Assembly: GCA_027452145.1 (NCBI GenBank)
Contig: DAIDHB010000439.1
Location: 1 to 64,000 of the forward strand
Reading direction: 5' to 3'
DNA length: 64,000 nt
Source: Planctomycetales bacterium
GTDB taxonomy: Bacteria > Planctomycetota > Planctomycetia > Isosphaerales > Isosphaeraceae
Within the stretch, counting starts at the first letter, position 1. Each line of letters begins with the position of its first letter. The translations under genes were made by a program, and so were the position numbers. The notes beneath the pieces are model-generated. The model had not been told where the DNA came from. It worked only from the letters and a program-made list of their open reading frames with translations, and ran no database searches. Of this stretch, positions 1 through 64,000 are shown in pieces.

Positions 1-139
1 AACGGATCCTGACAGTGGTGCAGACGCTCCGGCTGCGACGTCAGTCGGTCCTGGGATACCTGGAGCAGGCGATTACGGCTCATCGCAACGGCGAACCCGC
101 CCCCAAGCTGCTCGGATAATCAAGGCACTGAACGGTTAC
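1..139 (+). mobile_element. Right end of an IS66-family insertion sequence (truncated by window edge)
   Basis: The window opens inside the transposase reading frame. About 20 bases after its stop codon lies TGAACGGTTAC, whose reverse complement GTAACCGTTCA has the GTAA start typical of IS66-family terminal repeats. I therefore place the outer end of the element at 139. The base that follows belongs to the interrupted propeller gene. The left end and the 8-bp target duplication expected for this family are outside the window, so the boundary is inferred from the family pattern and from where homology of the neighbouring protein stops. Confidence 0.72.
3..119 (+). CDS. IS66-family transposase, C-terminal 38 residues (partial)
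   Basis: The frame reads to a TAA stop at 117-119. The tail contains TVVQTLRLRRQSVLGYLEQA followed by a short Pro-rich end (GEPAPKLLG), which matches the conserved C-terminus of IS66 transposases (TnpC/ORF3), DDE enzymes that move the element. Only the tail is visible, so nothing can be said about the catalytic core or whether the copy is active. It runs convergently into the beta-propeller gene that the element has interrupted. Confidence 0.75.
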   Translation, partial: RILTVVQTLRLRRQSVLGYLEQAITAHRNGEPAPKLLG

Positions 140-872
140 CCGGTGAGATTGGTGACGTAGAGGTTTCCTGCCGGGTCGAAAGCCAGGTCGGCCGGAGAGG
201 AGAGGCCGGTCGAGGCGAAGGTGCCCAGGTCCGTCCCAGTCGAGGAGAACTTCTCGACAGTGTTCGAGGTCTGGCTGACAACATAGAGGTTGCCCGCCTG
301 GTCGAACGCCAGGCCTTGCACCCCGCCCAGTCCCGACGCGAACGTGCCGAGATCGGTGCTTCCGGCGAGAACTTCTCCACCGTGCCATTGGCGTAGTTGG
401 CGACATAGAGGTTGCCTGCCTTGTCGAAGGCCAGTCCGCTGGGATTGTCCAGTCCCGTCGAGGCGAACGTACCCAGGTCCACCCCGGTCGGCGAGAACTT
501 CTCGACCTGACTCAAGGAATAGTTCCCGACGTAAAGGTTGCCGGAGCTATCGAACGCCAGTCCATTCGCGATGCCGGAAACCGAGGCGACGGCACCCAGG
601 CTCGTGCCGGTTGCTGAGGACTCATAGACAATCCCGGTCTGAGAGTCGACGTACAGGTTGCCAGCCTTGTCGAAGGCCAGATAACGGAGTGGCTCCCCGA
701 CGGAAGCGAAGGTTCCAAGGTCGGTGCCCGAGGATGAGTACCTCTCGACCGTGCCGCTGCCGTAATTCGCCACGAACACCTGGAGTCCCGCGCGGGATTC
801 GGCGGGGAAACCGCACAGGATGATCGCCGCCATCGCCAAGCCGAGCATGGCTCTCACAGATCCGGAACGCAT
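139..872 (-). pseudogene. Secreted NHL/SBBP-type beta-propeller protein, frameshifted and truncated by IS66
   Basis: Translation from ATG at 872 (GGAGGG Shine-Dalgarno just upstream) gives a signal peptide (residues about 1-28, ending ESRAG) and then repeats of about 40 residues with the pattern LAFD-x-AGNLYV followed by VEKFS-x-TG-x-DLGTFAS. Around position 360-364 the frame shifts: restoring one base makes the repeats continue smoothly into the frame that ends at 136. The last codon before that stop overlaps the IS66 terminus, so the stop codon itself is provided by the insertion sequence. At least five to six repeats are visible and the protein was probably longer. Such proteins are usually extracellular in planctomycetes; ligand unknown. 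A sequencing error could explain the frameshift but not the IS junction. Confidence 0.75.
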
Positions 873-1056
873 CAGGCCCTCCGCTCGAAGACCCGTTGTC
901 ACGTCGTGGTTCTGTTCTTCATCCCCTGCCTACAGTCACGCCGCGGCGGCAAACCGGACGCCGCAATTTCGGTTTCTTGCACCCACCCCCGACGAGCAAG
1001 GCAGGCATGCGCGCCTCCGTCATGTGTTGCGACACGGAAACACCTGGAGAATATCC

Positions 1057-1085
1057 TTGCATTTCTCGTTGCGGCTCCGCATACT
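1057..1085 (+). promoter_or_regulatory. Possible sigma-70-like promoter upstream of the ECF sigma gene
   Basis: TTGCAT (1057-1062) and CATACT (1080-1085) are separated by 17 bases in an AT-richer patch of the 259-bp gap before the sigma factor gene. Each hexamer matches the vegetative consensus at about four of six positions, so this is a suggestion only. Confidence 0.3.
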
Positions 1086-1131
1086 TATCGAACCGCGCGA
1101 TGCGACGAACCACGCATGAGAGTCCGGGACG

Positions 1132-1788
1132 ATGGACGTTTCGACAAACGCGAATTGTCCGGACGAAACTGGGGGTGAACCGATTGGAGTGATCGCGACG
1201 GCCGATACCGATCGGTTCTCCGGGACTGACGATTCCGGTCTGCTGCTCGATGGCTGCCGCCAGTATCTCTTGATGATCGCCAACGAGGTGATCGGGCCGG
1301 AGCTCCAGGCAAAGCTGGGAGCCTCGGACCTGGTCCAGGACACGTTCGTCGAGGCCCAGCGGCACATCGCCGGGTTCCGGGGACGGAGCGAAGCCGAGCT
1401 GCGAGCCTGGCTGCGGAAGATCCTCGAATGCCGGCTATCGAATCTCCGTCGTTCGTTCCTGGCGACCGAGAAACGCGCCGCCCGGCGCGAAGTGGCGATC
1501 GAAACCCTCCTGGCCAGGACGGACCAGGAGTGTGGTGTGCTGGCGAGTCGAACGCCGTCGCCGAGCAGCCATGCGGCCCACTCCGAGTTGACTGAAGCGT
1601 TCAATCTGGCGCTGACTCGGCTGCCGGAGCATTACCGGCAAGCCATCGCTTGGCGGCACCAGGAACAGCTTGGCTGGGACGAGATCAGCCAGCGGATGGG
1701 CTGCACCGCCGAGGCGGCGCGCAAAGTCTGGAGCCGGGCCGTCCAGCAACTGCGGCGGGAACTCGCCGAGTACGAGCCGTTGCCTTGA
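1132..1788 (+). CDS. ECF-type RNA polymerase sigma factor (planctomycete type)
   Basis: A 218-residue sigma-70 family protein. Region 2 is visible around residues 40-110 (ASDLVQDTFVEAQRHI... with the LRAWLRKIL segment that contacts the -10 region and core polymerase). Region 4 lies around residues 155-210, with the helix-turn-helix segment LGWDEISQRMGCTAEAARKV that would read the -35 element. No anti-sigma factor gene is adjacent; instead a Ser/Thr kinase follows on the same strand, the arrangement common for planctomycete sigma factors thought to be controlled by phosphorylation (inference here). The start is chosen at ATG 1132, without a strong ribosome-binding site; internal starts downstream are possible. 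Confidence 0.88.
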   Translation: MDVSTNANCPDETGGEPIGVIATADTDRFSGTDDSGLLLDGCRQYLLMIANEVIGPELQAKLGASDLVQDTFVEAQRHIAGFRGRSEAELRAWLRKILECRLSNLRRSFLATEKRAARREVAIETLLARTDQECGVLASRTPSPSSHAAHSELTEAFNLALTRLPEHYRQAIAWRHQEQLGWDEISQRMGCTAEAARKVWSRAVQQLRRELAEYEPLP

Positions 1789-1895
1789 GGACGGGTCGGC
1801 TCGTTCGGCCGGCGGTCCGCCGTCGCGGATCGGTCTGGTCGATAGCATCGATGGGGAAGATTGCGTATCCCATCGATCGAAAAGACGAGACGCAG

Positions 1896-2006
1896 ATGGT
1901 CACGATGGTTGCACCCTTCCGGATCGGACCGGCCGATCATGGCCGCATGATGACCCTCGAACAGTTTCGGGAGGCGGAAGAGACGGATAGGTACTCTCAT
2001 GAGCGG
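1896..2006 (+). pseudogene. Relic of the N-terminus of a Uma2-type (DUF820) putative nuclease
   Basis: From ATG 1896 the frame reads VAPFRIGPADHGRMMTLEQF, then REAEETDRYSHE. This resembles the N-terminal region of planctomycete Uma2 proteins (typically GPADHGRRMTLEEF...AEE...YRYELARG). The similarity ends about where the kinase gene begins in another frame (ATG 1999). The rest of a Uma2 domain is absent, so I read it as a remnant left by a deletion or rearrangement. The match rests on recall of the family pattern, not on a search. Confidence 0.45.
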
Positions 2007-5000
2007 CGATGCGAGCAAGCGATCAGAAGAGCGCCTGGCCGACGCGCTGGCCGCGTACGACGACGCGCTGGCTGTCGGCCGGGAGACGCCGGCGGAGGCG
2101 CTCGAGGAAGCGGTGGACCCTACGCTCCGGTCCGAGTGGAACCGGCTTGCCGCCTTCCTGACGCTCGTCGAGCGGGCGTGGCCCCGCAATGGCGCCGCGA
2201 CGGATCACTCGACCGAGTCGATTCCTTCCGGGATCGCACCCAGGACCGATCCCAACTGGAGCGAGGCGGGCGACCGGTTCGGCCGGTTCCGGATCCTGCG
2301 GGTGTTGGGCCAGGGCGGCTTCGGGGTCGTGTTCCTCGCCTGGGATCCGTCGCTGCGCCGGCAGGTCGCGCTCAAGGTGCCCCAGCCCGAGGCCATGATC
2401 GCGCCCGAGGCCCGCAAGCGGTTCTTCCGCGAAGCCCGCGCCGCCGCGGGACTTGACCATCCCGGCATCGTGCCGATTTATGAGGCCGACAGCGTCGGCA
2501 CGATCTCCTACATCGCCTCGGCCTACATCCCCGGCCCCACTCTGGCGGAGTGGTTGAGTCGACAGCCCGCTCCCGTCCCGCCGCGCGACGCGGCCGCGCT
2601 CGTCGCCGCCCTGGCGCGCGCCGTGCAGCACGCCCATGACCGCGGCGTCCTGCACCGCGACCTCAAGCCGAGCAACATCCTGCTCCAGCCGCCGGCCGAC
2701 GACGACCCGGCCTGCGATTTTGGTGTGCACCTGGGTGAGTTCCAACCGCGGATCACGGATTTCAGCCTGGCCTGGCAGGCCGATGGCGATGGGCCGAAGA
2801 CCCTCAGTGGGGTGCCGCTCGGTACTCCCCCGTACATGGCCCCGGAGCAGGCCGCGGGTCGCCTCCGGGCGATCGGCCCGCCGACCGATGTCTATGGCCT
2901 GGGCTCGATCCTCTACGAGCTGCTGGTCGGGCACCCGGCGTTCGAGGCCGACAGCCAGGTCGAGACGCTGAGGATGGTGATCCAGGACGAGCCGACCCCG
3001 CCGCGGCGGATGCGCCGGGACCTGCCCGTCGCCTTGGATGCGATCGCCCTCAAGTGCCTGGCCAAGGACTCGGCCCGCCGCTATCCGACCGCCTGCGAGC
3101 TGGCCGAAGACCTCGAACGGTTCCTCCGCGGCGAACCGGCCCGGGCACGCCCACCCAGCTGGCGCGAGCAGGTCGCCCGCCGGGCCCGGCGTCACCCGGC
3201 CGCGCTCTCCGTCCTGGCCATCGCCGCCCTCTGTACCGGTACACTCGTGATCGGCTGGCGGTGGTACGCGCAGCAGCTCGAAGCGAGCCGGCAAACGGCC
3301 CACCAACGGGACGCGGACGCGCGGCGGAGTGAAGACGCGCGGCGACGTACCCGCTACGTCGCCGACCTGCGCCAGGCCGCGGAGCATCTCCGCTCCGATC
3401 AAACGACGCTCGCCCACAACCTCCTCGCCAGGTATCGATCCCGGCCCGGCGAGGACGACCTGCGCGAGTTCTCCTGGTATCACCTCTGGCGGCGGTGCCA
3501 CCTCGAGCGACGGACGCTTCCGGGACCCCGCGACGTCGTTTATGCCGTGGAGTTCTCCCCCGACGGTGAGCTGCTCGCCGGCGCCTGCAGGGACGGCAGC
3601 GTGCTGATCTGGGAAACGGTCGGGTGGAAGGTGGTCCGCACCATCGCGGCATCGCCGAAGGAGGTCAACTTTGCCACGTTCTCCCCGGACGGCAAGGCCA
3701 TCGCGACCGTTGACGACGAGGGGAAGCTCAAATTGTGGGAAATGGTCTCGGGCCGGCTGCTTCGCGAGATCCCGGCCCACCAGGGCGACGCGGTGATCGC
3801 CCGGTTCACCCACGACGGCAAGACCATCATCACGGGCGGTCGTGACGATCGACTCATCAAGCTCTGGGATCGCGCGTCGGGGCACGAGCAGACGGCATTC
3901 CGCGTCGGAGATGGCAAGCTGGAGAGCGCGGCGCTGTCGCCGGGCGGCTCGGTCCTGGCGTGTGTGGGGGCTCGCGCCATCAGTCTGCACCGAGCCATCG
4001 ATGGGAAGCGTTTCGGCTCGATTCCCGCCGAGGACGAGGTCCAGTGCGTGGTGTTCTCGCACGATGGCAAGAGTCTCGCCACCGCCCACGAAAGCGATCG
4101 AATCGTCCGCCTGTGGGATGTGTCCACCCGCCGGCTGATTCGTGAGTTCGCCGGGCATAACGGCGGCGTATACTCGGTGGTATTCTCAGCCGATGATCGG
4201 ACGATCGTTTCCGGCAGCAGAGATTACACGCTACGGCGCTGGGACGTGGCGACGGGCGCCCAGCTCGGGGTCCTATCCGGGCATACCGAGCGTGTCTGGG
4301 CCGTCGCAATCGCGCCAGACGGCCGCACAGTCGTCTCCGCCGGCGCGGATGGCACCGTCAGGCTGTGGGATCTCGAGCCGGCCGCCGCGCGCGTCCGGCT
4401 GCCGGTCGGGGAGACGTCTGCCATCGCGTTCTCGGCTGATGGACGGGTCCTGAAGACCTTTGAACTCGGGCCGAGGCGTGCCGTCACAAGCTGGGACGTT
4501 CGTTCGGGGCGTGTGCTGGACCGCGTGCCCGTTGTCCTGCCAAAAAACGTGCGCATGTCAGCATTCTCGAATGATTGTCGACTATTGGCGGTGATGGACC
4601 ACGAGTCGGATCTTACCGTCCACGACCTGGCCACGGGTCGGAATCAACGATTCCACGATCCGGCGCCCAGGTTATGCTTCGATCTGGAGTTCTCGCCTGA
4701 CAACCGATTCCTCATGGTTTCCCGCGGGCGTCGCATCTGGGACTTATCGAACCAATGCCTGGTTCGACTCCCGTGGGCAGAGGGGTGCGAAAAGTGCTTC
4801 AGCCCGAGCGGCGAGATCGTTACACTCGTTACCGATCAGGCCGCCCACCTCTGGAATCCCGACACCGGGCAGGAACGAGTGCTACGCATCAAGACTTCCG
4901 GGCCCAGCGTGGTGAGGTTTTCCCCCGACGGGCGCCTGGTCGTGATAACGAGCACGAGTCAACATATAGTAATTTGTACAGTGGCACCCCTTCAGCCCCG

Positions 5001-5313
5001 GACCACTGTTCCCGAACAGGCTCACGATCCTCGGACCCTTGCCTTCTCTCCCGATGGCAAGACCCTCGCCTTCGGTCTCGATGTTCCCTCGGCCAGGTTC
5101 TGCGACACCGCGACGGGTGAGGTATTGCTGACTGTCGATGGATTATCCGACGTGCCCCACATGCTCCGCTTCTCGCCGGATGGCCGGGCCGTCGCATTGC
5201 TCACCTGCGAAAGTCCCGGTCGCCTCTCTGAGGTGACTCTGCTGCGAGCAACCCAGGATGACCGCGATTCGGCCGTACCCGATCCCAATTGGCACGACCC
5301 GCCGCACCCTTGA
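1999..5313 (+). CDS. Receptor-like Ser/Thr protein kinase with C-terminal WD40 propellers
   Basis: 1104 residues. A cytoplasmic Hanks-type kinase domain spans about residues 94-375: glycine loop GQGGFGV (104-110), VALK lysine K126, HRD at 219-221 with DLKPSN, and APE at 281-283. The metal-binding DFG motif reads DFS (254-256), which is unusual. One membrane helix follows at about 400-420. Residues about 510-1090 then hold roughly 14 WD40-like units (FSPDG...LWD), enough for two seven-bladed propellers, probably outside the cytoplasm as a sensor. The start ATG has no strong ribosome-binding site and sits where the Uma2 relic ends. It follows the ECF sigma gene by 210 bases and is likely its signalling partner. 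DNA around 4560-5000 is visibly less GC-rich than the kinase half. Confidence 0.9.
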   Translation: MSGDASKRSEERLADALAAYDDALAVGRETPAEALEEAVDPTLRSEWNRLAAFLTLVERAWPRNGAATDHSTESIPSGIAPRTDPNWSEAGDRFGRFRILRVLGQGGFGVVFLAWDPSLRRQVALKVPQPEAMIAPEARKRFFREARAAAGLDHPGIVPIYEADSVGTISYIASAYIPGPTLAEWLSRQPAPVPPRDAAALVAALARAVQHAHDRGVLHRDLKPSNILLQPPADDDPACDFGVHLGEFQPRITDFSLAWQADGDGPKTLSGVPLGTPPYMAPEQAAGRLRAIGPPTDVYGLGSILYELLVGHPAFEADSQVETLRMVIQDEPTPPRRMRRDLPVALDAIALKCLAKDSARRYPTACELAEDLERFLRGEPARARPPSWREQVARRARRHPAALSVLAIAALCTGTLVIGWRWYAQQLEASRQTAHQRDADARRSEDARRRTRYVADLRQAAEHLRSDQTTLAHNLLARYRSRPGEDDLREFSWYHLWRRCHLERRTLPGPRDVVYAVEFSPDGELLAGACRDGSVLIWETVGWKVVRTIAASPKEVNFATFSPDGKAIATVDDEGKLKLWEMVSGRLLREIPAHQGDAVIARFTHDGKTIITGGRDDRLIKLWDRASGHEQTAFRVGDGKLESAALSPGGSVLACVGARAISLHRAIDGKRFGSIPAEDEVQCVVFSHDGKSLATAHESDRIVRLWDVSTRRLIREFAGHNGGVYSVVFSADDRTIVSGSRDYTLRRWDVATGAQLGVLSGHTERVWAVAIAPDGRTVVSAGADGTVRLWDLEPAAARVRLPVGETSAIAFSADGRVLKTFELGPRRAVTSWDVRSGRVLDRVPVVLPKNVRMSAFSNDCRLLAVMDHESDLTVHDLATGRNQRFHDPAPRLCFDLEFSPDNRFLMVSRGRRIWDLSNQCLVRLPWAEGCEKCFSPSGEIVTLVTDQAAHLWNPDTGQERVLRIKTSGPSVVRFSPDGRLVVITSTSQHIVICTVAPLQPRTTVPEQAHDPRTLAFSPDGKTLAFGLDVPSARFCDTATGEVLLTVDGLSDVPHMLRFSPDGRAVALLTCESPGRLSEVTLLRATQDDRDSAVPDPNWHDPPHP

Positions 5314-5552
5314 GGCGAGCCCATCGTGGCGAACGAGCGCTCGTGGGACACAACGAGAACGACCGTGGATCCGACTCGGGTCCGCCGCTCGGATATTTCC
5401 GTTTTCCGGAGGACAAGCCGTGGCCGGGACGATACAATGATTGTTTAACCGCGCGTCCGGTCGCGCTCATGCCACGACCGGGCGGATGAACGGACGGACA
5501 CAGACGGACGGATAGACAGAACTCTCGACGAGCGTTACCAGGGAGCGTGCCG

Positions 5553-7031
<1,479 letters not shown>

Positions 7032-7088
7032 GTCGGTCGGCCGTGGTCAGCGGCCAGTTAGGACTGTTCCCGGCGGCTTTCAGTGTTT

Positions 7089-7160
7089 CGTAGGGTGGGC
7101 AATGCCACCACCACTTTCGAGGTCTTTCGTCTGTGGTGAACACGTTTCGCCCACCCTACG
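7089..7160. repeat. 12-bp inverted repeat between convergent genes
   Basis: CGTAGGGTGGGC (7089-7100) is matched exactly by its reverse complement GCCCACCCTACG (7149-7160), with a weaker CACCAC/GTGGTG pair inside. It lies between the 3' ends of the DUF1501 gene and the opposing glycosyltransferase gene. It could act as a bidirectional terminator or be a dispersed repeat; it has no T-tract. Confidence 0.6.
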
Positions 7161-7175
7161 CGGGGCGATCCCGCC

Positions 7176-7922
7176 TCACGGCCGGTCCTCGTCCTCGCGG
7201 TACTCGATGTCGAGCGTGCAATTGAGGATCCGCTGCCGGGGGTTGAGATCCTCGAAGCTGAACCCATACTTGCCGAAATGATAGAGCTTGATGCTCGTAT
7301 CGGCCATCGGCGTGACGCCGATCTGGTGCAATCGGTGCGAGAAGCTGTAGTCCTCGGTGAGGTAGCGCGTGCCGCCGCGGCCGTCGGGTACGTACAGGGG
7401 CTGGAAGAACGGGTAAAACCCCTTCACGGGCCCCCAGTGGCATTCGGGCAGCTTCAATTCTTCGATCATCCGGTGCAGCACCTCGGCGCGGATGCGCAAA
7501 AACCCGGTCGAGGCATAGAGCAGCGGATACAGCCCCGGCGCCGCCGGCCCGAACACGACCCGGTTCACCCCGGCGGCGAACGCGCCCGAGTAATCCGTGC
7601 CGGTCTTCTTCATGTAGATCCCCGCCACCACCGGCTCGGGCCGGGCCAGCAGGCGCAGGGCATCGGCCGGGTCGAAGCCGATATCCGCGTCGATGAACAG
7701 AATCCGGTCGAAGCCGTCGCGGAGCGCCTGGCTGAGCATCACGCACCGCAACAGGTCGATCGCCGAGAACGACGCGCGGCGCACCTGCACCCCGGCCAGC
7801 CCGACCCCGCGCAGGCCCTCGTCGCACTCCTTCTCGACGGCCGAATAGTACGGCACCAGCACCACCGGCCGCCCGGGGACCTGCGACGGGTGCGTACCCG
7901 CCGAGACCGTCACCGTGTCCAT
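7176..7922 (-). CDS. Glycosyltransferase-like (GT-A fold) protein
   Basis: 248 residues. The central segment FDRILFIDADIGFDPADALR carries a D-x-D motif after a hydrophobic strand, as in nucleotide-sugar-dependent GT-A enzymes. The order of hydrophobic strands, the later GIYMKK and the acidic LTEDYSFSHR segments also fit that fold. No signal peptide is present, so a cytoplasmic location is likely. It begins 4 bases after the end of the metallo-beta-lactamase-fold gene, with GGAGAA inside that gene's last codons as ribosome-binding site, so the two are probably co-transcribed. Donor and acceptor are not predictable. Confidence 0.65.
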   Translation of the reverse strand: MDTVTVSAGTHPSQVPGRPVVLVPYYSAVEKECDEGLRGVGLAGVQVRRASFSAIDLLRCVMLSQALRDGFDRILFIDADIGFDPADALRLLARPEPVVAGIYMKKTGTDYSGAFAAGVNRVVFGPAAPGLYPLLYASTGFLRIRAEVLHRMIEELKLPECHWGPVKGFYPFFQPLYVPDGRGGTRYLTEDYSFSHRLHQIGVTPMADTSIKLYHFGKYGFSFEDLNPRQRILNCTLDIEYREDEDRP

Positions 7923-7926
7923 GGCG

Positions 7927-8952
7927 TCAATTCTCCTTCGACTCGGGGGCCCTTGATGTTGCCGGGGCTGGCTCGCCGTCCGCCCGCTTCCCGGAACCGC
8001 CTCGCTCGCGCGCGAGCTGCCGGCAAAACGCCTCGCGCCCGGCCTTCACGAACGCGCGATATCCCTCGGGGTCGATGAAGGGATTCGGCCGCTCGCCCGC
8101 CTCGAGCCGGCGGCGCTTGGCGGCGAGGTCGAAATGCGTTCCGTGCGGCGCGAGGAACACGTCGCACGGCAGATTCTCGAGCACCGCGAACGTCCGCTCG
8201 TAGTCCTCGGCGATCGCGGGGTATTTCGGGTTATCCACCAGACTCACGCCGACCAGGATCGTGGTGCCGCCGTAAAACACCACATCCCGTCGCACGCCCT
8301 GCTCGTCCTCGACCGCCATCGTCCACGTCGTGCAGCCCCGGGTGTGTCCGGGCGTCAGGTGCGCCGTCAGCACGACCCCGCCGAGGGATACAGTGTCGCC
8401 GTCGGCGATGATCCGATCGGCCTGCGCGGGCGGGTAGTCGACCACGTCCTCGGCCGTCGGCAGGAAGTCGCCGCGCCCGCCGCGCGCCAGCAGGTCGGCG
8501 TCAGCCCGGCTCATCACGATCTTTGCGCCGGCGATCCGTTGAATCGCCGCGTGGCCACCGGCGTGGTCGAGGTGCGCGTGATTCGCCAGCAGCAGCTTCA
8601 CGTCCTCGACCCGGAATCCCAGCTTCTTCATCGAGTCGCGGATCAACGGGACGGTCTCGTCGAACCCGCTATTGATCAGGATGTGCCCCTCGGGCGTGGC
8701 AATCAGGTAGACCGCCGTGTTCGCCGCACCGACATAGTAGATGTTGCCGACGATCCGGAACGCCGGGAACGGCCGGTTCATCGCCCGCAGCGAGGCCTCG
8801 ACCTGCCGGCGCGCGAACGCCCGCGCGGCGTCCTTGAGCCCGCCGGCCGGCCCCTGGGCCGTCGCAAGAGGCGGACTCGCCGCGATGCCGAGGATGACCG
8901 CAAGGCCAGTCGCCAACGAGGCGGATCGTGACGGGTGCGCGATGACTTTCAT
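7927..8952 (-). CDS. Secreted metallo-beta-lactamase-fold hydrolase, subclass B3-like
   Basis: 341 residues from ATG 8952, chosen because GGAGGAG lies 7-8 bases upstream. Residues 1-32 form a signal peptide ending at ATAQ. Zinc ligands are visible: H125-x-H127-x-D129-H130 (HAHLDH), H203 in TPGHTRGCTTW, and a later His in APHGTH. This ordered set is the pattern of subclass B3 enzymes. Family members include true carbapenemases but also many hydrolases of unrelated substrates, so antibiotic resistance cannot be claimed. Expected location is periplasmic. It heads a two-gene unit with the glycosyltransferase-like gene. Confidence 0.85.
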   Translation of the reverse strand: MKVIAHPSRSASLATGLAVILGIAASPPLATAQGPAGGLKDAARAFARRQVEASLRAMNRPFPAFRIVGNIYYVGAANTAVYLIATPEGHILINSGFDETVPLIRDSMKKLGFRVEDVKLLLANHAHLDHAGGHAAIQRIAGAKIVMSRADADLLARGGRGDFLPTAEDVVDYPPAQADRIIADGDTVSLGGVVLTAHLTPGHTRGCTTWTMAVEDEQGVRRDVVFYGGTTILVGVSLVDNPKYPAIAEDYERTFAVLENLPCDVFLAPHGTHFDLAAKRRRLEAGERPNPFIDPEGYRAFVKAGREAFCRQLARERGGSGKRADGEPAPATSRAPESKEN

Positions 8953-9015
8953 GACCGACTCCTCCGCCTGCCGCGACCGCGAGCCCGGCCGTGTCTCCTC
9001 TGCTCTCGACCCGCG

Positions 9016-9021
9016 ATTATA
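9016..9021 (-). promoter_or_regulatory. TATAAT -10 box candidate for the metallo-beta-lactamase-fold gene
   Basis: The minus strand reads a perfect TATAAT at 9021-9016, 64 bases upstream of the start codon. No convincing -35 hexamer is seen 17 bases further up, so activity is uncertain. It faces a second TATAAT on the plus strand about 75 bases away. Confidence 0.4.
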
Positions 9022-9090
9022 CAAGACCCGCGGGAGCTGCGCGACCCGCGACGGCCCCAACCGGGGCATTCCCCGATCGCCGACGGCCGA

Positions 9091-9096
9091 TATAAT
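9091..9096 (+). promoter_or_regulatory. TATAAT -10 box candidate for the HEAT-repeat lipoprotein gene
   Basis: A perfect TATAAT on the plus strand ends 41 bases before the start codon of the next gene. The -35 region is not obvious. Together with the minus-strand box it makes a divergent promoter region. Confidence 0.4.
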
Positions 9097-9137
9097 CGTG
9101 ATCGCATCGAATCGATCATCTCACCGGGAGGAACCTC

Positions 9138-11123
9138 ATGCCGACGCGCCGGATCCGACCGATCATCCTGTGTACGATCGCCGCGGCGGTGGGCTGCAAT
9201 CGCGCCGCGCCGTCGTCGACGAGTGCCCCGGCCGGGCGGCCGCTCGGATCCGTCGTGGCCGGGAGCACCGACGACGGCACCGTCTCCGGCGACGGCACCC
9301 CGAATTCCCGAGCGGACGACGTCGAGGTCGACCGGACGCCGCGCGTGTCGTACGACCCGCGCGAGATCGCCGAGGTCCGCAAGCAATGCGAGCAGGATCG
9401 GGCCGACCTGTACGCCGACGCATTCAAGGAGATCCGCGGCTCGGGCATCCTGGTCCCGCGCTACGGCAAGGCGCTGGAAAGCCAGAGGGCCCGCGCCGTC
9501 GCCGACCTGAAACGGATGCTGGCCGACCCGGCCGAGAAGGACGCGACGCGCGCCCGGGCTGCCCGCGCGCTGATCGAGCTGGGCGACCCCGCGGGCGAGG
9601 ATTTCCTCCTCGCCGCGGTCCGCGACGGCCGAGGCGCCCGCCGCGCCTCGGCACTCAAGGAGCTCGACGAGTGGATCATCCGGCGGAAGGTCGACCTGTC
9701 GACTCCCGACCGGGCCCGGTTGATGCTCGACGCCCTGGACGACCCGGACCCCCAGGTTGTCCTCGCGGCGGCCGGCCTGTGCGCGGCCCGCAATCTCAAC
9801 GGGACCGAGGCGAAGCTCATCGCCGTGATCCGCTCGGGCCGCATCAAGGAACCCGGAAAGCTCATCCTCAAGCTCGCCAGGGTCGCCCGCAGCCACGAGG
9901 CCGCCGCGATCATCCGCGACGAGCTGCTCCGCGAGTCCACCGAAGGATACGACCCGTGGAGCGAGTTCATCCTGAAACCGCTGATCGAGAACCCCGACCC
10001 GAAGTTCTCCGAGCCGATCCGCACCGCGTACCTCCGGCGCACCCTTCGCCACATGAAGAAGGAGCGTCCCGAGCAATGGGTCATCCGCGGCCTGGCGCTC
10101 GCGGCCGACCGGTCGACGCTGCCGGTCCTCGAGGACGTCTTCGCCCACTCCCGGGACCCCGTGTGCCGCGAGTATGCCGTCGAGGCCATGGCGCGGTTCG
10201 ACCCCGAACACGCCCTGGACCGCGCGCTCGAGCTGGTGCGAGCCGAGAACCGGCTGGACGCCGCCTCCGGGCCGCTCGAGCGCCTGGCCTCGCCGCGGAC
10301 GGCCGACCGGATCGTCGACGCGTTCCTCGAGATTCGCAAGCGGGAGAGGCGTCGCATCCCGTTGGTCGAGGCCCGGCTGCTGCTGGAGCACCTCGGCCCC
10401 CGCGGCCGCCGCGCCCTGGAAGAATCGATCGATGACCTCGAGCCCCACGCCCGGACCTGGGCGATCTGGAACCTCAAGGGCCTGACCGTGGACACCGCCA
10501 TCGACGACCTGAGGGCCGCCGGGATCATCAAAAAGCGTCGCGAGGAAATCCTCCGATCGATGCAACGGTCGGTCGACTCGGGCCTCGCGCCTTCGCAAGG
10601 GCCGCTCGACCACTCGGACCCCAGCTTGCTGTGGGGCGCCCTGTCCTGGGCCGACGTCCTGACCTCGTTCGACATGGAGACCGACGAGATCCCCTGCGAG
10701 CACCATCGCCTGATCATGGAGTTCGCCGAGGGCTCGGACGGCGTCTTCCGGCCCGAGTGTGCGGTGCAGACCTGGCACCGCAAGAACGACGAGGACATCC
10801 GCGCCCCGTACACCGTCCGCTTCATCCATGGCGGCCGGTTGTACCGCTTCGGCGCCGAGAACCACGGCGACTGGTACGATGTCGAGGCCGTCGTGCCGGC
10901 CCTGAACTTCGCCCTGGCGAACGCCGGCCGGCGCGAGCGGTTCATCGGCGTGGAGACGAGCGGCCAGGATGGCACCTACGTCTTCGCCGACCCGTCCGCG
11001 TTCCGCCCGATCGCCGAGAAGTACAGCCTGCCGATCTCGAAAGACCCCGGCGCCGCCGAGCGCCACGGGAAGGAGTACGAGCGACAGGTGATCGACCAGC
11101 TCAAGAGCCGCCAGGAGCCGTGA
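9138..11123 (+). CDS. HEAT/PBS-type repeat lipoprotein of unknown function
   Basis: 661 residues; GGGAGGA lies 6 bases before the ATG. The N-terminus is a probable lipoprotein signal: hydrophobic stretch followed by AAAVGC with the lipidated Cys at residue 20, then a low-complexity Ser/Thr/Asp/Gly linker. Residues about 110-430 consist of alpha-helical repeats (RARAARALIELGD, ASALKELDEWI, CREYAVEAMARFD) of the HEAT type, which generally form protein-binding solenoids. The C-terminal 150 residues (VRFIHGGRLYRFGAENHGDW, later FIGVETSGQDGTYVF) are not repeat-like and resemble no family I can name. Likely membrane-anchored on the outside of the cytoplasmic membrane. Confidence 0.75.
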   Translation: MPTRRIRPIILCTIAAAVGCNRAAPSSTSAPAGRPLGSVVAGSTDDGTVSGDGTPNSRADDVEVDRTPRVSYDPREIAEVRKQCEQDRADLYADAFKEIRGSGILVPRYGKALESQRARAVADLKRMLADPAEKDATRARAARALIELGDPAGEDFLLAAVRDGRGARRASALKELDEWIIRRKVDLSTPDRARLMLDALDDPDPQVVLAAAGLCAARNLNGTEAKLIAVIRSGRIKEPGKLILKLARVARSHEAAAIIRDELLRESTEGYDPWSEFILKPLIENPDPKFSEPIRTAYLRRTLRHMKKERPEQWVIRGLALAADRSTLPVLEDVFAHSRDPVCREYAVEAMARFDPEHALDRALELVRAENRLDAASGPLERLASPRTADRIVDAFLEIRKRERRRIPLVEARLLLEHLGPRGRRALEESIDDLEPHARTWAIWNLKGLTVDTAIDDLRAAGIIKKRREEILRSMQRSVDSGLAPSQGPLDHSDPSLLWGALSWADVLTSFDMETDEIPCEHHRLIMEFAEGSDGVFRPECAVQTWHRKNDEDIRAPYTVRFIHGGRLYRFGAENHGDWYDVEAVVPALNFALANAGRRERFIGVETSGQDGTYVFADPSAFRPIAEKYSLPISKDPGAAERHGKEYERQVIDQLKSRQEP

Positions 11124-11350
11124 CGCCACCGCCCGAACGGACGGGCCAGGCCAGGCCAGGACCGGACCCGGCGCCGGCGAGATCATCCCGGCCCGCGCCC
11201 TCCCCCTACGCCGCCCGATGCCCTGGAACGCGCCGGGCGGTTCCCGGCCCATCGAGACCGAGTCCGAAATCCGGCGCCGGGGACCGAGCGGTCGGACCGG
11301 CGCACCTCCCCGAAGCGCTTCTGAAGTGCCGCGGGCAAGGCTGACCTCAT

Positions 11351-11428
11351 CTTGAAGAATTCCCGCCTCGTTCGAAGATTCCCACGTGCGCACGTGGGAA
11401 TCTTCGAAGGAGCCGGATACTCTTCGAA
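11351..11428. repeat. 78-bp repeat copy 1 with a perfect 38-bp palindrome
   Basis: Bases 11371-11408 are a perfect palindrome (TTCGAAGATTCCCACGTG, then CG, then its complement CACGTGGGAATCTTCGAA). It is followed by GGAGCCGGATACTCTTCGAA and preceded by CTTGAAGAATTCCCGCCTCG. The same order occurs again 96 bases downstream. Confidence 0.9.
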
Positions 11429-11446
11429 GAATACCCGTCCCGTTCC

Positions 11447-11524
11447 CTCGAAGAGTCCCTGCCTCGCTCGAAGATTCCCACGCGCTCACGTGGGAATCTT
11501 CGAAGGAGCCGGATACTCTTCGAA
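11447..11524. repeat. 78-bp repeat copy 2 with an imperfect palindrome
   Basis: Same layout and length as copy 1, with a few substitutions in the left flank and hairpin loop. The arms are 15 bp (11468-11482 and 11489-11503) around the loop CGCTCA. The right flank GGAGCCGGATACTCTTCGAA is identical to copy 1. An 18-bp spacer separates the copies. The arms being more conserved than the loop suggests the hairpin or palindrome is what matters. Confidence 0.88.
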
Positions 11525-11601
11525 CGGCCGCTGATCATGGCGCGGCCGCCTTCGAGCCGGTTCCCGCACCCTCGAATCGATCCCGATGACGTCGGACCGG
11601 G

Positions 11602-12948
11602 TCAATCCAGCGTCCTGATCGAGACGTTGCGGAACTCGACCGGATCATTGTGACCGGCAAAGCCGAAATAACCCGACGTCCGGTCCTTGCCGGGGTGGGG
11701 CGAGTTCGCCATGAACTCCTTCACGTCGGCGAGGTCGGTGTCGAGGATCACGGTGCCGTTGAGCTCGACCTTGATCTTCGACCCTTTCACCGTGACTTCC
11801 TGGAAGTTCCACTCGCCGGCCGGGCGCTGATAGCCCCGCTTCGCGGGGACCATGCCATAGGCCGAGCCGTGCGCCTGTCGCGGGTCGATCTTGCCGTGGA
11901 CCTTCTCATAATTGTCGTCGAGGACCTGAAGCTCGGTCATGCCCTCATACGCCGTGTCGCCGCGGCCGGGGTAGCGGATCGCCAGGCCGTTGTTGCCGCC
12001 CGGCGGCAGGCGGAACTCCAGCCGCGCGGAGAAGTCCTTGAACTCCTCGTTGAAGTAGATCACGCCGCCCTTGTGCGGCTTGCAGCGGATATTGCCGTCG
12101 ACGACCTCGTAATTCTCGATCGGGCCGGCCCACTGCGCGAGGTTGGCGCCATTGAAGATCGAACGGAAGCCCTTCGCGCCGTGCTCGGCGAGCAGCTTGT
12201 TGGCCTCCTCGGCCGGGATCTCGCGGACGGCGATGTTCCGCCAGTGGATCTCGTGGTCGTGCGTCTGGAGCTGGATCGGGCCGCGGGCCACGAGTGGCAG
12301 CTTGCGATCCCAGTAGTTCTCCCACCGCGCGAAGTCGACGACCAGCTTGTCATTCAGATACACCGTTGTCCGCTCGCCGACCTGGAGGATCCGCAGCGAG
12401 TTCCACTCGCCGATCGGCTTATCCGCCACGACCAGCGGGTCCTTCCCGGGCGCGCCGGGCGAGTTGTTCCACAGGCCGCCCGAGCCCTTGTGCGCGTCGT
12501 TGCGGCGATAGGTCGGCTCGGTGTAGTCCCAGATCTGGACCTGCGGCGTGCCGCGGAGATAAACCCCGCTATCCCCCTTCGGCCCAATCTTGAAGTCGAC
12601 CTTCAGCTCGACGTCGCCGTAATCCTTGTCGGTGGTCAGGTACGCGCCCTGGCCGTCGTTGATGATCACGCCGTTCTCGACCCGCCAGTGCTTCTTCAGG
12701 TCCTCGGCGCCCTTCTCCAGGACCCTGGCCTTCTCGTCGGAGCTCATCGCCGTGAACTTGCGCGGGTCCATCGTGGCGACGCCGTGCCAGCCGGTGAAGT
12801 CCTTGCCGTTGAACAGGGTCACGAAGCCGCCATCCGAGGCACCGCCGGGCGCCGTGGCCGTCGCCGCCGTCGGCGAGTCCGGCCCGGCGCCGATCGCCGC
12901 GACCGCGGCCAGTCCCGCGATCACGATGCTGCAAAACCGCCGTTGCAT
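11602..12948 (-). CDS. Secreted protein with two DUF1080 (3-keto-disaccharide hydrolase) domains
   Basis: 448 residues from ATG 12948; the longer frame upstream has no ribosome-binding site, whereas GAGAG precedes this ATG. Residues about 1-25 are a signal peptide. Domain 1 begins with FVTLFNGKDFTGWHG and domain 2 with FRSIFNGANLAQW, the characteristic opening of DUF1080 (concanavalin-like fold). Both contain the paired segments for edge strands and the GNNGLAIRYPGRGD / DSGVYLRGTPQVQIWD patterns. Some DUF1080 proteins hydrolyse 3-keto-glycosides; others appear to be binding modules, so the activity here is presumed. It follows the giant M56 gene on the same strand by 143 bases. Confidence 0.88.
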   Translation of the reverse strand: MQRRFCSIVIAGLAAVAAIGAGPDSPTAATATAPGGASDGGFVTLFNGKDFTGWHGVATMDPRKFTAMSSDEKARVLEKGAEDLKKHWRVENGVIINDGQGAYLTTDKDYGDVELKVDFKIGPKGDSGVYLRGTPQVQIWDYTEPTYRRNDAHKGSGGLWNNSPGAPGKDPLVVADKPIGEWNSLRILQVGERTTVYLNDKLVVDFARWENYWDRKLPLVARGPIQLQTHDHEIHWRNIAVREIPAEEANKLLAEHGAKGFRSIFNGANLAQWAGPIENYEVVDGNIRCKPHKGGVIYFNEEFKDFSARLEFRLPPGGNNGLAIRYPGRGDTAYEGMTELQVLDDNYEKVHGKIDPRQAHGSAYGMVPAKRGYQRPAGEWNFQEVTVKGSKIKVELNGTVILDTDLADVKEFMANSPHPGKDRTSGYFGFAGHNDPVEFRNVSIRTLD

Positions 12949-13091
12949 GGTGTCGTTCTCTCGCATCCAGTGGGGTGGGATGTTCAGGAAGGTACGCCGG
13001 AGGCCCTTCGGGGCGCCTCCGGACAACGCCCCCATCATCGGCGGATCGGGGCGCCAGATCAACTCGCCACTCACTAACCCCTATCCCCTGC

Positions 13092-16000
13092 TCAGTACGC
13101 CGCCAGCCACGCCTGGCCCGACTCCGGCCCGATGGGAGAGCGGATCGCCGGCCGGCCGTCGGCATCCAGGCCCAGGACCTCGGACTCGGTGGCCACCCAG
13201 GCCCGGCCGGTCGTCGGGCTGAACGCCACGGCCGTCGCCGCCGTGATCGGCAAGGGCTCGGGCGCGCGGCCGTCGGGATGGAAGCGGAGCAGCCCGCCGT
13301 GCAGGACCGTCACCCACGCCGTGCCCGCCTTCGGGTCGACGGCGACGCTGAAGACCAGTTTGTCCCCCATCGGCCATGAGTGAAGCACCTTGCCGCCCGG
13401 GTCGACCTGCCAGACGCGGTTGGCGCTGCCGGCCTCGTCAGGATGCGCTCGCTCGACCAGCCAGGCGGTCCCGTCGCGCGGGTCAATCTCGACCGATGCC
13501 ATCTCGAATCCCTCGCACGGCCGGCGGAAGAGCACCCGGCCCTCGCGGGTCAGCCGGATGATGCCGTGCTGCTCATCCCCCGCCAGCCAGAAGCCGTCGC
13601 CGTGGGGGTCGTACACGATGTCGAAGCCCGGCTCGGGAAAACTCGCGACTTCCTGGCCGGTCGGTTCGAGGACGACGACCTCGCCGGCCAGCGTGGTCCG
13701 CGACACGGTGCACCACACCCGGCCGGTCTTCGGGTCAACGGCCAGGGCGGCGGCGCTGATCCCGTCGACCTGCCAGAGCCTGCGGCCATGGAAGTCGAGC
13801 GCGACCACGCGATTCGCGATCCGCTCGACCAGGTAGATCCGTCCGCGCTGGCGGTCGATCGCCAGGCTGTGCACGCCGCCGCCGGTCATGCTCGTGTGAA
13901 ACGCGGCGACTCGCTCGACGGCGACGTCTTTCGGATCGCCGCCCCCGGCCGCGCGAAGGATGTGCAGCACATCGCGATGCGGACGATCCTCGCGGAAATC
14001 GGCATCGGCGTCATCGAGCACGAACGCAACCGGCCGATCGCCGGTCGTGGCGGGGCCGGGCTCGGCGAACCGCGTCAGCGGGAACCGCGCCGGACGCGAC
14101 GCCCATCGCGTTGCGCGGAAGAGCGATTCATCCTTCAGGGCCTTCTCGATGGCCGCGCGCAGCTCGGCGCCGCGGAGGTTCTTCGCCAGGATGCGACCGT
14201 CGGGACCGACCAGGAACGTGGCCTGGGAGCTCCTCAGCTTGTAAGCCGCGGAGGCGGGCGACGGGTTCGGGCCCGCGAAGCCCTGCGTCCAGGCGAGGGC
14301 CTGTTTCGTGATGACCTGCTCAGCCGGCTCGGGCGCCCGGTCCCACCAGAGGGTGATCATCCGGAACCGCGGATTGCCGCCGAAGGTTTTGTGAAGCTCG
14401 ATCATGGCGTTCAGGTCGGAGCGCGACTGATGCTCGTACCAGCTCGAGCGGAAGTCGACCAGCACCAGCTTGCCCTGGTTGTCGCTCAGCCTGATCCGAT
14501 CATTGGCGCCCGCTCCCTCGCCGATGCGGCGCACTGTGAAGTCGGGCGCGGGGTCGCCGGCCTTCAGTGTGTCGGTCAACTGGACGTGGATCGCTCCAAG
14601 GTCGAGCGGCTCATTCGACCGGCCGCCGGGAATCGGCGGGACCTCGACCGACCGCTCGACCTGGCCGACCTGCGCGTCGCGATCGCCCGAGCCTGGCGGC
14701 AGCGAGCCGTTGACGCGCAGCCGCATCCGGTACATCCCCGCCGGGACGTCGTCGATGCGGAACGATCCGTCCTTCTCGAGGTTCGCCGCGACGCGATACC
14801 AGCGATCCGGCGCGGTCGCAGCTTGATCGAGCCCGGCATCCAGCGTGACGGGCTCCTGCTTCGTCCAGTCGACCGGGAACTCGGGCGTGCCCTCGATCGC
14901 GAGCCGGCCGACGACCGGCCGGCCCTTGCCGCCGATCTTCACCTCGACCGTCCCGCCGGGCGGGACCTCGACCCGTTCGTTCCAGCCGGGCGTATGCATC
15001 TCGCCTCCGCCGCCCAGGGCGGTGATGACCACGCGACTCACCATGCCCGGCCCCGGGATCACCCGGTCGAGGGTGAACCGCCCGCGGTCGTCGGTGCGGG
15101 TCTCATACCCGTAGCTGAAGACGAACGGACCGACACCGCGCCGGAACCGGTTGGGATGGAACGAGACCTCCTGATTGGCCCCGCTCCGGGCGCCGATACG
15201 TAAGCCTCCCTCGATCCGGCCCCAGGGCTGGAGGACCAGGGTACCGGAGCGAGCGAGCTCGTCGGGCATCGCATCGGCGAACCCGGCGTCGCCCGCGGCG
15301 ATCACCGAGAAGGGCCCCTCGGGCGCCGCGAACGCGAACCGGCCATCCGGCCCGGTCGTCACTCGCGGCATGCCCGCATCGCCGTTGAACCGGCCGTCGT
15401 GCAGCGCGACGTGCTTCCTGGGAGTGGCCAGCGCGACCGCGACCGCCTCGGCCGGCCGGCCGTCGGGCAGCTTCACGATTCCCGAGACCGACCTCGCCGG
15501 TTCGAGGGCGAAGTCGAGCGTCCTGTCGCCCTCATCGGGCCGGAATCCGCGCGAGGCGGCGATCCTGTATCCCGGGGCCTCGATCCGGACATACAGCCGC
15601 TCGCTCGGCTCGTCGAACTCGGTCCGGTACTGGCCGTTCGAGCCCTGAACGAGACTCGCCTCGGACCAGTTGATCTCGGTCGGGGCCTCGCCGACGATCG
15701 GCCGGCCCTGCACGATGCGGAACCCGTCCACCGGCCGCCCGGTCGTCGCATCCGTGACCTTGCCCGTGATGACGAGCCTCGGGTGCAGGACCACCGTCTG
15801 CTCGCGGTCCGTTGCCTGGAGCGACACCTCCCGGCCCGCCATGTAGCCGGGCTTCAGGATGGAGAACAGCACAGCGTCGGCCGGCGCGTCACCCCAGGCG
15901 AAGCGGCCGTCGGCGTCGGTGTGGGTCCGGAACTCGAGCACCGCTCGACCGCGCCAGCTCTCCACCACCACGAGTGCGCCGGCGATCGGACGACCCGCGA

Positions 16001-18050
16001 CATCCACGACCCGGGCCCGCATCGACTTCCCCGGCCCGGCCAGCCGGACCTCGACCGGCGCCATCTTCGCCTCGATCCGCACCTCCCTCATCAAGGGCGC
16101 GAACCCCCGAGCCTGGACCCCGAGGCTCGCGACGCCCGGGTCGCAGTTGTTGATCGTGAACCGGCCATCGGCGTCGGAGGCCGCGGCCGGCCCGCTGCTC
16201 CCCCGGCTATCGTGAGTCAGCACGGCCCGGGCGCCACGGACCGGCCGGCCCTGGGCGTCGATCACAAGCCCCGTCAGTGTCAGACCCCGCTCGAGCACGA
16301 TGACGCTGTCGCTCCCGACCGCCGCGACGGTGTTATAGGCGCGCTGCCGATAGCCCGGCCTGGTCGCACTGACCCAGATGTGGCCCAGGTCCCGCGGCGC
16401 GTGCTCCAGCCGCCAGCGGCCCCGATTGTCCGTCTGAAGCGTTGCCAGGCTGAAGTTGGCGCCCTCGTTCCAGTCGGAGTCGGTCGCCGACGCGGTCAGG
16501 CTAACCTTCGCGCCTGCGATGGCCCGCCCCTCGGCATCCTTCACAACCCCGCCGATCGTGACCCCCCGCTCGAGCCGCAGCACCTTCTCCGCGGGCAGGC
16601 CCTTCGGGTGCCGGTCGCGCGACCAGACGACCAGCACCGGCGCGAATCCCGGCGCGCGGGCGGTGACGTGCAGCCGCTCGACCTTCGCTCCGGCCTTCCA
16701 TTCGATCGCCGCGGTGCCATCCTCGGCGGCCTTCACGGTCGACTTCTGGGCCTCGCCTCCGATAGACAGCAGAACCTCGACCGAGGCGCCGCCGACCGGA
16801 TCGCCGGTCGCTCCCTCGACGGCCCGCAGCACGATCCGCCCGGCCGGCAAGTCGGGATCGTTGGCCTCGGGAGTCGCCTTCGCCCTCGCCCGCGCGGCCT
16901 TCGGATCCTGCGCAGCGCGGGTGATGCCGAACCCGCCGATCAGCACCAGAAGTAATCCCCCCAGCGCCACCGCCGGCAGGATCAAGCGGCGCGACAGCGG
17001 CGCGCCAAACACCTGCCGATTGAGCGCATCGAGGCGGCGCCAGACTTCCGAAGTCCTCGCCATCGCCAGCACCGGCGCGGGCGACGGTGGCGATGAGGCC
17101 GCCGCCACAGCCAGCCGCGCGAGCGTCCGACCGTAGGCGACCACATCGCCGAGGTGATCGGCCGCGATCGCGTCGCTCACCGCGTCGCATGCCGACGCAT
17201 GCGCCGACCGGATCCGCCAGGCCAGCGGGTGGAACCAGAGCACGATCGACGCGAGGTGTGCCGCCAGGTTCCACGCCAGGTCGTGGTTTTTCGCGTGCGC
17301 CAGCTCATGCGCCAGGATCGCCGGCAGGTCGTCGGACGTCGAGCCGTCCGCCCGGCCAGGCAAGAGCAGCACCGGGCGGAACACGCCCGCCAGGCACGGG
17401 CCAGCAACCTCTTGCGAGCATACGACTCGAGGCGTCCGATTGCAGCCCAGCCGGGCCGCGATCGCGCGGCACCGATCGACGATCGCCTGAGGGGCATCAT
17501 TCGCCCGCCTCAGCAGCCGGCCCAGCGCCAGGCTCGACAGCACCAGTCGCCCGGACAGAATGAGCATTCCGGCCAGCCAGAGCGCCGGCAACCACGACGC
17601 CACGCGGCCCACAATCGGCGTCGGCGACGGTGCTCGCGCCGCCGCAGGCTCGATGTCGAGGACCGGTTTGGGCCGGGAGACGACGGTCTCGGCCTCGGCC
17701 TCGGCCTCGACCCGGACGGCCCGCACCGGCATCAGGGCCGGCGGACGGACCGGTTCCGAATGGGCCGTCGGCGCGAGCGAAACGGCCGGCTCGACCGACA
17801 CCTCACGCACGGGAGGCGCCACCGGCAGGCTGACGATCGGCGCGCGGGCCGAGAGCGCCGCCACCACGATCATCCCGGCGATCGTCCCCCGCCAGAGCAG
17901 GACCCGCCACCGCGGATTCCGCCGGGCCAGGAGCGCGTGCGCCAGCCACGACGACGCCAGGAGCACCGTGCACCGGGCGACCAGCCCGGCCGGGCCGCCG
18001 TGGTCGGCCAGGATCGCCAGCAGGTTCGAGCCGATCGTCGCGGCATTCAC
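13092..18050 (-). CDS. Giant M56/BlaR1-type membrane metallopeptidase fused to regulatory repeats, thioredoxin fold and beta-propeller
   Basis: 1652 residues from GTG 18050, whose GTGA overlaps the stop of the BlaI-type gene by 4 bases. Membrane helices lie at about 19-42, 52-72, 153-177 and 355-377. The M56 zinc motif HELAH is at 248-252 and is followed by KNHDLAWN. The downstream segment that often reads E-x-A-C-D in this family reads HASACD (284-289), so one metal ligand may be missing. Residues about 398-1150 form many carboxypeptidase-regulatory-like beta domains (GxVxDAxGRPVxGARV). Residues about 1160-1320 are an AhpC/thioredoxin-like domain (DPAPDF...VLVDFRSSWYEH) that lacks CxxC. Residues about 1390-1652 form an NHL-like propeller. 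In BlaR1 proteins M56 activity cleaves the repressor after extracellular sensing; by analogy this is the sensor/protease for the upstream repressor. Confidence 0.85.
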   Translation of the reverse strand: MNAATIGSNLLAILADHGGPAGLVARCTVLLASSWLAHALLARRNPRWRVLLWRGTIAGMIVVAALSARAPIVSLPVAPPVREVSVEPAVSLAPTAHSEPVRPPALMPVRAVRVEAEAEAETVVSRPKPVLDIEPAAARAPSPTPIVGRVASWLPALWLAGMLILSGRLVLSSLALGRLLRRANDAPQAIVDRCRAIAARLGCNRTPRVVCSQEVAGPCLAGVFRPVLLLPGRADGSTSDDLPAILAHELAHAKNHDLAWNLAAHLASIVLWFHPLAWRIRSAHASACDAVSDAIAADHLGDVVAYGRTLARLAVAAASSPPSPAPVLAMARTSEVWRRLDALNRQVFGAPLSRRLILPAVALGGLLLVLIGGFGITRAAQDPKAARARAKATPEANDPDLPAGRIVLRAVEGATGDPVGGASVEVLLSIGGEAQKSTVKAAEDGTAAIEWKAGAKVERLHVTARAPGFAPVLVVWSRDRHPKGLPAEKVLRLERGVTIGGVVKDAEGRAIAGAKVSLTASATDSDWNEGANFSLATLQTDNRGRWRLEHAPRDLGHIWVSATRPGYRQRAYNTVAAVGSDSVIVLERGLTLTGLVIDAQGRPVRGARAVLTHDSRGSSGPAAASDADGRFTINNCDPGVASLGVQARGFAPLMREVRIEAKMAPVEVRLAGPGKSMRARVVDVAGRPIAGALVVVESWRGRAVLEFRTHTDADGRFAWGDAPADAVLFSILKPGYMAGREVSLQATDREQTVVLHPRLVITGKVTDATTGRPVDGFRIVQGRPIVGEAPTEINWSEASLVQGSNGQYRTEFDEPSERLYVRIEAPGYRIAASRGFRPDEGDRTLDFALEPARSVSGIVKLPDGRPAEAVAVALATPRKHVALHDGRFNGDAGMPRVTTGPDGRFAFAAPEGPFSVIAAGDAGFADAMPDELARSGTLVLQPWGRIEGGLRIGARSGANQEVSFHPNRFRRGVGPFVFSYGYETRTDDRGRFTLDRVIPGPGMVSRVVITALGGGGEMHTPGWNERVEVPPGGTVEVKIGGKGRPVVGRLAIEGTPEFPVDWTKQEPVTLDAGLDQAATAPDRWYRVAANLEKDGSFRIDDVPAGMYRMRLRVNGSLPPGSGDRDAQVGQVERSVEVPPIPGGRSNEPLDLGAIHVQLTDTLKAGDPAPDFTVRRIGEGAGANDRIRLSDNQGKLVLVDFRSSWYEHQSRSDLNAMIELHKTFGGNPRFRMITLWWDRAPEPAEQVITKQALAWTQGFAGPNPSPASAAYKLRSSQATFLVGPDGRILAKNLRGAELRAAIEKALKDESLFRATRWASRPARFPLTRFAEPGPATTGDRPVAFVLDDADADFREDRPHRDVLHILRAAGGGDPKDVAVERVAAFHTSMTGGGVHSLAIDRQRGRIYLVERIANRVVALDFHGRRLWQVDGISAAALAVDPKTGRVWCTVSRTTLAGEVVVLEPTGQEVASFPEPGFDIVYDPHGDGFWLAGDEQHGIIRLTREGRVLFRRPCEGFEMASVEIDPRDGTAWLVERAHPDEAGSANRVWQVDPGGKVLHSWPMGDKLVFSVAVDPKAGTAWVTVLHGGLLRFHPDGRAPEPLPITAATAVAFSPTTGRAWVATESEVLGLDADGRPAIRSPIGPESGQAWLAAY

Positions 18051-18472
18051 TTGCGCCTCCTCCTCGTGCTCGTACTCGTGGGCGACGCTTCCGATCCCGG
18101 TCCCATTGTCGACGCCGGCTCCTTCCCCTCGGCCAGCCGCTTGAGCTCGAGCAGCTCCTGCTCGCTGAGCTTCTCCGATTTGATCAGGTTCATCACCAGG
18201 TCGCGCACCGAGCCGCCGCAATACGTGTCGACCAGCTCGCCCAGCATGGTGCGGAACGCCGACCGCGGCCGGGTGACGGCCTTGTAGTAGTACGCCTTGC
18301 CCACCAGCCGGCGAGTGACGTGCCCCTTGTCCACCAGGGTCGTTAGATAGGACCGCAGCGCGGGGTTCTTGATCGGCTCGGGGAACCGCTCCTGAAGCTC
18401 CACCGGCTTCAGCTCGCCGTGCTCCCACAGGAGCCGCATCACCTTCATTTCCCCCGGCGTGAACTTCGGCAT
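18047..18472 (-). CDS. BlaI/MecI-type winged-helix transcriptional repressor
   Basis: 141 residues from ATG 18472, with GGGGAG upstream. The winged-helix domain is typical of the Penicillinase_R family: FTPGEMKVMRLLWEHGELKP, then VELQERFP and a recognition segment NPALRSYLTTLVDKGHVTR, and a wing reading VGKAYYYKAV. The C-terminal half contains the dimerisation helix with SEKLSEQELLELKRL. The last residues are an Arg/Lys-rich tail. Such repressors bind palindromic operators as dimers and are inactivated by proteolysis triggered by the M56 partner, which is encoded next and translationally coupled. Two 22-bp palindromes at its own promoter indicate autoregulation. Confidence 0.92.
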   Translation of the reverse strand: MPKFTPGEMKVMRLLWEHGELKPVELQERFPEPIKNPALRSYLTTLVDKGHVTRRLVGKAYYYKAVTRPRSAFRTMLGELVDTYCGGSVRDLVMNLIKSEKLSEQELLELKRLAEGKEPASTMGPGSEASPTSTSTRRRRK

Positions 18473-18503
18473 CGTCGGCTCCCCAGGATTCCGCTGCGGG
18501 ATA

Positions 18504-18525
18504 ATGTGCAGATCGTACTGCACAT
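18504..18525. promoter_or_regulatory. Operator 1 for the BlaI-type repressor
   Basis: ATGTGCAG and CTGCACAT flank a 6-base centre (ATCGTA). The centre, read on the minus strand, is the TACGAT -10 box of the repressor promoter, so a bound dimer would block transcription. BlaI-family operators are dyads of this size. Confidence 0.75.
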
Positions 18526-18540
18526 CGAGGCGGTCGTCAA
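18512..18540 (-). promoter_or_regulatory. Promoter of the BlaI-M56 operon
   Basis: On the minus strand TTGACG (18540-18535) and TACGAT (18517-18512) are spaced by exactly 17 bases, 40 bases upstream of the repressor start. The -10 box coincides with the centre of operator 1. Confidence 0.6.
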
Positions 18541-18544
18541 GCGG

Positions 18545-18566
18545 ACGTGCAGGTTGTTCTGCACGT
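18545..18566. promoter_or_regulatory. Operator 2 for the BlaI-type repressor
   Basis: ACGTGCAG and CTGCACGT flank the 6-base centre GTTGTT, the same architecture as operator 1, with starts 41 bases apart (about four helical turns). It lies directly upstream of the -35 box and 15 bases after the stop of the secreted protein gene. The shared half-site is CGTGCAG/TGTGCAG. Confidence 0.72.
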
Positions 18567-18580
18567 TCTCGCTGGCCGGG

Positions 18581-19894
18581 CTAGTCGGGCCGCCACGAGA
18601 TGGACGCGATCCGGACCTCGTCGTCCGGGCCGGGCGCGTCGGGCGGGTCGATGCGCAGGCCGGTGATCGTGCCCCTGTAGCCGGGCAGGCCGGCGAGGTT
18701 GATGGTGTAGGTGCGGAGCTGGCCGTCGGGCTGGATCGCGACCGACGCGTGACGCTTCCCGCTGTAGCCCTCGCCGGGGACGCTCCAGAAGACGTCGACG
18801 TGGTCGCCGCGGGTGCGGAACGCCGCGCGAAGGTACAGGCGCGGCATGTCCTCGGCCCGCCACCATTGCTCGGGGCCGATGAGCTGCGGGTCGTCGCCGG
18901 TGGTGCGGATCCTCAGCCCGCCCTCGATCGGGAACCCGGCGTCGCGGGCGTTGTGGTAGATCCAGTGCCGGCGGTCGTGATCGCGGTCGAAGTGGTCGTC
19001 GGGACGGGTGTCCTTGATCCGATTCGCCACGGCCAGGCCGCGGATCTGGTCGAGCGTGCCGACGGCCAGCATGTAGCGATACTCATACACGATGTTGTGG
19101 TCGAGGACCTCCTTGCGCACCGGGGCGATGTAGCCGGTGGGATCGTCGGCCGGTCCGCCCTTGCCGGGCCGGCCGTGGAAGCCGCCGATGAACGAGTAGA
19201 CGCCGGGCTCGATCACGCCCACGCCGAAGTCGTGGTCATCCACCAGCGCGGCCCAGTTCTCGGTGGCCTTCCAGCTCGCCCAGGGCGGGCCCGAGTTCTG
19301 CACCTGGCGGATCGGTTGGTTCTCGAATGGTCGAATCCCGTCGTAGGTGAACAGGCGATGGAGCTTGCCGATCGTGTAAACCGCCGGCAGCTCCTGGTCG
19401 TGCGCGGGGTACTGGGTGCGGTCGGGCCGGGCGTTGTTCAGCCGGCACCGCACATGGGCCGCGTTGCCATCGAGGGTGATCCAGGTCTCGAACGTGCACT
19501 CGCCGGGAACGTTGTTGAGCGCCCATTGCATCGGGATCGTCTTGACGTACAGGGTCTTGCCGTCGTTCGAGTGCTTCACGACGCGCGCGGCGTTGTGGTA
19601 CACGTCGCCCGAGCCGATCGGGTTCCAGGACCAGCCCTTCCACCCCGGGTGCGGCTTGCCGAACGGGTGCGGGCCCGAGTAATAGGACTGCTGCACCTGC
19701 CGACCCAGGTCGTGCGAGTTGATCAGGTTGCCGCCGGCGCCGGTCCCATTCCCGTCCTTCGACCGGGCGAGCTCGGTGATCGTCCCGCCGATGTCGAGAT
19801 CGACGCCGATCCGGATCGTGCCATTATCCAGCCGGCTCATGCGCCCGGCGTTCGCGGACGGTCCGACCGCGATCATCGCGGCCAGGACCGCCAC
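18581..19894 (-). CDS. Secreted protein of unknown function (possible sugar-acting enzyme fold)
   Basis: About 437 residues. A clear signal-peptide-like stretch (RLAIAVAVLAAMIAVGPSANAG) opens the mature protein, but no ATG, GTG or TTG lies in frame before its charged n-region. The nearest starts are GTG 19894 and ATG 19876, both inside the hydrophobic core, so the true start is unresolved. The body begins SRLDNGTIRIGVDLDIGGTI and contains NLINSHDLGRQVQQSYYSGP, a style seen in galactose-mutarotase-like supersandwich proteins. I cannot name a family with confidence. It is transcribed toward the BlaI operator region and divergently from the next gene. Confidence 0.6.
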   Translation of the reverse strand: MAVLAAMIAVGPSANAGRMSRLDNGTIRIGVDLDIGGTITELARSKDGNGTGAGGNLINSHDLGRQVQQSYYSGPHPFGKPHPGWKGWSWNPIGSGDVYHNAARVVKHSNDGKTLYVKTIPMQWALNNVPGECTFETWITLDGNAAHVRCRLNNARPDRTQYPAHDQELPAVYTIGKLHRLFTYDGIRPFENQPIRQVQNSGPPWASWKATENWAALVDDHDFGVGVIEPGVYSFIGGFHGRPGKGGPADDPTGYIAPVRKEVLDHNIVYEYRYMLAVGTLDQIRGLAVANRIKDTRPDDHFDRDHDRRHWIYHNARDAGFPIEGGLRIRTTGDDPQLIGPEQWWRAEDMPRLYLRAAFRTRGDHVDVFWSVPGEGYSGKRHASVAIQPDGQLRTYTINLAGLPGYRGTITGLRIDPPDAPGPDDEVRIASISWRPD

Positions 19895-19925
19895 GGCGAT
19901 CGCGAGTCGATGCCGATGCCCCCAG

Positions 19926-19951
19926 TGCGTCGTGGTACAATCGACGGGGCC
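19926..19951 (+). promoter_or_regulatory. Possible -10 box immediately before the 19952 gene
   Basis: GTACAATCG contains TACAAT about 14-20 bases before the ATG. If used, the transcript would have a very short leader, and no Shine-Dalgarno sequence is present, so this would give leaderless or near-leaderless translation. Confidence 0.3.
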
Positions 19952-20794
19952 ATGACCACCGCGCCGAGAGTCCTCGACCCCTGGAGGCTCGTGTGGGGCC
20001 AGCCCTACATCGACAGCCGCACGCTGGCCGCGGCGATCGAGCAGGACCTGGCCCGCACCCCCGAGCCCGATTACCGCACGCGGCTGTTGATCCGCGACGC
20101 GTCGGTCGCGCTGCGCGCGTACTGGGGCTCGCGGCGCTTCGATCAATGGCTCGACGTCAGTCCCGAAGGCTCGCGCGTTCGCGAGATCCTGAGCGAGGAC
20201 TTCGACGAGGTCGGGTACTCCACCATCCGGGAGCGGCTGGTGGACCACATCAACGCTCGGGAGCTCGGCCAGGTGTTCGAACTCCTGGGCCGGTGTATGA
20301 CCTGCGCAGCGGAAATCCGGGTCGGCGGATCGATCCCCACGCTGATCCAGGGTCTCACCGCCCAGCCGACTGAGGTCGTCGCCCTGGTCGACGCCGTCCC
20401 CGAAGCGATCCTTCGCCAGCGCGAAGTTCTGGGCCGGCTCGAAGCACAGTTCGGCCTGCGGATGGGGGTTACCCCGTCTCATGACCTGCCGATCGGCTGG
20501 GAAAACCGACTGATGCCCTTCGGCGAGTTCGGCAGCCTCCGAGTCAATTTGGTCGACGTGTACGACATCTTCGTCAGCAAGCTCTCGAGCGACCAGAAGA
20601 AGCACCGTCTTGACGTAGCGGTGCTGGCGCTCGTGCTGGACGAGGCCACCGCCCGGCACCGACTCCTGACGGATGGCCGCGCGTTCCTCGACGACCCCGC
20701 GCTGCGGCCGCAGATCCTGGAGAACTGGCGGTTCATCTTCCAGGAGCCGCTGGATGTCGATCAGGTCGGTGATGCTCCGATGGCTCATGAATGA
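19952..20794 (+). CDS. Conserved hypothetical protein, possibly nucleotidyltransferase-like
   Basis: 280 residues, no signal peptide or membrane helix. Features include an N-terminal Trp-rich start (DPWRLVWGQPYIDS), an internal CMTCAAE pair of cysteines, and a C-terminal segment VDVYDIFVSKLSSDQKKHRLDV. That last pattern (a D-x-x-V-SKL run followed by a K-x-R-x-D segment) recalls the DUF6036-type nucleotidyltransferase-like proteins, but the catalytic G-S motif is not evident. It is oriented divergently from the secreted protein gene. Function not assigned. Confidence 0.6.
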   Translation: MTTAPRVLDPWRLVWGQPYIDSRTLAAAIEQDLARTPEPDYRTRLLIRDASVALRAYWGSRRFDQWLDVSPEGSRVREILSEDFDEVGYSTIRERLVDHINARELGQVFELLGRCMTCAAEIRVGGSIPTLIQGLTAQPTEVVALVDAVPEAILRQREVLGRLEAQFGLRMGVTPSHDLPIGWENRLMPFGEFGSLRVNLVDVYDIFVSKLSSDQKKHRLDVAVLALVLDEATARHRLLTDGRAFLDDPALRPQILENWRFIFQEPLDVDQVGDAPMAHE

Positions 20795-20851
20795 TGCTCC
20801 GTGGTGCGGTGCGAAGTGGGCCCGACCCTTCGATGCAATGCTTCGTCTCGA

Positions 20852-23800
20852 TCAGCGCATCCTCATGCCAAACCGATAACTCCCCGGCTCGATCGAGAAC
20901 GGCAGGCCCGGGCCGCGCTCGCCGGGCAGTGCAATCGGGCCGCTGATGCCGCCGGACTGGACGATCGGGCGGCCTCGCTCGGCCTGGGGCAGCGGACGAC
21001 CGCCCTCGGTGATGCTGTCGAGGTCCGTGGTCGGCAGGAACACGATCGCCTTCACGTTGGCCGGGATCGTGAGCGACAGCTCGAGCCGGTCGCCGTCCCG
21101 CTTCCACTCCGTGGCGATCGCGCCGAACGGGCTACGGTACGACGTCCTCGCCCAGGTCAACCGCGTGTCGATCCGGGGCGCGAGGATCAGCGTCCGTTTC
21201 GGGGCGTCCAGGTTGATCCCGCCGATCGTTCGGGCCATCCAGCCGTAGACGGCGCCAAAGGAGTAATGGGCGAACGAGTTCATGCCCGGGTCCTGGAAAC
21301 CCTTCTCCGGCGTCCAGCCGTCCCAGCGCTCCCAGATGCTCGTCGCCCCCTGCTTGATCGAGAAGCCCCACGAGGGGAACGTGTCGTTGTGCAGCAGCCG
21401 GAACGCCACGTCGTCGCGGCCGATCAGCGAGAGCGCCTGCATCAGGGACTTCGTGCCGACGAAGCCGGTCGACAGGTGATAGCCGCGCTTCGCGATGTCC
21501 GCGACGAGGTATTTCGCCGCCCGGTCGAAGTCCTCCGTCGACGGATTCGGATCGAGCAGCCCGAAGGCGAGCGCCATCACGTAGACCGCCTGTGTGTCTC
21601 CCTTGATCCGGCCGTCAGGACCGACGTAGGCTCGCCGGAACGCTTCCCGAACGCGGCGGCGCAGGTCCCAGTACCGCGCGGAGTCGTTGTCCTTCCCCAG
21701 CGCGTTGGCGGCGCGATACATGAGGTCGACGCTATGGGCGAAATACGCCTCGTAGATCACGTCCTTCGGCGTGTCGGCACCGATACTCAGCCAGTCGCCG
21801 AAGCAGTGGAACTGCGCGGGCGGCAGCAGGTCGGGCGTGCTTCGCTTGCGGCAGAACTCGACGAACTTGACCATCGACGGATACTGCCGCTCGAGCACCC
21901 GACGATCGCCATAGACCTCGTAAATCGTCCACGGGCAAATCACGCCCGCATCCGCCCAGGCGGGGCCGCCGTCGTCGCCGGCGACCTTCACCGGCGCGAC
22001 CATCGGGAACTGGCCGTCGGCGCGCTGGCCATCCGTGAGGTCGACCAGCCACTTGTTGAAGAACGCCTGCACGTCGCAGATCCGCGAGGCCGTCTCGATG
22101 TAGACCTGCGCGTCGCCCGTCCAGCCGAGGCGCTCGTCGCGCTGGGGGCAGTCGGTGGGGATGTCGATGAAATTCGCCCGCTGCGTCCAGTAGATGTTGC
22201 TGAAGAGCTGGTTGAGCATCGGGTCCGAGCAGGCGAACGAGCCCACGACGGGCGTGTCGCTCGAAACGGCGATGCCGGTGATCGTGTCCGCGGTCGGCGG
22301 CCCGGCCAGGCCAGCCACCTCGACGTACTGGAACCCGTGGAACGTGAACCGCGGCTGCCAGTCGACCGGGCTATCATCGGCGCAGGTGTAGCGGTCGGTC
22401 ACGCGGGCCTCGCGCAGGTTCGTCGTGTAGATCGTGCCGTCCGGGTTGAGCCGCTCGGCGAACCGCAGGGTGATCGTCCGGCCCGGTGCTCCCGACGTCC
22501 GCAATCGGACCACGCCGGCGAAGTTCTGGCCCATGTCGAGGACAAAGGTCCCGGGCTTCGGCTGGGCGATGGATTTTGGCTTCAGCTCGGCGAAGGCGAC
22601 GACCGGCGGGCCGGGGTGCCACTGGACCACCGGGTTCACCTCGGCACCGCGATCGACGGGCGACCACGCCGAGTCATCCAGGCCGGGGCTGTCCCAGCCG
22701 GGGATCGCCTTGCGGGCGTCGACGGTCTCGCCCATCAGGAAGTCGGCCTCGACGATCGGGCCGGTCGTTGCCTTCCAGCCGGGGCTGGTGACGACGTCCT
22801 GCGTTTTTCCATCGGCCAGCTCGAGGTGCAGGATCGCCCGCAGCCGGGGCTTCTTGCCGTAGTGGTCGCGTTTCTTGCCGAAGCCGACGTAGCCGCTGTA
22901 CCAGCCGTCGGCGACGATCGCGGCCAGGGCGTTGTCGCCGGTGCGGACCTGCGAGGTCACGTCGTAGGCGCGGTAATAGACGCGCTTCGAGTAATCGGTC
23001 CAGCCGGGGTTGAACCGATCGTCGCTGACGCGGCGGCCGTTGACGTGGACGTCGAAGATCCCGAGTCCCGTGGCGTAGAGCGTCGCGCGCTTGATCGGCT
23101 GATCGACATGAAACCCGGTGCGCAGGTAGGTCGGCGGCGGCAGGATGAGCTGCGCATAACGGAGCCGGCCCCAGGGCGCCATGCCGTACTCGCCCAGTAC
23201 CTCGGCGGCCGGCCAGTCCTTCGTATCGAGCGGGCGGTTGTGCCAGTTGGCGCCCGGGCTCTCCAGCGTCTTCCACGTGCCGTCGGTGACGAACGTCGTG
23301 GTCGCGCCGTCGGCCGTATTCACCACCAGGCGCGCCAGCAGGCCCGCCGGGCTCGGCGAGGTGTTCTGAACCTCGACGCGGATCGTGTTGTCGCCGGGCT
23401 TGAGGTGCCCGGCCACGTCGGCCGAGCGGGGGTGATCCCAGCCGCCCGAGCCGGGCCCGCCGTCGATGACGAGCTGGCCGTTGATCGTGAACCGGAAGAA
23501 GTCGTCGGCCGTCGCGATCAGCTCGGCCTTCTCGACCTTCGCCTGGGGCAGGTGCAGGGCCGCCACGAACAGCCGATGCGCCGCCGGCTTGTTGGGGCCT
23601 TTATCGCCGGCATGCCAGATCCATTTCGCGCCGTCCAGGGGCGCCTCGGGCAGCTCGACCTGGCGCGAGCGGTCCGAGCCGATCCACTCGGCCGCGCTCC
23701 AGGCGGAGGGATCGACGATGCCCATCGACCAGAACGCCGGTGCGCTCCAGGCGGAGGGCTTGCCGTCCTTGTCCCAGACGCGGACCTTCCAGTAGCAGGG

Positions 23801-24148
23801 CTGATGCGGCTCCAGCGGCTTGCCGGCGTACACGATCGCCGAGGTCTCGGCGCTCGTGACTCGGCCGCTGTCCCACAGATCGCCCTGGTCGCGGTCGAGT
23901 ATGGCCCGGCCGCCCGCGACGAGGACCTGGTAGGCCGTCTGTTTCTGCCCCCGCGCCGGGGACTCGACGATCCAGCTCAGCCGGGGGGCGCGCACGTCGA
24001 TCCCGCGCGGATTCACGAGGTACTCGCACCGCAGATAGCCGGGCGTCAGGCCGACGTCGGGGCGGGTTTCCGCGAGTGCGGGCGCCGGCGCCCAGGCCAG
24101 GCCGATCAGCAGGACGGCGGCGGTCGCCGAGTGATGGGGGAGCATCAT
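20852..24148 (-). CDS. Secreted alpha-L-rhamnosidase, glycoside hydrolase family 78
   Basis: 1098 residues with signal peptide (1-27, ending PALA). GGAGG lies 8 bases before the tandem ATG codons. Domain order fits bacterial GH78: an Ig-like N-terminal domain (PRLSWIVESPARGQKQTAYQ), an inserted carbohydrate-binding-like module around residues 185-290 (ATADDFFRFTINGQLVIDGG), Bac_rhamnosid_N, then the (alpha/alpha)6 catalytic domain with the conserved acid-rich motif DCPQRDERLGWTGDAQ and later WGFSIKQGATSIWERWDGWT. It would release L-rhamnose from extracellular glycans by inverting hydrolysis. It lies last in the rhamnose cluster, 129 bases after the importer. Confidence 0.93.
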   Translation of the reverse strand: MMLPHHSATAAVLLIGLAWAPAPALAETRPDVGLTPGYLRCEYLVNPRGIDVRAPRLSWIVESPARGQKQTAYQVLVAGGRAILDRDQGDLWDSGRVTSAETSAIVYAGKPLEPHQPCYWKVRVWDKDGKPSAWSAPAFWSMGIVDPSAWSAAEWIGSDRSRQVELPEAPLDGAKWIWHAGDKGPNKPAAHRLFVAALHLPQAKVEKAELIATADDFFRFTINGQLVIDGGPGSGGWDHPRSADVAGHLKPGDNTIRVEVQNTSPSPAGLLARLVVNTADGATTTFVTDGTWKTLESPGANWHNRPLDTKDWPAAEVLGEYGMAPWGRLRYAQLILPPPTYLRTGFHVDQPIKRATLYATGLGIFDVHVNGRRVSDDRFNPGWTDYSKRVYYRAYDVTSQVRTGDNALAAIVADGWYSGYVGFGKKRDHYGKKPRLRAILHLELADGKTQDVVTSPGWKATTGPIVEADFLMGETVDARKAIPGWDSPGLDDSAWSPVDRGAEVNPVVQWHPGPPVVAFAELKPKSIAQPKPGTFVLDMGQNFAGVVRLRTSGAPGRTITLRFAERLNPDGTIYTTNLREARVTDRYTCADDSPVDWQPRFTFHGFQYVEVAGLAGPPTADTITGIAVSSDTPVVGSFACSDPMLNQLFSNIYWTQRANFIDIPTDCPQRDERLGWTGDAQVYIETASRICDVQAFFNKWLVDLTDGQRADGQFPMVAPVKVAGDDGGPAWADAGVICPWTIYEVYGDRRVLERQYPSMVKFVEFCRKRSTPDLLPPAQFHCFGDWLSIGADTPKDVIYEAYFAHSVDLMYRAANALGKDNDSARYWDLRRRVREAFRRAYVGPDGRIKGDTQAVYVMALAFGLLDPNPSTEDFDRAAKYLVADIAKRGYHLSTGFVGTKSLMQALSLIGRDDVAFRLLHNDTFPSWGFSIKQGATSIWERWDGWTPEKGFQDPGMNSFAHYSFGAVYGWMARTIGGINLDAPKRTLILAPRIDTRLTWARTSYRSPFGAIATEWKRDGDRLELSLTIPANVKAIVFLPTTDLDSITEGGRPLPQAERGRPIVQSGGISGPIALPGERGPGLPFSIEPGSYRFGMRMR

Positions 24149-24162
24149 GGCAGTGCCTCCTC

Positions 24163-24262
24163 AAGTAGGTCGGGCATTCTTGCCCGACGCTCGAGCCTTT
24201 CACGTAGGTCGGGCCGTCTTGCCCGACGCCCAGGCTCCGTCGGGCAAGACGGCCCGACCGAC
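24163..24262. repeat. AGGTCGGGC hairpin repeats (one half copy and one full hairpin)
   Basis: GTAGGTCGGGCATTCTTGCC occurs at 24165, followed by a second copy at 24204-24228 whose reverse complement stands at 24238-24262 with one mismatch. The same element occurs near 47178 and 50986. It fills the gap between the importer and rhamnosidase genes and may form a strong RNA hairpin there. Confidence 0.85.
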
Positions 24263-24277
24263 TTCAACCCGGACCAA

Positions 24278-26452
24278 TCAGAAGTCGAACTGGCCGATAT
24301 TCTCTTTGGTAAACAGGTAAGGCTGACCGAGCAGGATGTTGTCGCCCTGGATGGTGATGGACTTCAGCCGCCCGGCCTCGAGGGTCTTGTCGCCCGGCTT
24401 GAGCCGGCCGTCGGCGAGCGCCTGCGCGGCCTGCACGGTCAGGTAACCGAGGTCCATCGTGTTCCACAGGACGACGCAGTCGGTGATCCCCTCGTGGACA
24501 TAACGCTTGTTGTCATTCGGCAGGCCCAGGCCGACCACCTTGACGTCGGTGCGGCCGGACTGCTTGACGGCCTCGGCCGCGCCCGGGACGGCGGGCGAGC
24601 AGATGGCCATGATCAATTTCACGTTCGGGTTGGCGCTCATGATCGTGTTGGCCTCGTCGAACGCTTTTTTCTGGAGGTCATCGCACGGGCGGAGCGCGGC
24701 CATCTTGATCTGCGGATACTTCTCCTGGCGGCGGGCCTCAATCCACTTCTGCCACTCGATCATGTTCGACGCGGTGAGCGACGCCGTGATGATGGCGAAC
24801 TCGCCCTTGCCGCCGAGCACCCGCGCGGCGTTGTCCATCAAGGTGCGGCCGATCCCCTCGGGCGTCGCCTGGTTGACGAAGAAGTCGCGGGCGTCGGGCT
24901 CGGCGTCGGCGTCGAACGTGAGCACCTTGATCCCGCGCTCGCGGGCCTTGCGCAGCACCGACGAGATCCCCTGGCGGTTCTCGACGGCCACGGCGATCAC
25001 ATCAACCCCCCGGGTGATCCAGGTATCGATGATCTCATTCTGCCGCGCGGGGTCGGGATCGGTCGGTCCGTCCCAGATCAGCCGCACGCCCAGCTCCTTC
25101 GCGGCCTCCTCGGCGCCCTTGCGGCAGGCGATGAAGTAGGCGTTCCCCTTGCTCTTGGGCATCATCGCCAGCGTGATCGGGCGATGGGAGCCTCTCGTCG
25201 CCTCGGCGGACGCGGCAGCGCGATCGCCGGAGGATGAAGGAATGGCCGAGCTCTCGTGCCCCGCCGAGCGATCCTGGACGATCGAGCGAACCATCAGATA
25301 ATTGCCGGCGGTGACGATCAGCGCGCCGGCCAGGATGGCGAGGCAGATGACGGCGACTTGCGAGTTCTTCACGTGCAGATCCTCCGGGAGTGGTCCGTCG
25401 AGGGCCGCGGCCGGCGTCGGCGCGGCGGCGTGATGATGGCGGCCTCGGCCCCGGGCGCGGGCGTGTCCGCGGCGATCGAGGCCGATCGCGAGCAGGAGCA
25501 ACAGGCCCGTCAGCACGCCGGCCAGCTCGCCGGGGAGCGCCGCCAGGAGCATCCCGTTGCGCAGGACGGCGATGGCGAACAGGCCCAGGATCGTGCCGGG
25601 CACGCTGCCCCGGCCGCCGAAGATCGAGGTGCCGCCGAGGACGACCGCGGTGATCGCCGAGAGCTCGTAGCCGGTGCCGGCGTCGGCCTTGGCCTGTCCC
25701 AGATGGGCGACGTACACGATCGCCGCCAGGCTCGACACGAGGCCCGAGAGGACATAGACACTCGTCACCAGCCGGTCGACGGGCAGACCGGCGTAGCGCG
25801 CGCCCTCGGCCGAGTAGCCGATGGCCGAGATGGCTCGCCCCGCGGTGGAGCGGTGCAGCAGCACCCAGAAGCCCACCGCGACGATCAGGAACAGCGGCAC
25901 CTGCGCGGGGATCCCGCCGACCGCGTAGCCCTGGCCCAGGAACAGGAACGACGAGGGGAAATTCGTGTAATTCTCGACTCCGCCCGTCAGGCCCTCGGCC
26001 AGTCCGCGGAACAGCGAGAACGAGCCGAGCGTCACGATCAGCGGCGGGATGCGGCCGAATGTGATCAGCAGGCCGTTCAGGCTGCCCGCCAGCGCGCCCA
26101 GGCCGAGCGTCAGCGCGGCCGCGACGGGGATCGGCAGCCCGGCGTCGCGCCAGAGCATGCCGAAGACGACCGCCGAGAGGCCCATCAGCGAGCCGACCGA
26201 CAGGTCGATGCCGCCCGTCGTGATCACCGGCGTGAGCGCGACGGCCAGCAGGCCGAGCTCGACGCTCAGCCGCAGGACCTCGAAGGCGTTGGCCACGCTC
26301 AGGAAGTTCGTGCCGATCAGCGCGAAGACGGCGACCTCCAGCAGGAGGATCCCCGCCAGGATCGCGCGAGCCGGCTCGATCGACCGGGCACCGGGCTCGC
26401 CGGTTACGGTGGACTGCGAGACAGCGGTCACGTTGTCCTGCGTCGTGTTCAT
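24278..26452 (-). CDS. L-rhamnose ABC importer: permease (RhaQ-like) fused to sugar-binding protein (RhaS-like)
   Basis: A single open frame of 724 residues. Residues 1-330 form an RbsC-type permease with about eight to ten membrane helices and signatures GIDLSVGSLMGLS and LGGTSIFGGRGS. A His/Arg/Ala-rich linker (GRGRHHHAAAPTPAAALDGP) follows. At residue 361 a new hydrophobic helix (VAVICLAILAGALIVTAG) precedes a periplasmic-binding domain of the RbsB/RhaS type (PITLAMMPKSKGNAYFIACR..., NEIIDTWITRGVDVIAV). A GTG at 25372 with GGAGG 7 bases upstream could also start a free binding protein from the same frame. The start ATG overlaps the stop of the ATPase gene (ATGA). The helix allows the binding domain to sit outside the membrane. 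Substrate inferred from the neighbouring rhamnose genes. Confidence 0.85.
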   Translation of the reverse strand: MNTTQDNVTAVSQSTVTGEPGARSIEPARAILAGILLLEVAVFALIGTNFLSVANAFEVLRLSVELGLLAVALTPVITTGGIDLSVGSLMGLSAVVFGMLWRDAGLPIPVAAALTLGLGALAGSLNGLLITFGRIPPLIVTLGSFSLFRGLAEGLTGGVENYTNFPSSFLFLGQGYAVGGIPAQVPLFLIVAVGFWVLLHRSTAGRAISAIGYSAEGARYAGLPVDRLVTSVYVLSGLVSSLAAIVYVAHLGQAKADAGTGYELSAITAVVLGGTSIFGGRGSVPGTILGLFAIAVLRNGMLLAALPGELAGVLTGLLLLLAIGLDRRGHARARGRGRHHHAAAPTPAAALDGPLPEDLHVKNSQVAVICLAILAGALIVTAGNYLMVRSIVQDRSAGHESSAIPSSSGDRAAASAEATRGSHRPITLAMMPKSKGNAYFIACRKGAEEAAKELGVRLIWDGPTDPDPARQNEIIDTWITRGVDVIAVAVENRQGISSVLRKARERGIKVLTFDADAEPDARDFFVNQATPEGIGRTLMDNAARVLGGKGEFAIITASLTASNMIEWQKWIEARRQEKYPQIKMAALRPCDDLQKKAFDEANTIMSANPNVKLIMAICSPAVPGAAEAVKQSGRTDVKVVGLGLPNDNKRYVHEGITDCVVLWNTMDLGYLTVQAAQALADGRLKPGDKTLEAGRLKSITIQGDNILLGQPYLFTKENIGQFDF

Positions 26453-29100
26453 GCCGCGGCCCTCCGCTCGCGATGGAGCGCATCGGAGGCGACGGCGAGG
26501 AGGATGATGAGTCCCTGGATGGCCTTCTCCCACTGGGGTCGGGTGCCGAGGAAGAACAGCGCCGGGCCGATCGAGCCGAGCAGGGCGACGCCGACGAGCG
26601 TGCCGACGAGGCTGCCGCGCCCGCCCGAGATCGCCACGCCGCCGACCACGACCGCGGCGATGACCTGGAGCTCCAGCCCCGTACCGGCGTTGGGGTCCAC
26701 ATCCGGCAGCCGCACGGCGGAGAGCAAGGCCGACAGGCCCGCCAGCGCGCCCATCGCGACGAAGACCGCGAACGTCACCCGCCGCGGGCGAATCCCGGCC
26801 AGTCGCGCGGCCTCCGGGTCGGAACCGGTGGCATAAATCGCGCGGCCGGCGGCCAGGTGCCGCAACCCCCAGGCGAACCCCGCGAAGACCAGGAGCGCAA
26901 TCGTCGTCACGATCCACTGGCCGGTCGACTGCCCGGCGCCGAACCACTGGAACCCAGGCGGCAGATCCCGGACGAATTCCCCCTCGCGCAGGTAGCGCAG
27001 GCTCTCGCGGCCGATGACCAGCGTGGCCAGCGTTACGACGATCGACGGCATACCGAGCCCCGCGACGAGCGAGCCGTTCACCGCGCCCATCGCACCGCCG
27101 GCCGCCAGGGTGCCGAGCGCCACCAGCGGCATCGGCAGGCCCGACCGCGCCAGCAGGCCGCCGACCACGCCGCAAATGCTGAAAATCGAGCCGATGGAGA
27201 TATCAATCTGACGGCAGAGGATCACCAGCGTCATCCCCACCGCCGCGACCAGCACCGGCGCATTGGCCACCACCAGCGGCCGAAGCTGCCCCGCCTGGAA
27301 GAACCGAGGCGCCGCCACCGCGAGGATCAGCAACAGCACCGCGAAAGCCGCCGCCACCGAAAGCTCTCGCCGATAGCGACCGGAGAGTATCCGGAAGGAG
27401 GAACCGCGAGCGGAGGAATCAAGATCGGAGTAACCGCGAAAAACGCGAAAAACGCGAAAGGGGCCATGGAGGCGAGGCTCGGCCCGACTGCCTGAGAACA
27501 CTTGACCGGTCGGATCGCCTGCCGCGTGGGGTTCCCGATCCTTTTCGCGTTTTTCGCGTTTTTCGCGGTTACTCTTCTCTGTTCCATCCTTCTCTCGATC
27601 GGCTGCTTCGCGGTCGACCGGTCCATGCCCGAGGGCCAGTTCCAGGATGGCCTCCTGGGTCGCGCCTTCGCGGTCCATCGTCGCGACGATCGAGCCGCCG
27701 TGCATCACGGCGATCCGGTCGCTCATACCCAGTACCTCGGGTAGCTCGGAGGAGATCATCAGGATCGCCATGCCCTCGCCGGCCAGCTCGCTCATCAGGC
27801 GGTGGATCTCGGCCTTGGCGCCGACATCGACGCCCTGCGTCGGCTCGTCGAGGATCAATAGCCGAGGCGACGCGGCCAACCAGCGCGCCAGCGCGACCTT
27901 TTGCTGGTTGCCGCCCGAGAGGTTGCCGACCGGTGAGTCCAGGTCGGGCGTCTTGATCCCCAGCCGGTGGACGAACCCCAGCGCGGTGTTGCGCTCGCGA
28001 CGATCGTCGATCAGGCCGAGTCGTGAATGGGAGCGCAGGGTCGCCAGCGTCGTGTTGGCCGCCGTCGACATCTCGAGGATCACGCCGTGGCGGCGGCGGT
28101 CCTCGGGGACGTACGCGATCCCCAGCGCCACCGCCTGGCCGGGCGAGTCGACCGCCACGGGCTGGCCTTCGATCCGTACGGTCCCGGCATCGGCCGGAGT
28201 GAGCCCGAACAGGACGCGCGCCAGTTCGGTGCGTCCCGCGCCCACCAGGCCGGCCAGACCGACGACCTCGCCGGCGCGGACGCTCAGCGTGACATCCTTG
28301 ACGCCCGACTCGTCGCAGCCCAGGCCCTCGACCTCGAGCACCGCGCCGCCCGGCTCGGCGGCGACCTTGGGGAACACGGCCGCCAGCTCGCGGCCGACCA
28401 TCATCCGGATCAAGTCGCCGCGGGTGACGTCGGCCATGGCGCGGGTGCCGACGAGCGAGCCGTCGCGGAGCGCCGTCACGCGGTCGGCGATCCTCGGCAG
28501 CTCCTCCAATCGGTGGGAGATGTAGATGATCCCCACGCCGCGCGCCTTCAGCTCGCCGATGACGCGGAACAGCCGCTCGACTTCCTGGTCGCTCAGCGAG
28601 GCGGTGGGCTCGTCCATGATCAGGATGCGCGCCTCGGCGCCGAGCGCCCGGGCGATCTCAACGAGCTGCTGCTCGGGCATCGACAGGCCCTTCACGTCGG
28701 CCTCGGGATCGATGTGAGCGCCGGCACGCTCCAGCAGCCGGCGTGCCCGGTCGTGCCGCTCGTTCCACCGCACCCGCCGCCAGCCGCCGCCCGGCTCCAG
28801 GCCGATCGCGATGTTCTCCGCCACGGAAAGGTCCGGGAACAGCGCCGGCTGCTGGTAGATCGCCGCGATACCCAGGGCCCGCGCGCTCACGGGATCCAGC
28901 TCTTCCAACGGCGCCCCGTCGAGCTCGATGGTCCCCTCATCCGGCCGGTGCGCGCCGGTAATCACCCGGATCAGCGTTGATTTCCCCGCGCCGTTCTCGC
29001 CTACCAGCGCGTGCACCTCGCCGGCGCGCAGGTCGAACGAGACGCCCCGAAGCGCCTGCACGCCCGCGAAAGCCTTGCTGATGCCTCTCAGACTGAGCAT
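26449..29100 (-). CDS. L-rhamnose ABC importer: tandem ATPase (RhaT-like) fused to permease (RhaP-like)
   Basis: 883 residues. Residues 1-495 are a two-domain sugar ATPase of the RbsA/MglA/AraG type: Walker A GENGAGKS, Walker B RILIMDEPT, and a second half with the degenerate GLVGAGRTE, signature LSGGNQQKVALARW and LLILDEPTQGVDVGAK. A charged linker (about 505-570; NREKREKREK then FRVFRVFRGY) comes from an inverted repeat inside the gene. From about 575 a second RbsC-type permease follows (CRQIDISIGSIFSICG, VVVGGVAISGGRGS). Standard importers have separate proteins. ATG 29100 is chosen: GAGGA lies upstream, and an alternative ATG at 29130 lies within heptad repeats. Cytoplasmic ATPase plus membrane domain. 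Confidence 0.87.
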   Translation of the reverse strand: MLSLRGISKAFAGVQALRGVSFDLRAGEVHALVGENGAGKSTLIRVITGAHRPDEGTIELDGAPLEELDPVSARALGIAAIYQQPALFPDLSVAENIAIGLEPGGGWRRVRWNERHDRARRLLERAGAHIDPEADVKGLSMPEQQLVEIARALGAEARILIMDEPTASLSDQEVERLFRVIGELKARGVGIIYISHRLEELPRIADRVTALRDGSLVGTRAMADVTRGDLIRMMVGRELAAVFPKVAAEPGGAVLEVEGLGCDESGVKDVTLSVRAGEVVGLAGLVGAGRTELARVLFGLTPADAGTVRIEGQPVAVDSPGQAVALGIAYVPEDRRRHGVILEMSTAANTTLATLRSHSRLGLIDDRRERNTALGFVHRLGIKTPDLDSPVGNLSGGNQQKVALARWLAASPRLLILDEPTQGVDVGAKAEIHRLMSELAGEGMAILMISSELPEVLGMSDRIAVMHGGSIVATMDREGATQEAILELALGHGPVDREAADREKDGTEKSNREKREKREKDREPHAAGDPTGQVFSGSRAEPRLHGPFRVFRVFRGYSDLDSSARGSSFRILSGRYRRELSVAAAFAVLLLILAVAAPRFFQAGQLRPLVVANAPVLVAAVGMTLVILCRQIDISIGSIFSICGVVGGLLARSGLPMPLVALGTLAAGGAMGAVNGSLVAGLGMPSIVVTLATLVIGRESLRYLREGEFVRDLPPGFQWFGAGQSTGQWIVTTIALLVFAGFAWGLRHLAAGRAIYATGSDPEAARLAGIRPRRVTFAVFVAMGALAGLSALLSAVRLPDVDPNAGTGLELQVIAAVVVGGVAISGGRGSLVGTLVGVALLGSIGPALFFLGTRPQWEKAIQGLIILLAVASDALHRERRAAA
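27430..27572. repeat. 30-bp perfect inverted repeat inside the ATPase-permease gene
   Basis: Left arm 27430-27459 (GTAACCGCGAAAAACGCGAA...) and right arm 27543-27572 are exact reverse complements enclosing 83 bases. Each arm is itself a repeat of about 10 bases (CGCGAAAAA). The element encodes the linker between the ATPase and the permease and stays in frame with both. Confidence 0.93.
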
Positions 29101-29121
29101 GTTGTTCTTCTGTTCCTCGTT

Positions 29122-29323
29122 ATTAGTCATTAGTCATCAGTCATTAGTCATTAGTCATCAGTCATTGGTTCGCTGTCGCGGATTTCAACGGTTCCCTCGA
29201 AATCCTCGGCGCGTAAGCGGAGAGCGGAGAGCAGATGACCGATGGCCAAGCAATGACCAATGACTAATAACTAATGACCAATGACCAATGACAAATGACC
29301 AATAACTAATGACCAATGACAAA
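29122..29323. repeat. Heptad-repeat element A between rhamnose isomerase and importer genes
   Basis: Six consecutive 7-mers (ATTAGTC or ATCAGTC) occupy 29122-29163, then GGTTCGCTGTCGCGGA (29167-29182), about 70 bases of unrelated sequence, and then an opposing array of ATGACCA-type 7-mers from about 29252 up to the stop codon of the isomerase gene. The same core and layout occur at 54045-54241. Confidence 0.9.
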
Positions 29324-30592
29324 CTAACGATGAGCCAGCACCGCCCGCTCGTATTCCTTGACCTCCGCCAGCCAGTCGCGACCGGGGGGGACGTCGTGGG
29401 TGCGGCAGTGTTGATCCCAGACGGCGCCGAACGGCATGGCCTTGAGCTCCTCGAGCAGCGCGAGGCGCGCCGTGAAATCGCCCTCGGCCTCGAGGCGGCG
29501 GAGCGACTCGATCGGCTCGAGCAGGGCGAGTAACAGCGCCTTGAGCATCGCGCGCGAGCCGATCACCCACGCGGCGACGCGGTTGATGCTGGCGTCGAAG
29601 AAGTCGAGGCCGACGTGCACGCGGCCCAGGTAGTCGCCGCGGACCAGCTCCTGGGCGATCGCCTCGAGCTCGTCCGAGAGGATCACGACGTGGTCGCTGT
29701 CCCACCGCACGCCCCGGCTGACGTGCAACAGCGCCTCGTCCAGGTGCTGGAGCACCGCTGAGAGCTTGTCCGAGACGACCTCGGTCGGATGATAGTGCCC
29801 GGCGTCGAGGCACAGGAGCTTCTTCCGGGTGATCGCGTAGCCGTAGTAGAACTCGTGCGAGCCGACGACGTAACTTTCCGAGCCGATGCCGAAGAGTTTC
29901 CCCTCGACGGCGTCCCGGTTGAAGGCCGGGTCGATCGGCTCGGCGAACACGGCGTCGAGCGCCTCGGCCAGCCGGGCGCGCGGCCCCTTGCGGTCGATCG
30001 GAGGTTCCTTCGAGCCGTCGGGGATCCAGACATTCGTGATGCACGGCGTCCCGAGCGCCGCGCCCATCGCGGCGCCGATGCGACGGCAGGCGATGCCGTG
30101 GTCGATCCAGAACCGGCGGATGCCCGGATCGGTGTGGGCCAGCGTGTACCCGTCGGCGGCCAGCGGGTGGGCGAAGTACGTCGGGTTGAAGTCCATGCCG
30201 ATCCGGCGCGACTTCGCCCAGTCGATCCAGCCCTTGAAATGCTCGGGCAACAGCGCGTCCCGCTCGACCTTCCGCGGGCCGGTCTCGGCGTAGCTGGCGT
30301 GGAGGTTCAGCCGGTGATGCCCGGGCAGCAGCGATAACGCGCGATCCAGGTCGGCGCGCAGCTCGTCCGGGGTCCGCGCCCGTCCGGGGTAGCTCCCGGT
30401 CACGGCCAGGCCGCCGCCGATCTCCTGGCCGGTCCCCTCGAATCCGCCGACGTCGTCCCCCTGCCAGCAGTGCAAGGAGATCGACACCGTCGCCAGCCGC
30501 CGCAGCGCCGCGTCGGTGTCGACGCCCCACTCGGCGTACTGCTCGCGGGCGAGGTTGTAGGAGGCTTCGGGCGTGGTCGCGGTGTGGGGCAT
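29324..30592 (-). CDS. rhaI: L-rhamnose isomerase (rhizobial/Pseudomonas type)
   Basis: 422 residues from ATG 30592 (GAGAGGA upstream); the longer frame reads into repeat DNA. It is a xylose-isomerase-like TIM barrel of the length expected for the RhaI group. Recognisable segments are [15 protein letters not shown] near the N-terminus, [20 protein letters not shown], the metal-binding region [20 protein letters not shown], and [20 protein letters not shown]. The enzyme converts L-rhamnose to L-rhamnulose, the first catabolic step, in the cytoplasm using a divalent metal. It is the first gene of the minus-strand rhamnose cluster. Kinase and aldolase genes for later steps are not in the window. 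Confidence 0.92.
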
Positions 30593-30927
30593 CGGTGGGT
30601 CCTCTCTCGGCGAGTGTTCAGTTTTCAGTGTTCGGTTTTCAGTTTTCAGAGTCTGTCCCGAAAGGGCTCCGAGCCCCCGTGAGGGGGCGATCGGACGTAG
30701 CCGGGGGGCGTCAGCCCCCCGGGCTCGGACCCCAGCGCCACCCACCGAATCCTCTCGAGCGACCCTCCCGGCCGCGACCCCGCCATGCGGGGTCGCGGCC
30801 GGGAGGATGACACTACGGTGTGGAGATCAGGGGTCGCGTGGCGGTCCGGGGGGCTGACGCCCCCCGGCTACGTCCTGGCGCCCACTTCGTGGGCTTCCGG
30901 GACCGACTCTCTGTTCCGTCTTGTCCC
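30593..30927. other. Gap filled by heptads and nested inverted repeats
   Basis: Between the isomerase start and the FkbM gene stop there is no gene. It contains five to six 7-mers of the GTTTTCA type (30614-30648), then an element with outer arms 30694-30722/30846-30874 and a central hairpin, listed separately. Isomerase promoter sequences, if here, are not recognisable. Confidence 0.8.
30694..30874. repeat. Nested inverted-repeat element, 181 bp
   Basis: Outer arms of 29 bp are exact reverse complements (30694-30722 and 30846-30874), and each arm is itself a GC hairpin (CCGGGGGGCG/CGCCCCCC type). In the centre an 18-bp perfect hairpin (30764-30781 and 30789-30806; CCTCCCGGCCGCGACCCC) has the 7-base loop GCCATGC. 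The shape suggests a small non-autonomous element or REP-type structure. Confidence 0.9.
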
Positions 30928-31761
30928 TCAGGTCTGGAACTTGTTGTCGATGAAGATGGTGTTGACCAGCGATCCGCCGCGGGGTGTGTAGCCGACGGTG
31001 GCCATGAACTCCAGGATCTCGGTGCGGAGCCGGCGCGAGTCGGGCATCAATGTCTCGGCGCAGATGACCGGCGGGCGGAAGCGTTTGTAGTCGATGCTCC
31101 TGAGGATCGCCAGGTCGAGGCCCTCGGTGTCGATCGACAGGAACGTCGGCGCGCCGCGGAAGTTAGTGTCCATCACCTCGTTGATGTCGAGCAGCGGCAT
31201 CGAGATGACCTGCTTGATCTCGACCGAACCCTTGCTGGCCCTGACGCGATGCTCGGCCTCCTCTTTTGAGAAGGTGTTCAGGCCGTCGTGGGTCATGACG
31301 TAGTAATCGCCCCGGCTCGCGCCGCCGGGTCCGATGCCCGCCTGGAGCACGGTGTCTCGCGGGCGCGTGGCGATCAGCCGGGTGCAGAGGGCCGGGTTGG
31401 GCTCGACCAGCACGCCGCGATTTCCCTTGAGGTAGAAGTAATAGGTGTTGCTGAACTTCACGGGATCGTTCGCCCCGACGTCCAGGTAGGTCACCGGTCC
31501 GAGCTGAAGGTATCCCAGCGCGAAGGCAATCGCGAGGTCCTCGCCGCACTGGGAGTAGGACTCGTTCACCTCGGACTTCGGGGCCGGTGCCGGCAACGGC
31601 GACGGCGGCTTCGTGCCGACCTGGACCGGCGGGACCGCCGGGCCCTTGCTCGGCCGGACCTCCGGACTCGCCTCAAGCCAGCCGCGGGCGTACACCCCCG
31701 CCACCACGCCGGCCGCCGCCGCCCCGGCGTCGCGGAGCCATCGCTTTCGTGAGATCGTCAT
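30928..31761 (-). CDS. FkbM-family methyltransferase with N-terminal membrane anchor
   Basis: 277 residues. An N-terminal RKRW followed by a hydrophobic Ala/Gly/Val helix (residues 8-24) and a Pro-rich linker to about 62 suggest anchoring or secretion. The FkbM domain starts at NESYSQCGEDLAIAFALGYL; the SAM site region is TYLDVGANDP, with VEPNPALC following, and the C-terminal signature is SIDTEGLDLAILRSID. Family members methylate sugars, lipids or small molecules, often in polysaccharide biosynthesis; substrate unknown. An apparently non-cytoplasmic placement is odd for a SAM-dependent enzyme, though the anchor could also be cytoplasmic-side. Confidence 0.82.
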   Translation of the reverse strand: MTISRKRWLRDAGAAAAGVVAGVYARGWLEASPEVRPSKGPAVPPVQVGTKPPSPLPAPAPKSEVNESYSQCGEDLAIAFALGYLQLGPVTYLDVGANDPVKFSNTYYFYLKGNRGVLVEPNPALCTRLIATRPRDTVLQAGIGPGGASRGDYYVMTHDGLNTFSKEEAEHRVRASKGSVEIKQVISMPLLDINEVMDTNFRGAPTFLSIDTEGLDLAILRSIDYKRFRPPVICAETLMPDSRRLRTEILEFMATVGYTPRGGSLVNTIFIDNKFQT

Positions 31762-32104
31762 GGTTTTGCCACCGATCGGGTGACCGCCTCGCCTCGCCTC
31801 GACTCACCCTGTCTCGTCCCGCCCCGACGGCCGCGAGCAGGATTTCCGCGTCCCGCTCCATCGCACGACCCCGGCAGGTCCGCCCGCGGGCGGAATCCAC
31901 CCAGGCTATCCCACCGGACCGCCCCGGGCAATCGCCGGCAACCGCTCCGCCTTCGAGCCGATCGTGCCGAGGCGGGATCGCATCGTGGCGCGCGGGAATC
32001 CGACCGCGGCCGCCCCCGGCCGACAACGAATCCCGACCCGACCGCCAGATCGCCCCAGACGTCACAATCGTCAATGCTGTGAAAACCGCCGCAGCCCGAT
32101 TGCA

Positions 32105-32258
32105 AATTGGGTTCGTTTTGCATTTTTCCACGTCCGGGCCGGCGACCTTGTGAACAGCCGAACATAGAATTGGGTTTGTTTTGCATTTTTCCACGCCTGG
32201 GCCGCTGATCCTGTGAACAGACGAACATGGAATTGGGTTCGTTTTGTATTTTTCCAGG
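32105..32258. repeat. 63-bp tandem repeat carrying the AATTGGGTTCGTTTTGCATT motif
   Basis: The motif starts at 32105, 32168 and 32231, exactly 63 bases apart, with a degenerate copy at 32359. The minus strand would read EKCKTNPI in one frame and KMQNEPN in another because 63 is divisible by three; I regard these as chance frames through a DNA repeat known to recur in planctomycete genomes. Confidence 0.85.
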
Positions 32259-32260
32259 CT

Positions 32261-32340
32261 TCGGCGCCGATCGTCGAAGCGTCGGCGCCGAAGCTTCGCC
32301 GTTTCGGCGCCGAAAGTCGGCGCTTCGGCGCCGAACTGCT
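32261..32340. repeat. Cluster of four TCGGCGCCGA palindromes
   Basis: The self-complementary sequence TCGGCGCCGA occurs four times within 80 bases (about 32261, 32282, 32303 and 32325), interspersed with CGAAGC/GCTTCG. Any two copies can pair. It directly follows the 63-bp tandem repeat. Confidence 0.8.
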
Positions 32341-32696
32341 TCATGAAGAAACGATGAAGATTGGGTTCGTTTTGACATTTGCAGGGGGCGATGGCCTCAG
32401 CCTGCTTGCACGCAATTTCAGGGCGGGCGGGGCGCGAGCCCGGCGCGGCCGGGCGCCGGGTTGTGCGGCCGGGCGAATCCGACGCGGGGTGATTCATGGT
32501 GCGCCCTGGGTTGGTCGTCGCCTGGGGGGCCGATTCCTCTACCCAGATAATCAACAAAATGGGGGCGACTTTTGCGCAAATCTCAGCTTATGTGACAGAT
32601 TTCTTTCGGCCCGAGAGTACCGCACGTCCACGCACCCATTTCGGTTAACGTCGCCCAGGAAATGAGTGAGGGATATTGACAGGGGCTCGATCGGCC

Positions 32697-33359
32697 ATGA
32701 ACATGTCTGCTCCCTCTCGTGATGACGAGCGATCACCTCGAACCTCGAGAACGATGGCCATGCCAGGCGATCCCTTCAACGACCCGGATGTTCCGATGAA
32801 TCCCAGGGCCGCAGGCGGGGACTCGACGCCGTCGAAGGCCGACTCTCCCTGGATCACGATCGGCGTAGGCGTGGGGATGCTGGTGGTCGCCTGCTGGGCG
32901 GTCTACATGGTAGGCAGCAACATCTGGTTCGGGTTGATGAGCCCCGGCTGGGAGACGACGCAGGGCACGGTCGTCAAGGCCGCGCTGGAGGGATCGATCC
33001 GGAAGTTCTCGCCGACGGTGGTCTATCGCTATCAGGTCAACGGGAAGGCTTACGAGAACAACCGCATCAGCTTCCCCGACACGAGCGGCAGCGGCGACCC
33101 GGACATCGTCTTCAAGAAGCTGACCGCCAAATACCCGCCCGGCGGCGGGTGCCGGGTGCATTACGACCCGGCCAACCCGGCGCGGTCGTGCCTCGAGCCG
33201 GGGGTGAGCTACCTCATGCTGTGCGTCATCGGACCCGTTGCGATCGGCTTCCTCGTTCTGGCGGTGGCCGCGATCCGGTATGGGTTGTGGGAGCGAAAGT
33301 ACGGCCCGACGCCGCTGCGGGTCTACATCAGCCGGCCGCTTGCTCCGCGCGGGGAGTAG
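32697..33359 (+). CDS. DUF3592-type membrane protein
   Basis: About 220 residues. A Ser/Pro-rich cytoplasmic N-terminus is followed by a membrane helix (PWITIGVGVGMLVVACWAVY), an extracytoplasmic DUF3592-like domain (TTQGTVVKA...VVYRYQVNGKAYENNRI, then VHYDPANPARSCLEPG), and a second helix (YLMLCVIGPVAIGFLVLAVA). The paired RYQVNGKxY and YDPxNPxxS motifs are family hallmarks. Function unknown. The start is uncertain: TTG 32676, ATG 32697 and ATG 32754 are all in frame; AGGGG 11 bases before 32697 favours that one weakly. It lies 87 bases before another small membrane protein on the same strand. Confidence 0.75.
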   Translation: MNMSAPSRDDERSPRTSRTMAMPGDPFNDPDVPMNPRAAGGDSTPSKADSPWITIGVGVGMLVVACWAVYMVGSNIWFGLMSPGWETTQGTVVKAALEGSIRKFSPTVVYRYQVNGKAYENNRISFPDTSGSGDPDIVFKKLTAKYPPGGGCRVHYDPANPARSCLEPGVSYLMLCVIGPVAIGFLVLAVAAIRYGLWERKYGPTPLRVYISRPLAPRGE

Positions 33360-33446
33360 GACGAGTCGGCGAAACCCGCCCGCGATCCGGCCGGCCGCGA
33401 TGAATCCTCGATCAGTCGGTTCGACCTTCAACCACCCGGAGCCTCC

Positions 33447-33974
33447 ATGAACGACCTGCCCAATCGGACGGCCCGCAGCTACGGTGCTAGCGTTGGCCTC
33501 TACGTGCTCACCGGACTACTCGCCGCGCTGTTCCTTGGGATGGGCGTTGGCGTTGGGCGGCAGAGCGGAAACTGGATACCTTTCTATCTCTTCAGCGGTG
33601 TGCTTGTCCTGGTCCTGGCGATGCTGCAGTTGATGCGCTTCAAGGTCGGCCCGGACGGCTTCACCTGCCGCACAACGCAGGCGGTGGAAACGATCGACTT
33701 CGCCGATGTGACCAGGGGGTATTTCATCATCACCGTCGTCATCCACAATGGATTCCCGTCGCAGCGTGTCACCGACTTCGGCGTGGAGAAGAAGGATGGG
33801 ACGACGTTCCGCTTCAATTTGCGGCACTACTCCGTCAAGGCCGCCGCGCACCTCTTCGACGAGCTCGACCGCCACGGCATCCCGATCGAGGTCCCGGACA
33901 TCCCGGCGGCCCACCGGATGGACAGGCAGATACGGAAAGCCCAGGCCAAGCTGCGAGCGAAATCGAGCGCCTGA
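33447..33974 (+). CDS. Small two-helix membrane protein of unknown function
   Basis: 175 residues; GGAGCC lies 4-5 bases before the ATG. Two membrane helices (SVGLYVLTGLLAALFLGMGV and IPFYLFSGVLVLVLAMLQLM) are followed by a cytoplasmic beta-rich part (FKVGPDGFTCRTTQAVETID, VTRGYFIITVVI, KKDGTTFRFNL) that has the strand pattern of bacterial PH-like/YdbT-type domains, and a C-terminal Lys/Ala-rich helix. It follows the DUF3592-type gene and may be co-transcribed. No activity can be assigned. Confidence 0.7.
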   Translation: MNDLPNRTARSYGASVGLYVLTGLLAALFLGMGVGVGRQSGNWIPFYLFSGVLVLVLAMLQLMRFKVGPDGFTCRTTQAVETIDFADVTRGYFIITVVIHNGFPSQRVTDFGVEKKDGTTFRFNLRHYSVKAAAHLFDELDRHGIPIEVPDIPAAHRMDRQIRKAQAKLRAKSSA

Positions 33975-34015
33975 TCGAGAAGGGGCCGATCGCCCGCGGG
34001 CCTCGGCGAATCGGA

Positions 34016-34930
34016 TCAGTCCTCGACGGCGTCCTCGTTCCGGTGCGGGTGGATCTCGTTCGTCTCGAGGCGCTCGACGATCTGGGGCGCGTAATCGATC
34101 TCGACGCCGATCCAGTGCCGATGGCGGTCCTCGCAGACGCGGAACGTGGTGCCGCTGCCGCCGAATGGGTCGAGCACCAGGTCGCCGGGCACGGTGGACA
34201 TCTCGATCACGCGGTCGAGGATCTTGGTCGACAGCGCATTGGCCTTGCGCTGCCCCGACTTGAACTTGCGGTGCCGGACCGGCGGGATGTCGGTCCAGAC
34301 GTCCTTGAGCGTGATGCCGTTGGGGTGGAGCGCCCGGCGATGGCCGCCGTAATCCTTCACCTCGCCGCCGCAGTGGCGGCAGGTCTGCACGGGGGTTCGG
34401 ATGCGCCGAAATGTCGACGGCTTTCCCTTCGAATAGTAGAGCAGGCTGTAGTGGCTCGGGTGCAGCCGCCCGGCGATCGGCAGGGATGCGCTCATCTCGA
34501 CGGCGATCCAGTGGCGGAACGTCAGGCCCAGCTCGGTCAGGTGCGAGCCAAGAAGGATGTTCCACCGCGGCAGGTTGTAGACGAAGATCGACCCGCCCGG
34601 CTTCAGCACGCGGACGCACTCGTCCAGCCAGCGGCGGCACCAGGCGAGATAGGCGTCGTCGGAGAGCAGGTCATCGGTGCGGGCGCCGTATTCCTTGCCG
34701 AGGTTGAACGGCGGGTCGGCGAACACGGTGTCGACGCACGAATCGACCAGCCGCGGCAGGACGTTCAGGCAGTCGTCGGCGAACAGGGCGCCCCGCGCGG
34801 TCGCGTGGACCGGCGCGATCCTGGCGCCCGGCTTGAGGTAAGGCGCGATGTCGAATCGCCCCTGGGGCTGGCCGCCATCGGGGGTCGTTCGTCCGTTTTC
34901 TGAGGTCGTCGAAAGGCTCATCCGCGTCAT
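34016..34930 (-). CDS. Orphan DNA adenine-N6/cytosine-N4 methyltransferase, beta class
   Basis: 304 residues from ATG 34930 (ATG 34921 is an alternative). Catalytic motif IV DPPFNL is at 72-77, and the SAM-binding motif DPFGGSGTT follows near residue 258, so the order is IV before I as in the beta class (CcrM/DpnA-like). Between them lies RHWIAVEMSASLPIAGRLHP and an insertion with CRHCGGEVKDYGGHRRALHP that could bind zinc. No restriction endonuclease or specificity gene is adjacent, so a regulatory or housekeeping methylase is more likely than a restriction system. Target base cannot be decided from DPPF alone. Confidence 0.88.
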   Translation of the reverse strand: MTRMSLSTTSENGRTTPDGGQPQGRFDIAPYLKPGARIAPVHATARGALFADDCLNVLPRLVDSCVDTVFADPPFNLGKEYGARTDDLLSDDAYLAWCRRWLDECVRVLKPGGSIFVYNLPRWNILLGSHLTELGLTFRHWIAVEMSASLPIAGRLHPSHYSLLYYSKGKPSTFRRIRTPVQTCRHCGGEVKDYGGHRRALHPNGITLKDVWTDIPPVRHRKFKSGQRKANALSTKILDRVIEMSTVPGDLVLDPFGGSGTTFRVCEDRHRHWIGVEIDYAPQIVERLETNEIHPHRNEDAVED

Positions 34931-35180
34931 TCTATCCGATCTACTGGGCTCGTCGACGGCGTGGCAAATCCGGCCGATGAGCATCATGCCGGCGACGCGG
35001 GGCGACGGCAAGCGGTGTCGTGTGGAATCAAGGGCAGGCTGGCCTGATGACACGTCGCGGGCCGGCCGTCCTCTCGAAGGCGGGGCCTGCGATGTGTAGG
35101 ATGAAGGATCGCGGCGTACCGGGTCCAGGGCTCGACCGGGCCGAACGCACGAGAGCCTGAGGATTTGCGAAAGGTGATCC

Positions 35181-35669
35181 ATGGCCGACACGGCGACCCT
35201 GTGGGACGGGCAACCGGCGGCCCGATGGATCGAGCGGCTTGACGACCCGGACGGGCACGTCCGCTGGCAGGCCGTCGATGCGCTGCGCCACATCGCCGAG
35301 CCGGCGCTGGCGGTTCCGCTGTTCGTCGGGATCCTGCGGCGCGGCGACGATGGCGGCTGGCGCGCCCGGGCCCTGGCTGCTCATGCGCTTTATGACATGG
35401 CCTTCGAGGCGGAATGCCGGCCGCTGCTGCGCCCGGCGGTCGGAGCGCTGGCCGAGGCGCTCGACGACCCGTGCCTCGACGTGGCCCATCAGGCGGCGTG
35501 GATCCTCGAGCTGCTCGGTCCGGCCGCGGCCGCCGCCGGGCCGGCCCTCCGCCGGGCGATCGATCGGGGCGATGAGGAGTTATCGGCCGCGGCGCGCGGC
35601 GCGCTCGCGGCCATCGAGGGCGGGGATGAACGCCGGGCGGGTATCGACGGCCTGTTGCCGAAGGACTGA
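35181..35669 (+). CDS. Short HEAT-repeat protein
   Basis: 162 residues, AAGGTGA upstream of the ATG. After an N-terminal WIERLDDPDGHVRWQAVDAL motif, three to four HEAT/PBS-type helical repeats follow (GGWRARALAAHALYDMAFEA, LDVAHQAAWILELLG, ALRRAIDRGDEELSAAARGA). No signal peptide, so a cytoplasmic protein-binding solenoid is likely. Partner unknown. It lies 84 bases before a small membrane protein gene on the same strand. Confidence 0.75.
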   Translation: MADTATLWDGQPAARWIERLDDPDGHVRWQAVDALRHIAEPALAVPLFVGILRRGDDGGWRARALAAHALYDMAFEAECRPLLRPAVGALAEALDDPCLDVAHQAAWILELLGPAAAAAGPALRRAIDRGDEELSAAARGALAAIEGGDERRAGIDGLLPKD

Positions 35670-35752
35670 TTGGGATACCCGGGTCGGCCGGGATGGGTCG
35701 TCATCGCGGCATCCGGGCGGGTTCGACACATCCCGCGACCGAGGGCGAGATC

Positions 35753-36166
35753 ATGCTGGAGTCCGTCGCGTCCCGGGTGGTTCGCGGGCTGGCCTATCGG
35801 ACGTACTGGGTCGTTGTCTATCTGGCGTATCTTTCGCTGGCCCTGGTCGCGTGCATCGCGCTCCTCGGAGCCCTTGCCGCATTCCTCGACCCGGGCGCGC
35901 TGAGATCCGGCCCGGCGCGGCTGCACGTCGCCGTCCGGGAGCGGGTCATGATGGCGGTCACGTGCGCAGCGTTCGGGCTGCTCGCGGCGTTCGGTGCCCG
36001 GAAGCTACGGGATTATCACGGGCGGATCAATCCTCTGTATCCGGAGATGCAGGTCGATTTCCGCCCCGCCCGGCCCGCGGCGGGCACGCGCCGGCCGGAC
36101 GACTGGTCGAACGGGCCCGAGGGTTCGATGCTGATGTATGACCGGGAGCTTGACGAGGGCATCTGA
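35753..36166 (+). CDS. Small membrane protein of unknown function
   Basis: 137 residues from ATG 35753 with GAGGGCGAG upstream. Two membrane helices are visible: residues 19-47 (YWVVVYLAYLSLALVACIAL) and about 65-85 (MMAVTCAAFGLLAAFGARKL). The C-terminal tail is soluble and Pro/Arg-rich (FRPARPAAGTRRPDDW). No family recognised. It converges on the zinc-ribbon protein gene. Confidence 0.65.
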   Translation: MLESVASRVVRGLAYRTYWVVVYLAYLSLALVACIALLGALAAFLDPGALRSGPARLHVAVRERVMMAVTCAAFGLLAAFGARKLRDYHGRINPLYPEMQVDFRPARPAAGTRRPDDWSNGPEGSMLMYDRELDEGI

Positions 36167-36179
36167 TCGCGGGCGGAGT

Positions 36180-36512
36180 CTACTCAGATCCCGCCGGCCG
36201 GTCGATCCAGCGCTGATAGCACGCGACGCACAGGTGGAACACCTCGCGGCGGTAGACCTCGTCGCGGGCCTCGTCGGCCTCGGTGGAACCCAGGCGCCGG
36301 ATCAGCCGGCGGATCTCCGATCCCACGTCGAGGGAAAGGTCGGACTCGGTGTAGACCGGCGGATAGGGATCGGCCACCGCCAGGATCGAGATGACATATA
36401 GCTCGCCCCGGCCGGGCTGGAGGACTCGCCCGCAGCGCCGGCAATGGCACGGCGAGTGGACGAGGCGCTCGCCACTCGGGTCTTCCTGGGGATGAGGATG
36501 CTCGATCGTCAT
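36180..36512 (-). CDS. Small zinc-ribbon protein of unknown function
   Basis: 110 residues from ATG 36512 (GAGAAA upstream); longer frames have no ribosome-binding site. Cysteines are arranged as PCHCRRCGRVLQ near residue 22 and LCVACYQRW near residue 95, a likely pair of metal-binding knuckles. The middle (GELYVISILAVADPYPP) is hydrophobic but too short and charged nearby for a membrane helix. Probably cytoplasmic; function not assignable. Confidence 0.65.
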   Translation of the reverse strand: MTIEHPHPQEDPSGERLVHSPCHCRRCGRVLQPGRGELYVISILAVADPYPPVYTESDLSLDVGSEIRRLIRRLGSTEADEARDEVYRREVFHLCVACYQRWIDRPAGSE

Positions 36513-36922
36513 GACGTTTCTCGGTGCGGGGAACCCGATCCAGCCGACCTCAGGATAGCCGCCCGCCGATGAGGCGGACAGGAGCCGCCGATCGCCGTCT
36601 TGACCGGAAGCTCGTGGGCGGCGAGAGTTGAGTGGCGAGCGGCGAGCGAGAATGGCACGGCGAACGCCTCGGCGAGCCGGCATTCGAGGATGCCGACGCA
36701 CCATCCCGGCTCGGCAGGAGCCTCGCCCTCCCGACGATCCGGCTCGACGGGCGCGCCCGAATTGTGTCGGGATGCCGCACCGGACCGTGCCCCGTGCTTG
36801 CACCCTCCCGCCTCGCCGCGACTCCACACGCATCGAATCCCGCCCGCCGCGCGACGCCCCGCCCGGGGCGCGCTATAATTCCACTGTTGAACTATTTGAC
36901 TTTCGAACCCCTCGGGCTTACC
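36513..36922. other. 410-bp intergenic region before the MarR gene
   Basis: No supported gene. Long open frames run across it in several frames without coding character. A TATAAT at 36874-36879 lies about 45 bases before the MarR start, followed by GTTGAACTATTTGAC, where the repeated TTGA could be part of a MarR-type operator. The rest is unremarkable GC-rich sequence. Confidence 0.6.
36874..36879 (+). promoter_or_regulatory. TATAAT -10 box of the MarR-SDR-AKR cluster
   Basis: A perfect TATAAT precedes the MarR gene by 44 bases in an otherwise GC-rich region. A -35 box is not evident (the upstream GCCCCGCCCGGGGC palindrome occupies that position). Confidence 0.5.
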
Positions 36923-37378
36923 ATGTCGTCGAGCAGCGAGAAGAAGTGCGGGCCGGACACCTGCGGCATGCTGGCCGACCTGTGGCGGCTGATGCAGTCG
37001 GTCAAGGATGATGCGGAGCCCGAGCTCGAGGCCCTGGGGTTGTCGTCCAAGGCGTTCTTCCTGCTGCAAGCGGTCGAGGACAATCCGTTCCCGGCCGAGC
37101 TGGCGCGGCGGATGCATCTGCCGCCGCCCACGGTGACCTATCTGGTCAAGCAACTGGAGGGCCTGGGTTTCGTGGAGCGGCGGGCGGAGCCCGGCGACCT
37201 GCGGAAGTTTCGGCTGGTGGCGACCGAGGAAGGCAGGTCGGCGCTGGCGCGGGGGCGGATGGCGCTGAGCGCCGCGCTGGGCCAGCGGCTCGGGCGGCTC
37301 GCCGGGCGGGACGCAACCGCATTCGGGCGGATCGTCAGGCGCCTGGCCGGCCCGCATGACGAGGGCGGCCGGCGGTAG
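36923..37378 (+). CDS. MarR-family transcriptional regulator
   Basis: 151 residues from ATG 36923. Winged-helix fold of MarR type: LEALGLSSKAFFLLQAVEDN, recognition segment FPAELARRMHLPPPTVTYLV, then KQLEGLGFVERRAEPGDLRK and FRLVATEEGRSAL for the wing. Two cysteines near the N-terminus (KKCGPDTCGM) could serve as a redox or metal sensor; this is inference. MarR proteins usually repress adjacent genes and release DNA on binding small molecules or on oxidation. The next two genes encode oxidoreductases on the same strand, plausible targets. Confidence 0.88.
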   Translation: MSSSSEKKCGPDTCGMLADLWRLMQSVKDDAEPELEALGLSSKAFFLLQAVEDNPFPAELARRMHLPPPTVTYLVKQLEGLGFVERRAEPGDLRKFRLVATEEGRSALARGRMALSAALGQRLGRLAGRDATAFGRIVRRLAGPHDEGGRR

Positions 37379-37500
37379 GGGCTGGTGCGTCGTCGGGGTT
37401 GATTTCGTCGTCTGGTCGACCGGTTCGCCCGGGATCGCCGCGCTGCGCTCTATCGCGGGGCGACCGGGGCCGGAGATTCCACGTACCGAAGGAGCGATCG

Positions 37501-38286
37501 ATGGAACTGAAGGGGAAGGTCGCGGTTGTGACGGGGGCGTCGCGGGGGATCGGCCGGGCGATCGCGCGCCGGCTGGCTCGCGAGGGCGCGCTTGTGTGCG
37601 TCAACTATCGCAACGACGGCGAGGCGGCGAATTCGGCGGCCGCCGAGATCGCCGCGGCCGGCGGCGAGGCATTCGCCCTCCAGGCCGACGTCAGCTCGGT
37701 TGCCGAGATCGAGCGGTTCTTCGAGTCGCTCGACGCCGTGCTGACGAGGCGCCGGGGCGACCGGGCGTTCGACATCCTGGTGAACAACGCCGGGATCTCG
37801 GGCCACGGCACGATCGCCACGGCAACGGAGGAGACGTTCGACCGGGTGTTCGCCACCAACGTCAAGGGGCCGTTCTTCACCACCCAGCACGCCCTGCCAC
37901 GGCTGCGCGACGGCGGGCGGATCATCAACGTCTCGTCGAACCTGTCGCGGCGGCCGCTGCCGCACGCACCGGCGTACTGCATGACCAAGGCGGCGATCAA
38001 TAATTTCACCGAGAGCCTGGCGGCCGACCTGGGGCGCAGGGGGATCACGGTGAATACCCTGTCGCCCGGGCTCACGGCCACGGACATGAACGCCCGGCTG
38101 CGCGAGGACCCGCGGATGACGCAGTTGTTCTCGTCGCTCACCGCGCTGGGGCGAGTCGGCACGGTCGACGAGGTCGCCGAGGCGGCCGTTTTGCTCGCCT
38201 CGCCCCGTGCAAGCTGGGTAACGGGCCAGTACTTCGAGGCCAGCGGCGGGCTCGGGCTCGTCCTTCCGGGATTCGGGGTGAATTGA
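37501..38286 (+). CDS. Short-chain dehydrogenase/reductase
   Basis: 261 residues; AAGGAG lies upstream of ATG 37501. A classical SDR: cofactor motif TGASRGIG (11-18), NNAG (95-98), catalytic Ser in INVSSN (145/146), Y159 and K163 in YCMTK, and the GRVGTVDEVAEAAVLLAS tail with a terminal GG motif. Residue R37 after the second strand (NYRND) suggests NADP preference. Substrate unknown; many relatives are 3-oxoacyl-ACP or sugar/quinone reductases. It lies between a MarR regulator and an aldo/keto reductase, consistent with a redox or xenobiotic response unit. Confidence 0.9.
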   Translation: MELKGKVAVVTGASRGIGRAIARRLAREGALVCVNYRNDGEAANSAAAEIAAAGGEAFALQADVSSVAEIERFFESLDAVLTRRRGDRAFDILVNNAGISGHGTIATATEETFDRVFATNVKGPFFTTQHALPRLRDGGRIINVSSNLSRRPLPHAPAYCMTKAAINNFTESLAADLGRRGITVNTLSPGLTATDMNARLREDPRMTQLFSSLTALGRVGTVDEVAEAAVLLASPRASWVTGQYFEASGGLGLVLPGFGVN

Positions 38287-38339
38287 CAGTCCGGGATTGG
38301 AGATCGGCCCGTTCCATCAACAAGCGGAGGGACGTACGA

Positions 38340-39377
38340 ATGATGCGATACCGATTGCTCGGCCGGTCGGGGCTGCGGGTCTCTGAACTCTGCCTGGGGA
38401 CCATGACGTTCGGCGAGGACTGGGGCTGGGGCTCGTCGCGGGACGAGAGCCGCAAGGTCCTCGACGCGTTCCTCGAGGCCGGCGGCAACTTCATCGACAC
38501 GGCGAATGTTTATACCAATGGCACCAGCGAGAGCCTGCTCGGCGAGTTCCTCCAGGGAAGGCGCGACTCGGTCGTCCTGGCGACCAAGTACACCAACGCG
38601 ATGCCCGGCACGGATCCCAACGCCGGGGGCAACCAGCGGAAGAACATGCTGCGGTCGGTCGAGGCCAGCCTCAAGCGGCTGAAGACCGACTACATCGACC
38701 TGTACTGGCTGCACATCTGGGACAGGTTGACGCCGCTGGACGAGGTGATGCGGGCCTTCGACGACCTGGTGCGCCAGGGGAAGATCCTGCACGCCGGCGT
38801 CTCGGACATGGCCGCCTGGGCGGTCGCCCGGGCGAACACGATCGCCGAGCTGCGCGGCTGGTCGCCGTTCATCGCGCTTCAGATCGAGTACAGCCTGGTC
38901 GAGCGTACGGTCGAGCGCGAGCTGGTGCCGATGGCCGAGGAACTGGGGATCGGCATCACGGCCTGGTCGCCGCTGGGCGGCGGCATCCTCACGGGCAAAT
39001 ATGCCGAGGGCAAGGCACGCGACGACGACCGGCTGAATACCGAGATGATGAAGCGCTTCGGCACCGGCCGGAAGGACCCCACCTGCATCGTGGCCGAGGT
39101 CGCCGAAATCGCCCGCGAGGTCGGGCGCTCGCCCGCGCAGGTCGCCCTGGCCTGGCTACGCCAGCGGCCCGTCCCGGTGATCCCGATCGTCGGCGCACGG
39201 CGGCTCGAGCAGTTCCGCGACAACCTCGCGTGCCTCGACCTGACCCTCGACGCCGACCAGCTCTGGCGGCTCGACGATGTCAGCCGCGTCGAGCTGGGAT
39301 TCCCGCACGACTTCTACGACCGCGAGATGGTGCGGGCCCTGGTCTCGGGCGGGTTGTGGGAGAGGATCGAGGGGTAG
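38340..39377 (+). CDS. Aldo/keto reductase
   Basis: 345 residues from ATG 38340 (GGAGGG 9 bases upstream). TIM-barrel AKR with tetrad D53, Y58, K83 and H125 all present (DTANVY, ATKY, WLHIW). The NADPH-binding C-terminal segment reads VPVIPIVGARRLEQFRDNLA. It reduces carbonyl compounds with NADPH; close relatives act on aldehydes or sugars. It starts 53 bases after the SDR gene and probably shares its transcript. Its stop codon is followed within a few bases by three 7-mers of TCAGTGG type. Confidence 0.92.
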   Translation: MMRYRLLGRSGLRVSELCLGTMTFGEDWGWGSSRDESRKVLDAFLEAGGNFIDTANVYTNGTSESLLGEFLQGRRDSVVLATKYTNAMPGTDPNAGGNQRKNMLRSVEASLKRLKTDYIDLYWLHIWDRLTPLDEVMRAFDDLVRQGKILHAGVSDMAAWAVARANTIAELRGWSPFIALQIEYSLVERTVERELVPMAEELGIGITAWSPLGGGILTGKYAEGKARDDDRLNTEMMKRFGTGRKDPTCIVAEVAEIAREVGRSPAQVALAWLRQRPVPVIPIVGARRLEQFRDNLACLDLTLDADQLWRLDDVSRVELGFPHDFYDREMVRALVSGGLWERIEG

Positions 39378-39380
39378 AGA

Positions 39381-39401
39381 TCAGTGGTCAGTGGTCAGTT
39401 C
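39381..39401. repeat. Three heptad repeats after the aldo/keto reductase stop codon
   Basis: TCAGTGG, TCAGTGG, TCAGTTC occupy 39381-39401, starting 3 bases after the TAG stop. In the remaining gap up to 39578 a GGGTGAAA/TTTCACCC inverted pair (39482-39489, 39557-39564) may serve as a terminator of the opposing gene. Confidence 0.75.
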
Positions 39402-39578
39402 GTATGCTTGCCGCAGGGCCACTTCACGGCGGAGGGTGGACATCGCCCACCGGCCGAGGCGAGGCGAGGCAACGGCAGCGCGGGTGAAATCCAATGACTT
39501 CCCGGGCGGGAAACCGGGGTGAATTCCACGCGATTCCGGCGCGGGAAATCGGCGGGTTTCACCCACCCCACGAAAAAC

Positions 39579-42500
39579 TCAGTGCTTGATCACGGCCTCG
39601 TCGTAATTGAGCAGCGCCTGCGCCAGCACGGTCATCGCGGCGTGCTCGGCCGGGTCGATCGTCGGGTCGCGCGGGGCATCGCCGACGGCCAGGAGCTTCG
39701 TCGCATCCGAGCGGCCCGAGCGGAACTCATCGAGCTGGTCGCGATGGAGGGTTTCGAGCGTGGTGACCTCGCGCGCTCGCGGGCGGCGGCCGGTCGTGGC
39801 GCGGAAGAGGAAGGTCACGCGGTCGTCGAGCGTCGAGCCTCCCTCGCGGAACGCCCGCGCGGCGAGCGCGCGGGCGGCCTCGACGTATTGCGGGTCGTTC
39901 AGCAGCACGAGGGCCTGGAGCGGCGTGGCGGTCGCCTGCCGCTTGACGGCGCAGACCTCGCGGGTCGTCGCGTCGAAGGTCAGCATGGCCGGCGGCGGCG
40001 AGGTGCGCTTCCAGTACGTGTAAAGACTGCGGCGGTGGCTTCCGGGCCCGACGTCGCGCTGATACGCCGTGCCCGACTTCTCCTCCCACAGCCCGGCCGG
40101 CTGATACGGCTTCACCGGCGGGCCGCCGATGGTGTCGACCAGCAGGCCGCCGGTTGCCAGCGCGCCGTCACGGAGCATCTCGGCGGATAGCCGCACCCGT
40201 GGGCCGCGGGCCAGCAGGGCATTCTCGGGATCATTCGCGAGCAGCTCGGGGGCTGCGTCCGAGCTCTGCCGGTACGTTGACGACGTGACGATCAACCGCA
40301 CCAGGCGCTTGACGTCCCAGCCGTCGTCGACAAATGTCCGCGCCAGCCAGTCGAGCAGCTCCGGATGACTCGGGAGCTGGCCCTGGCTGCCGAAGTCCTC
40401 GGGCGTGGCGACGATCCCCCGGCCGAAGAGCGCCTGCCACCAGCGATTCACGGCGACGCGCGCCGTCAGCGGGTGGCCCGGGTCCGTGAGCCAGCGCGCC
40501 AGGCCCAGCCGGTTGCGCGGCCAGCCGGCGGCGAAGGCCGGCAGGGCCGCCGGCGTGCCCGGGGCGACTCGTTCGCCGGGCGCGTCATACGCGCCTCGCT
40601 TCAGGAGAAACGTCGGCCGCGGCCGGGCCATCTCGCGCATCACCATGATCTCGGGGACCGGGTCGACCAGCGCGTTCTGTGCCTTGCGAAGCGCCGTCAC
40701 CTTCGCCAGGTCGTTGCGGTACGACGGATCGACATTCGCCAGGTAGTAGGCGAATAGCTCGTCGCGCTGCTGGCGGCTCAGGCGGCCCGGGTCGAGGGCC
40801 AGGGCGTCGGACAGCGCGCGGCCATCGAAGATCTGCGCCACCTCGATCGGCGCGAGCGCCCGGTCAAACACCTTCAGCTCGTCCACCAGGCCGTTCCTGA
40901 ACCCGCGGTCGCGGAACCGCTGGCCGACCGTGAGCGAATCATTGCCGCCGCCCGTGATGTTCTTCGTGAGCCGGTCGCGCACGACCTCGCAATCGGCCCG
41001 GCGGCCGTCGACGTAAAGTGCCAGGCCCGAGGCGCGGCTCGAGCCGTCGTACGCGATCGCGACGTGGGTCCACCGCCCGATCGCCAGCGGCTCGCGCGCC
41101 CGGATGCCGATCGCGTTGCCGGGCCAGAAGTGGATCAGGCCGACGCTCAGCTTGCCGTCCTCGATCAGAAGCTGATAGCCGCGGCTGCCGGCGTCGGTCC
41201 AGGCCATCGAGCGGTGCAGGATCACCGCGCGGTCCTTGTGGTCGGGCGTGTTGAGCCAGAGCGCGATCGAGAACGGGTCGGAGCGGTCGAAGTTGCCCAG
41301 CGGGAGCGTCACGTTGTTCTCGCCCGACAGCCGGAGCCCGCGGCCCACCCTGCCGGCGACGACCTCGGGATTCTCGGTCGTCTGGCCGGGCTTCTTCGCG
41401 TCGGCGCGGTTGGCGACCTTGCCGCCATCGATCGCGTCGAGCGGGTAGTCGCCGATCCGGCCGGTGAAGAGCGGTTGGCGGGATCTTGCGCCGGATGTCA
41501 GCCATTTCTCGAAATCCGCCCGCCGTGATTCGGCCTGGCGAGGCAGGGCGGCCTCGGCGTTGCGGACGGCTTCGCCTGCGTCGGCGATGGAGCGTTCGCG
41601 ATCGGGTGTCGTGAGGAGCAGCGTCGGCGTCGGCGTGGCGTCGGTGAAGTGCGAGTACAGCCCGGCCTCGTCGATGCTGGCGAAGAACGCCGAGAGGCTG
41701 TAGTACTCCTTCTGGCTGATCGGGTCGTATTTGTGGCTGTGGCAGCGGGCGCATTCGAGCGTGAGGCCCAGGAATGCCGTGGCGAAGGTGCTGGTCCGGT
41801 CGTTGACGTACTCGACGCGGAATTCCTCGTCGATGCTGCCCCCCTCGTTGGTCTGGCGATGATGGCGGTTGAAGGCCGTGGCGAGGACCTGGTCGCGGGT
41901 CGGGCGCGGCAGCAGGTCGCCGGCGATTTGCCAGGTGACGAAGCGGTCGTAGGGGAGATTCGCGTTGAACGCGCGGACGACCCAGTCGCGCCAGGGCCAG
42001 GTGTCGCGGTAGCGATCGGCCTGGTAGCCGTAGGTGTCGGCATAGCGCGCCAGGTCGAGCCAGTCGACGGCCATCCGCTCGCCGAACCGGGGAGAGTTGA
42101 GCAAACGGTCGACCAGCCGCTCGTAGGCATCGGGGCGTGGGTCGGCGAGGAACGCGTCGACCTCGGCAATTGTCGGCGGCAACCCGGTCAGGTCAAACGT
42201 CACGCGGCGGATCAATCGCTCGCGGTCGGCCTCGGGCGCGGGCGAGCGGCCCTCGGCCTCGAGCCTCGCGAGGACGAATCGGTCGATCGCGTTTCGCGGC
42301 CAATCGGCGTGCTTCACCGCGGGCACCGGCGCGGCGGCCGGCGGGCGGAACGACCAGTGCGGCTGCCACTCGGCGCCCTGGGCGACCCAGCGCTTCAGGA
42401 TGTCGATCTCCGCCGCGGTGAGGGTCCGCCCGAGCGACTTCGGCGGCATGCGCTCGGATTCGTCGGCCGATGTGATCCGCGCGACCAGCTCGCTCTCGTC

Positions 42501-42764
42501 CGGCTTGCCGGGCACAATCGCGCGGAGGCCGGATTCGCTCTCGCCGAAGGCGCCTTCCTTCGTGTCGAGCCGCAGCCCGGCCTTGCGCTCGCGGGCATCG
42601 GGCCCGTGGCAGCGGAAGCACTTGTCCGAGAGGATCGGCCGGACCTCGAAATTGAAGTCGACCGGGTGCGATCGATCGGGCTCGCCGGCCGAAATCGCGG
42701 GCGTGAGGAGCATCGCGGCGAGCAGGGCGGCGGCCGTCGCGAGGCGCGGGGTTTGCAGTGGCAT
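39579..42764 (-). CDS. DUF1549/DUF1553 cytochrome-type protein with LamG domain
   Basis: 1061 residues from ATG 42764 (GGAGAG upstream). A signal peptide (1-26) is followed by a PSCyt1-type c-heme site CFRCHG near residue 48, DUF1549 (about 130-340, including LDLARYADTYGYQADRYRDT and a second CARCHSHKYDP site), a LamG/concanavalin-like domain (about 460-640; NNVTLPLGNFDRSDPFSIAL), and DUF1553 (about 690-1000; RLGLARWLTDPGHPLTARV). Such proteins are abundant in planctomycetes and are thought to be periplasmic redox or polysaccharide-associated proteins; the reaction is unproven. The usual DUF1501 partner is not adjacent. Confidence 0.93.
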   Translation of the reverse strand: MPLQTPRLATAAALLAAMLLTPAISAGEPDRSHPVDFNFEVRPILSDKCFRCHGPDARERKAGLRLDTKEGAFGESESGLRAIVPGKPDESELVARITSADESERMPPKSLGRTLTAAEIDILKRWVAQGAEWQPHWSFRPPAAAPVPAVKHADWPRNAIDRFVLARLEAEGRSPAPEADRERLIRRVTFDLTGLPPTIAEVDAFLADPRPDAYERLVDRLLNSPRFGERMAVDWLDLARYADTYGYQADRYRDTWPWRDWVVRAFNANLPYDRFVTWQIAGDLLPRPTRDQVLATAFNRHHRQTNEGGSIDEEFRVEYVNDRTSTFATAFLGLTLECARCHSHKYDPISQKEYYSLSAFFASIDEAGLYSHFTDATPTPTLLLTTPDRERSIADAGEAVRNAEAALPRQAESRRADFEKWLTSGARSRQPLFTGRIGDYPLDAIDGGKVANRADAKKPGQTTENPEVVAGRVGRGLRLSGENNVTLPLGNFDRSDPFSIALWLNTPDHKDRAVILHRSMAWTDAGSRGYQLLIEDGKLSVGLIHFWPGNAIGIRAREPLAIGRWTHVAIAYDGSSRASGLALYVDGRRADCEVVRDRLTKNITGGGNDSLTVGQRFRDRGFRNGLVDELKVFDRALAPIEVAQIFDGRALSDALALDPGRLSRQQRDELFAYYLANVDPSYRNDLAKVTALRKAQNALVDPVPEIMVMREMARPRPTFLLKRGAYDAPGERVAPGTPAALPAFAAGWPRNRLGLARWLTDPGHPLTARVAVNRWWQALFGRGIVATPEDFGSQGQLPSHPELLDWLARTFVDDGWDVKRLVRLIVTSSTYRQSSDAAPELLANDPENALLARGPRVRLSAEMLRDGALATGGLLVDTIGGPPVKPYQPAGLWEEKSGTAYQRDVGPGSHRRSLYTYWKRTSPPPAMLTFDATTREVCAVKRQATATPLQALVLLNDPQYVEAARALAARAFREGGSTLDDRVTFLFRATTGRRPRAREVTTLETLHRDQLDEFRSGRSDATKLLAVGDAPRDPTIDPAEHAAMTVLAQALLNYDEAVIKH

Positions 42765-42831
42765 CCGGTTCTCTCCGGGGGGCGGGTCTTCCTTCCGGGC
42801 GGGCGGGATTGCGGCTCGGCTTGCCCCACCG

Positions 42832-42839
42832 ATTATACT
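42832..42839. promoter_or_regulatory. Overlapping divergent -10 boxes between cytochrome-type and phosphoesterase genes
   Basis: GATTATACTG reads TATACT on the plus strand (52 bases before the phosphoesterase start) and TATAAT on the minus strand (68 bases before the DUF1549 gene start). One site may serve both directions; -35 boxes are unclear. Confidence 0.4.
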
Positions 42840-42890
42840 GCAACGTCGGGTTCCGGGGACAGGCGACCGGGGACGGAGGATCGACCGCGC

Positions 42891-43571
42891 ATGAGGCCCC
42901 GAACGATTGCGATCGGCGATGTTCACGGATGCTCGGCCGCCTTGAAAGCGCTGCTCGACGCGATCGGGCCGGGGCCCGACGATGTGATCGTCACGCTGGG
43001 CGACTACATCAACCGCGGCCCGGATAGCCGGGGCGTGCTCGACCGGCTGATCGCGCTGGAGCGCGAGTGCACGCTGGTGCCGATCCTGGGGAATCACGAC
43101 GAGGTGATGCTCGAGGCGCTGGCGGGCCAGCGAGGAGCCTTCTCCGACCTGATCAACATGGACGGTCGCGCGACGCTCGCCTCGTACGGCGCCATCAAGT
43201 TCACCGAGGCCGACCTGGCCCGCGTTCCCCCGGATCATCGCGCATTTCTCTCGCGGTGCCGCGACTATTACGAGACCGATACGCACATTTTCGTGCATGC
43301 GCAGTACGACCCGGATTCGCCGATGGACGAGCAGTCGCCGCACCGGCTGCGGTGGGATTCGATCCGGGATGGCATACCCGGCCCTCATGTCTCGGGCAAG
43401 CGCGCAATCGTCGGCCACAGCTCGCAGAAGAGCGGCGAGATCCTGGATGTCGGCCACCTGGTCTGCATCGACACGTACTGCTACGGCGGCGGCTGGCTGA
43501 CGGCTCTCGATGTCGACACGGACGAGACCTGGCAGTTCGACCGCGACGGCCGGCCGCGATCGGGCAGGTAG
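42891..43571 (+). CDS. PP2A/ApaH-like metallophosphoesterase
   Basis: 226 residues from ATG 42891 (GGAGGA 10 bases upstream). All calcineurin-type motifs are present: IGDVHG near the N-terminus, GDYINRGPDSRG, GNHDEVMLEAL, VHAQYD and VGHSSQKSG. Length and motif pattern fit the bacterial Ser/Thr phosphatase/ApaH-like group (PrpA type), acting on phosphoproteins or dinucleoside polyphosphates with two metal ions in the cytoplasm. Which substrate applies cannot be seen. The gene stands alone between the divergent DUF1549 gene and the tricorn-like protease. Confidence 0.88.
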   Translation: MRPRTIAIGDVHGCSAALKALLDAIGPGPDDVIVTLGDYINRGPDSRGVLDRLIALERECTLVPILGNHDEVMLEALAGQRGAFSDLINMDGRATLASYGAIKFTEADLARVPPDHRAFLSRCRDYYETDTHIFVHAQYDPDSPMDEQSPHRLRWDSIRDGIPGPHVSGKRAIVGHSSQKSGEILDVGHLVCIDTYCYGGGWLTALDVDTDETWQFDRDGRPRSGR

Positions 43572-43676
43572 GGGCTCGCGTCGGAGGTCGGTCCGACCTA
43601 ATATTGGGCCGCTCCTGCCGAATGACGGTCGGGCACCCGGCCTTTCCCCAAATCGACGCGGACCGAGGATTCTCCC

Positions 43677-46600
43677 ATGCAGCGAACGCAGCGTTGTCGA
43701 TCGTGCCTAGCGATCCTGGTCGGAGCGATCCCGCTCCTGATCCCGCCGGCCGCCACACGAGCGAGCGACCCGTCCGACACGCGGATGCTGGCGACGCCCG
43801 CCATCGCCGAGGGGAAGATCGCGTTCGCCTACGCCGGAGACATCTGGATCGCCGACGCCGAGGGCCAGCACCCGCGGCGCCTGACCTCGCACGCCGGGGC
43901 CGAGCGCAACCCGTACTTCTCGCCCGACGGCAAGAAGCTCGCGTTCACCGCCAGTTACGACGGTAACGAGGACGTCTATGTGATCCCGACGGACGGCGGC
44001 GAGCCGACGCGGCTGACCTGGCATCCTGGCCCAGACGTCGTGCGCGGCTTCACGCCCGAGGGCCGCGTGCTGTTCACCTCGCCGCGCGAGGTCTTCTCGC
44101 GCCGGCACACGCAGTTCTTCACGGTCGAGCCGGGCGGCGGCGTGCCGCGGAAATTACCGATCCCCTCGGGCGACATGGGCGCGATCTCTGCCGACGGCAA
44201 GCGGCTGGCGTACACACCGCTCGGCGAGATGTTCCGCCAGTGGAAGAACTATCGCGGCGGCACCGCGTCGCGGATCTGGGTGCTCGAGCTGGGTGACCTG
44301 TCGCACGTCGAGATTCCGAAGCCCTCGGGCGGCTGCAACGACACGTCGCCGATGTGGGTCGGCGACACGGTGTATTTCCTTTCCGATCGCGACGGCGAGT
44401 TCAACCTCTATTCGTACGACCCCGGCTCGAAGAAGGTCGAGCGGCGGACCCGGCACGACGAGTTCCCGGTGGTCAGCGCCTCGAGCGGCGCGGGGAAGGT
44501 GATCTACGAGCAGGCCGGCTGGATTCACCTCTTCGATCCCGCCCAGCGGACGTCGCGCCGGCTGAAGATCGGCGTGGCGGCCGACCTGACCGAGACCCGG
44601 CCGCGGTATGTTCCCGGCGTCGAGCACATCCGCGACCTGGGGATCTCGTCGACCGGCAAGCGGGCTGTGCTGGAGGTCCGCGGCGAGATCGTCACCGTGC
44701 CGGCGAAGAAGGGCGATCCGCACGACCTGACGCGATCACCGGGCGTCCACGAGCGGTCGCCCGCCTGGTCGCCCGATGGCAAGTCGATCGCTTATTTCTC
44801 GGACGCCTCGGGCGAATATGCCCTGGTCGTCCGGCCCCAGGACGGGCACGGCGAGGGACGGACGTATCCGATCAAGGGCGCGGGATTCTACGAGGCCCCC
44901 GTGTGGTCGCCCGACAGCAAGAAGATCGTGTTCCTCGACAATGCCCGGACGATCTTCTGGATCGACCTGACCAGCGGCGCGGTCCACCGCGTGGCGGCCG
45001 AGCCGATCTACGGGCCGACGGGAGCCTCGCGCACGCAATACTCCTGGTCGCCCGACTCGAAGTGGCTGGCGTACTCGTTGACGAACCGCACGGCTTTTCA
45101 GTCGGTCTGGCTGCACGAGCTGGCGACGGGGAAATCCCATGCCGTGACCGACGGCCTGGTCCAGGCCGCCGAGCCGGTTTTTGACCGCGGCGGCAAGTAC
45201 CTGTATTTCCTCGCCTCGACCGACGCCGGGCCGTCGGTGAACTGGTTCGACCAGTCGTTCAGCGAGATCCTGCCGTCGGCCTCGGTCTACCTCGTCACGC
45301 TGGCGCAGGGGACCGCGAACCCGCTTTTGAAGGAGACCGACGAGGAGGGGGTCGAGGAGAAGCCGAAGGATGGCGATTCGAAGAAGGCCGCCGACAAGGA
45401 AAAGAAGGACGACAAGGATAAGGCGAAGCCTTCGACTCCGCCCGCGGTCGCGGTCGACCTGGACGGCCTGCCTGGCCGGGTCGTGGCGCTGCCGGTCCCG
45501 GCCGGGACGATCGGCACGCTGACCGCGGGTGCCGAAGGGCAGATCCTTTATATCCGGCGGGTTGACGTCCGGGCGGGGCAGGAGGGGCCTGCCGGGCAGG
45601 GCAAGCCTTCGCTCGTCCGGTTCGACCTGAAGACCCGCGAGGAGGAGACGCTGGCCGAGGGGATCGACGACTTCCAGCTCTCGGCCGACGGTAAGAAGCT
45701 GCTGTATCGGGCGGGCGAGCTCGGCGGCTCGGGCCCGCCCGGTGCGCCCTCTCGCGGCGCGCCGGTGCTCGGGATCGTCGACCTTGGTAAGTTCCACAAG
45801 GGGGACGGCGTACTCAAGATCGACGCGATCTCGATCCGGGTCGAGCCCCGCGCCGAGTGGCCGCAGATCTTCCGCGAGGCGTGGCGGATCAACCGCGATT
45901 ATTTCTACGCCGCCAACATGCACGGCGCCGACTGGCCGGCCATGCGGAAGAAGTACGAGGCACTGCTGCCGGACCTCGCGACGCGCGACGATCTGGACCG
46001 CGTGATCCGGATGATGCTCAGCGAACTGGCCGTCGGCCACAGCTTCCTCGGCGGCGGCGAGCGGCTCTACCAGCCGAAGCCGGTGCCCGTCGGCCTGCTC
46101 GGGGCGGATTACGACGTCGCCGACGGGCGCTTTCGGTTCCGGAAGATCTATGGCGGAGCCTACTGGGACCCGAGCCTCCGCGCCCCACTGGTGGCGCCCG
46201 GCGTGGACGTGAAGCCCGGCGATTTCCTGCTGGCCGTGGATGGCCGCGAGATCAAGGCGGACAACGAGGTCTACCGGGCCTTCGAGGGGACGGCCGGGAA
46301 GCGCGTCGAGCTGAAGGTCGGCCCTCGCGCCGACGGCCAGGGGGCACGCACGGTCGTCGTCGAGCCGGCCGGCGATGAGTCCGCCCTGCGCAACCGGGCG
46401 TGGGTCGAGGGGAACCTGCGGAAGGTCCACGACCGCACGAAGGGGCGGGTCGCGTACGTCTATGTGCCGAACACGGCGGGGGCCGGTTACACCTACTTCA
46501 AACGCTACTTCTTCCCGCAGGCCGACAAGGAGGCAATTATCGTCGACGAGCGGTTCAACGGCGGCGGGCAGGTCGCGGACTATTACATCGACCTGTTGCG

Positions 46601-47075
46601 CCGGCCGCTGGTGAGCTACTGGGCGACCCGGTACGGCCAGCCGCTGCGCGAGCCGAACGCGGCGATCCTCGGGCCCAAGGTGATGATCGTTGATGAGACG
46701 GCGGGCTCGGGCGGTGACCTCTTGCCGTGGATGTTCCGCAAGTTTGGCCTGGGGAAGCTGGTGGGCAAGCGGACCTGGGGCGGGCTGGTGGGAATCCTGG
46801 GTTTCCCGACGCTGATGGACGGCGGCATGGTTACGGCGCCCAACATCGCGATCTTCACCGAGGACGGCTGGGTCGTCGAGAACGTGGGCGTGCCGCCGGA
46901 TATCGACGTCGAGCAGGACCCGGCCGCCGTGGCCGCGGGCAAGGACCCGCAACTCGACCGGGCGATCGAGCAGGCGCTCAGGGAGCTGGCGGAGAACCCG
47001 CCGCCGAAGCCGCCGACCATGCCGCCGTTCCCCGTGCGGGCGCGGGTGCCAGGACAGGCGGCGGCCTCGCGCTGA
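43677..47075 (+). CDS. Secreted tricorn-like S41 protease
   Basis: 1132 residues with a signal peptide (1-29). Order as in tricorn: N-terminal beta-propellers of PD40/WD40 type (residues about 40-560; FSPDGKKLAFTASYDG, WSPDGKSIAYFSD), a Lys/Asp/Glu-rich spacer (near 560-590), a helical C1 region with the catalytic-His-type segment ELAVGHSF, a PDZ domain (about 820-900; VKPGDFLLAVDGREIKADNE), and the S41 catalytic domain with ETAGSGGDL, where the Ser near residue 1010 is the nucleophile, and ENVGVPPDIDVEQDP. Such enzymes degrade peptides; this one is exported. A palindromic AGGTCGG-T-CCGACCT sits 70 bases before its start. Confidence 0.93.
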   Translation: MQRTQRCRSCLAILVGAIPLLIPPAATRASDPSDTRMLATPAIAEGKIAFAYAGDIWIADAEGQHPRRLTSHAGAERNPYFSPDGKKLAFTASYDGNEDVYVIPTDGGEPTRLTWHPGPDVVRGFTPEGRVLFTSPREVFSRRHTQFFTVEPGGGVPRKLPIPSGDMGAISADGKRLAYTPLGEMFRQWKNYRGGTASRIWVLELGDLSHVEIPKPSGGCNDTSPMWVGDTVYFLSDRDGEFNLYSYDPGSKKVERRTRHDEFPVVSASSGAGKVIYEQAGWIHLFDPAQRTSRRLKIGVAADLTETRPRYVPGVEHIRDLGISSTGKRAVLEVRGEIVTVPAKKGDPHDLTRSPGVHERSPAWSPDGKSIAYFSDASGEYALVVRPQDGHGEGRTYPIKGAGFYEAPVWSPDSKKIVFLDNARTIFWIDLTSGAVHRVAAEPIYGPTGASRTQYSWSPDSKWLAYSLTNRTAFQSVWLHELATGKSHAVTDGLVQAAEPVFDRGGKYLYFLASTDAGPSVNWFDQSFSEILPSASVYLVTLAQGTANPLLKETDEEGVEEKPKDGDSKKAADKEKKDDKDKAKPSTPPAVAVDLDGLPGRVVALPVPAGTIGTLTAGAEGQILYIRRVDVRAGQEGPAGQGKPSLVRFDLKTREEETLAEGIDDFQLSADGKKLLYRAGELGGSGPPGAPSRGAPVLGIVDLGKFHKGDGVLKIDAISIRVEPRAEWPQIFREAWRINRDYFYAANMHGADWPAMRKKYEALLPDLATRDDLDRVIRMMLSELAVGHSFLGGGERLYQPKPVPVGLLGADYDVADGRFRFRKIYGGAYWDPSLRAPLVAPGVDVKPGDFLLAVDGREIKADNEVYRAFEGTAGKRVELKVGPRADGQGARTVVVEPAGDESALRNRAWVEGNLRKVHDRTKGRVAYVYVPNTAGAGYTYFKRYFFPQADKEAIIVDERFNGGGQVADYYIDLLRRPLVSYWATRYGQPLREPNAAILGPKVMIVDETAGSGGDLLPWMFRKFGLGKLVGKRTWGGLVGILGFPTLMDGGMVTAPNIAIFTEDGWVVENVGVPPDIDVEQDPAAVAAGKDPQLDRAIEQALRELAENPPPKPPTMPPFPVRARVPGQAAASR

Positions 47076-47401
47076 GCGGTTGCCTGGGAGTGGGTGAGAC
47101 GAAGAGATTGAACCACAGAGGCACAGAGACACAGAGATCGGAAGAGAAGACAGAATCCAATCGTACGCCGGTATGAAAGTAGGTCGGACACTCTTGCCCG
47201 ACGCCCAGGTCCTGTCAGGCTGGAGAGCCCGATCGACGTCAGGACATTTCCTGCCGGGGTATCGACTGCCACGACTGGATCACATTTGTTTTCTCCCTGT
47301 GATTTCTCAGTGTCTCTGTGTCTCTGTGGTTCAATTCCAGCCGATCCCCCCGCCGACCGTGGTGTCCGCACTCGATGCGCGGGCATCACCGGTCGGAATA
47401 C
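47076..47401. other. 326-bp gap with an inverted-repeat element and a degenerate hairpin repeat
   Basis: No gene. It is bounded by arms 47108-47136 and 47303-47334, listed separately, and contains a diverged copy of the AGGTCGGGC element from 47178. It separates the convergent tricorn-like and Dabb genes. Confidence 0.8.
47108..47334. repeat. Inverted repeat of CACAGAGA-type 8-mers
   Basis: The left arm starts TTGAACCACAGAGGCACAGA (47108) and the right arm ends TCTCTGTGTCTCTGTGGTTC (to 47334, followed by AA). They are reverse complements over about 32 bases with four mismatches. Each arm is built of tandem CACAGAGA units. The two arms enclose about 165 bases. Confidence 0.85.
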
Positions 47402-47851
47402 CTACTCGGCCACCTTCGGCACGGGCACGGGCGAGAGGTACGAGTCGAAGACGCGGACCTTCTCCCAGTTGGGCTTGTTGTCCTCGACGAACTTCTGGTG
47501 CCGGGGGTGGTCCTGGTATTTGTCGTGGGCTTCCTTGCTGGCAAACACCAGGTGGAGCGAGACGTCGAAGTTCTGGTCGTTGACCTCGCGCTTGAAGTCC
47601 CCCGCCAGGGTGCCGACGGCGAACGAGACGGTGCCCTCGTGGCCGGTCAGGTACATCTTGCAGGCGGCGACCAGCCGGGCCTTCGCGGCGCCCGAGGCGT
47701 CCTTGAGCTTGAAGTAGACGATATGCGCCAGTTGCGGGCCCTCGGCCGAGGACGACGACTCCTCGGCTCGGCCGCTGTCGGACACGGTCATCGCGACGGC
47801 CGCGGCGGCCAGGATGCCGCCGATGATCGGGATCTTGTGCATCAGATGCAT
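47402..47851 (-). CDS. Secreted stress-responsive alpha/beta-barrel (Dabb) domain protein
   Basis: 149 residues from ATG 47851; GAGGA lies 7 bases upstream. A signal peptide (about 1-29) precedes a Dabb domain (residues about 42-140): AHIVYFKLKD, VSFAVGTLAGDFKREVNDQN, FDVSLHLVFASKEAHDKYQD, then HPRHQKFVEDNKPNW. Dabb domains are small ferredoxin-like dimers of varied, mostly unknown function. Export is common for planctomycete members. It is divergent from the MNT nucleotidyltransferase gene. Confidence 0.88.
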   Translation of the reverse strand: MHLMHKIPIIGGILAAAAVAMTVSDSGRAEESSSSAEGPQLAHIVYFKLKDASGAAKARLVAACKMYLTGHEGTVSFAVGTLAGDFKREVNDQNFDVSLHLVFASKEAHDKYQDHPRHQKFVEDNKPNWEKVRVFDSYLSPVPVPKVAE

Positions 47852-48083
47852 GCGAATTCCTCGGTGGATTGCGGTGTGGGGGGCGGATGACGTCGGGCCC
47901 GGTGGGCGGGCGCGGCGAACTCGGTCGTGTGTGTTCGGAGCATCAGCCTTCGAATCGGTCTGACCATGATGGCGCCGACTGTCCTCGGCCGCAAGGTCCA
48001 CGGCGATCGCGACGCGAGTCGCAACAATGGTAGGACCGGCCGCAATCGAGTAGAATCGGTGGTTGTCGAGGAGGGACAGCCGC

Positions 48084-48443
48084 ATGAAGACCGATGCGAT
48101 CCCAGCCATTTCCGCGCCCGGCGATGACGTGGTCGAGCTCCACGGGATCGCGCTCTCACGTGCATGGATCGCCGAGTTCTGCCGGCGGCACCACGTCCGT
48201 TCGTTCGCGCTGTTCGGCTCGATCCTCCGGGAGGATTTCCGTTCGGAGAGCGACATCGACGTCCTGATCGAATTCGAGCCGGGCAAGACCCCCGGCCTGG
48301 GGTTCTTCGGGATGCAGGACGAGTTGAGCGAGCACTTCGGGCGACGGGTCGACTTGAACACGCCGGGTTTCCTTGGCCGCTATTTCCGCGATCAGGTCAC
48401 GACCGAGGCGGTATCGCTCCATGTCGCTGCGTGCGGCGAATGA
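48084..48443 (+). CDS. MNT-type minimal nucleotidyltransferase (MntA-like)
   Basis: 119 residues from ATG 48084, with GGAGGGAC upstream. The DNA polymerase beta-type motif GSILREDFRSESDIDVLIEF provides G-S followed by D-x-D, the catalytic pair of MNT proteins. In HEPN-MNT toxin-antitoxin modules such proteins AMPylate and silence a HEPN ribonuclease encoded next to them. No HEPN-like gene follows here; the next gene is on the other strand, so this is an orphan copy or acts with a distant partner. Confidence 0.85.
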   Translation: MKTDAIPAISAPGDDVVELHGIALSRAWIAEFCRRHHVRSFALFGSILREDFRSESDIDVLIEFEPGKTPGLGFFGMQDELSEHFGRRVDLNTPGFLGRYFRDQVTTEAVSLHVAACGE

Positions 48444-48483
48444 GCGAGGTAACACCACCGGGCGAGGGATACCAGGATTCCCC

Positions 48484-49368
48484 CTATACCTTCGTCAGCA
48501 TCGGCAGCGGCACGTAGATCGTGCGGTAGCGGCGGCCGTCGGAATAGGGCCGGCCGGCGGGGTCCTCGACGAGGACCGTGGCCCGGCGCGTGATCCGGTT
48601 GACCCGGCCGACGTGCTGTTTGCCTTCGAACTCGAAGCGGACCATGTCGCCGACGACGATGCCGAACGCGACCCCGGCCTGCTCGCGCGGGGTGACCAGG
48701 TCGTGATAGGCCCCCTCGTGGGCGAAGATCCGCCGCGACAATGCGTGGAAGTTCCCGGCGCGGCAGTTGGACTTGCCCCAGCCCAGGAACTCGGCCAGGT
48801 GCAACAACTCGTGCTCGAAGATCCGCTGGAGCGCCTCGAGCCGGTCGCGGCAGGCGAGTCCTCCGACGGTCACCCGCCGCTCGAGGTGCTGGAACGTGTT
48901 GTACAGCAGGGTGGTCGAGACGGTGATCTCGTAGCGGTACTCGGTCGCGGGCTTGCCGCCCCGCTGGATCGGCCGGGTCCAGCGCATCGTCTGGCCCGCG
49001 GCGCTCGTCAGCCGGCGCGACAGGCGGAACCCCATCGGGTGCGCTCCGTCCTCGTGCAGCATCTCGGCCAGCCGGCCGCGGAAGAACTCGCGGTCATATC
49101 CGCCGAAGAGCCGTTGCAGGTCATCCGTGCCGATCACGGTGAAGTTTGGCTGGCGGATGTGCGGTGACTGGCCGAGCATCTCGTCGTAGATGCGGGTGTT
49201 ACGCTCGCTCACCTCGTCGGCCGAGTAGAGCAGGGCGAACAGCCGGGCCTGCCGCTGGGTGCTCGGGCCGGAGATGTCGCCGGCCGTTGTGTTTTCGACT
49301 TCTTCCATGAGCCGCTCGATCCGATCCGATCCGGTCCGATCTGGTCGCCTGTCACCATCCGCCGTCAC
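48484..49368 (-). CDS. SprT-like zinc metalloprotease-domain protein
   Basis: 294 residues from GTG 49368, preferred because GGAGG lies 4 bases upstream; ATG 49308 is an alternative. The zincin motif is in IFEHELLHLAEFLGWG, with a later GNFHALSRRIFAHEGAYHDL carrying the third His candidate, as in SprT-like proteins. The C-terminal 80 residues (GIVVGDMVRFEFEGKQHVGR, VNRITRRATVLVED) form a small beta-barrel of KOW/SH3-like appearance. SprT relatives such as Spartan act in DNA-protein crosslink repair; whether this one does is not known. No signal peptide. It converges on the MNT gene. Confidence 0.78.
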   Translation of the reverse strand: MTADGDRRPDRTGSDRIERLMEEVENTTAGDISGPSTQRQARLFALLYSADEVSERNTRIYDEMLGQSPHIRQPNFTVIGTDDLQRLFGGYDREFFRGRLAEMLHEDGAHPMGFRLSRRLTSAAGQTMRWTRPIQRGGKPATEYRYEITVSTTLLYNTFQHLERRVTVGGLACRDRLEALQRIFEHELLHLAEFLGWGKSNCRAGNFHALSRRIFAHEGAYHDLVTPREQAGVAFGIVVGDMVRFEFEGKQHVGRVNRITRRATVLVEDPAGRPYSDGRRYRTIYVPLPMLTKV

Positions 49369-49478
49369 CGGGCCTCCGGTTGATGAGAGGAGCCCGGCGG
49401 CCCGTGTTCGCTTCCGGAATTCGACCGTATCATGGAGGCCGGTTGCTGTCCATGTGTCCCGGAAGCCGAGGGCGAAAA

Positions 49479-50927
49479 ATGAGGACGCGACATCCTTCTC
49501 GGTGGCGGGCGATCTGGTGGGGCGCGGCGAGCGTGGTGATCGTCTACGGCCCCGCCGGTGCCTTCCAGGCGCCGGGCCGGCCCGAGCCGCGTCTGCCGGG
49601 GGCGGTCACGAAGCCGCCGGAGTGGGTCGGAGCGGATGCCCCGTTCGACGTGAAGGCGTTCTTCGCGGCGCCTCCGCCCGAGCAGAATGCGGCGCCGCTG
49701 TACCTGGATGCGCTGTTCGAGTTCGGGCCCGAGCTGGCCGTGTGCTTCCCGGCGGACGCCGAGACGGCGCGGCGCAGGGCGGTCGTCCAGCAGAGGGCAC
49801 GGACGCTGGACTCCCTCTACCAGACCTATGCGGAAAAGCCCGACACCCTGGACGGCGAAGCGGTGGACCGCCTCGTCGCCGAGCTCGAGCCGGCGCTGCG
49901 CCGGGTCGAGCTGGCCCAGGGTCGGCCAAGATGCGTGTTCGAGTCGGGCGTCGATATTTCGTCCCTATTGCCCCACGCCCTGGCGTCGCGACAGGCGGCG
50001 CGATTGGTGCTGCTGAAGACGCATCGTCGTGTCGCGCGCGGCGATGTTGAGGTGCCGCTTCAGGACCTGGAGATCGTGCTCCGGCTGGCCCGCGACCTGC
50101 GCCCGCGGGCGGGCGTGATCAGCCAGATCACCGCGACGGCGATCACCTGCACGGCCACCAGCCAGATCATCCCGGAGCTGCTCGCCAGCCCGAGCTTCGG
50201 CGACGGGCACGCCCGCCGGCTGCTCGACCTGCTCGTCCGACACGAGGCCGCCTCGATCGACGGATACCAGCAGGGGTTGCGGTACGAGTACCTGATCTTG
50301 CGCAAGATGCTGGTCGAGGTCGAGAAGGAACCGCGCAAGGTCGGGAAGGCATTCGCCGTCGCGGACCCGGCATTCGGGAAGGAGTCCGGGGACGCCGCGG
50401 AGTTCGGCCGTCTCTTCGAGAGGGAGCTGAGGTCGAAGCCCGATCGAGCCCGGGCCCTCAATGCTCGGATGGACGACTACTACCGCGACGCGCTGGCCTT
50501 CAATGGGCCGCTCGCCCGGTGGCCGGCCCGGCAGCTCGATCCCGGCCGGATTCACGACGGCTCGAACTATTCGCGATTCCTGGCGGTCCTGCTCTCACCG
50601 GTGTGGCCGCTCGCCGAGACTCGGGCGCGGGCCGAGCTGGCTCCCCGCGCCGCTGAGTGCCTGGTCGCGCTGAAGCTCTGGAAGATGCATTCCACGAAGC
50701 CGCCCACCGACCTCGAGGCGGTCGTGAAGGCGGCCGGTCTGCCCGGTGTCCCGATCGACCCGTATTCCGGCAAGCCGCTCCGCATGGCGATCATCGACGG
50801 CGAGCCGGTGATTTACTCGATCGGCAAGGACGGCCGCGACGACGGCGGGCGGGTCGACTCGAACAGCGACCGCAAGTCCGGGGACCAGACATTCCGGCTG
50901 CCGGCGGTGGCGAAGCCGAAGCCCTGA
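49479..50927 (+). CDS. Secreted planctomycete protein of unknown function
   Basis: 482 residues from ATG 49479 (GAGGGCG upstream). A signal peptide (about 1-28, after RTRHPSRWRAIWWGAASVVI) leads to a largely helical protein with no known catalytic motif. The C-terminal segment (KLWKMHSTKPPTDLEAVVKA, then GVPIDPYSGKPLRMAIIDGE) resembles the C-terminus of type-II-secretion-associated or DUF-type planctomycete proteins that end with a pseudopilin-like 'PxDPYSGKPL...IYSIGKDGRDDGG' block. Probably periplasmic. No operon partners. Confidence 0.7.
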   Translation: MRTRHPSRWRAIWWGAASVVIVYGPAGAFQAPGRPEPRLPGAVTKPPEWVGADAPFDVKAFFAAPPPEQNAAPLYLDALFEFGPELAVCFPADAETARRRAVVQQRARTLDSLYQTYAEKPDTLDGEAVDRLVAELEPALRRVELAQGRPRCVFESGVDISSLLPHALASRQAARLVLLKTHRRVARGDVEVPLQDLEIVLRLARDLRPRAGVISQITATAITCTATSQIIPELLASPSFGDGHARRLLDLLVRHEAASIDGYQQGLRYEYLILRKMLVEVEKEPRKVGKAFAVADPAFGKESGDAAEFGRLFERELRSKPDRARALNARMDDYYRDALAFNGPLARWPARQLDPGRIHDGSNYSRFLAVLLSPVWPLAETRARAELAPRAAECLVALKLWKMHSTKPPTDLEAVVKAAGLPGVPIDPYSGKPLRMAIIDGEPVIYSIGKDGRDDGGRVDSNSDRKSGDQTFRLPAVAKPKP

Positions 50928-50985
50928 GCGCCGACGCATGAATCCGCCGGCTTCCGGAGATATCGCCCTGGTAGGAAAGATCCTC

Positions 50986-51048
50986 AAGTAGGTCGGGCAT
51001 TCTTGCCCGACGCTCTGGCCCCGTCGGGCAAGAATGCCCGACCTACTT
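50986..51048. repeat. AGGTCGGGC hairpin, perfect 27-bp arms
   Basis: Arms 50986-51012 and 51022-51048 are exact reverse complements (AAGTAGGTCGGGCATTCTTG...), with loop CTCTGGCCC. It stands between the convergent 3' ends of the secreted-protein gene and the lactonase gene and could terminate transcription from both sides. Its flank CGCCGGCATGAAAG is shared with the degenerate copy at 47167. Confidence 0.93.
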
Positions 51049-51065
51049 TCATGCCGGCGTCATCA

Positions 51066-52277
51066 TTACCTCGTCGCCCCCGACGGTCTCGGCATCATCT
51101 TGATGCAGACCGGCTTCGGGACCTTCACCGTCTGGCCGGTGGGCGCGAGCGTGCCGGACTGGGGATCAATGCGGAAGACCACGATCGAGTCGGAGTCCTG
51201 GTTCTCGGCCAGCAGCCAGGCGCCGGTCGGGTCGATGGCGAAGTTCCGAGGGTTCTTCCCCTGTGTCGGCATGATCCCGGCGAGGGTCAGCTTGCCGGTG
51301 GTCGGGTCGATCGCGAACGCGGCGATGCTGTCGTGCCCGCGGTTGGAACCGTACAGGAACCGGCCGGTCGGATGCACCTGGACCTCGGCCGTGTAGCTCT
51401 TTCCGCGGAAGTCGGCGGGAAGCGTCGAGATCGTCTGGATCTCGGTGAGCGTGCCGGCGTCGGCGTCATACGCGAACGCGGTCACCGTGTTGGCCATCTC
51501 GTTGATGACGTAGCCGAACCGGCCCTCGGGATGAAAGGCGAAGTGCCGCGGGCCCGAGGCCGGCGCGACCTTCGTGAACGGCGGCTCGTGCGGGGCGAGG
51601 CGGCCGTTCGCGGGGTCGAAGTCGTAAATCAGCACGCGGTCGAGGCCCAGGTCGGCCGCGACGGCGATCCGGTTGGCGGCGTCGAGGTTGATCGAGTGCG
51701 CGTGCGGCCCGGTCTGGCGGCCGGGGTCGGCGCCGTGGCCCTTGTGCTGGATCTTCGTCGACGCCGGGCGCAGCCGGCCGTTTTGCTCGATCGGCAGGCA
51801 GCCGACGCTGCCGCTGCCGTAGTTCGCCACGAGCACGTTCTTGCCCTGGCGGTCGACCACCAGGTGGCACGGGCCCGAGCCGGCCGACAACTGCTGGTTC
51901 AGCAGCTCGAGAGCCCCCGTGGCCGGGTCGATCGAAAAGGCGCTGACGCCCCCGTCGCGATGCCCCTGGATCGTGCCCGACTCATTCGCCGCGTAGAGGA
52001 ACTGCCGGCTCGGATGGATCGCCAGGAACGACGGATCGGGCGACGCGGCGGCCAGCCGCGGCTCGCCGAGCTTGCCCGTGCGGGCGTCGAGATCGATCAG
52101 GAAGATCCCGCGGTCGCGGGCGCCGCCGGAATACGTCCCGACGTAGACCCAGTACGTGCCGAAGCCATTCGCCGGGGCCTGGGCGCGGGCAAGGCCCGTC
52201 GCGCCACCCAGGGCCACCAGGGCCGCCAGCAGGCCCGTCAGGAGCCGGACGCCAGGTCGGGGAACGCCAGTTGCCAT
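51066..52277 (-). CDS. Secreted lactonase-type seven-bladed beta-propeller protein
   Basis: 403 residues from ATG 52277 (CGGAG 8 bases upstream). A signal peptide (about 1-33, ending ARAQA) precedes a Lactonase (PF10282) propeller: YWVYVGTYSGGARDRGIFLI, FLAIHPSRQFLYAANESG, GPCHLVVDRQGKNVLVANYG, HAHSINLDAANRIAVAADLG, GPRHFAFHPEGRFGYVINEM and NPRNFAIDPTGAWLLAENQD. Cytoplasmic members hydrolyse 6-phosphogluconolactone; exported planctomycete members more likely act on other lactones or only bind sugars. Divergent from the second DUF1501 gene. Confidence 0.9.
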   Translation of the reverse strand: MATGVPRPGVRLLTGLLAALVALGGATGLARAQAPANGFGTYWVYVGTYSGGARDRGIFLIDLDARTGKLGEPRLAAASPDPSFLAIHPSRQFLYAANESGTIQGHRDGGVSAFSIDPATGALELLNQQLSAGSGPCHLVVDRQGKNVLVANYGSGSVGCLPIEQNGRLRPASTKIQHKGHGADPGRQTGPHAHSINLDAANRIAVAADLGLDRVLIYDFDPANGRLAPHEPPFTKVAPASGPRHFAFHPEGRFGYVINEMANTVTAFAYDADAGTLTEIQTISTLPADFRGKSYTAEVQVHPTGRFLYGSNRGHDSIAAFAIDPTTGKLTLAGIMPTQGKNPRNFAIDPTGAWLLAENQDSDSIVVFRIDPQSGTLAPTGQTVKVPKPVCIKMMPRPSGATR

Positions 52278-52550
52278 CGCGCGACTCCGAAGCTCGAAAG
52301 GACCGTTTCCGATTTCCATGCCAGATTGACCGGTGCCGACCATATCACAGCCCATCGCGACGGGCAAGGAATCGGCCGGCCGCGGTCATTCGGGCTCATC
52401 GGGCGCGGGCCGAAACGACCGGTCGGGAAAATGCGGGTCGAGGTCTGCCTCGGACCTCGGACGCGACTCTGCGGTGTCCGGCGACGCGGCTCGTCTGGTA
52501 GAATGATGCTGGAAATCCCGCCCCGCCCGATTCCCTCCGGACGTCGCGTC

Positions 52551-54047
52551 ATGAACCTGAACAACCCCTCCCGCCTGCTCGATCATCCCGGGCTGCGGCT
52601 CAACCGCCGGCACTTCTTCTCGCGCGCCAGCCTGGGGTTGGGCGGCGTGGCTCTGGCGTCGCTGCTGACGGAGTCGGCGCGAGCAACAGCCGGCCCGGAT
52701 ACGCCGGCCGGATCGCTCGCCATCGACCCGCTGTCGGGCGGCACGATGCGCGCGTATCATGTCCCGCCAAGGGCCAAACGGGTGATCTACCTGTTCATGA
52801 GCGGCGGGCCGTCGCAGCTCGACCTGTTCGACTACAAGCCGATGCTCAACCGGATGAACGGGCAGGACCTGCCCGAGTCCGTCCGCATGGGCCAGCGGCT
52901 GACGTCGATGTCGGCCAACCAGGCCACGCTGCCGATGGCCGGCTCGATCTTCGGCTTCGCCCGGCACGGACAATCGGGCGCGTGGGTCAGCGAGCTGTTG
53001 CCGCACACGGCAAAGGTCGTGGATGACCTGTGCATCGTCAACTCGCTGTACACCGAGGCGATCAACCACGACCCGGCGATCACGTTCTTCCAGACGGGCT
53101 CGACGATCGCCGGTCGACCGTCGATGGGAGCCTGGCTGAGCTACGGGCTGGGCGCGCTCAATCACAACCTGCCGACATTCTGCGTGCTGATCAGCCGCAA
53201 GCGGCCCGATCAGCCGCTGTACTCGCGCCTGTGGGGCAACGGGTTCTTGCCGTCCGTGCACCAGGGCGTCGAGTTCCGCGCGGGCGCTGATCCCGTGCTG
53301 TTCCTCGACAACCCGCCGGGGGTCTCGTCCGCCGGGCGGCGGAAGATGCTGGATCGCCTGCGCGAGCTGCACCAGGAGGAATACGACCGGTCGCTCGATC
53401 CGTCGATCCAGGCGCGGATCGCGCAGTATGAGATGGCCTATCGGATGCAGACCTCCGTCCCCGAGGCCACGCGCGTCGCCGACGAGCCCGATCATGTCTT
53501 CGACCTGTACGGACCCGACGCCCGGAAGCCGGGGACGTTCGCCGCGAACTGCCTGCTGGCCCGGCGGCTGGCCGAGCGCGACGTCCGCTTCATCCAGCTC
53601 TATCATCCCGGCTGGGACCACCACGGAGGATTACCCGCCGGCATCCGCCAGCTCTGCAGCGAGACCGACCGCGGCTGCGCGGCGCTCATCACCGATTTGA
53701 AGCAGCGCGGGATGCTGGACGATACGCTTGTGCTCTGGGGCGGCGAGTTCGGCCGCACGAATTACAGCCAGGGGAAGCTCACGGCGACCGACTACGGCCG
53801 CGACCACCACCCGCGGTGCTTCACCGCCTGGGCCGCCGGCGGCGGAGTGAAGCCGGGCATCACCCACGGCACCACCGACCCCTTCGGCTACAGCGTCGCG
53901 ACCGACGGCGTGCACGTCCACGACTTCCACGCCACGATCCTGCACCTCCTGGGCGTCGATCACGAACGGCTCAACTACAAGCACCAGGGCCGTTACTACC
54001 GCCTTACCGACGTCGCCGGCAAGGTGGTGCGAGGGTTGATTGCTTAG
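52551..54047 (+). CDS. DUF1501 domain-containing secreted protein (second copy)
   Basis: 498 residues from ATG 52551; ATG 52506 upstream is in frame. A twin-arginine-type leader is clear (NRRHFFSRASLGLGGVALAS). DUF1501 hallmarks follow: YLFMSGGPSQLDLFDYKPML, the SLYTEAINHDPAITFFQTGS region, GWDHHGGLPAGI, and WGGEFGRTNYSQGK. It is more distant from the copy at 5553 than a recent duplicate would be. Function of the family is unknown; it is predicted to be exported folded. Its TAG stop codon is the first base triplet of a heptad repeat array. Confidence 0.92.
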   Translation: MNLNNPSRLLDHPGLRLNRRHFFSRASLGLGGVALASLLTESARATAGPDTPAGSLAIDPLSGGTMRAYHVPPRAKRVIYLFMSGGPSQLDLFDYKPMLNRMNGQDLPESVRMGQRLTSMSANQATLPMAGSIFGFARHGQSGAWVSELLPHTAKVVDDLCIVNSLYTEAINHDPAITFFQTGSTIAGRPSMGAWLSYGLGALNHNLPTFCVLISRKRPDQPLYSRLWGNGFLPSVHQGVEFRAGADPVLFLDNPPGVSSAGRRKMLDRLRELHQEEYDRSLDPSIQARIAQYEMAYRMQTSVPEATRVADEPDHVFDLYGPDARKPGTFAANCLLARRLAERDVRFIQLYHPGWDHHGGLPAGIRQLCSETDRGCAALITDLKQRGMLDDTLVLWGGEFGRTNYSQGKLTATDYGRDHHPRCFTAWAAGGGVKPGITHGTTDPFGYSVATDGVHVHDFHATILHLLGVDHERLNYKHQGRYYRLTDVAGKVVRGLIA

Positions 54048-54241
54048 TCATTACTTGGTCATTAGTCATTGGTCATTAGTCATTGGTTCGCTGTCGCGGA
54101 TGTCCGGAGCCACTCCGGGATGACCGGCCGATCGACGAGCGGCCGGCGAGCGCGCGAGGTGCGGCAGTTCACCAATGACCAATGACCAATGACCAATGAC
54201 CAATGACCAATGACCAATGACCAATGACCAATGACCAATGA
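54045..54241. repeat. Heptad-repeat element B between the DUF1501 and alcohol dehydrogenase genes
   Basis: On the left, TAGTCAT/TGGTCAT-type 7-mers start in the stop codon of the DUF1501 gene; the core GGTTCGCTGTCGCGGA stands at 54085-54100, identical to element A. On the right, exactly ten CCAATGA units occupy 54172-54241 and end against the stop codon of the opposing dehydrogenase gene. The middle 70 bases differ from element A. Confidence 0.93.
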
Positions 54242-55420
54242 CTAGGAAGCCCACGGATCCAGCACGACCTTGATGCACTCGTCCTGCTTGTCGCGGAAGG
54301 TCTTGTAGGCCTCGGGCGCGGCGCCCAGAGGCAGGCGGTGGGTGATGATGAAGGTCGGGTCGATCTCGCCCTTCTCGATCCGCTCGAGCAGGGGTTTCAT
54401 GTAACGGTGCATGTGGGTCTGGCCCATCCTGAGCGTGAGCGCCTTGGCGAAGGCCAGGCCCATCGGGAACTTGTCGAGCAGGCCGCCATAGACGCCGGGG
54501 ATCGAGACCGTGCCCCCCTTGCGGCAGACCTGGATCGCACGGCGCAGGGCGTGCGAGCGATCGGTCTCCATCATCAGCGTGGTCTTGGCCAGGTCGTACC
54601 AGGCGTCGAGCGTGGTGCCGTGGGCCTCGAGGCCGACCGCGTCGATGCACGAGTCCGGCCCGCGGCCGCCGGTCATTTCCTTGATGGCCTGCATCACATC
54701 GACCTGCTCGTAGTTGAGCACGTCGGCCTTCGCACGGGACTGGGCCATGCGGAGCCGCTCGGGGATGCGGTCGATCGCGATGACGCGCTCGGCGCCCAGG
54801 GCGTAGGCCGACACGATCGCGAGCAGGCCGACCGGCCCGCAGCCGAAGACCGCCACGGTGTCGCCGCGCTCGATGTTGCAGTTCTCGGCGGCCATGTAGG
54901 CCGTCGGCAGGATGTCGGAGAGGAACAGCACCTTCTCGTCGCTGAGGCTCTCGGGCACCTTGAGCGGCCCCACGTCGGCGAACGGCACGCGCACATACTG
55001 CGCCTGGCCGCCGGCGTAGCCGCCGTAGACGTGCGAGTAGCCGAACAGCCCCGCGCCGGTGTAGCCGTACATCGTCTCGCAGGTCCGCGCGCCGGGGTTG
55101 CTGTTGTCGCACAGCGACCAGAGCTGCTTGTTGCAGAAGAAGCAGTTGCCGCAACTGATCGTGAACGGCACGACGACCCGGTCGCCGGCCTTGAGGTTCT
55201 TCACCCCGGGGCCGACTTCCATCACCTCGCCCATGAACTCGTGGCCGAGGACGTCGCCGCGCTCCATCTGGGGGATGAAACCGTCGAGCAGGTGGAGATC
55301 AGAGCCGCAGATGGCGGTGCGGGTGATCTTCAGCACGGCGTCGCGGGGGTTGATGATCTTCGGGTCGGGCACATCCTCGACGGCGACGCGGTTCTTGCCC
55401 AGCCAGCAGAGGGCTTTCAT
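54242..55420 (-). CDS. Zinc-dependent alcohol dehydrogenase, glutathione-independent formaldehyde dehydrogenase-like
   Basis: 392 residues. Catalytic zinc ligands C38 (ICGSD) and H60/E61 (LGHEF), structural zinc cysteines at 90, 93, 96 and 104, and the Rossmann motif [14 protein letters not shown] are visible. The inserted [20 protein letters not shown] segment is typical of the formaldehyde-dismutase/glutathione-independent FDH subgroup, in which NAD is tightly bound. It would oxidise aldehydes or alcohols in the cytoplasm. The next gene upstream on the same strand encodes an SRPBCC protein. Its 3' end abuts heptad element B. Confidence 0.92.
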
Positions 55421-55552
55421 GTGGGGAACTCCTGAGGGATGAGGGGATTCGGCCTGGGTGCGGGACGCCCGTGCCCGCGGTGCGGGGCGAGGCGGTGCGG
55501 TGCGGTGCGGCGCGGCGCGACAGGCTTCGGGGTCGATGTGCTCCCGTACGGC

Positions 55553-56335
55553 TCAATGGCCCTTGGGCTGGCCGTCGACGCTGGCGATCTCGCCGGTCTC
55601 CATGACCTGCTTGAAGCGCCTGAGGTCGTCCTCCATCTGGATGCGGGGCTCCTCGCCGAAGAGCCAGGCGATCGCGCGGCCGAAGTGGCCGCCGGGGGGC
55701 TCATAGTTGAGCTCGACGTGGACCTCGGTGCCGCGGCCGCCGGGGGCCTTGTTGAAGCGGACGGTGCCGGCGTGGTCGACCTCGGAGCCCTCGACCGAGC
55801 GCCAGGCGATCAGCTCGTTGGGCTTCTCATTGATGATCTCGGCGTCCCACTCGATGGTCGAGCCCAGCGGTCCTCGGACGACCCAGTGCGAGCGGTCCGG
55901 TCCGGAGGAGGTGACGTTCTGGAGGTGGAGCATGAAGCGGGGCAGATTCTCGAGGTGTCGCCAGAAGCCGAAGACTTCCTCGACGGGGCGTGACACGGTG
56001 ACGCTGCGCTTGATGAGGATGCCGCGGTGGACGTCGCCTCGCTTGAGCGCGGGGCCGCCGGCGTCGGCCGTGCTGACGCCCAGCCGGTCGTAGAGCTGGC
56101 AATGCCCGGTGGCACCGCGCTGGATCAGGCCGCCGCCGACGGCGGCCAGCGCCAGACTGGCGAGGGACCGCTCCCTGAGTCCGTGGAAGACCAGCGCCGC
56201 GCCCGCGACGCCGGAAATCCATCGTTCCAGCTCGCCGACGTTCCGGCGATCGGCCGGAAGGGACCGGTCCGCCTCGACGGCCACGCGGGCCGTGGTGCGG
56301 GCTTGCCGCGGCGGTGCCGATGAGAACGTGGTCAT
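55553..56335 (-). CDS. DUF2892-type membrane segment plus SRPBCC (polyketide cyclase-like) domain protein
   Basis: 260 residues from ATG 56335, with GAGGAG 7 bases upstream. Residues 35-85 contain two hydrophobic stretches (GVAGAALVFHGLRERSLASL, then LAAVGGGLIQRGATGHC), similar to the small DUF2892/YgaP-like unit. From about residue 108 an SRPBCC/START-like domain follows (IKRSVTVSRPVEEVFGFWRH, GSTIEWDAEIINEKPNELIA, GRGTEVHVELNYEPPGGHFG). The combination occurs widely in environmental bacteria, often in stress-related clusters; ligand unknown. It is divergent from a small membrane protein with a strong ribosome-binding site, sharing a 243-bp intergenic region. Confidence 0.85.
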   Translation of the reverse strand: MTTFSSAPPRQARTTARVAVEADRSLPADRRNVGELERWISGVAGAALVFHGLRERSLASLALAAVGGGLIQRGATGHCQLYDRLGVSTADAGGPALKRGDVHRGILIKRSVTVSRPVEEVFGFWRHLENLPRFMLHLQNVTSSGPDRSHWVVRGPLGSTIEWDAEIINEKPNELIAWRSVEGSEVDHAGTVRFNKAPGGRGTEVHVELNYEPPGGHFGRAIAWLFGEEPRIQMEDDLRRFKQVMETGEIASVDGQPKGH

Positions 56336-56578
56336 GATGACTCCTCGTGTGAAGCAAGGGCCGGGAGAATGGGAGATCGGGCGTCTCGCGGGCGACGGGC
56401 GGAGATCGTCGCCCCACGCGGATCGGCCGGGCACGGCGCGAAAACGGCCGCAAACCCCATGCCCGACGCGGGCCGTCGCCCTCCCAGGGGGCCGGCATCG
56501 CCTTTGCACGATGGGTCGGGAGTCGGAGGGATTTCCATCGATTTGCAACCCTCTTGCCGCAGGGCAAAGGAGTCATCA

Positions 56579-57001
56579 ATGTCCAGGAGGAATCACGCCC
56601 GCCGCGTCCATGCACCCTACGGCGACCACCCCGGCATCGGCTATGCCGACGAGCCCGGCGCCCGCCGCGAGGGCGAGATGGGGGACGATCGGGGAGACGA
56701 GTGGTCGATGGGAGGGGCCCGTCGGGTCATTTCCGAGCGCCCGTATGCGTCGATCATGACGGGCTTCGGGCTGGGGTTCGGCCTCGGGCTGCTCGTGACG
56801 CTGCTCCTGTCGCGCGACGAGGACGAGAGCCTGTTCGAGCGATATGCCCCCGAGGCGATCCAGGACCTTCCCGATCGGTTCCACCGCGCGCGGAAGAACC
56901 TGGCCTCGTCCGTGCCGCAGTCGTTCAAGCACGCCGGCGAATCGTTCAGGCACGCGGGCGAATCGATCGCGTCGCTGGTCCCCTCGTCGTGGCGGCGATG
57001 A
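56579..57001 (+). CDS. Small single-helix membrane protein
   Basis: 140 residues from ATG 56579 with AAAGGAG 7 bases upstream, an unusually good ribosome-binding site for this window. Residues about 55-78 (IMTGFGLGFGLGLLVTLLLS) form one membrane helix. The C-terminal part has a duplicated FKHAGESFRHAGESI segment. Such small Gly-rich membrane proteins accompany SRPBCC/DUF2892 genes in many genomes, suggesting envelope or stress roles (inference). Followed by a clear intrinsic terminator. Confidence 0.75.
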   Translation: MSRRNHARRVHAPYGDHPGIGYADEPGARREGEMGDDRGDEWSMGGARRVISERPYASIMTGFGLGFGLGLLVTLLLSRDEDESLFERYAPEAIQDLPDRFHRARKNLASSVPQSFKHAGESFRHAGESIASLVPSSWRR

Positions 57002-57358
57002 GTCGGGCTAACGGCCGTCTGGCGGTGGAACGTTTGGCAGCGTGGACCCGGCCCGGTGTGAACCCGGGCCGGGTTTTTTGTTGCGCCGCGACTGACCGGC
57101 CTGTCCCTTCGCTCGGCGCCGCGCAGCGCCGCCCCGGCGGCCTGGCGGGAGGCCGGCTCCGGGCCGGTGGATGGTGAAGCAAGGCCGTCGGAAAATGAGT
57201 TCGGCCCGCCGATCGCCCCCCGGGAGCGGGCCGCTCGATCCACTGGGGGTCGAGCGGCGTCCGCGTCCGGTGAGGGCGAGGCGGGCCGGGTCAAGCGGAC
57301 GTCAGATCAGGATGTCAGTCACGCGTGCGAGCGACACACCCGATCATCGAGTCCGTCG
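57002..57358. other. 357-bp gap: terminator, then no further feature
   Basis: The terminator at 57046-57079 lies at its left end. The remainder up to the stop codon of the EF-hand gene is GC-rich with no convincing gene, repeat or promoter. Confidence 0.7.
57046..57079 (+). terminator. Rho-independent terminator
   Basis: ACCCGGCCCGG (57046-57056) pairs perfectly with CCGGGCCGGGT (57064-57074) across a 7-base loop and is followed by a run of six T. It lies 45 bases after the stop of the small membrane protein gene and is the clearest intrinsic terminator in the window. Confidence 0.93.
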
Positions 57359-58300
57359 TCAGGGCTGGACCGTGGTGGTCGCGGGGACCGCCGCCGGGGT
57401 GGCGCCGGGCTGGCCGATCGCGCTCGGGTTCGTGTTGGTGTTCGTGTTCGCGCCGTTCCGAAGCTGGTTCCGCAGCGAGTTGCTCGGCTCCTGGACCTGC
57501 AAGCGGCGGATCTGGTTGGTGATGATCTGCTGGGCCCGCTGGAGCTCCTCGAGAGAGAGCTGGTTGTCGTTGTTGGCGTCGAGGATGCGGAACGCGGCGT
57601 GCGCCGGCTCGGTGAGGGCCTTGTCGAACTCCGCCATGCTGATGGCGCCGTTGCGGTCGGTGTCGACGGTCTGGAAGCCGATCTGCACGGCCATCTTCGC
57701 CGTCTCGCCGACGGCGCGGTTCAGCTCGGCCGGGCTGAGCTGCCCGTCCTGGTTGGTATCGGCGACCTGGAAGAGCATGCCGACGCCCTGCTGGACGGCC
57801 TGGCGCAGCTCGGGGGCCTCGATCTTGCGATTCTTGTTGGTGTCGAGGAGGTTGCCGATGGCCTGCACCGGGTTGTTGGCGATGTTGCGGGCCGTGGCGG
57901 CCGGGTCGCCGGCGGGCGCGTTCGCGGGGGCCTCCCCGGCATTCTGCGGCTTGCCCTTCTCGAAGACGTAGCGGAGCAGCGGCTGCTGTCGGAACAGTTG
58001 CTCGCGAGCGGCCTGGGCCTCCTGCGGCTCGAGGACGCCGTCGCCATTGGTGTCGGCGCGGAAGAAGAAGCCGCCGACCAGCAGGTTGCCGGTGTCGATC
58101 GCTTCCTTCTGCGAGATCTGGCCGTCGTTGTTCGTGTCGGCCATCTTGAAGAGCATCTTGGCGGTATCCTGGATGTCGCCGATGCTATCGATCGGGCCCG
58201 GCAGGTCCCCGGCCTGGTGTTGCTGGGCCATCGCCCGGCCGGAGCCCAGTCCGGCGATCCCCAGGGCCATGAACCCTGCCATCAACAATCGAATACGCAT
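57359..58300 (-). CDS. Secreted EF-hand calcium-binding protein
   Basis: 313 residues from ATG 58300 (GGAGAC upstream). A signal peptide (1-25, ending RAMAQ) precedes six EF-hand loops: DTNNDGQISQKE, DTNGDGVLEPQE, DTNKNRKIEAPE (weaker), DTNQDGQLSPAE, DTDRNGAISMAE and DANNDNQLSLEE. The C-terminal tail is rich in Asn, Thr, Pro and Ala (NGANTNTNTNPSAIG). It probably binds calcium outside the cytoplasm; EF-hand proteins of this sort are frequent in planctomycetes. No catalytic domain. Confidence 0.92.
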   Translation of the reverse strand: MRIRLLMAGFMALGIAGLGSGRAMAQQHQAGDLPGPIDSIGDIQDTAKMLFKMADTNNDGQISQKEAIDTGNLLVGGFFFRADTNGDGVLEPQEAQAAREQLFRQQPLLRYVFEKGKPQNAGEAPANAPAGDPAATARNIANNPVQAIGNLLDTNKNRKIEAPELRQAVQQGVGMLFQVADTNQDGQLSPAELNRAVGETAKMAVQIGFQTVDTDRNGAISMAEFDKALTEPAHAAFRILDANNDNQLSLEELQRAQQIITNQIRRLQVQEPSNSLRNQLRNGANTNTNTNPSAIGQPGATPAAVPATTTVQP

Positions 58301-58716
58301 GTAGTTGTCTCCATTCGCGGTCGTGGGTTTCCTTTTCCCTTCCTGGCGTCGGGCGAAAGCGGCCATCGAGGCCGGACGCCACCATCCGGCCCTCGTCGTC
58401 CCTGGCCACCCTTGAGTCGGGCAGGTAGTGCAACCCGGGTGCCGCGCGAGGCCGTATTACCGCTAAAATTCGCACCAGACGGGAGATTCCGGATGCATGC
58501 AATCGGCCGGAGCGGAGGACTGGGCGGTTTCGCATCAAGATGGTGAAGATGTCCGTCAGCGAGGCGCCGCGCCGGGGCATGCGGCGCGCGGGGGCGCCCG
58601 GCGGGCGGGGGGCCCGTGGGCGCCGGGTTTCCGCCGGACGCGAAGGATCGTGCGCGGTGAGGAGACGTGCGCGCGCCAATCGCCGACGACCGGCGACCGC
58701 GGCGGCGCCGGCCGGT
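58301..58716. other. 416-bp gap with no supported gene
   Basis: An AT-richer patch with TAAAAT occurs near 58463. The right part (58590-58640) is extremely GC-rich with GGGCGCC-type inverted sequences that could form the 3' structure of the PVC protein gene transcript. No repeat family of the window is present. Confidence 0.6.
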
Positions 58717-61700
58717 TCAGCGGCAGGCTTTCAGGAAGGCGATCAGGTCGGCGAGCTCCTGGGTCGTCAACTGCTGCTCGAGGCCGGCGGGCATGACGGA
58801 CACCGTGCTGGGCCGCATTTCCTCGATCTCGCGGCGGGCGATCCGCTCGAGCTGGTTGGGGCCGGTGGCCAGGATCAGCTCGTCGGCGTCCTCGCCGCGG
58901 ATCAGGCCGTTGTAGACCTTGCCGTTGGCGGTCGCGATGGCGACCGGCTCGAAGCTGCGTACCAGGCTGGCGCTGGGGAAGAGGATCGACTCGAGCAGGT
59001 CGCGCTCCGCGCGGACCGAGCCGATCCGGGTGAGGTCCGGGCCGACGTTGCCGCCGCGGTAGCCGATGGCGTGGCACGAGTAGCACGCCGCCTTCTCGGA
59101 GTGGAACACGAGCTGCCCGCGGCGGACGTCGCCGGCGGCCAGGGTCGGCAGCAACTGCTCGAGCCGGGCCTTCTGCCTTGCGGCGTCGGCGTTGAGGCGG
59201 GAATACAGCCGCTCCTCGGCGCGCGAGCGGACCGAAGGCGGATACTTCGCCAGGTGGGCCTTGATCGCGTCGATCCGGAGCCCGCCGAGCGCCCGAGAGC
59301 CGGCGAGGGTATCGACCAGCTTGAGCCCGAGCGCCTCGCCGTTCGCCTGCTCGAACGCGGCGAGCAGTCGGTCGACCTCGACCGGCCCGGCGGACGCGAG
59401 GGTCCCGGCGATTCGATCGAGCTGCGATGGCGAGAGCCTGGCCCGCGCCAGGACGTCCGCCGCGGTGGTGCGGTCCGCAACGAGACGATCCGGCCCGACC
59501 TGCTCGACGAGGAAGTCGAAGGTCCGCGGTCCGGGCCGGTCGAGCCCGCCCGGCAGGGCGGCGAGGGCCTGGAGCCGCAGCGGGGCCGGGTTGCCGCCGT
59601 CGTCGCCGATCGCCAGCAGTCGCGCGGACAGCGTGCGAGCCTCGTCGCTCCCGGGGGCGATCGGCAGTGCGCGGGCGGCGGCGACGACGGCCGGGATGAT
59701 CGGGTCGCGCGGGTCGCGCCTCGCGGCGCCGGCCGGCCCGAGCGCGGCGGCCATCGCCGCGACCCACTCGCGCGGTACGGCGCCCGGCTTCAGGCCCGAC
59801 CGGCCGATCGCGGCCAGGCAGCTCTGTCGCTCGGCGGGCGTCGCCGAGGGATCGACCAGCCGGCGGGCGAGGAGTTGCTGGATCGGCGCCGCGGCGGCGA
59901 ACCGGCCGAGCTGGCGATCGAGCTCGGCGCGGTCGGCCGAGGGCAGGTCGGCGCGCGCCAGGCGAGCTCCGAGAACGTCCGCCAGCTCGGCGGCCCATTC
60001 GGGATGCCGGCCAACGATCCACGACGCGGCTTCCTTGAGCCCGGGGTCGGCATCAGCCATCCGGGCCGCCGCGAGTCGGGCGTCGAGCCCGCCGCCGTCC
60101 ATCTGGTCCAGCGCGATCATCGACGAGCGGCGGGTCGCCGCGGACGGCGCCTCGAGCCCGCGCCGGGTGGATGCCGGGTCGTCGATCTCGATCAGGGCAT
60201 AGGTGACCGAGTGCTCCATGATGCGATCGGAGGCCCTCGCCGCGGCCGACAGGAGTGCGGGGACCGCCGAGCGGTCGCCGAGTCGCCCCAGGGCCTCGGC
60301 CGAGGCCCGCGCGGCCGGCGCCGGGCCCGACTCGAGCAGGGCGATCAGGCCGGCCGTCGCCTCGCGATCACGCCACAGCCCGGCGGCATGCGCGGCGGCC
60401 TGGCGGACGTCCGGATCGGGATCGCGCAGCGCCCGGCGCACGATGACTCGGGCGCGGGGATGGTCGATCCGGCAGGCCGTCCAGACAACGCCGAGCCGCC
60501 CGGCCGCACCCCGCGCCGTGTTCGCCGGCGTCTCCCCGATCCGTGCTTCCAGCGCATCGAGGGCCGGCTCGCCGCGCGCCGCGAGCGCCCGCATGGCCCG
60601 GGCGCGCACCGCGGGGCGTGCGTCATCCAGCCGGCGCACCAGCTCGGCCGGCGGCGCGTCGTCCCACGCGAGATCCAGCCCGCGCGGATCGGCCGGGCGG
60701 GCGGCGCCCTCGCGGCGCACGCGGTAGATCGCACCCAGGATATCGGGCTTCTGGAGCTGCGACGTGGGGCAGCACAGCTTGTACCAGCCGCCGGTGTCGA
60801 CGATCAGCAGGCTGCCGTCGGCGTCCTCCACGATGTCGGTGGGGTGGAAGTCCAGGTCGGCGCTGGTGACGAAATCCTCGTCGCGGGTCGCGAAGCTGGA
60901 GCCCTGGGGCGTCAGGGCATGGCGGCCGACCTTGTGCAGGTTGAAGTAACAGGCGAAGAGGTTGTCGCGATAACCCGGTCCGAGGGCGTCCGACTCGTAC
61001 CGCGCCAGGCCGCAGGGCGCGGCCGGCCCCATGTGCAGCAGGACCGGCATCACGTCCGGTCCCGTCCACTTGTGCGCGGGCTCGTAGATGGGCTCGTGCG
61101 TCTTGCCATAGATGCCACCGTAGATGGCGTGGATCAGCCCGTCGCGATGGCCGCCGCCGGGGTGGACGAGGAACGTGGTGGTGAAGATCCGCTCGCCTGC
61201 GGGGGTGAAAACGACATCCACGGGATTGTCCATGCCGCCCGTCATGACGGGCTCGATCGCGCTGCCGTCGGGCCGGCAGCGGAAGATATGCGCGGCGCGG
61301 GTGGAAAACGGCTTGTGCCCGGGCCGCTCGTAGGTCTGGCGGGCGAATGCCCCCTTGCACCAGTAGATCCAGCCGTCCGGGCCAGGATAGGGCCCATGCA
61401 GGTCGTTGGCGCAGCCGGTGAGCGTACCGCCGCGGAACCACTCCTCGCGGCGGTCGGCGACGCCGTCGCCATCGGTGTCGGTAAGTTTCCAGATCGACGG
61501 CGGGGCGGCGACGTAGAGCGAGCCGTCGAGCCACATCGTCCCCTCGGGGAACATCATGCGGTCGGCGAAGACGACGCGTTTGTCGAATTTACCGTCACGA
61601 TCGGTGTCCTCCAGGCGTAGGATCCGGTGTGGCCGCTCGGCCAGTTGTTTCTGGACGTTGTCATTCGAGCCCGAGGAATCGGCGACGTAAAGATGCCCGC

Positions 61701-61944
61701 GATCGTCGAAAGCGACGGTGATCGGCCGCTCGACCAGCGGCGGCCCGGCGGCCTGCTCGATGACGAGGCCGTCCGGGACGCGGAACGTCTTCGTCCCGAC
61801 GCGAACCTCGCCGGCATCGGCGGCGGCTGCGCCGAGAAGGCTGATCGCCGTCGCCACCAGGCCGGGAACGACCCGGGCCGCCGTCCGGCGCCATCCGATC
61901 GGGCGGAAATCCCGGGCGCGACGCTCGCTCCGCATGCTCTTCAT
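58717..61944 (-). CDS. PVC-type c-heme protein with propeller and HEAT repeats (membrane-bound dehydrogenase-like)
   Basis: 1075 residues from ATG 61944 with AGAGGAG upstream. The signal sequence (about 1-44) follows an Arg-rich n-region. Residues about 50-400 form a soluble-glucose-dehydrogenase-like six-bladed propeller (ITVAFDDRGHLYVADSSG, NPVDVVFTPAGERIFTTTFL, LDFHPTDIVEDADGSLLIVD). Residues about 430-850 are HEAT-like repeats (VRARAMRALAARGEPALDAL and others). A C-terminal cytochrome c domain has CYSCH near residue 950, RGGNVGPDLTRIG, and a distal Met candidate. Such proteins are presumed periplasmic redox enzymes for sugars or alcohols; substrate unknown. Confidence 0.92.
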   Translation of the reverse strand: MKSMRSERRARDFRPIGWRRTAARVVPGLVATAISLLGAAAADAGEVRVGTKTFRVPDGLVIEQAAGPPLVERPITVAFDDRGHLYVADSSGSNDNVQKQLAERPHRILRLEDTDRDGKFDKRVVFADRMMFPEGTMWLDGSLYVAAPPSIWKLTDTDGDGVADRREEWFRGGTLTGCANDLHGPYPGPDGWIYWCKGAFARQTYERPGHKPFSTRAAHIFRCRPDGSAIEPVMTGGMDNPVDVVFTPAGERIFTTTFLVHPGGGHRDGLIHAIYGGIYGKTHEPIYEPAHKWTGPDVMPVLLHMGPAAPCGLARYESDALGPGYRDNLFACYFNLHKVGRHALTPQGSSFATRDEDFVTSADLDFHPTDIVEDADGSLLIVDTGGWYKLCCPTSQLQKPDILGAIYRVRREGAARPADPRGLDLAWDDAPPAELVRRLDDARPAVRARAMRALAARGEPALDALEARIGETPANTARGAAGRLGVVWTACRIDHPRARVIVRRALRDPDPDVRQAAAHAAGLWRDREATAGLIALLESGPAPAARASAEALGRLGDRSAVPALLSAAARASDRIMEHSVTYALIEIDDPASTRRGLEAPSAATRRSSMIALDQMDGGGLDARLAAARMADADPGLKEAASWIVGRHPEWAAELADVLGARLARADLPSADRAELDRQLGRFAAAAPIQQLLARRLVDPSATPAERQSCLAAIGRSGLKPGAVPREWVAAMAAALGPAGAARRDPRDPIIPAVVAAARALPIAPGSDEARTLSARLLAIGDDGGNPAPLRLQALAALPGGLDRPGPRTFDFLVEQVGPDRLVADRTTAADVLARARLSPSQLDRIAGTLASAGPVEVDRLLAAFEQANGEALGLKLVDTLAGSRALGGLRIDAIKAHLAKYPPSVRSRAEERLYSRLNADAARQKARLEQLLPTLAAGDVRRGQLVFHSEKAACYSCHAIGYRGGNVGPDLTRIGSVRAERDLLESILFPSASLVRSFEPVAIATANGKVYNGLIRGEDADELILATGPNQLERIARREIEEMRPSTVSVMPAGLEQQLTTQELADLIAFLKACR

Positions 61945-62430
61945 CGTGCAGCTCCTCTGGTGGACGGATTCGCGATGTCTGGCTGCGACCGATCGCGGTC
62001 GCCTCGCGGTGCGTTGATTTCGGGAAACGATCGAACCCGAAGCGGCAACTCCGTCGTCATACATTATGACGGAACCTGGCGCGGACAAAATCCGAGAAAT
62101 CAACTAGGGTTGCGTGGCGGCATCGCATGCCGGCGCCTGGAAGCGGCCGGTGAAAGCGGGGTCGCGGCGGGATCGTGGGTGGCGGAATCCTCGGACTCTG
62201 GAATCGAATCTGCTTGTAGGAGAACCATGACCGCGTAAGACACATGCTCGCCCGGCCCGATCTGGTCCCGCGTGCCCCGCCGCGACGGCGGATGGCTGGG
62301 GTCCGTTCGGCGGGGCGATCCGGATGAGGGGCACACGAGACGTGGCCGAAGTGCGGTGATCGGCGTACATATGGTGTCACGCCGCCGCCGCCGGGCCCAC
62401 GATGAGGATATGCAGAGGAGGCGAACGGAC
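61945..62430. other. 486-bp intergenic region with a short operator-like dyad
   Basis: Between divergent genes. CGTCATA (62055-62061) and TATGACG (62065-62071) form a 7-bp dyad around 3 bases; the minus strand reads CATAAT across it, about 120 bases before the PVC protein gene, a weak -10 candidate. The rest shows no gene with coding character. Confidence 0.5.
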
Positions 62431-62613
62431 ATGCGGCAGTTCGGAGATACACTGGTCTGGCTGGGACTGATCCTGGTGGTCGCGGCGGTGGTGTACTTCA
62501 CGCCTCGCCTGGCGAGCTACGTCTCGAGGATCGATCGGCAAGATGGATCGGACCGGGTCGTCTGGCGCTCGCCCATCGGGGTTCTCGAGACGACGGGCGG
62601 CGACGGCCTGTAA
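62431..62613 (+). CDS. Very small single-pass membrane protein
   Basis: 60 residues from ATG 62431; GAGGAGG lies 11 bases upstream, and ATG 62410 is an alternative. One membrane helix near the N-terminus (TLVWLGLILVVAAVVYFTPR) is followed by a short charged tail. Length and topology are similar to small DUF-type membrane proteins, but no family is identifiable. It is supported only by the ribosome-binding site and the clear helix. Confidence 0.5.
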   Translation: MRQFGDTLVWLGLILVVAAVVYFTPRLASYVSRIDRQDGSDRVVWRSPIGVLETTGGDGL

Positions 62614-62838
62614 ACCGGTCGACTCGTTGCCATCGACCGGGCCGACGAGTTCGGGCGCGAGGCGGGGATGCCCGCCGGCCGCGCCACGCCGTTTTGGCTC
62701 GCATCGTCCCGGGATGGGATCGCGTCGCTTCGCCCTGGGGATCGTCGTATCGGGTCGGGATCGGCCCACGGGGGCCGGGGCCGGCCCGATACGACGTTGG
62801 CGGCAAGCGGCAATCGCCTCGCCTGGCGTCGCCTCGCG

Positions 62839-63750
62839 TCAGCGCCTGAGGGCGGCCAGCGCGTCGGAGGTCCTCTTCAGGATGTCGTCGACCTGCTCGG
62901 TCGACTCGAAGCCGATGATGAACGCGTCGACCGTGCCGAGGCCCAGCACGTAGCGCAGCGAGGCGTCCTTCCGCTCGGGAGTCTTGATCCGGCCCTCGCC
63001 CAGGATCTTCATCCCGACAACCCCCTTGCCGGCCGAATGCATCTCCTCCAGGACCGACGCGACCTCGTCGGGCTTCCTGTCGTCCATGATGAGGCCTTCG
63101 GGGTTGATCCGTGCGAGGTCCACCTCGACGAACGGGTCCTTCGCCGAGGTTCGCAGCGGGTCCATGCCGTGGCAGCTCGTGCCGTGGGCGCGGATGATCT
63201 TCTCCTCCTTGGCCCTGCGGAGGTAGTCCATCGAGCCGGTGTGGTCGTGGGGCCAGCCGGACTTCTGCATGCAGTGCAGCAGGACGATGTCGATGTACTC
63301 GACGCCCAGCTCGAGGCGGTAGCGCTCGAGGTGGCTGCGGGCATCGGCGAGGTTGGTGGCGTGGGTCTTGGTCTGGATCACATAGTTCTCGCGCGGGACG
63401 CCCTTGAGGGCCTCGCGGAGGTACACGTGCGAGCCGTACTGGTCGGCCACGTCGAAGAAGCAGACGCCCTGGTCCAGGGCGTGGCGGACGACCTTGCGGA
63501 AGCCCTTGATGCCCAGCCGGGTCTGGTTGCTCGCCTGGCCCGAGCCGATGCTGCCGGTGCCCATGCCGACGAGCGAGACCTGGATGCCGGTCTTGCCCAG
63601 CGTGACCTTGTCGCTGGGGTTCCTGGGCAGCGCGTTGCGCGGATAGGCTGCGGACGCGGTCCCCGTCGCGGATGCCGCGGCGATCGAGGCCACGGTCGCG
63701 GCGGCCGTCGCCTGCGTCACGAAGTCGCGGCGATTGAGCGGAGGTGTCAT
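62839..63750 (-). CDS. Tat-exported aldo/keto reductase
   Basis: 303 residues; GGGAGGA lies 9 bases before the ATG. The N-terminus is a twin-arginine leader (NRRDFVTQATAAATVASIAA). AKR barrel residues follow: D100, Y105 (VADQYG), K128 (IQTKT) and H159 (VLLHC), the full catalytic tetrad. The C-terminal end is shortened (lacks the usual long NADPH-binding tail), as is common in planctomycete Tat-type AKRs. If exported with its cofactor bound, it may act as an extracytoplasmic oxidoreductase; substrate unknown. It is divergent from the riboflavin synthase gene. Confidence 0.9.
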   Translation of the reverse strand: MTPPLNRRDFVTQATAAATVASIAAASATGTASAAYPRNALPRNPSDKVTLGKTGIQVSLVGMGTGSIGSGQASNQTRLGIKGFRKVVRHALDQGVCFFDVADQYGSHVYLREALKGVPRENYVIQTKTHATNLADARSHLERYRLELGVEYIDIVLLHCMQKSGWPHDHTGSMDYLRRAKEEKIIRAHGTSCHGMDPLRTSAKDPFVEVDLARINPEGLIMDDRKPDEVASVLEEMHSAGKGVVGMKILGEGRIKTPERKDASLRYVLGLGTVDAFIIGFESTEQVDDILKRTSDALAALRR

Positions 63751-63958
63751 CGGGTCGGTCCTCCCTTCCGAGGTCGGCGGTAGAAAGTGGCAGTCGACAG
63801 TGGACGGGCCGATGCGGCCGAACGTCGCGGCCCGCGCCCCGGGGGCGACGGCCTTCAGCAGGCAATTCTAGCGGCGTCATCGCCATGCTACCATAGCCCA
63901 TCGGCGGCGGGCGGGCCGGGAACGTCGCGGTCGGGCCGGGGTAGGGGAGGATGCGGGC

Positions 63959-64000
63959 GTGTTCACGGGGCTGGTCGAGGCGCTGGGGCGGATCGAGCGG
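63959..64000 (+). CDS. ribE: Riboflavin synthase, first 14 codons (partial)
   Basis: From GTG 63959 the frame reads VFTGLVEALGRIER up to the window edge. M/V-FTGLVE-x-x-G is the invariant N-terminus of riboflavin synthase alpha subunit, which converts two 6,7-dimethyl-8-ribityllumazine molecules to riboflavin. GGGGAGG at 63944-63950 lies 8 bases upstream, supporting the GTG start. The rest of the gene is outside the window. Confidence 0.85.
   Translation, partial: MFTGLVEALGRIER

Follow-up and report, generated by a model that had tools for sequence, protein, structure and literature searches.

A planctomycete BlaI-type repressor paired with an M56 protease whose stalk, thioredoxin-fold and propeller tail has relatives on ECF sigma factors

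What does a BlaR1-type protease respond to when the sensor that defines BlaR1 has been replaced by an unrelated tail? Beta-lactam sensing is what BlaR1 is known for, and signaling in the phylum Planctomycetes is poorly studied. The question is raised by two overlapping genes in the window, the 64,000-nucleotide stretch of a Planctomycetales genome analyzed here, which encode a BlaI-type repressor and a very long M56 protein. A literature search of incomplete coverage found no paper that joins Planctomycetes, M56 and BlaI. All features of this gene pair and of its promoter lie on the minus strand (-).

The frame of the M56 protein is open without a break from position 18428 to 13092. From the GTG start at 18050, which shares bases with the TGA stop of the BlaI gene (GTGA), it encodes 1652 amino acids (13092..18050), of which 1270 form the tail beyond the M56 part. 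The original prediction placed an M56 protease, CarboxypepD_reg domains, a cysteine-free thioredoxin and a propeller in this single frame, and the Pfam matches, profiles and models described below agree. Third-position GC is 81–93% in each 100-codon block, and comparison with the orthologue of the same genus gives a dN/dS of about 0.3 (0.083/0.258), which points to purifying selection. These values together argue that the domains belong to a single protein under selection. Rfam and tRNA scans gave no matches.

A hidden stop, a frameshift or an assembly error that wrongly joined separate genes had been named as what would refute the fusion. The host assembly (10.9 Mb) is indeed split into 556 contigs, and in one orthologue (L107:5076-7691 (+)) M56 and stalk lie in different frames, through sequencing error or a true break. 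However, the frame in the window is unbroken, codon-position GC is even, dN/dS is low, and the identical fusion occurs in independent assemblies, as far as the contig end in G016 and with the complete architecture in Aquisphaera insulae (79-kb contig). An artefact is therefore barely conceivable, and at the level of sequence the fusion of M56, stalk, thioredoxin and propeller is well established.

The protease domain resembles that of BlaR1. Residues 130–342 match Peptidase_M56 (PF05569) with an E value of 2e-24, scoring 86.7 bits where the cut-off is 31. Hydropathy and AlphaFold helices predict two transmembrane helices at residues 20–67 (17850..17993); PF05569 and comparison of the model with BlaR1 place a third helix, the gluzincin domain and a fourth helix at residues 145–373 (16932..17618). 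AlphaFold models cover two parts of the chain, residues 1–480 and 1145–1652. For the first part, mean pLDDT is 82, with the M56 blocks mostly above 92, and the best PDB matches are all BlaR1 (8exr_A: TMt 0.65, rmsd 2.9, 185 columns). As modeled, the domain adopts the BlaR1 fold expected of peptidase family M56. It was also predicted that a BlaR1-like M56 gene lies beside a BlaI gene; this is confirmed by the fold match and by PF05569 and PF03965 scores above their cut-offs.

In BlaR1, Glu242 is a zinc ligand, Asp246 is salt-bridged to Arg294', Tyr261 comes close to His201, Ile265 lines the S1' pocket, and Ser283-Phe284 is the autocleavage bond (PMC9834060). The HELAH motif of the window protein (17295..17309) supplies H248, E249 and H252, which are invariant in a 40-member M56 alignment and correspond to BlaR1 H201, E202 and H205 (PMC9834060). 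The counterparts of E242 and D246 are D289, the predicted third zinc ligand, and D293 (17172..17186), whereas Y261, I265 and R294 correspond to Y306, L310 and R339. D293, L310 and R339 are invariant across the 40 sequences. A profile alignment to 8exp/8exs makes A329-M330 in LAMAR (17061..17066) the counterpart of S283-F284, and the LAMA motif is common among the 40 sequences. The other active-site residues that were checked are thus retained.

The original prediction suspected that the third zinc ligand had been lost, based on the letters HASACD. This was a register error, since ACD lies four residues too early and the ligand column holds D289, followed by D293. An ungapped alignment from W(F/P)HPLAW to the next LG sets ..REQACDD.. 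of canonical paralogues against ..ACDAVSDA.. of the window, so that D289 and D293 stand opposite the Glu and the Asp of the paralogues, respectively. Likewise, a profile of the 40 M56 sequences against solved BlaR1 places NEVEAD of BlaR1 on the D289–D293 columns. The protein therefore carries HExxH and, by alignment, a downstream acidic third ligand as in other M56 members, with Asp standing for Glu, and D289 is predicted to bind zinc. Glu occupies this column in 27 sequences and Asp in 13, and a branch supported at 96/85 separates all 13 Asp members from the rest. This pattern reflects one old Glu-to-Asp change that was afterwards conserved, rather than decay.

The tail begins with a predicted extracytoplasmic stalk (residues 391–1158; 14577..16880) of CarboxypepD_reg beta-sandwich repeats (PF13620, E 1.2e-53 over five stretches in Pfam). 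In structure comparison, its first domain gave transthyretin-like and other beta-sandwich matches. Profiles, AlphaFold and Foldseek then identify a thioredoxin-fold domain at residues 1160–1308 (14127..14573). The Pfam match to AhpC-TSA is weak (residues 1165–1287), the solved thiol-disulfide oxidoreductase 3fw2 matches residues 1188–1306 with an E value of 1.7e-9, and Foldseek aligns the AlphaFold thioredoxin part with 3fkf at TMt 0.88. The domain thus resembles ResA/TlpA thiol-disulfide oxidoreductases in fold and sequence profile. However, residues 637 to 1446 contain no cysteine, hence the thioredoxin domain has none and lacks the CxxC active site of the TlpA/ResA proteins, so thiol chemistry is not expected. 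Relatives carry WCGPC or WCAPC.

The chain ends in a predicted beta-propeller of about 7 blades (residues 1340–1652; 13095..14033), recognized from the model, Foldseek and homologues on other M56 proteins; in Pfam, SGL (E 0.03) is below threshold. The AlphaFold model of residues 1145–1652 (mean pLDDT 85) contains about 28 propeller strands and resembles 7-bladed designs, YncE and NHL propellers. In a search of 392 genomes from the phylum, just two more propeller homologues reach E <1e-12; each is an M56 protein that lies next to BlaI and has the canonical Glu. A scan of named genomes added a stand-alone homologue in Limnoglobus roseus with a signal-peptide-like N terminus, a Sedimentisphaerales frame with stalk, degenerate thioredoxin and propeller that ends at a contig end, and one further truncated copy. 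In distant planctomycetes, the propeller is again found on M56 proteins. Those of Phycisphaerae and other planctomycete MAGs (L150/L156, L151/L157) also lie beside BlaI and have a homologous propeller ectodomain, but their propeller follows the last transmembrane helix directly, with no stalk before it, and they have the Glu ligand and other C-terminal parts. A thioredoxin fold followed by an NHL-type propeller is known from plant SOQ1 (7DJK) and human NHLRC2 (6GC1), which at the level of fold are the best Foldseek matches spanning both domains. The overall TM is only 0.27–0.35, so the domain arrangement differs from that of the window protein; neither protein has a protease, stalk or repressor, and sequence profiles gave no NHLRC2 or SOQ1 match.

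The repressor gene (18047..18472, ATG start at 18472) encodes a winged-helix protein of 141 amino acids. It matches PF03965 (Penicillinase_R) with an E value of 9.9e-22 and 77.9 bits against a cut-off of 22.6, which together with a predicted dyad operator identifies it as BlaI-type, whereas the NCBIfam CopY/TcrY model TIGR02698 scores 48.2 bits and does not reach its cut-off of 121.95. The candidate cleavage bond is Asn-Leu within VMNLIK. Phe is almost invariant at P1' of BlaI cleavage sites (PMC9834060), but the residue here is Leu or Ile.

Two perfect 6+6 dyads of the form GTGCAG-N6-CTGCAC precede the repressor gene. The distal dyad, GTGCAG-AACAAC-CTGCAC (18547..18564), is conserved in orthologues, and the proximal dyad, GTGCAG-TACGAT-CTGCAC (18506..18523), has the predicted -10 element TACGAT (18512-18517) as its center. 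The -35 element TTGACG (18535..18540) lies between the dyads at a 17-bp spacing from the -10, and BlaI bound to both would therefore cover the promoter. None of 20000 shuffles of the region contained two perfect dyads with identical arms. Orthologues normally have two such dyads, 41–43 bp apart; in a comparison of 21 sites, nine of ten orthologues have both at the same place, and the tenth (L111) has one recognizable dyad. More distantly, L124 carries the pair in the form GTGCGG-N6-CCGCAN, and L125 and L126 each have a single dyad. The six central bases of the proximal dyad read TAnnnT in the window and nine orthologues, and a TTGNNN or TGGNNN hexamer occurs 17 bp upstream of the -10 in the window and the eight orthologues inspected.

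Within 45 genomes of the family Isosphaeraceae, to which the window belongs, the dyad pair occurs ahead of orthologous blaI genes and in three other places, which is about the chance level given by a reversed control. Since the pair is essentially confined to blaI-m56, the switch looks autoregulated. A wide BlaI regulon was considered and rejected: a single-dyad search of the genome allowing one mismatch gave 73 matches versus 114 in the reversed control, and the dyad pair occurs once in the window's own genome. Consequently, no separate target gene explains the role of the switch, and its output appears to be the operon itself, perhaps together with the gene behind it. This gene (11602-12951, -) encodes a protein of the 3-keto-disaccharide hydrolase type, which was matched in two stretches. 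Between it and the M56 gene, neither a promoter-like nor a terminator-like site was found, so read-through is possible. The gene is not found at this place in the orthologues. An alpha-L-rhamnosidase gene (20852-24148, -) is also nearby, and the neighborhood of the switch is thus carbohydrate-degrading.

To place the locus among its relatives, the same 45 genomes were searched with the M56 core. Eleven, including the host, gave one strong match each, yielding ten orthologues. In all ten the M56 gene overlaps or adjoins a BlaI gene, and no part is better conserved than BlaI (62–92% identical to that of the window); besides BlaI, no conserved neighbor is common between genera. The survey that had been proposed for the same gene order beside BlaI thus returned BlaI and M56 ten times, with the full tail of cysteine-free thioredoxin and propeller shared by the window and A. 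insulae. In L077 the thioredoxin has WCGPC, in L087 it is cysteine-free with no propeller behind it, L106, L108 and L109 have the stalk only, and L110 and L111 have shorter or divergent stalks. Because some orthologues lack the thioredoxin or the propeller, both seem nonessential for the core mechanism.

Homologous tails are also found on proteins that start with sigma-70 regions 2 and 4, that is, on ECF sigma factors. For example, L078 and L092 share a CarboxypepD_reg stalk and thioredoxin homologous to the window tail over 900+ residues (34–38% identity), but their output is a sigma factor, and the thioredoxins of such proteins mostly retain the WCxPC cysteines. Most of these proteins have a transmembrane helix after region 4 and before the stalk, although at the threshold used L078 showed none. 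On a tail tree made without L107, the labels M56 and ECF need three changes, and well-supported branches force at least two. No bootstrap tree separates M56 from ECF by one change, and L078, from the window's own genus, falls within the M56 tails of the window's clade. The tree thus indicates that tails were exchanged at least twice between M56 proteins and ECF sigma factors, which argues for an input module serving different outputs. In A. insulae, an ECF sigma factor with a transmembrane helix and stalk (L075:7689-11156, +) is divergent from blaI-m56, and the two dyads between the genes could control both. The extension had been called unusual; the fusion is real, but the family commonly carries stalk-plus-thioredoxin tails on M56 proteins or ECF sigma factors, and the host genome itself has 16 M56 matches, many in frames of 1000–1900 amino acids.

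Compared with Staphylococcus BlaR1/MecR1-BlaI (PDB 8EXP-8EXT), the window likewise combines a BlaI-type repressor with an adjacent M56 gluzincin, a promoter predicted to be controlled by dyads, similar predicted helices, HExxH and the catalytic set. In contrast to BlaR1/MecR1, it has Asp for Glu as the third ligand, a different operator (GTGCAG-N6-CTGCAC) and no penicillin-binding sensor. As originally proposed, that sensor is replaced: the window protein gave no transpeptidase match and has the 1270-residue tail of CarboxypepD_reg stalk, cysteine-free thioredoxin and propeller in its place. No beta-lactamase or PBP gene was found under the switch. The protein scores 64.1 bits with the NCBIfam model blaR1_generic, below the cut-off of 400. 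It is a member of peptidase family M56 and its partner is a BlaI-type repressor; lacking the sensor and a match to the curated model, it falls outside BlaR1/MecR1 by sequence, yet by analogy it probably works alike.

We consider it reasonably probable that the two genes form a self-contained transmembrane switch, in which the tail would sense an extracytoplasmic cue and gate cleavage of BlaI by the M56 domain. BlaI dimers would bind the two dyads, which flank the -35 element and contain the -10, and hold expression of the operon down. Four helices would anchor the M56 protein in the membrane, placing the zinc site on the cytoplasmic side and the tail outside, where the stalk would hold the thioredoxin–propeller head off the membrane. 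A cue on the tail would open the active site, and cleavage of BlaI at the Asn-Leu bond would derepress the operon. In this scheme, sequence comparison establishes the fusion, the gene overlap, the tail exchange with ECF sigma factors, the conservation of operators and promoter, and a conserved catalytic set that has Asp where the third ligand falls; binding, gating and cleavage are modeled on BlaR1, and the topology and sensing by the tail are predictions. The PBP sensor and the thioredoxin cysteines are both missing, which makes a bound protein or envelope polymer a more likely signal than either a beta-lactam or a change of redox state and supports the earlier expectation of a signal other than a beta-lactam. 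Where relatives have WCxPC, their head could respond to redox state; the window lineage has lost the cysteines and has a propeller, which suggests a shift to partner binding.

Other readings have to be weighed against such a switch. The tail could instead be the output: a surface stalk whose binding head serves adhesion or contact with a matrix, and whose level is governed by its own M56/BlaI part in response to what may be a membrane cue. The dyads control only the blaI-m56 operon, which would make the tail the main product of derepression, and surface proteins often carry CarboxypepD_reg, Ig-like and propeller domains. Nevertheless, exchange of like tails between ECF sigma factors and M56 proteins fits a sensor rather than an adhesin, and canonical M56 proteins next to BlaI carry the propeller as well, so we regard this reading as unlikely. 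Less probable still is an M56 domain that is catalytically dead and serves as a membrane tether or scaffold because Asp cannot stand for the Glu ligand. The third ligand is indeed shortened, in all 13 members of the clade, but HExxH, D293, Y306, L310 and R339 are all present, the LAMAR cleavage-loop motif and the BlaI Asn-Leu/Ile bond are conserved, and an inactive enzyme would be expected to lose such residues over 13 divergent members. Moreover, Asp serves as a zinc ligand in the Asp-zincins (PMC3890501).

It is very improbable that the protease acts on another substrate, such as an ECF or anti-sigma protein, with BlaI merely its transcriptional regulator. The ECF-TM-stalk gene of A. insulae, transcribed divergently from the same operator region, and the absence of the P1' Phe from BlaI would be consistent with this idea, but the constant linkage of BlaI to the M56 gene, the strong conservation of BlaI, and the lack of any other neighbor conserved between genera speak against it. 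If the gated switch is correct, a BlaR1-type protease-repressor core would here be wired to a presumptive sensor unrelated to penicillin, and the conserved operator makes the switch directly testable. The homologous tails on ECF and M56 proteins would clearly exemplify how unrelated signaling classes exchange sensors, and the two-gene switch would illustrate this trading of modules. The broader proposal, that Planctomycetes trade extracytoplasmic tails between ECF sigma factors and M56-BlaI pairs and that one M56 lineage replaced Glu by Asp while remaining active, stands in our judgment evenly balanced.

In the host genome (G000), M56-BlaI switches have greatly expanded in number and differ in their tails. 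Of its 16 M56 matches (L032-L046), 15 are above the cut-off and most lie beside a BlaI-like gene; the frames measure 529 to 1929 amino acids. At L034 (1600-3417 and 3572-7936, -), a second M56-stalk-thioredoxin gene is followed by a separate stalk-thioredoxin gene, both with degenerate thioredoxin domains. Elsewhere, two giant M56 proteins (frames of 1473 and 1445 amino acids) stand in tandem behind one BlaI (L128:2296-11061, +). The window also encodes a WD40 propeller fused to a protein kinase (1999-5313, +), an ABC transporter whose single frame joins two ATPase stretches to a branched-chain-type permease (26449-29130, -), a PSCyt1/PSCyt2/PSD1 protein with a Laminin_G_3 domain (39579-43457, -), a tricorn-type protease (43677-47075, +), and a 1014-amino-acid frame that ends in a DUF1501 domain (51003-54047, +).
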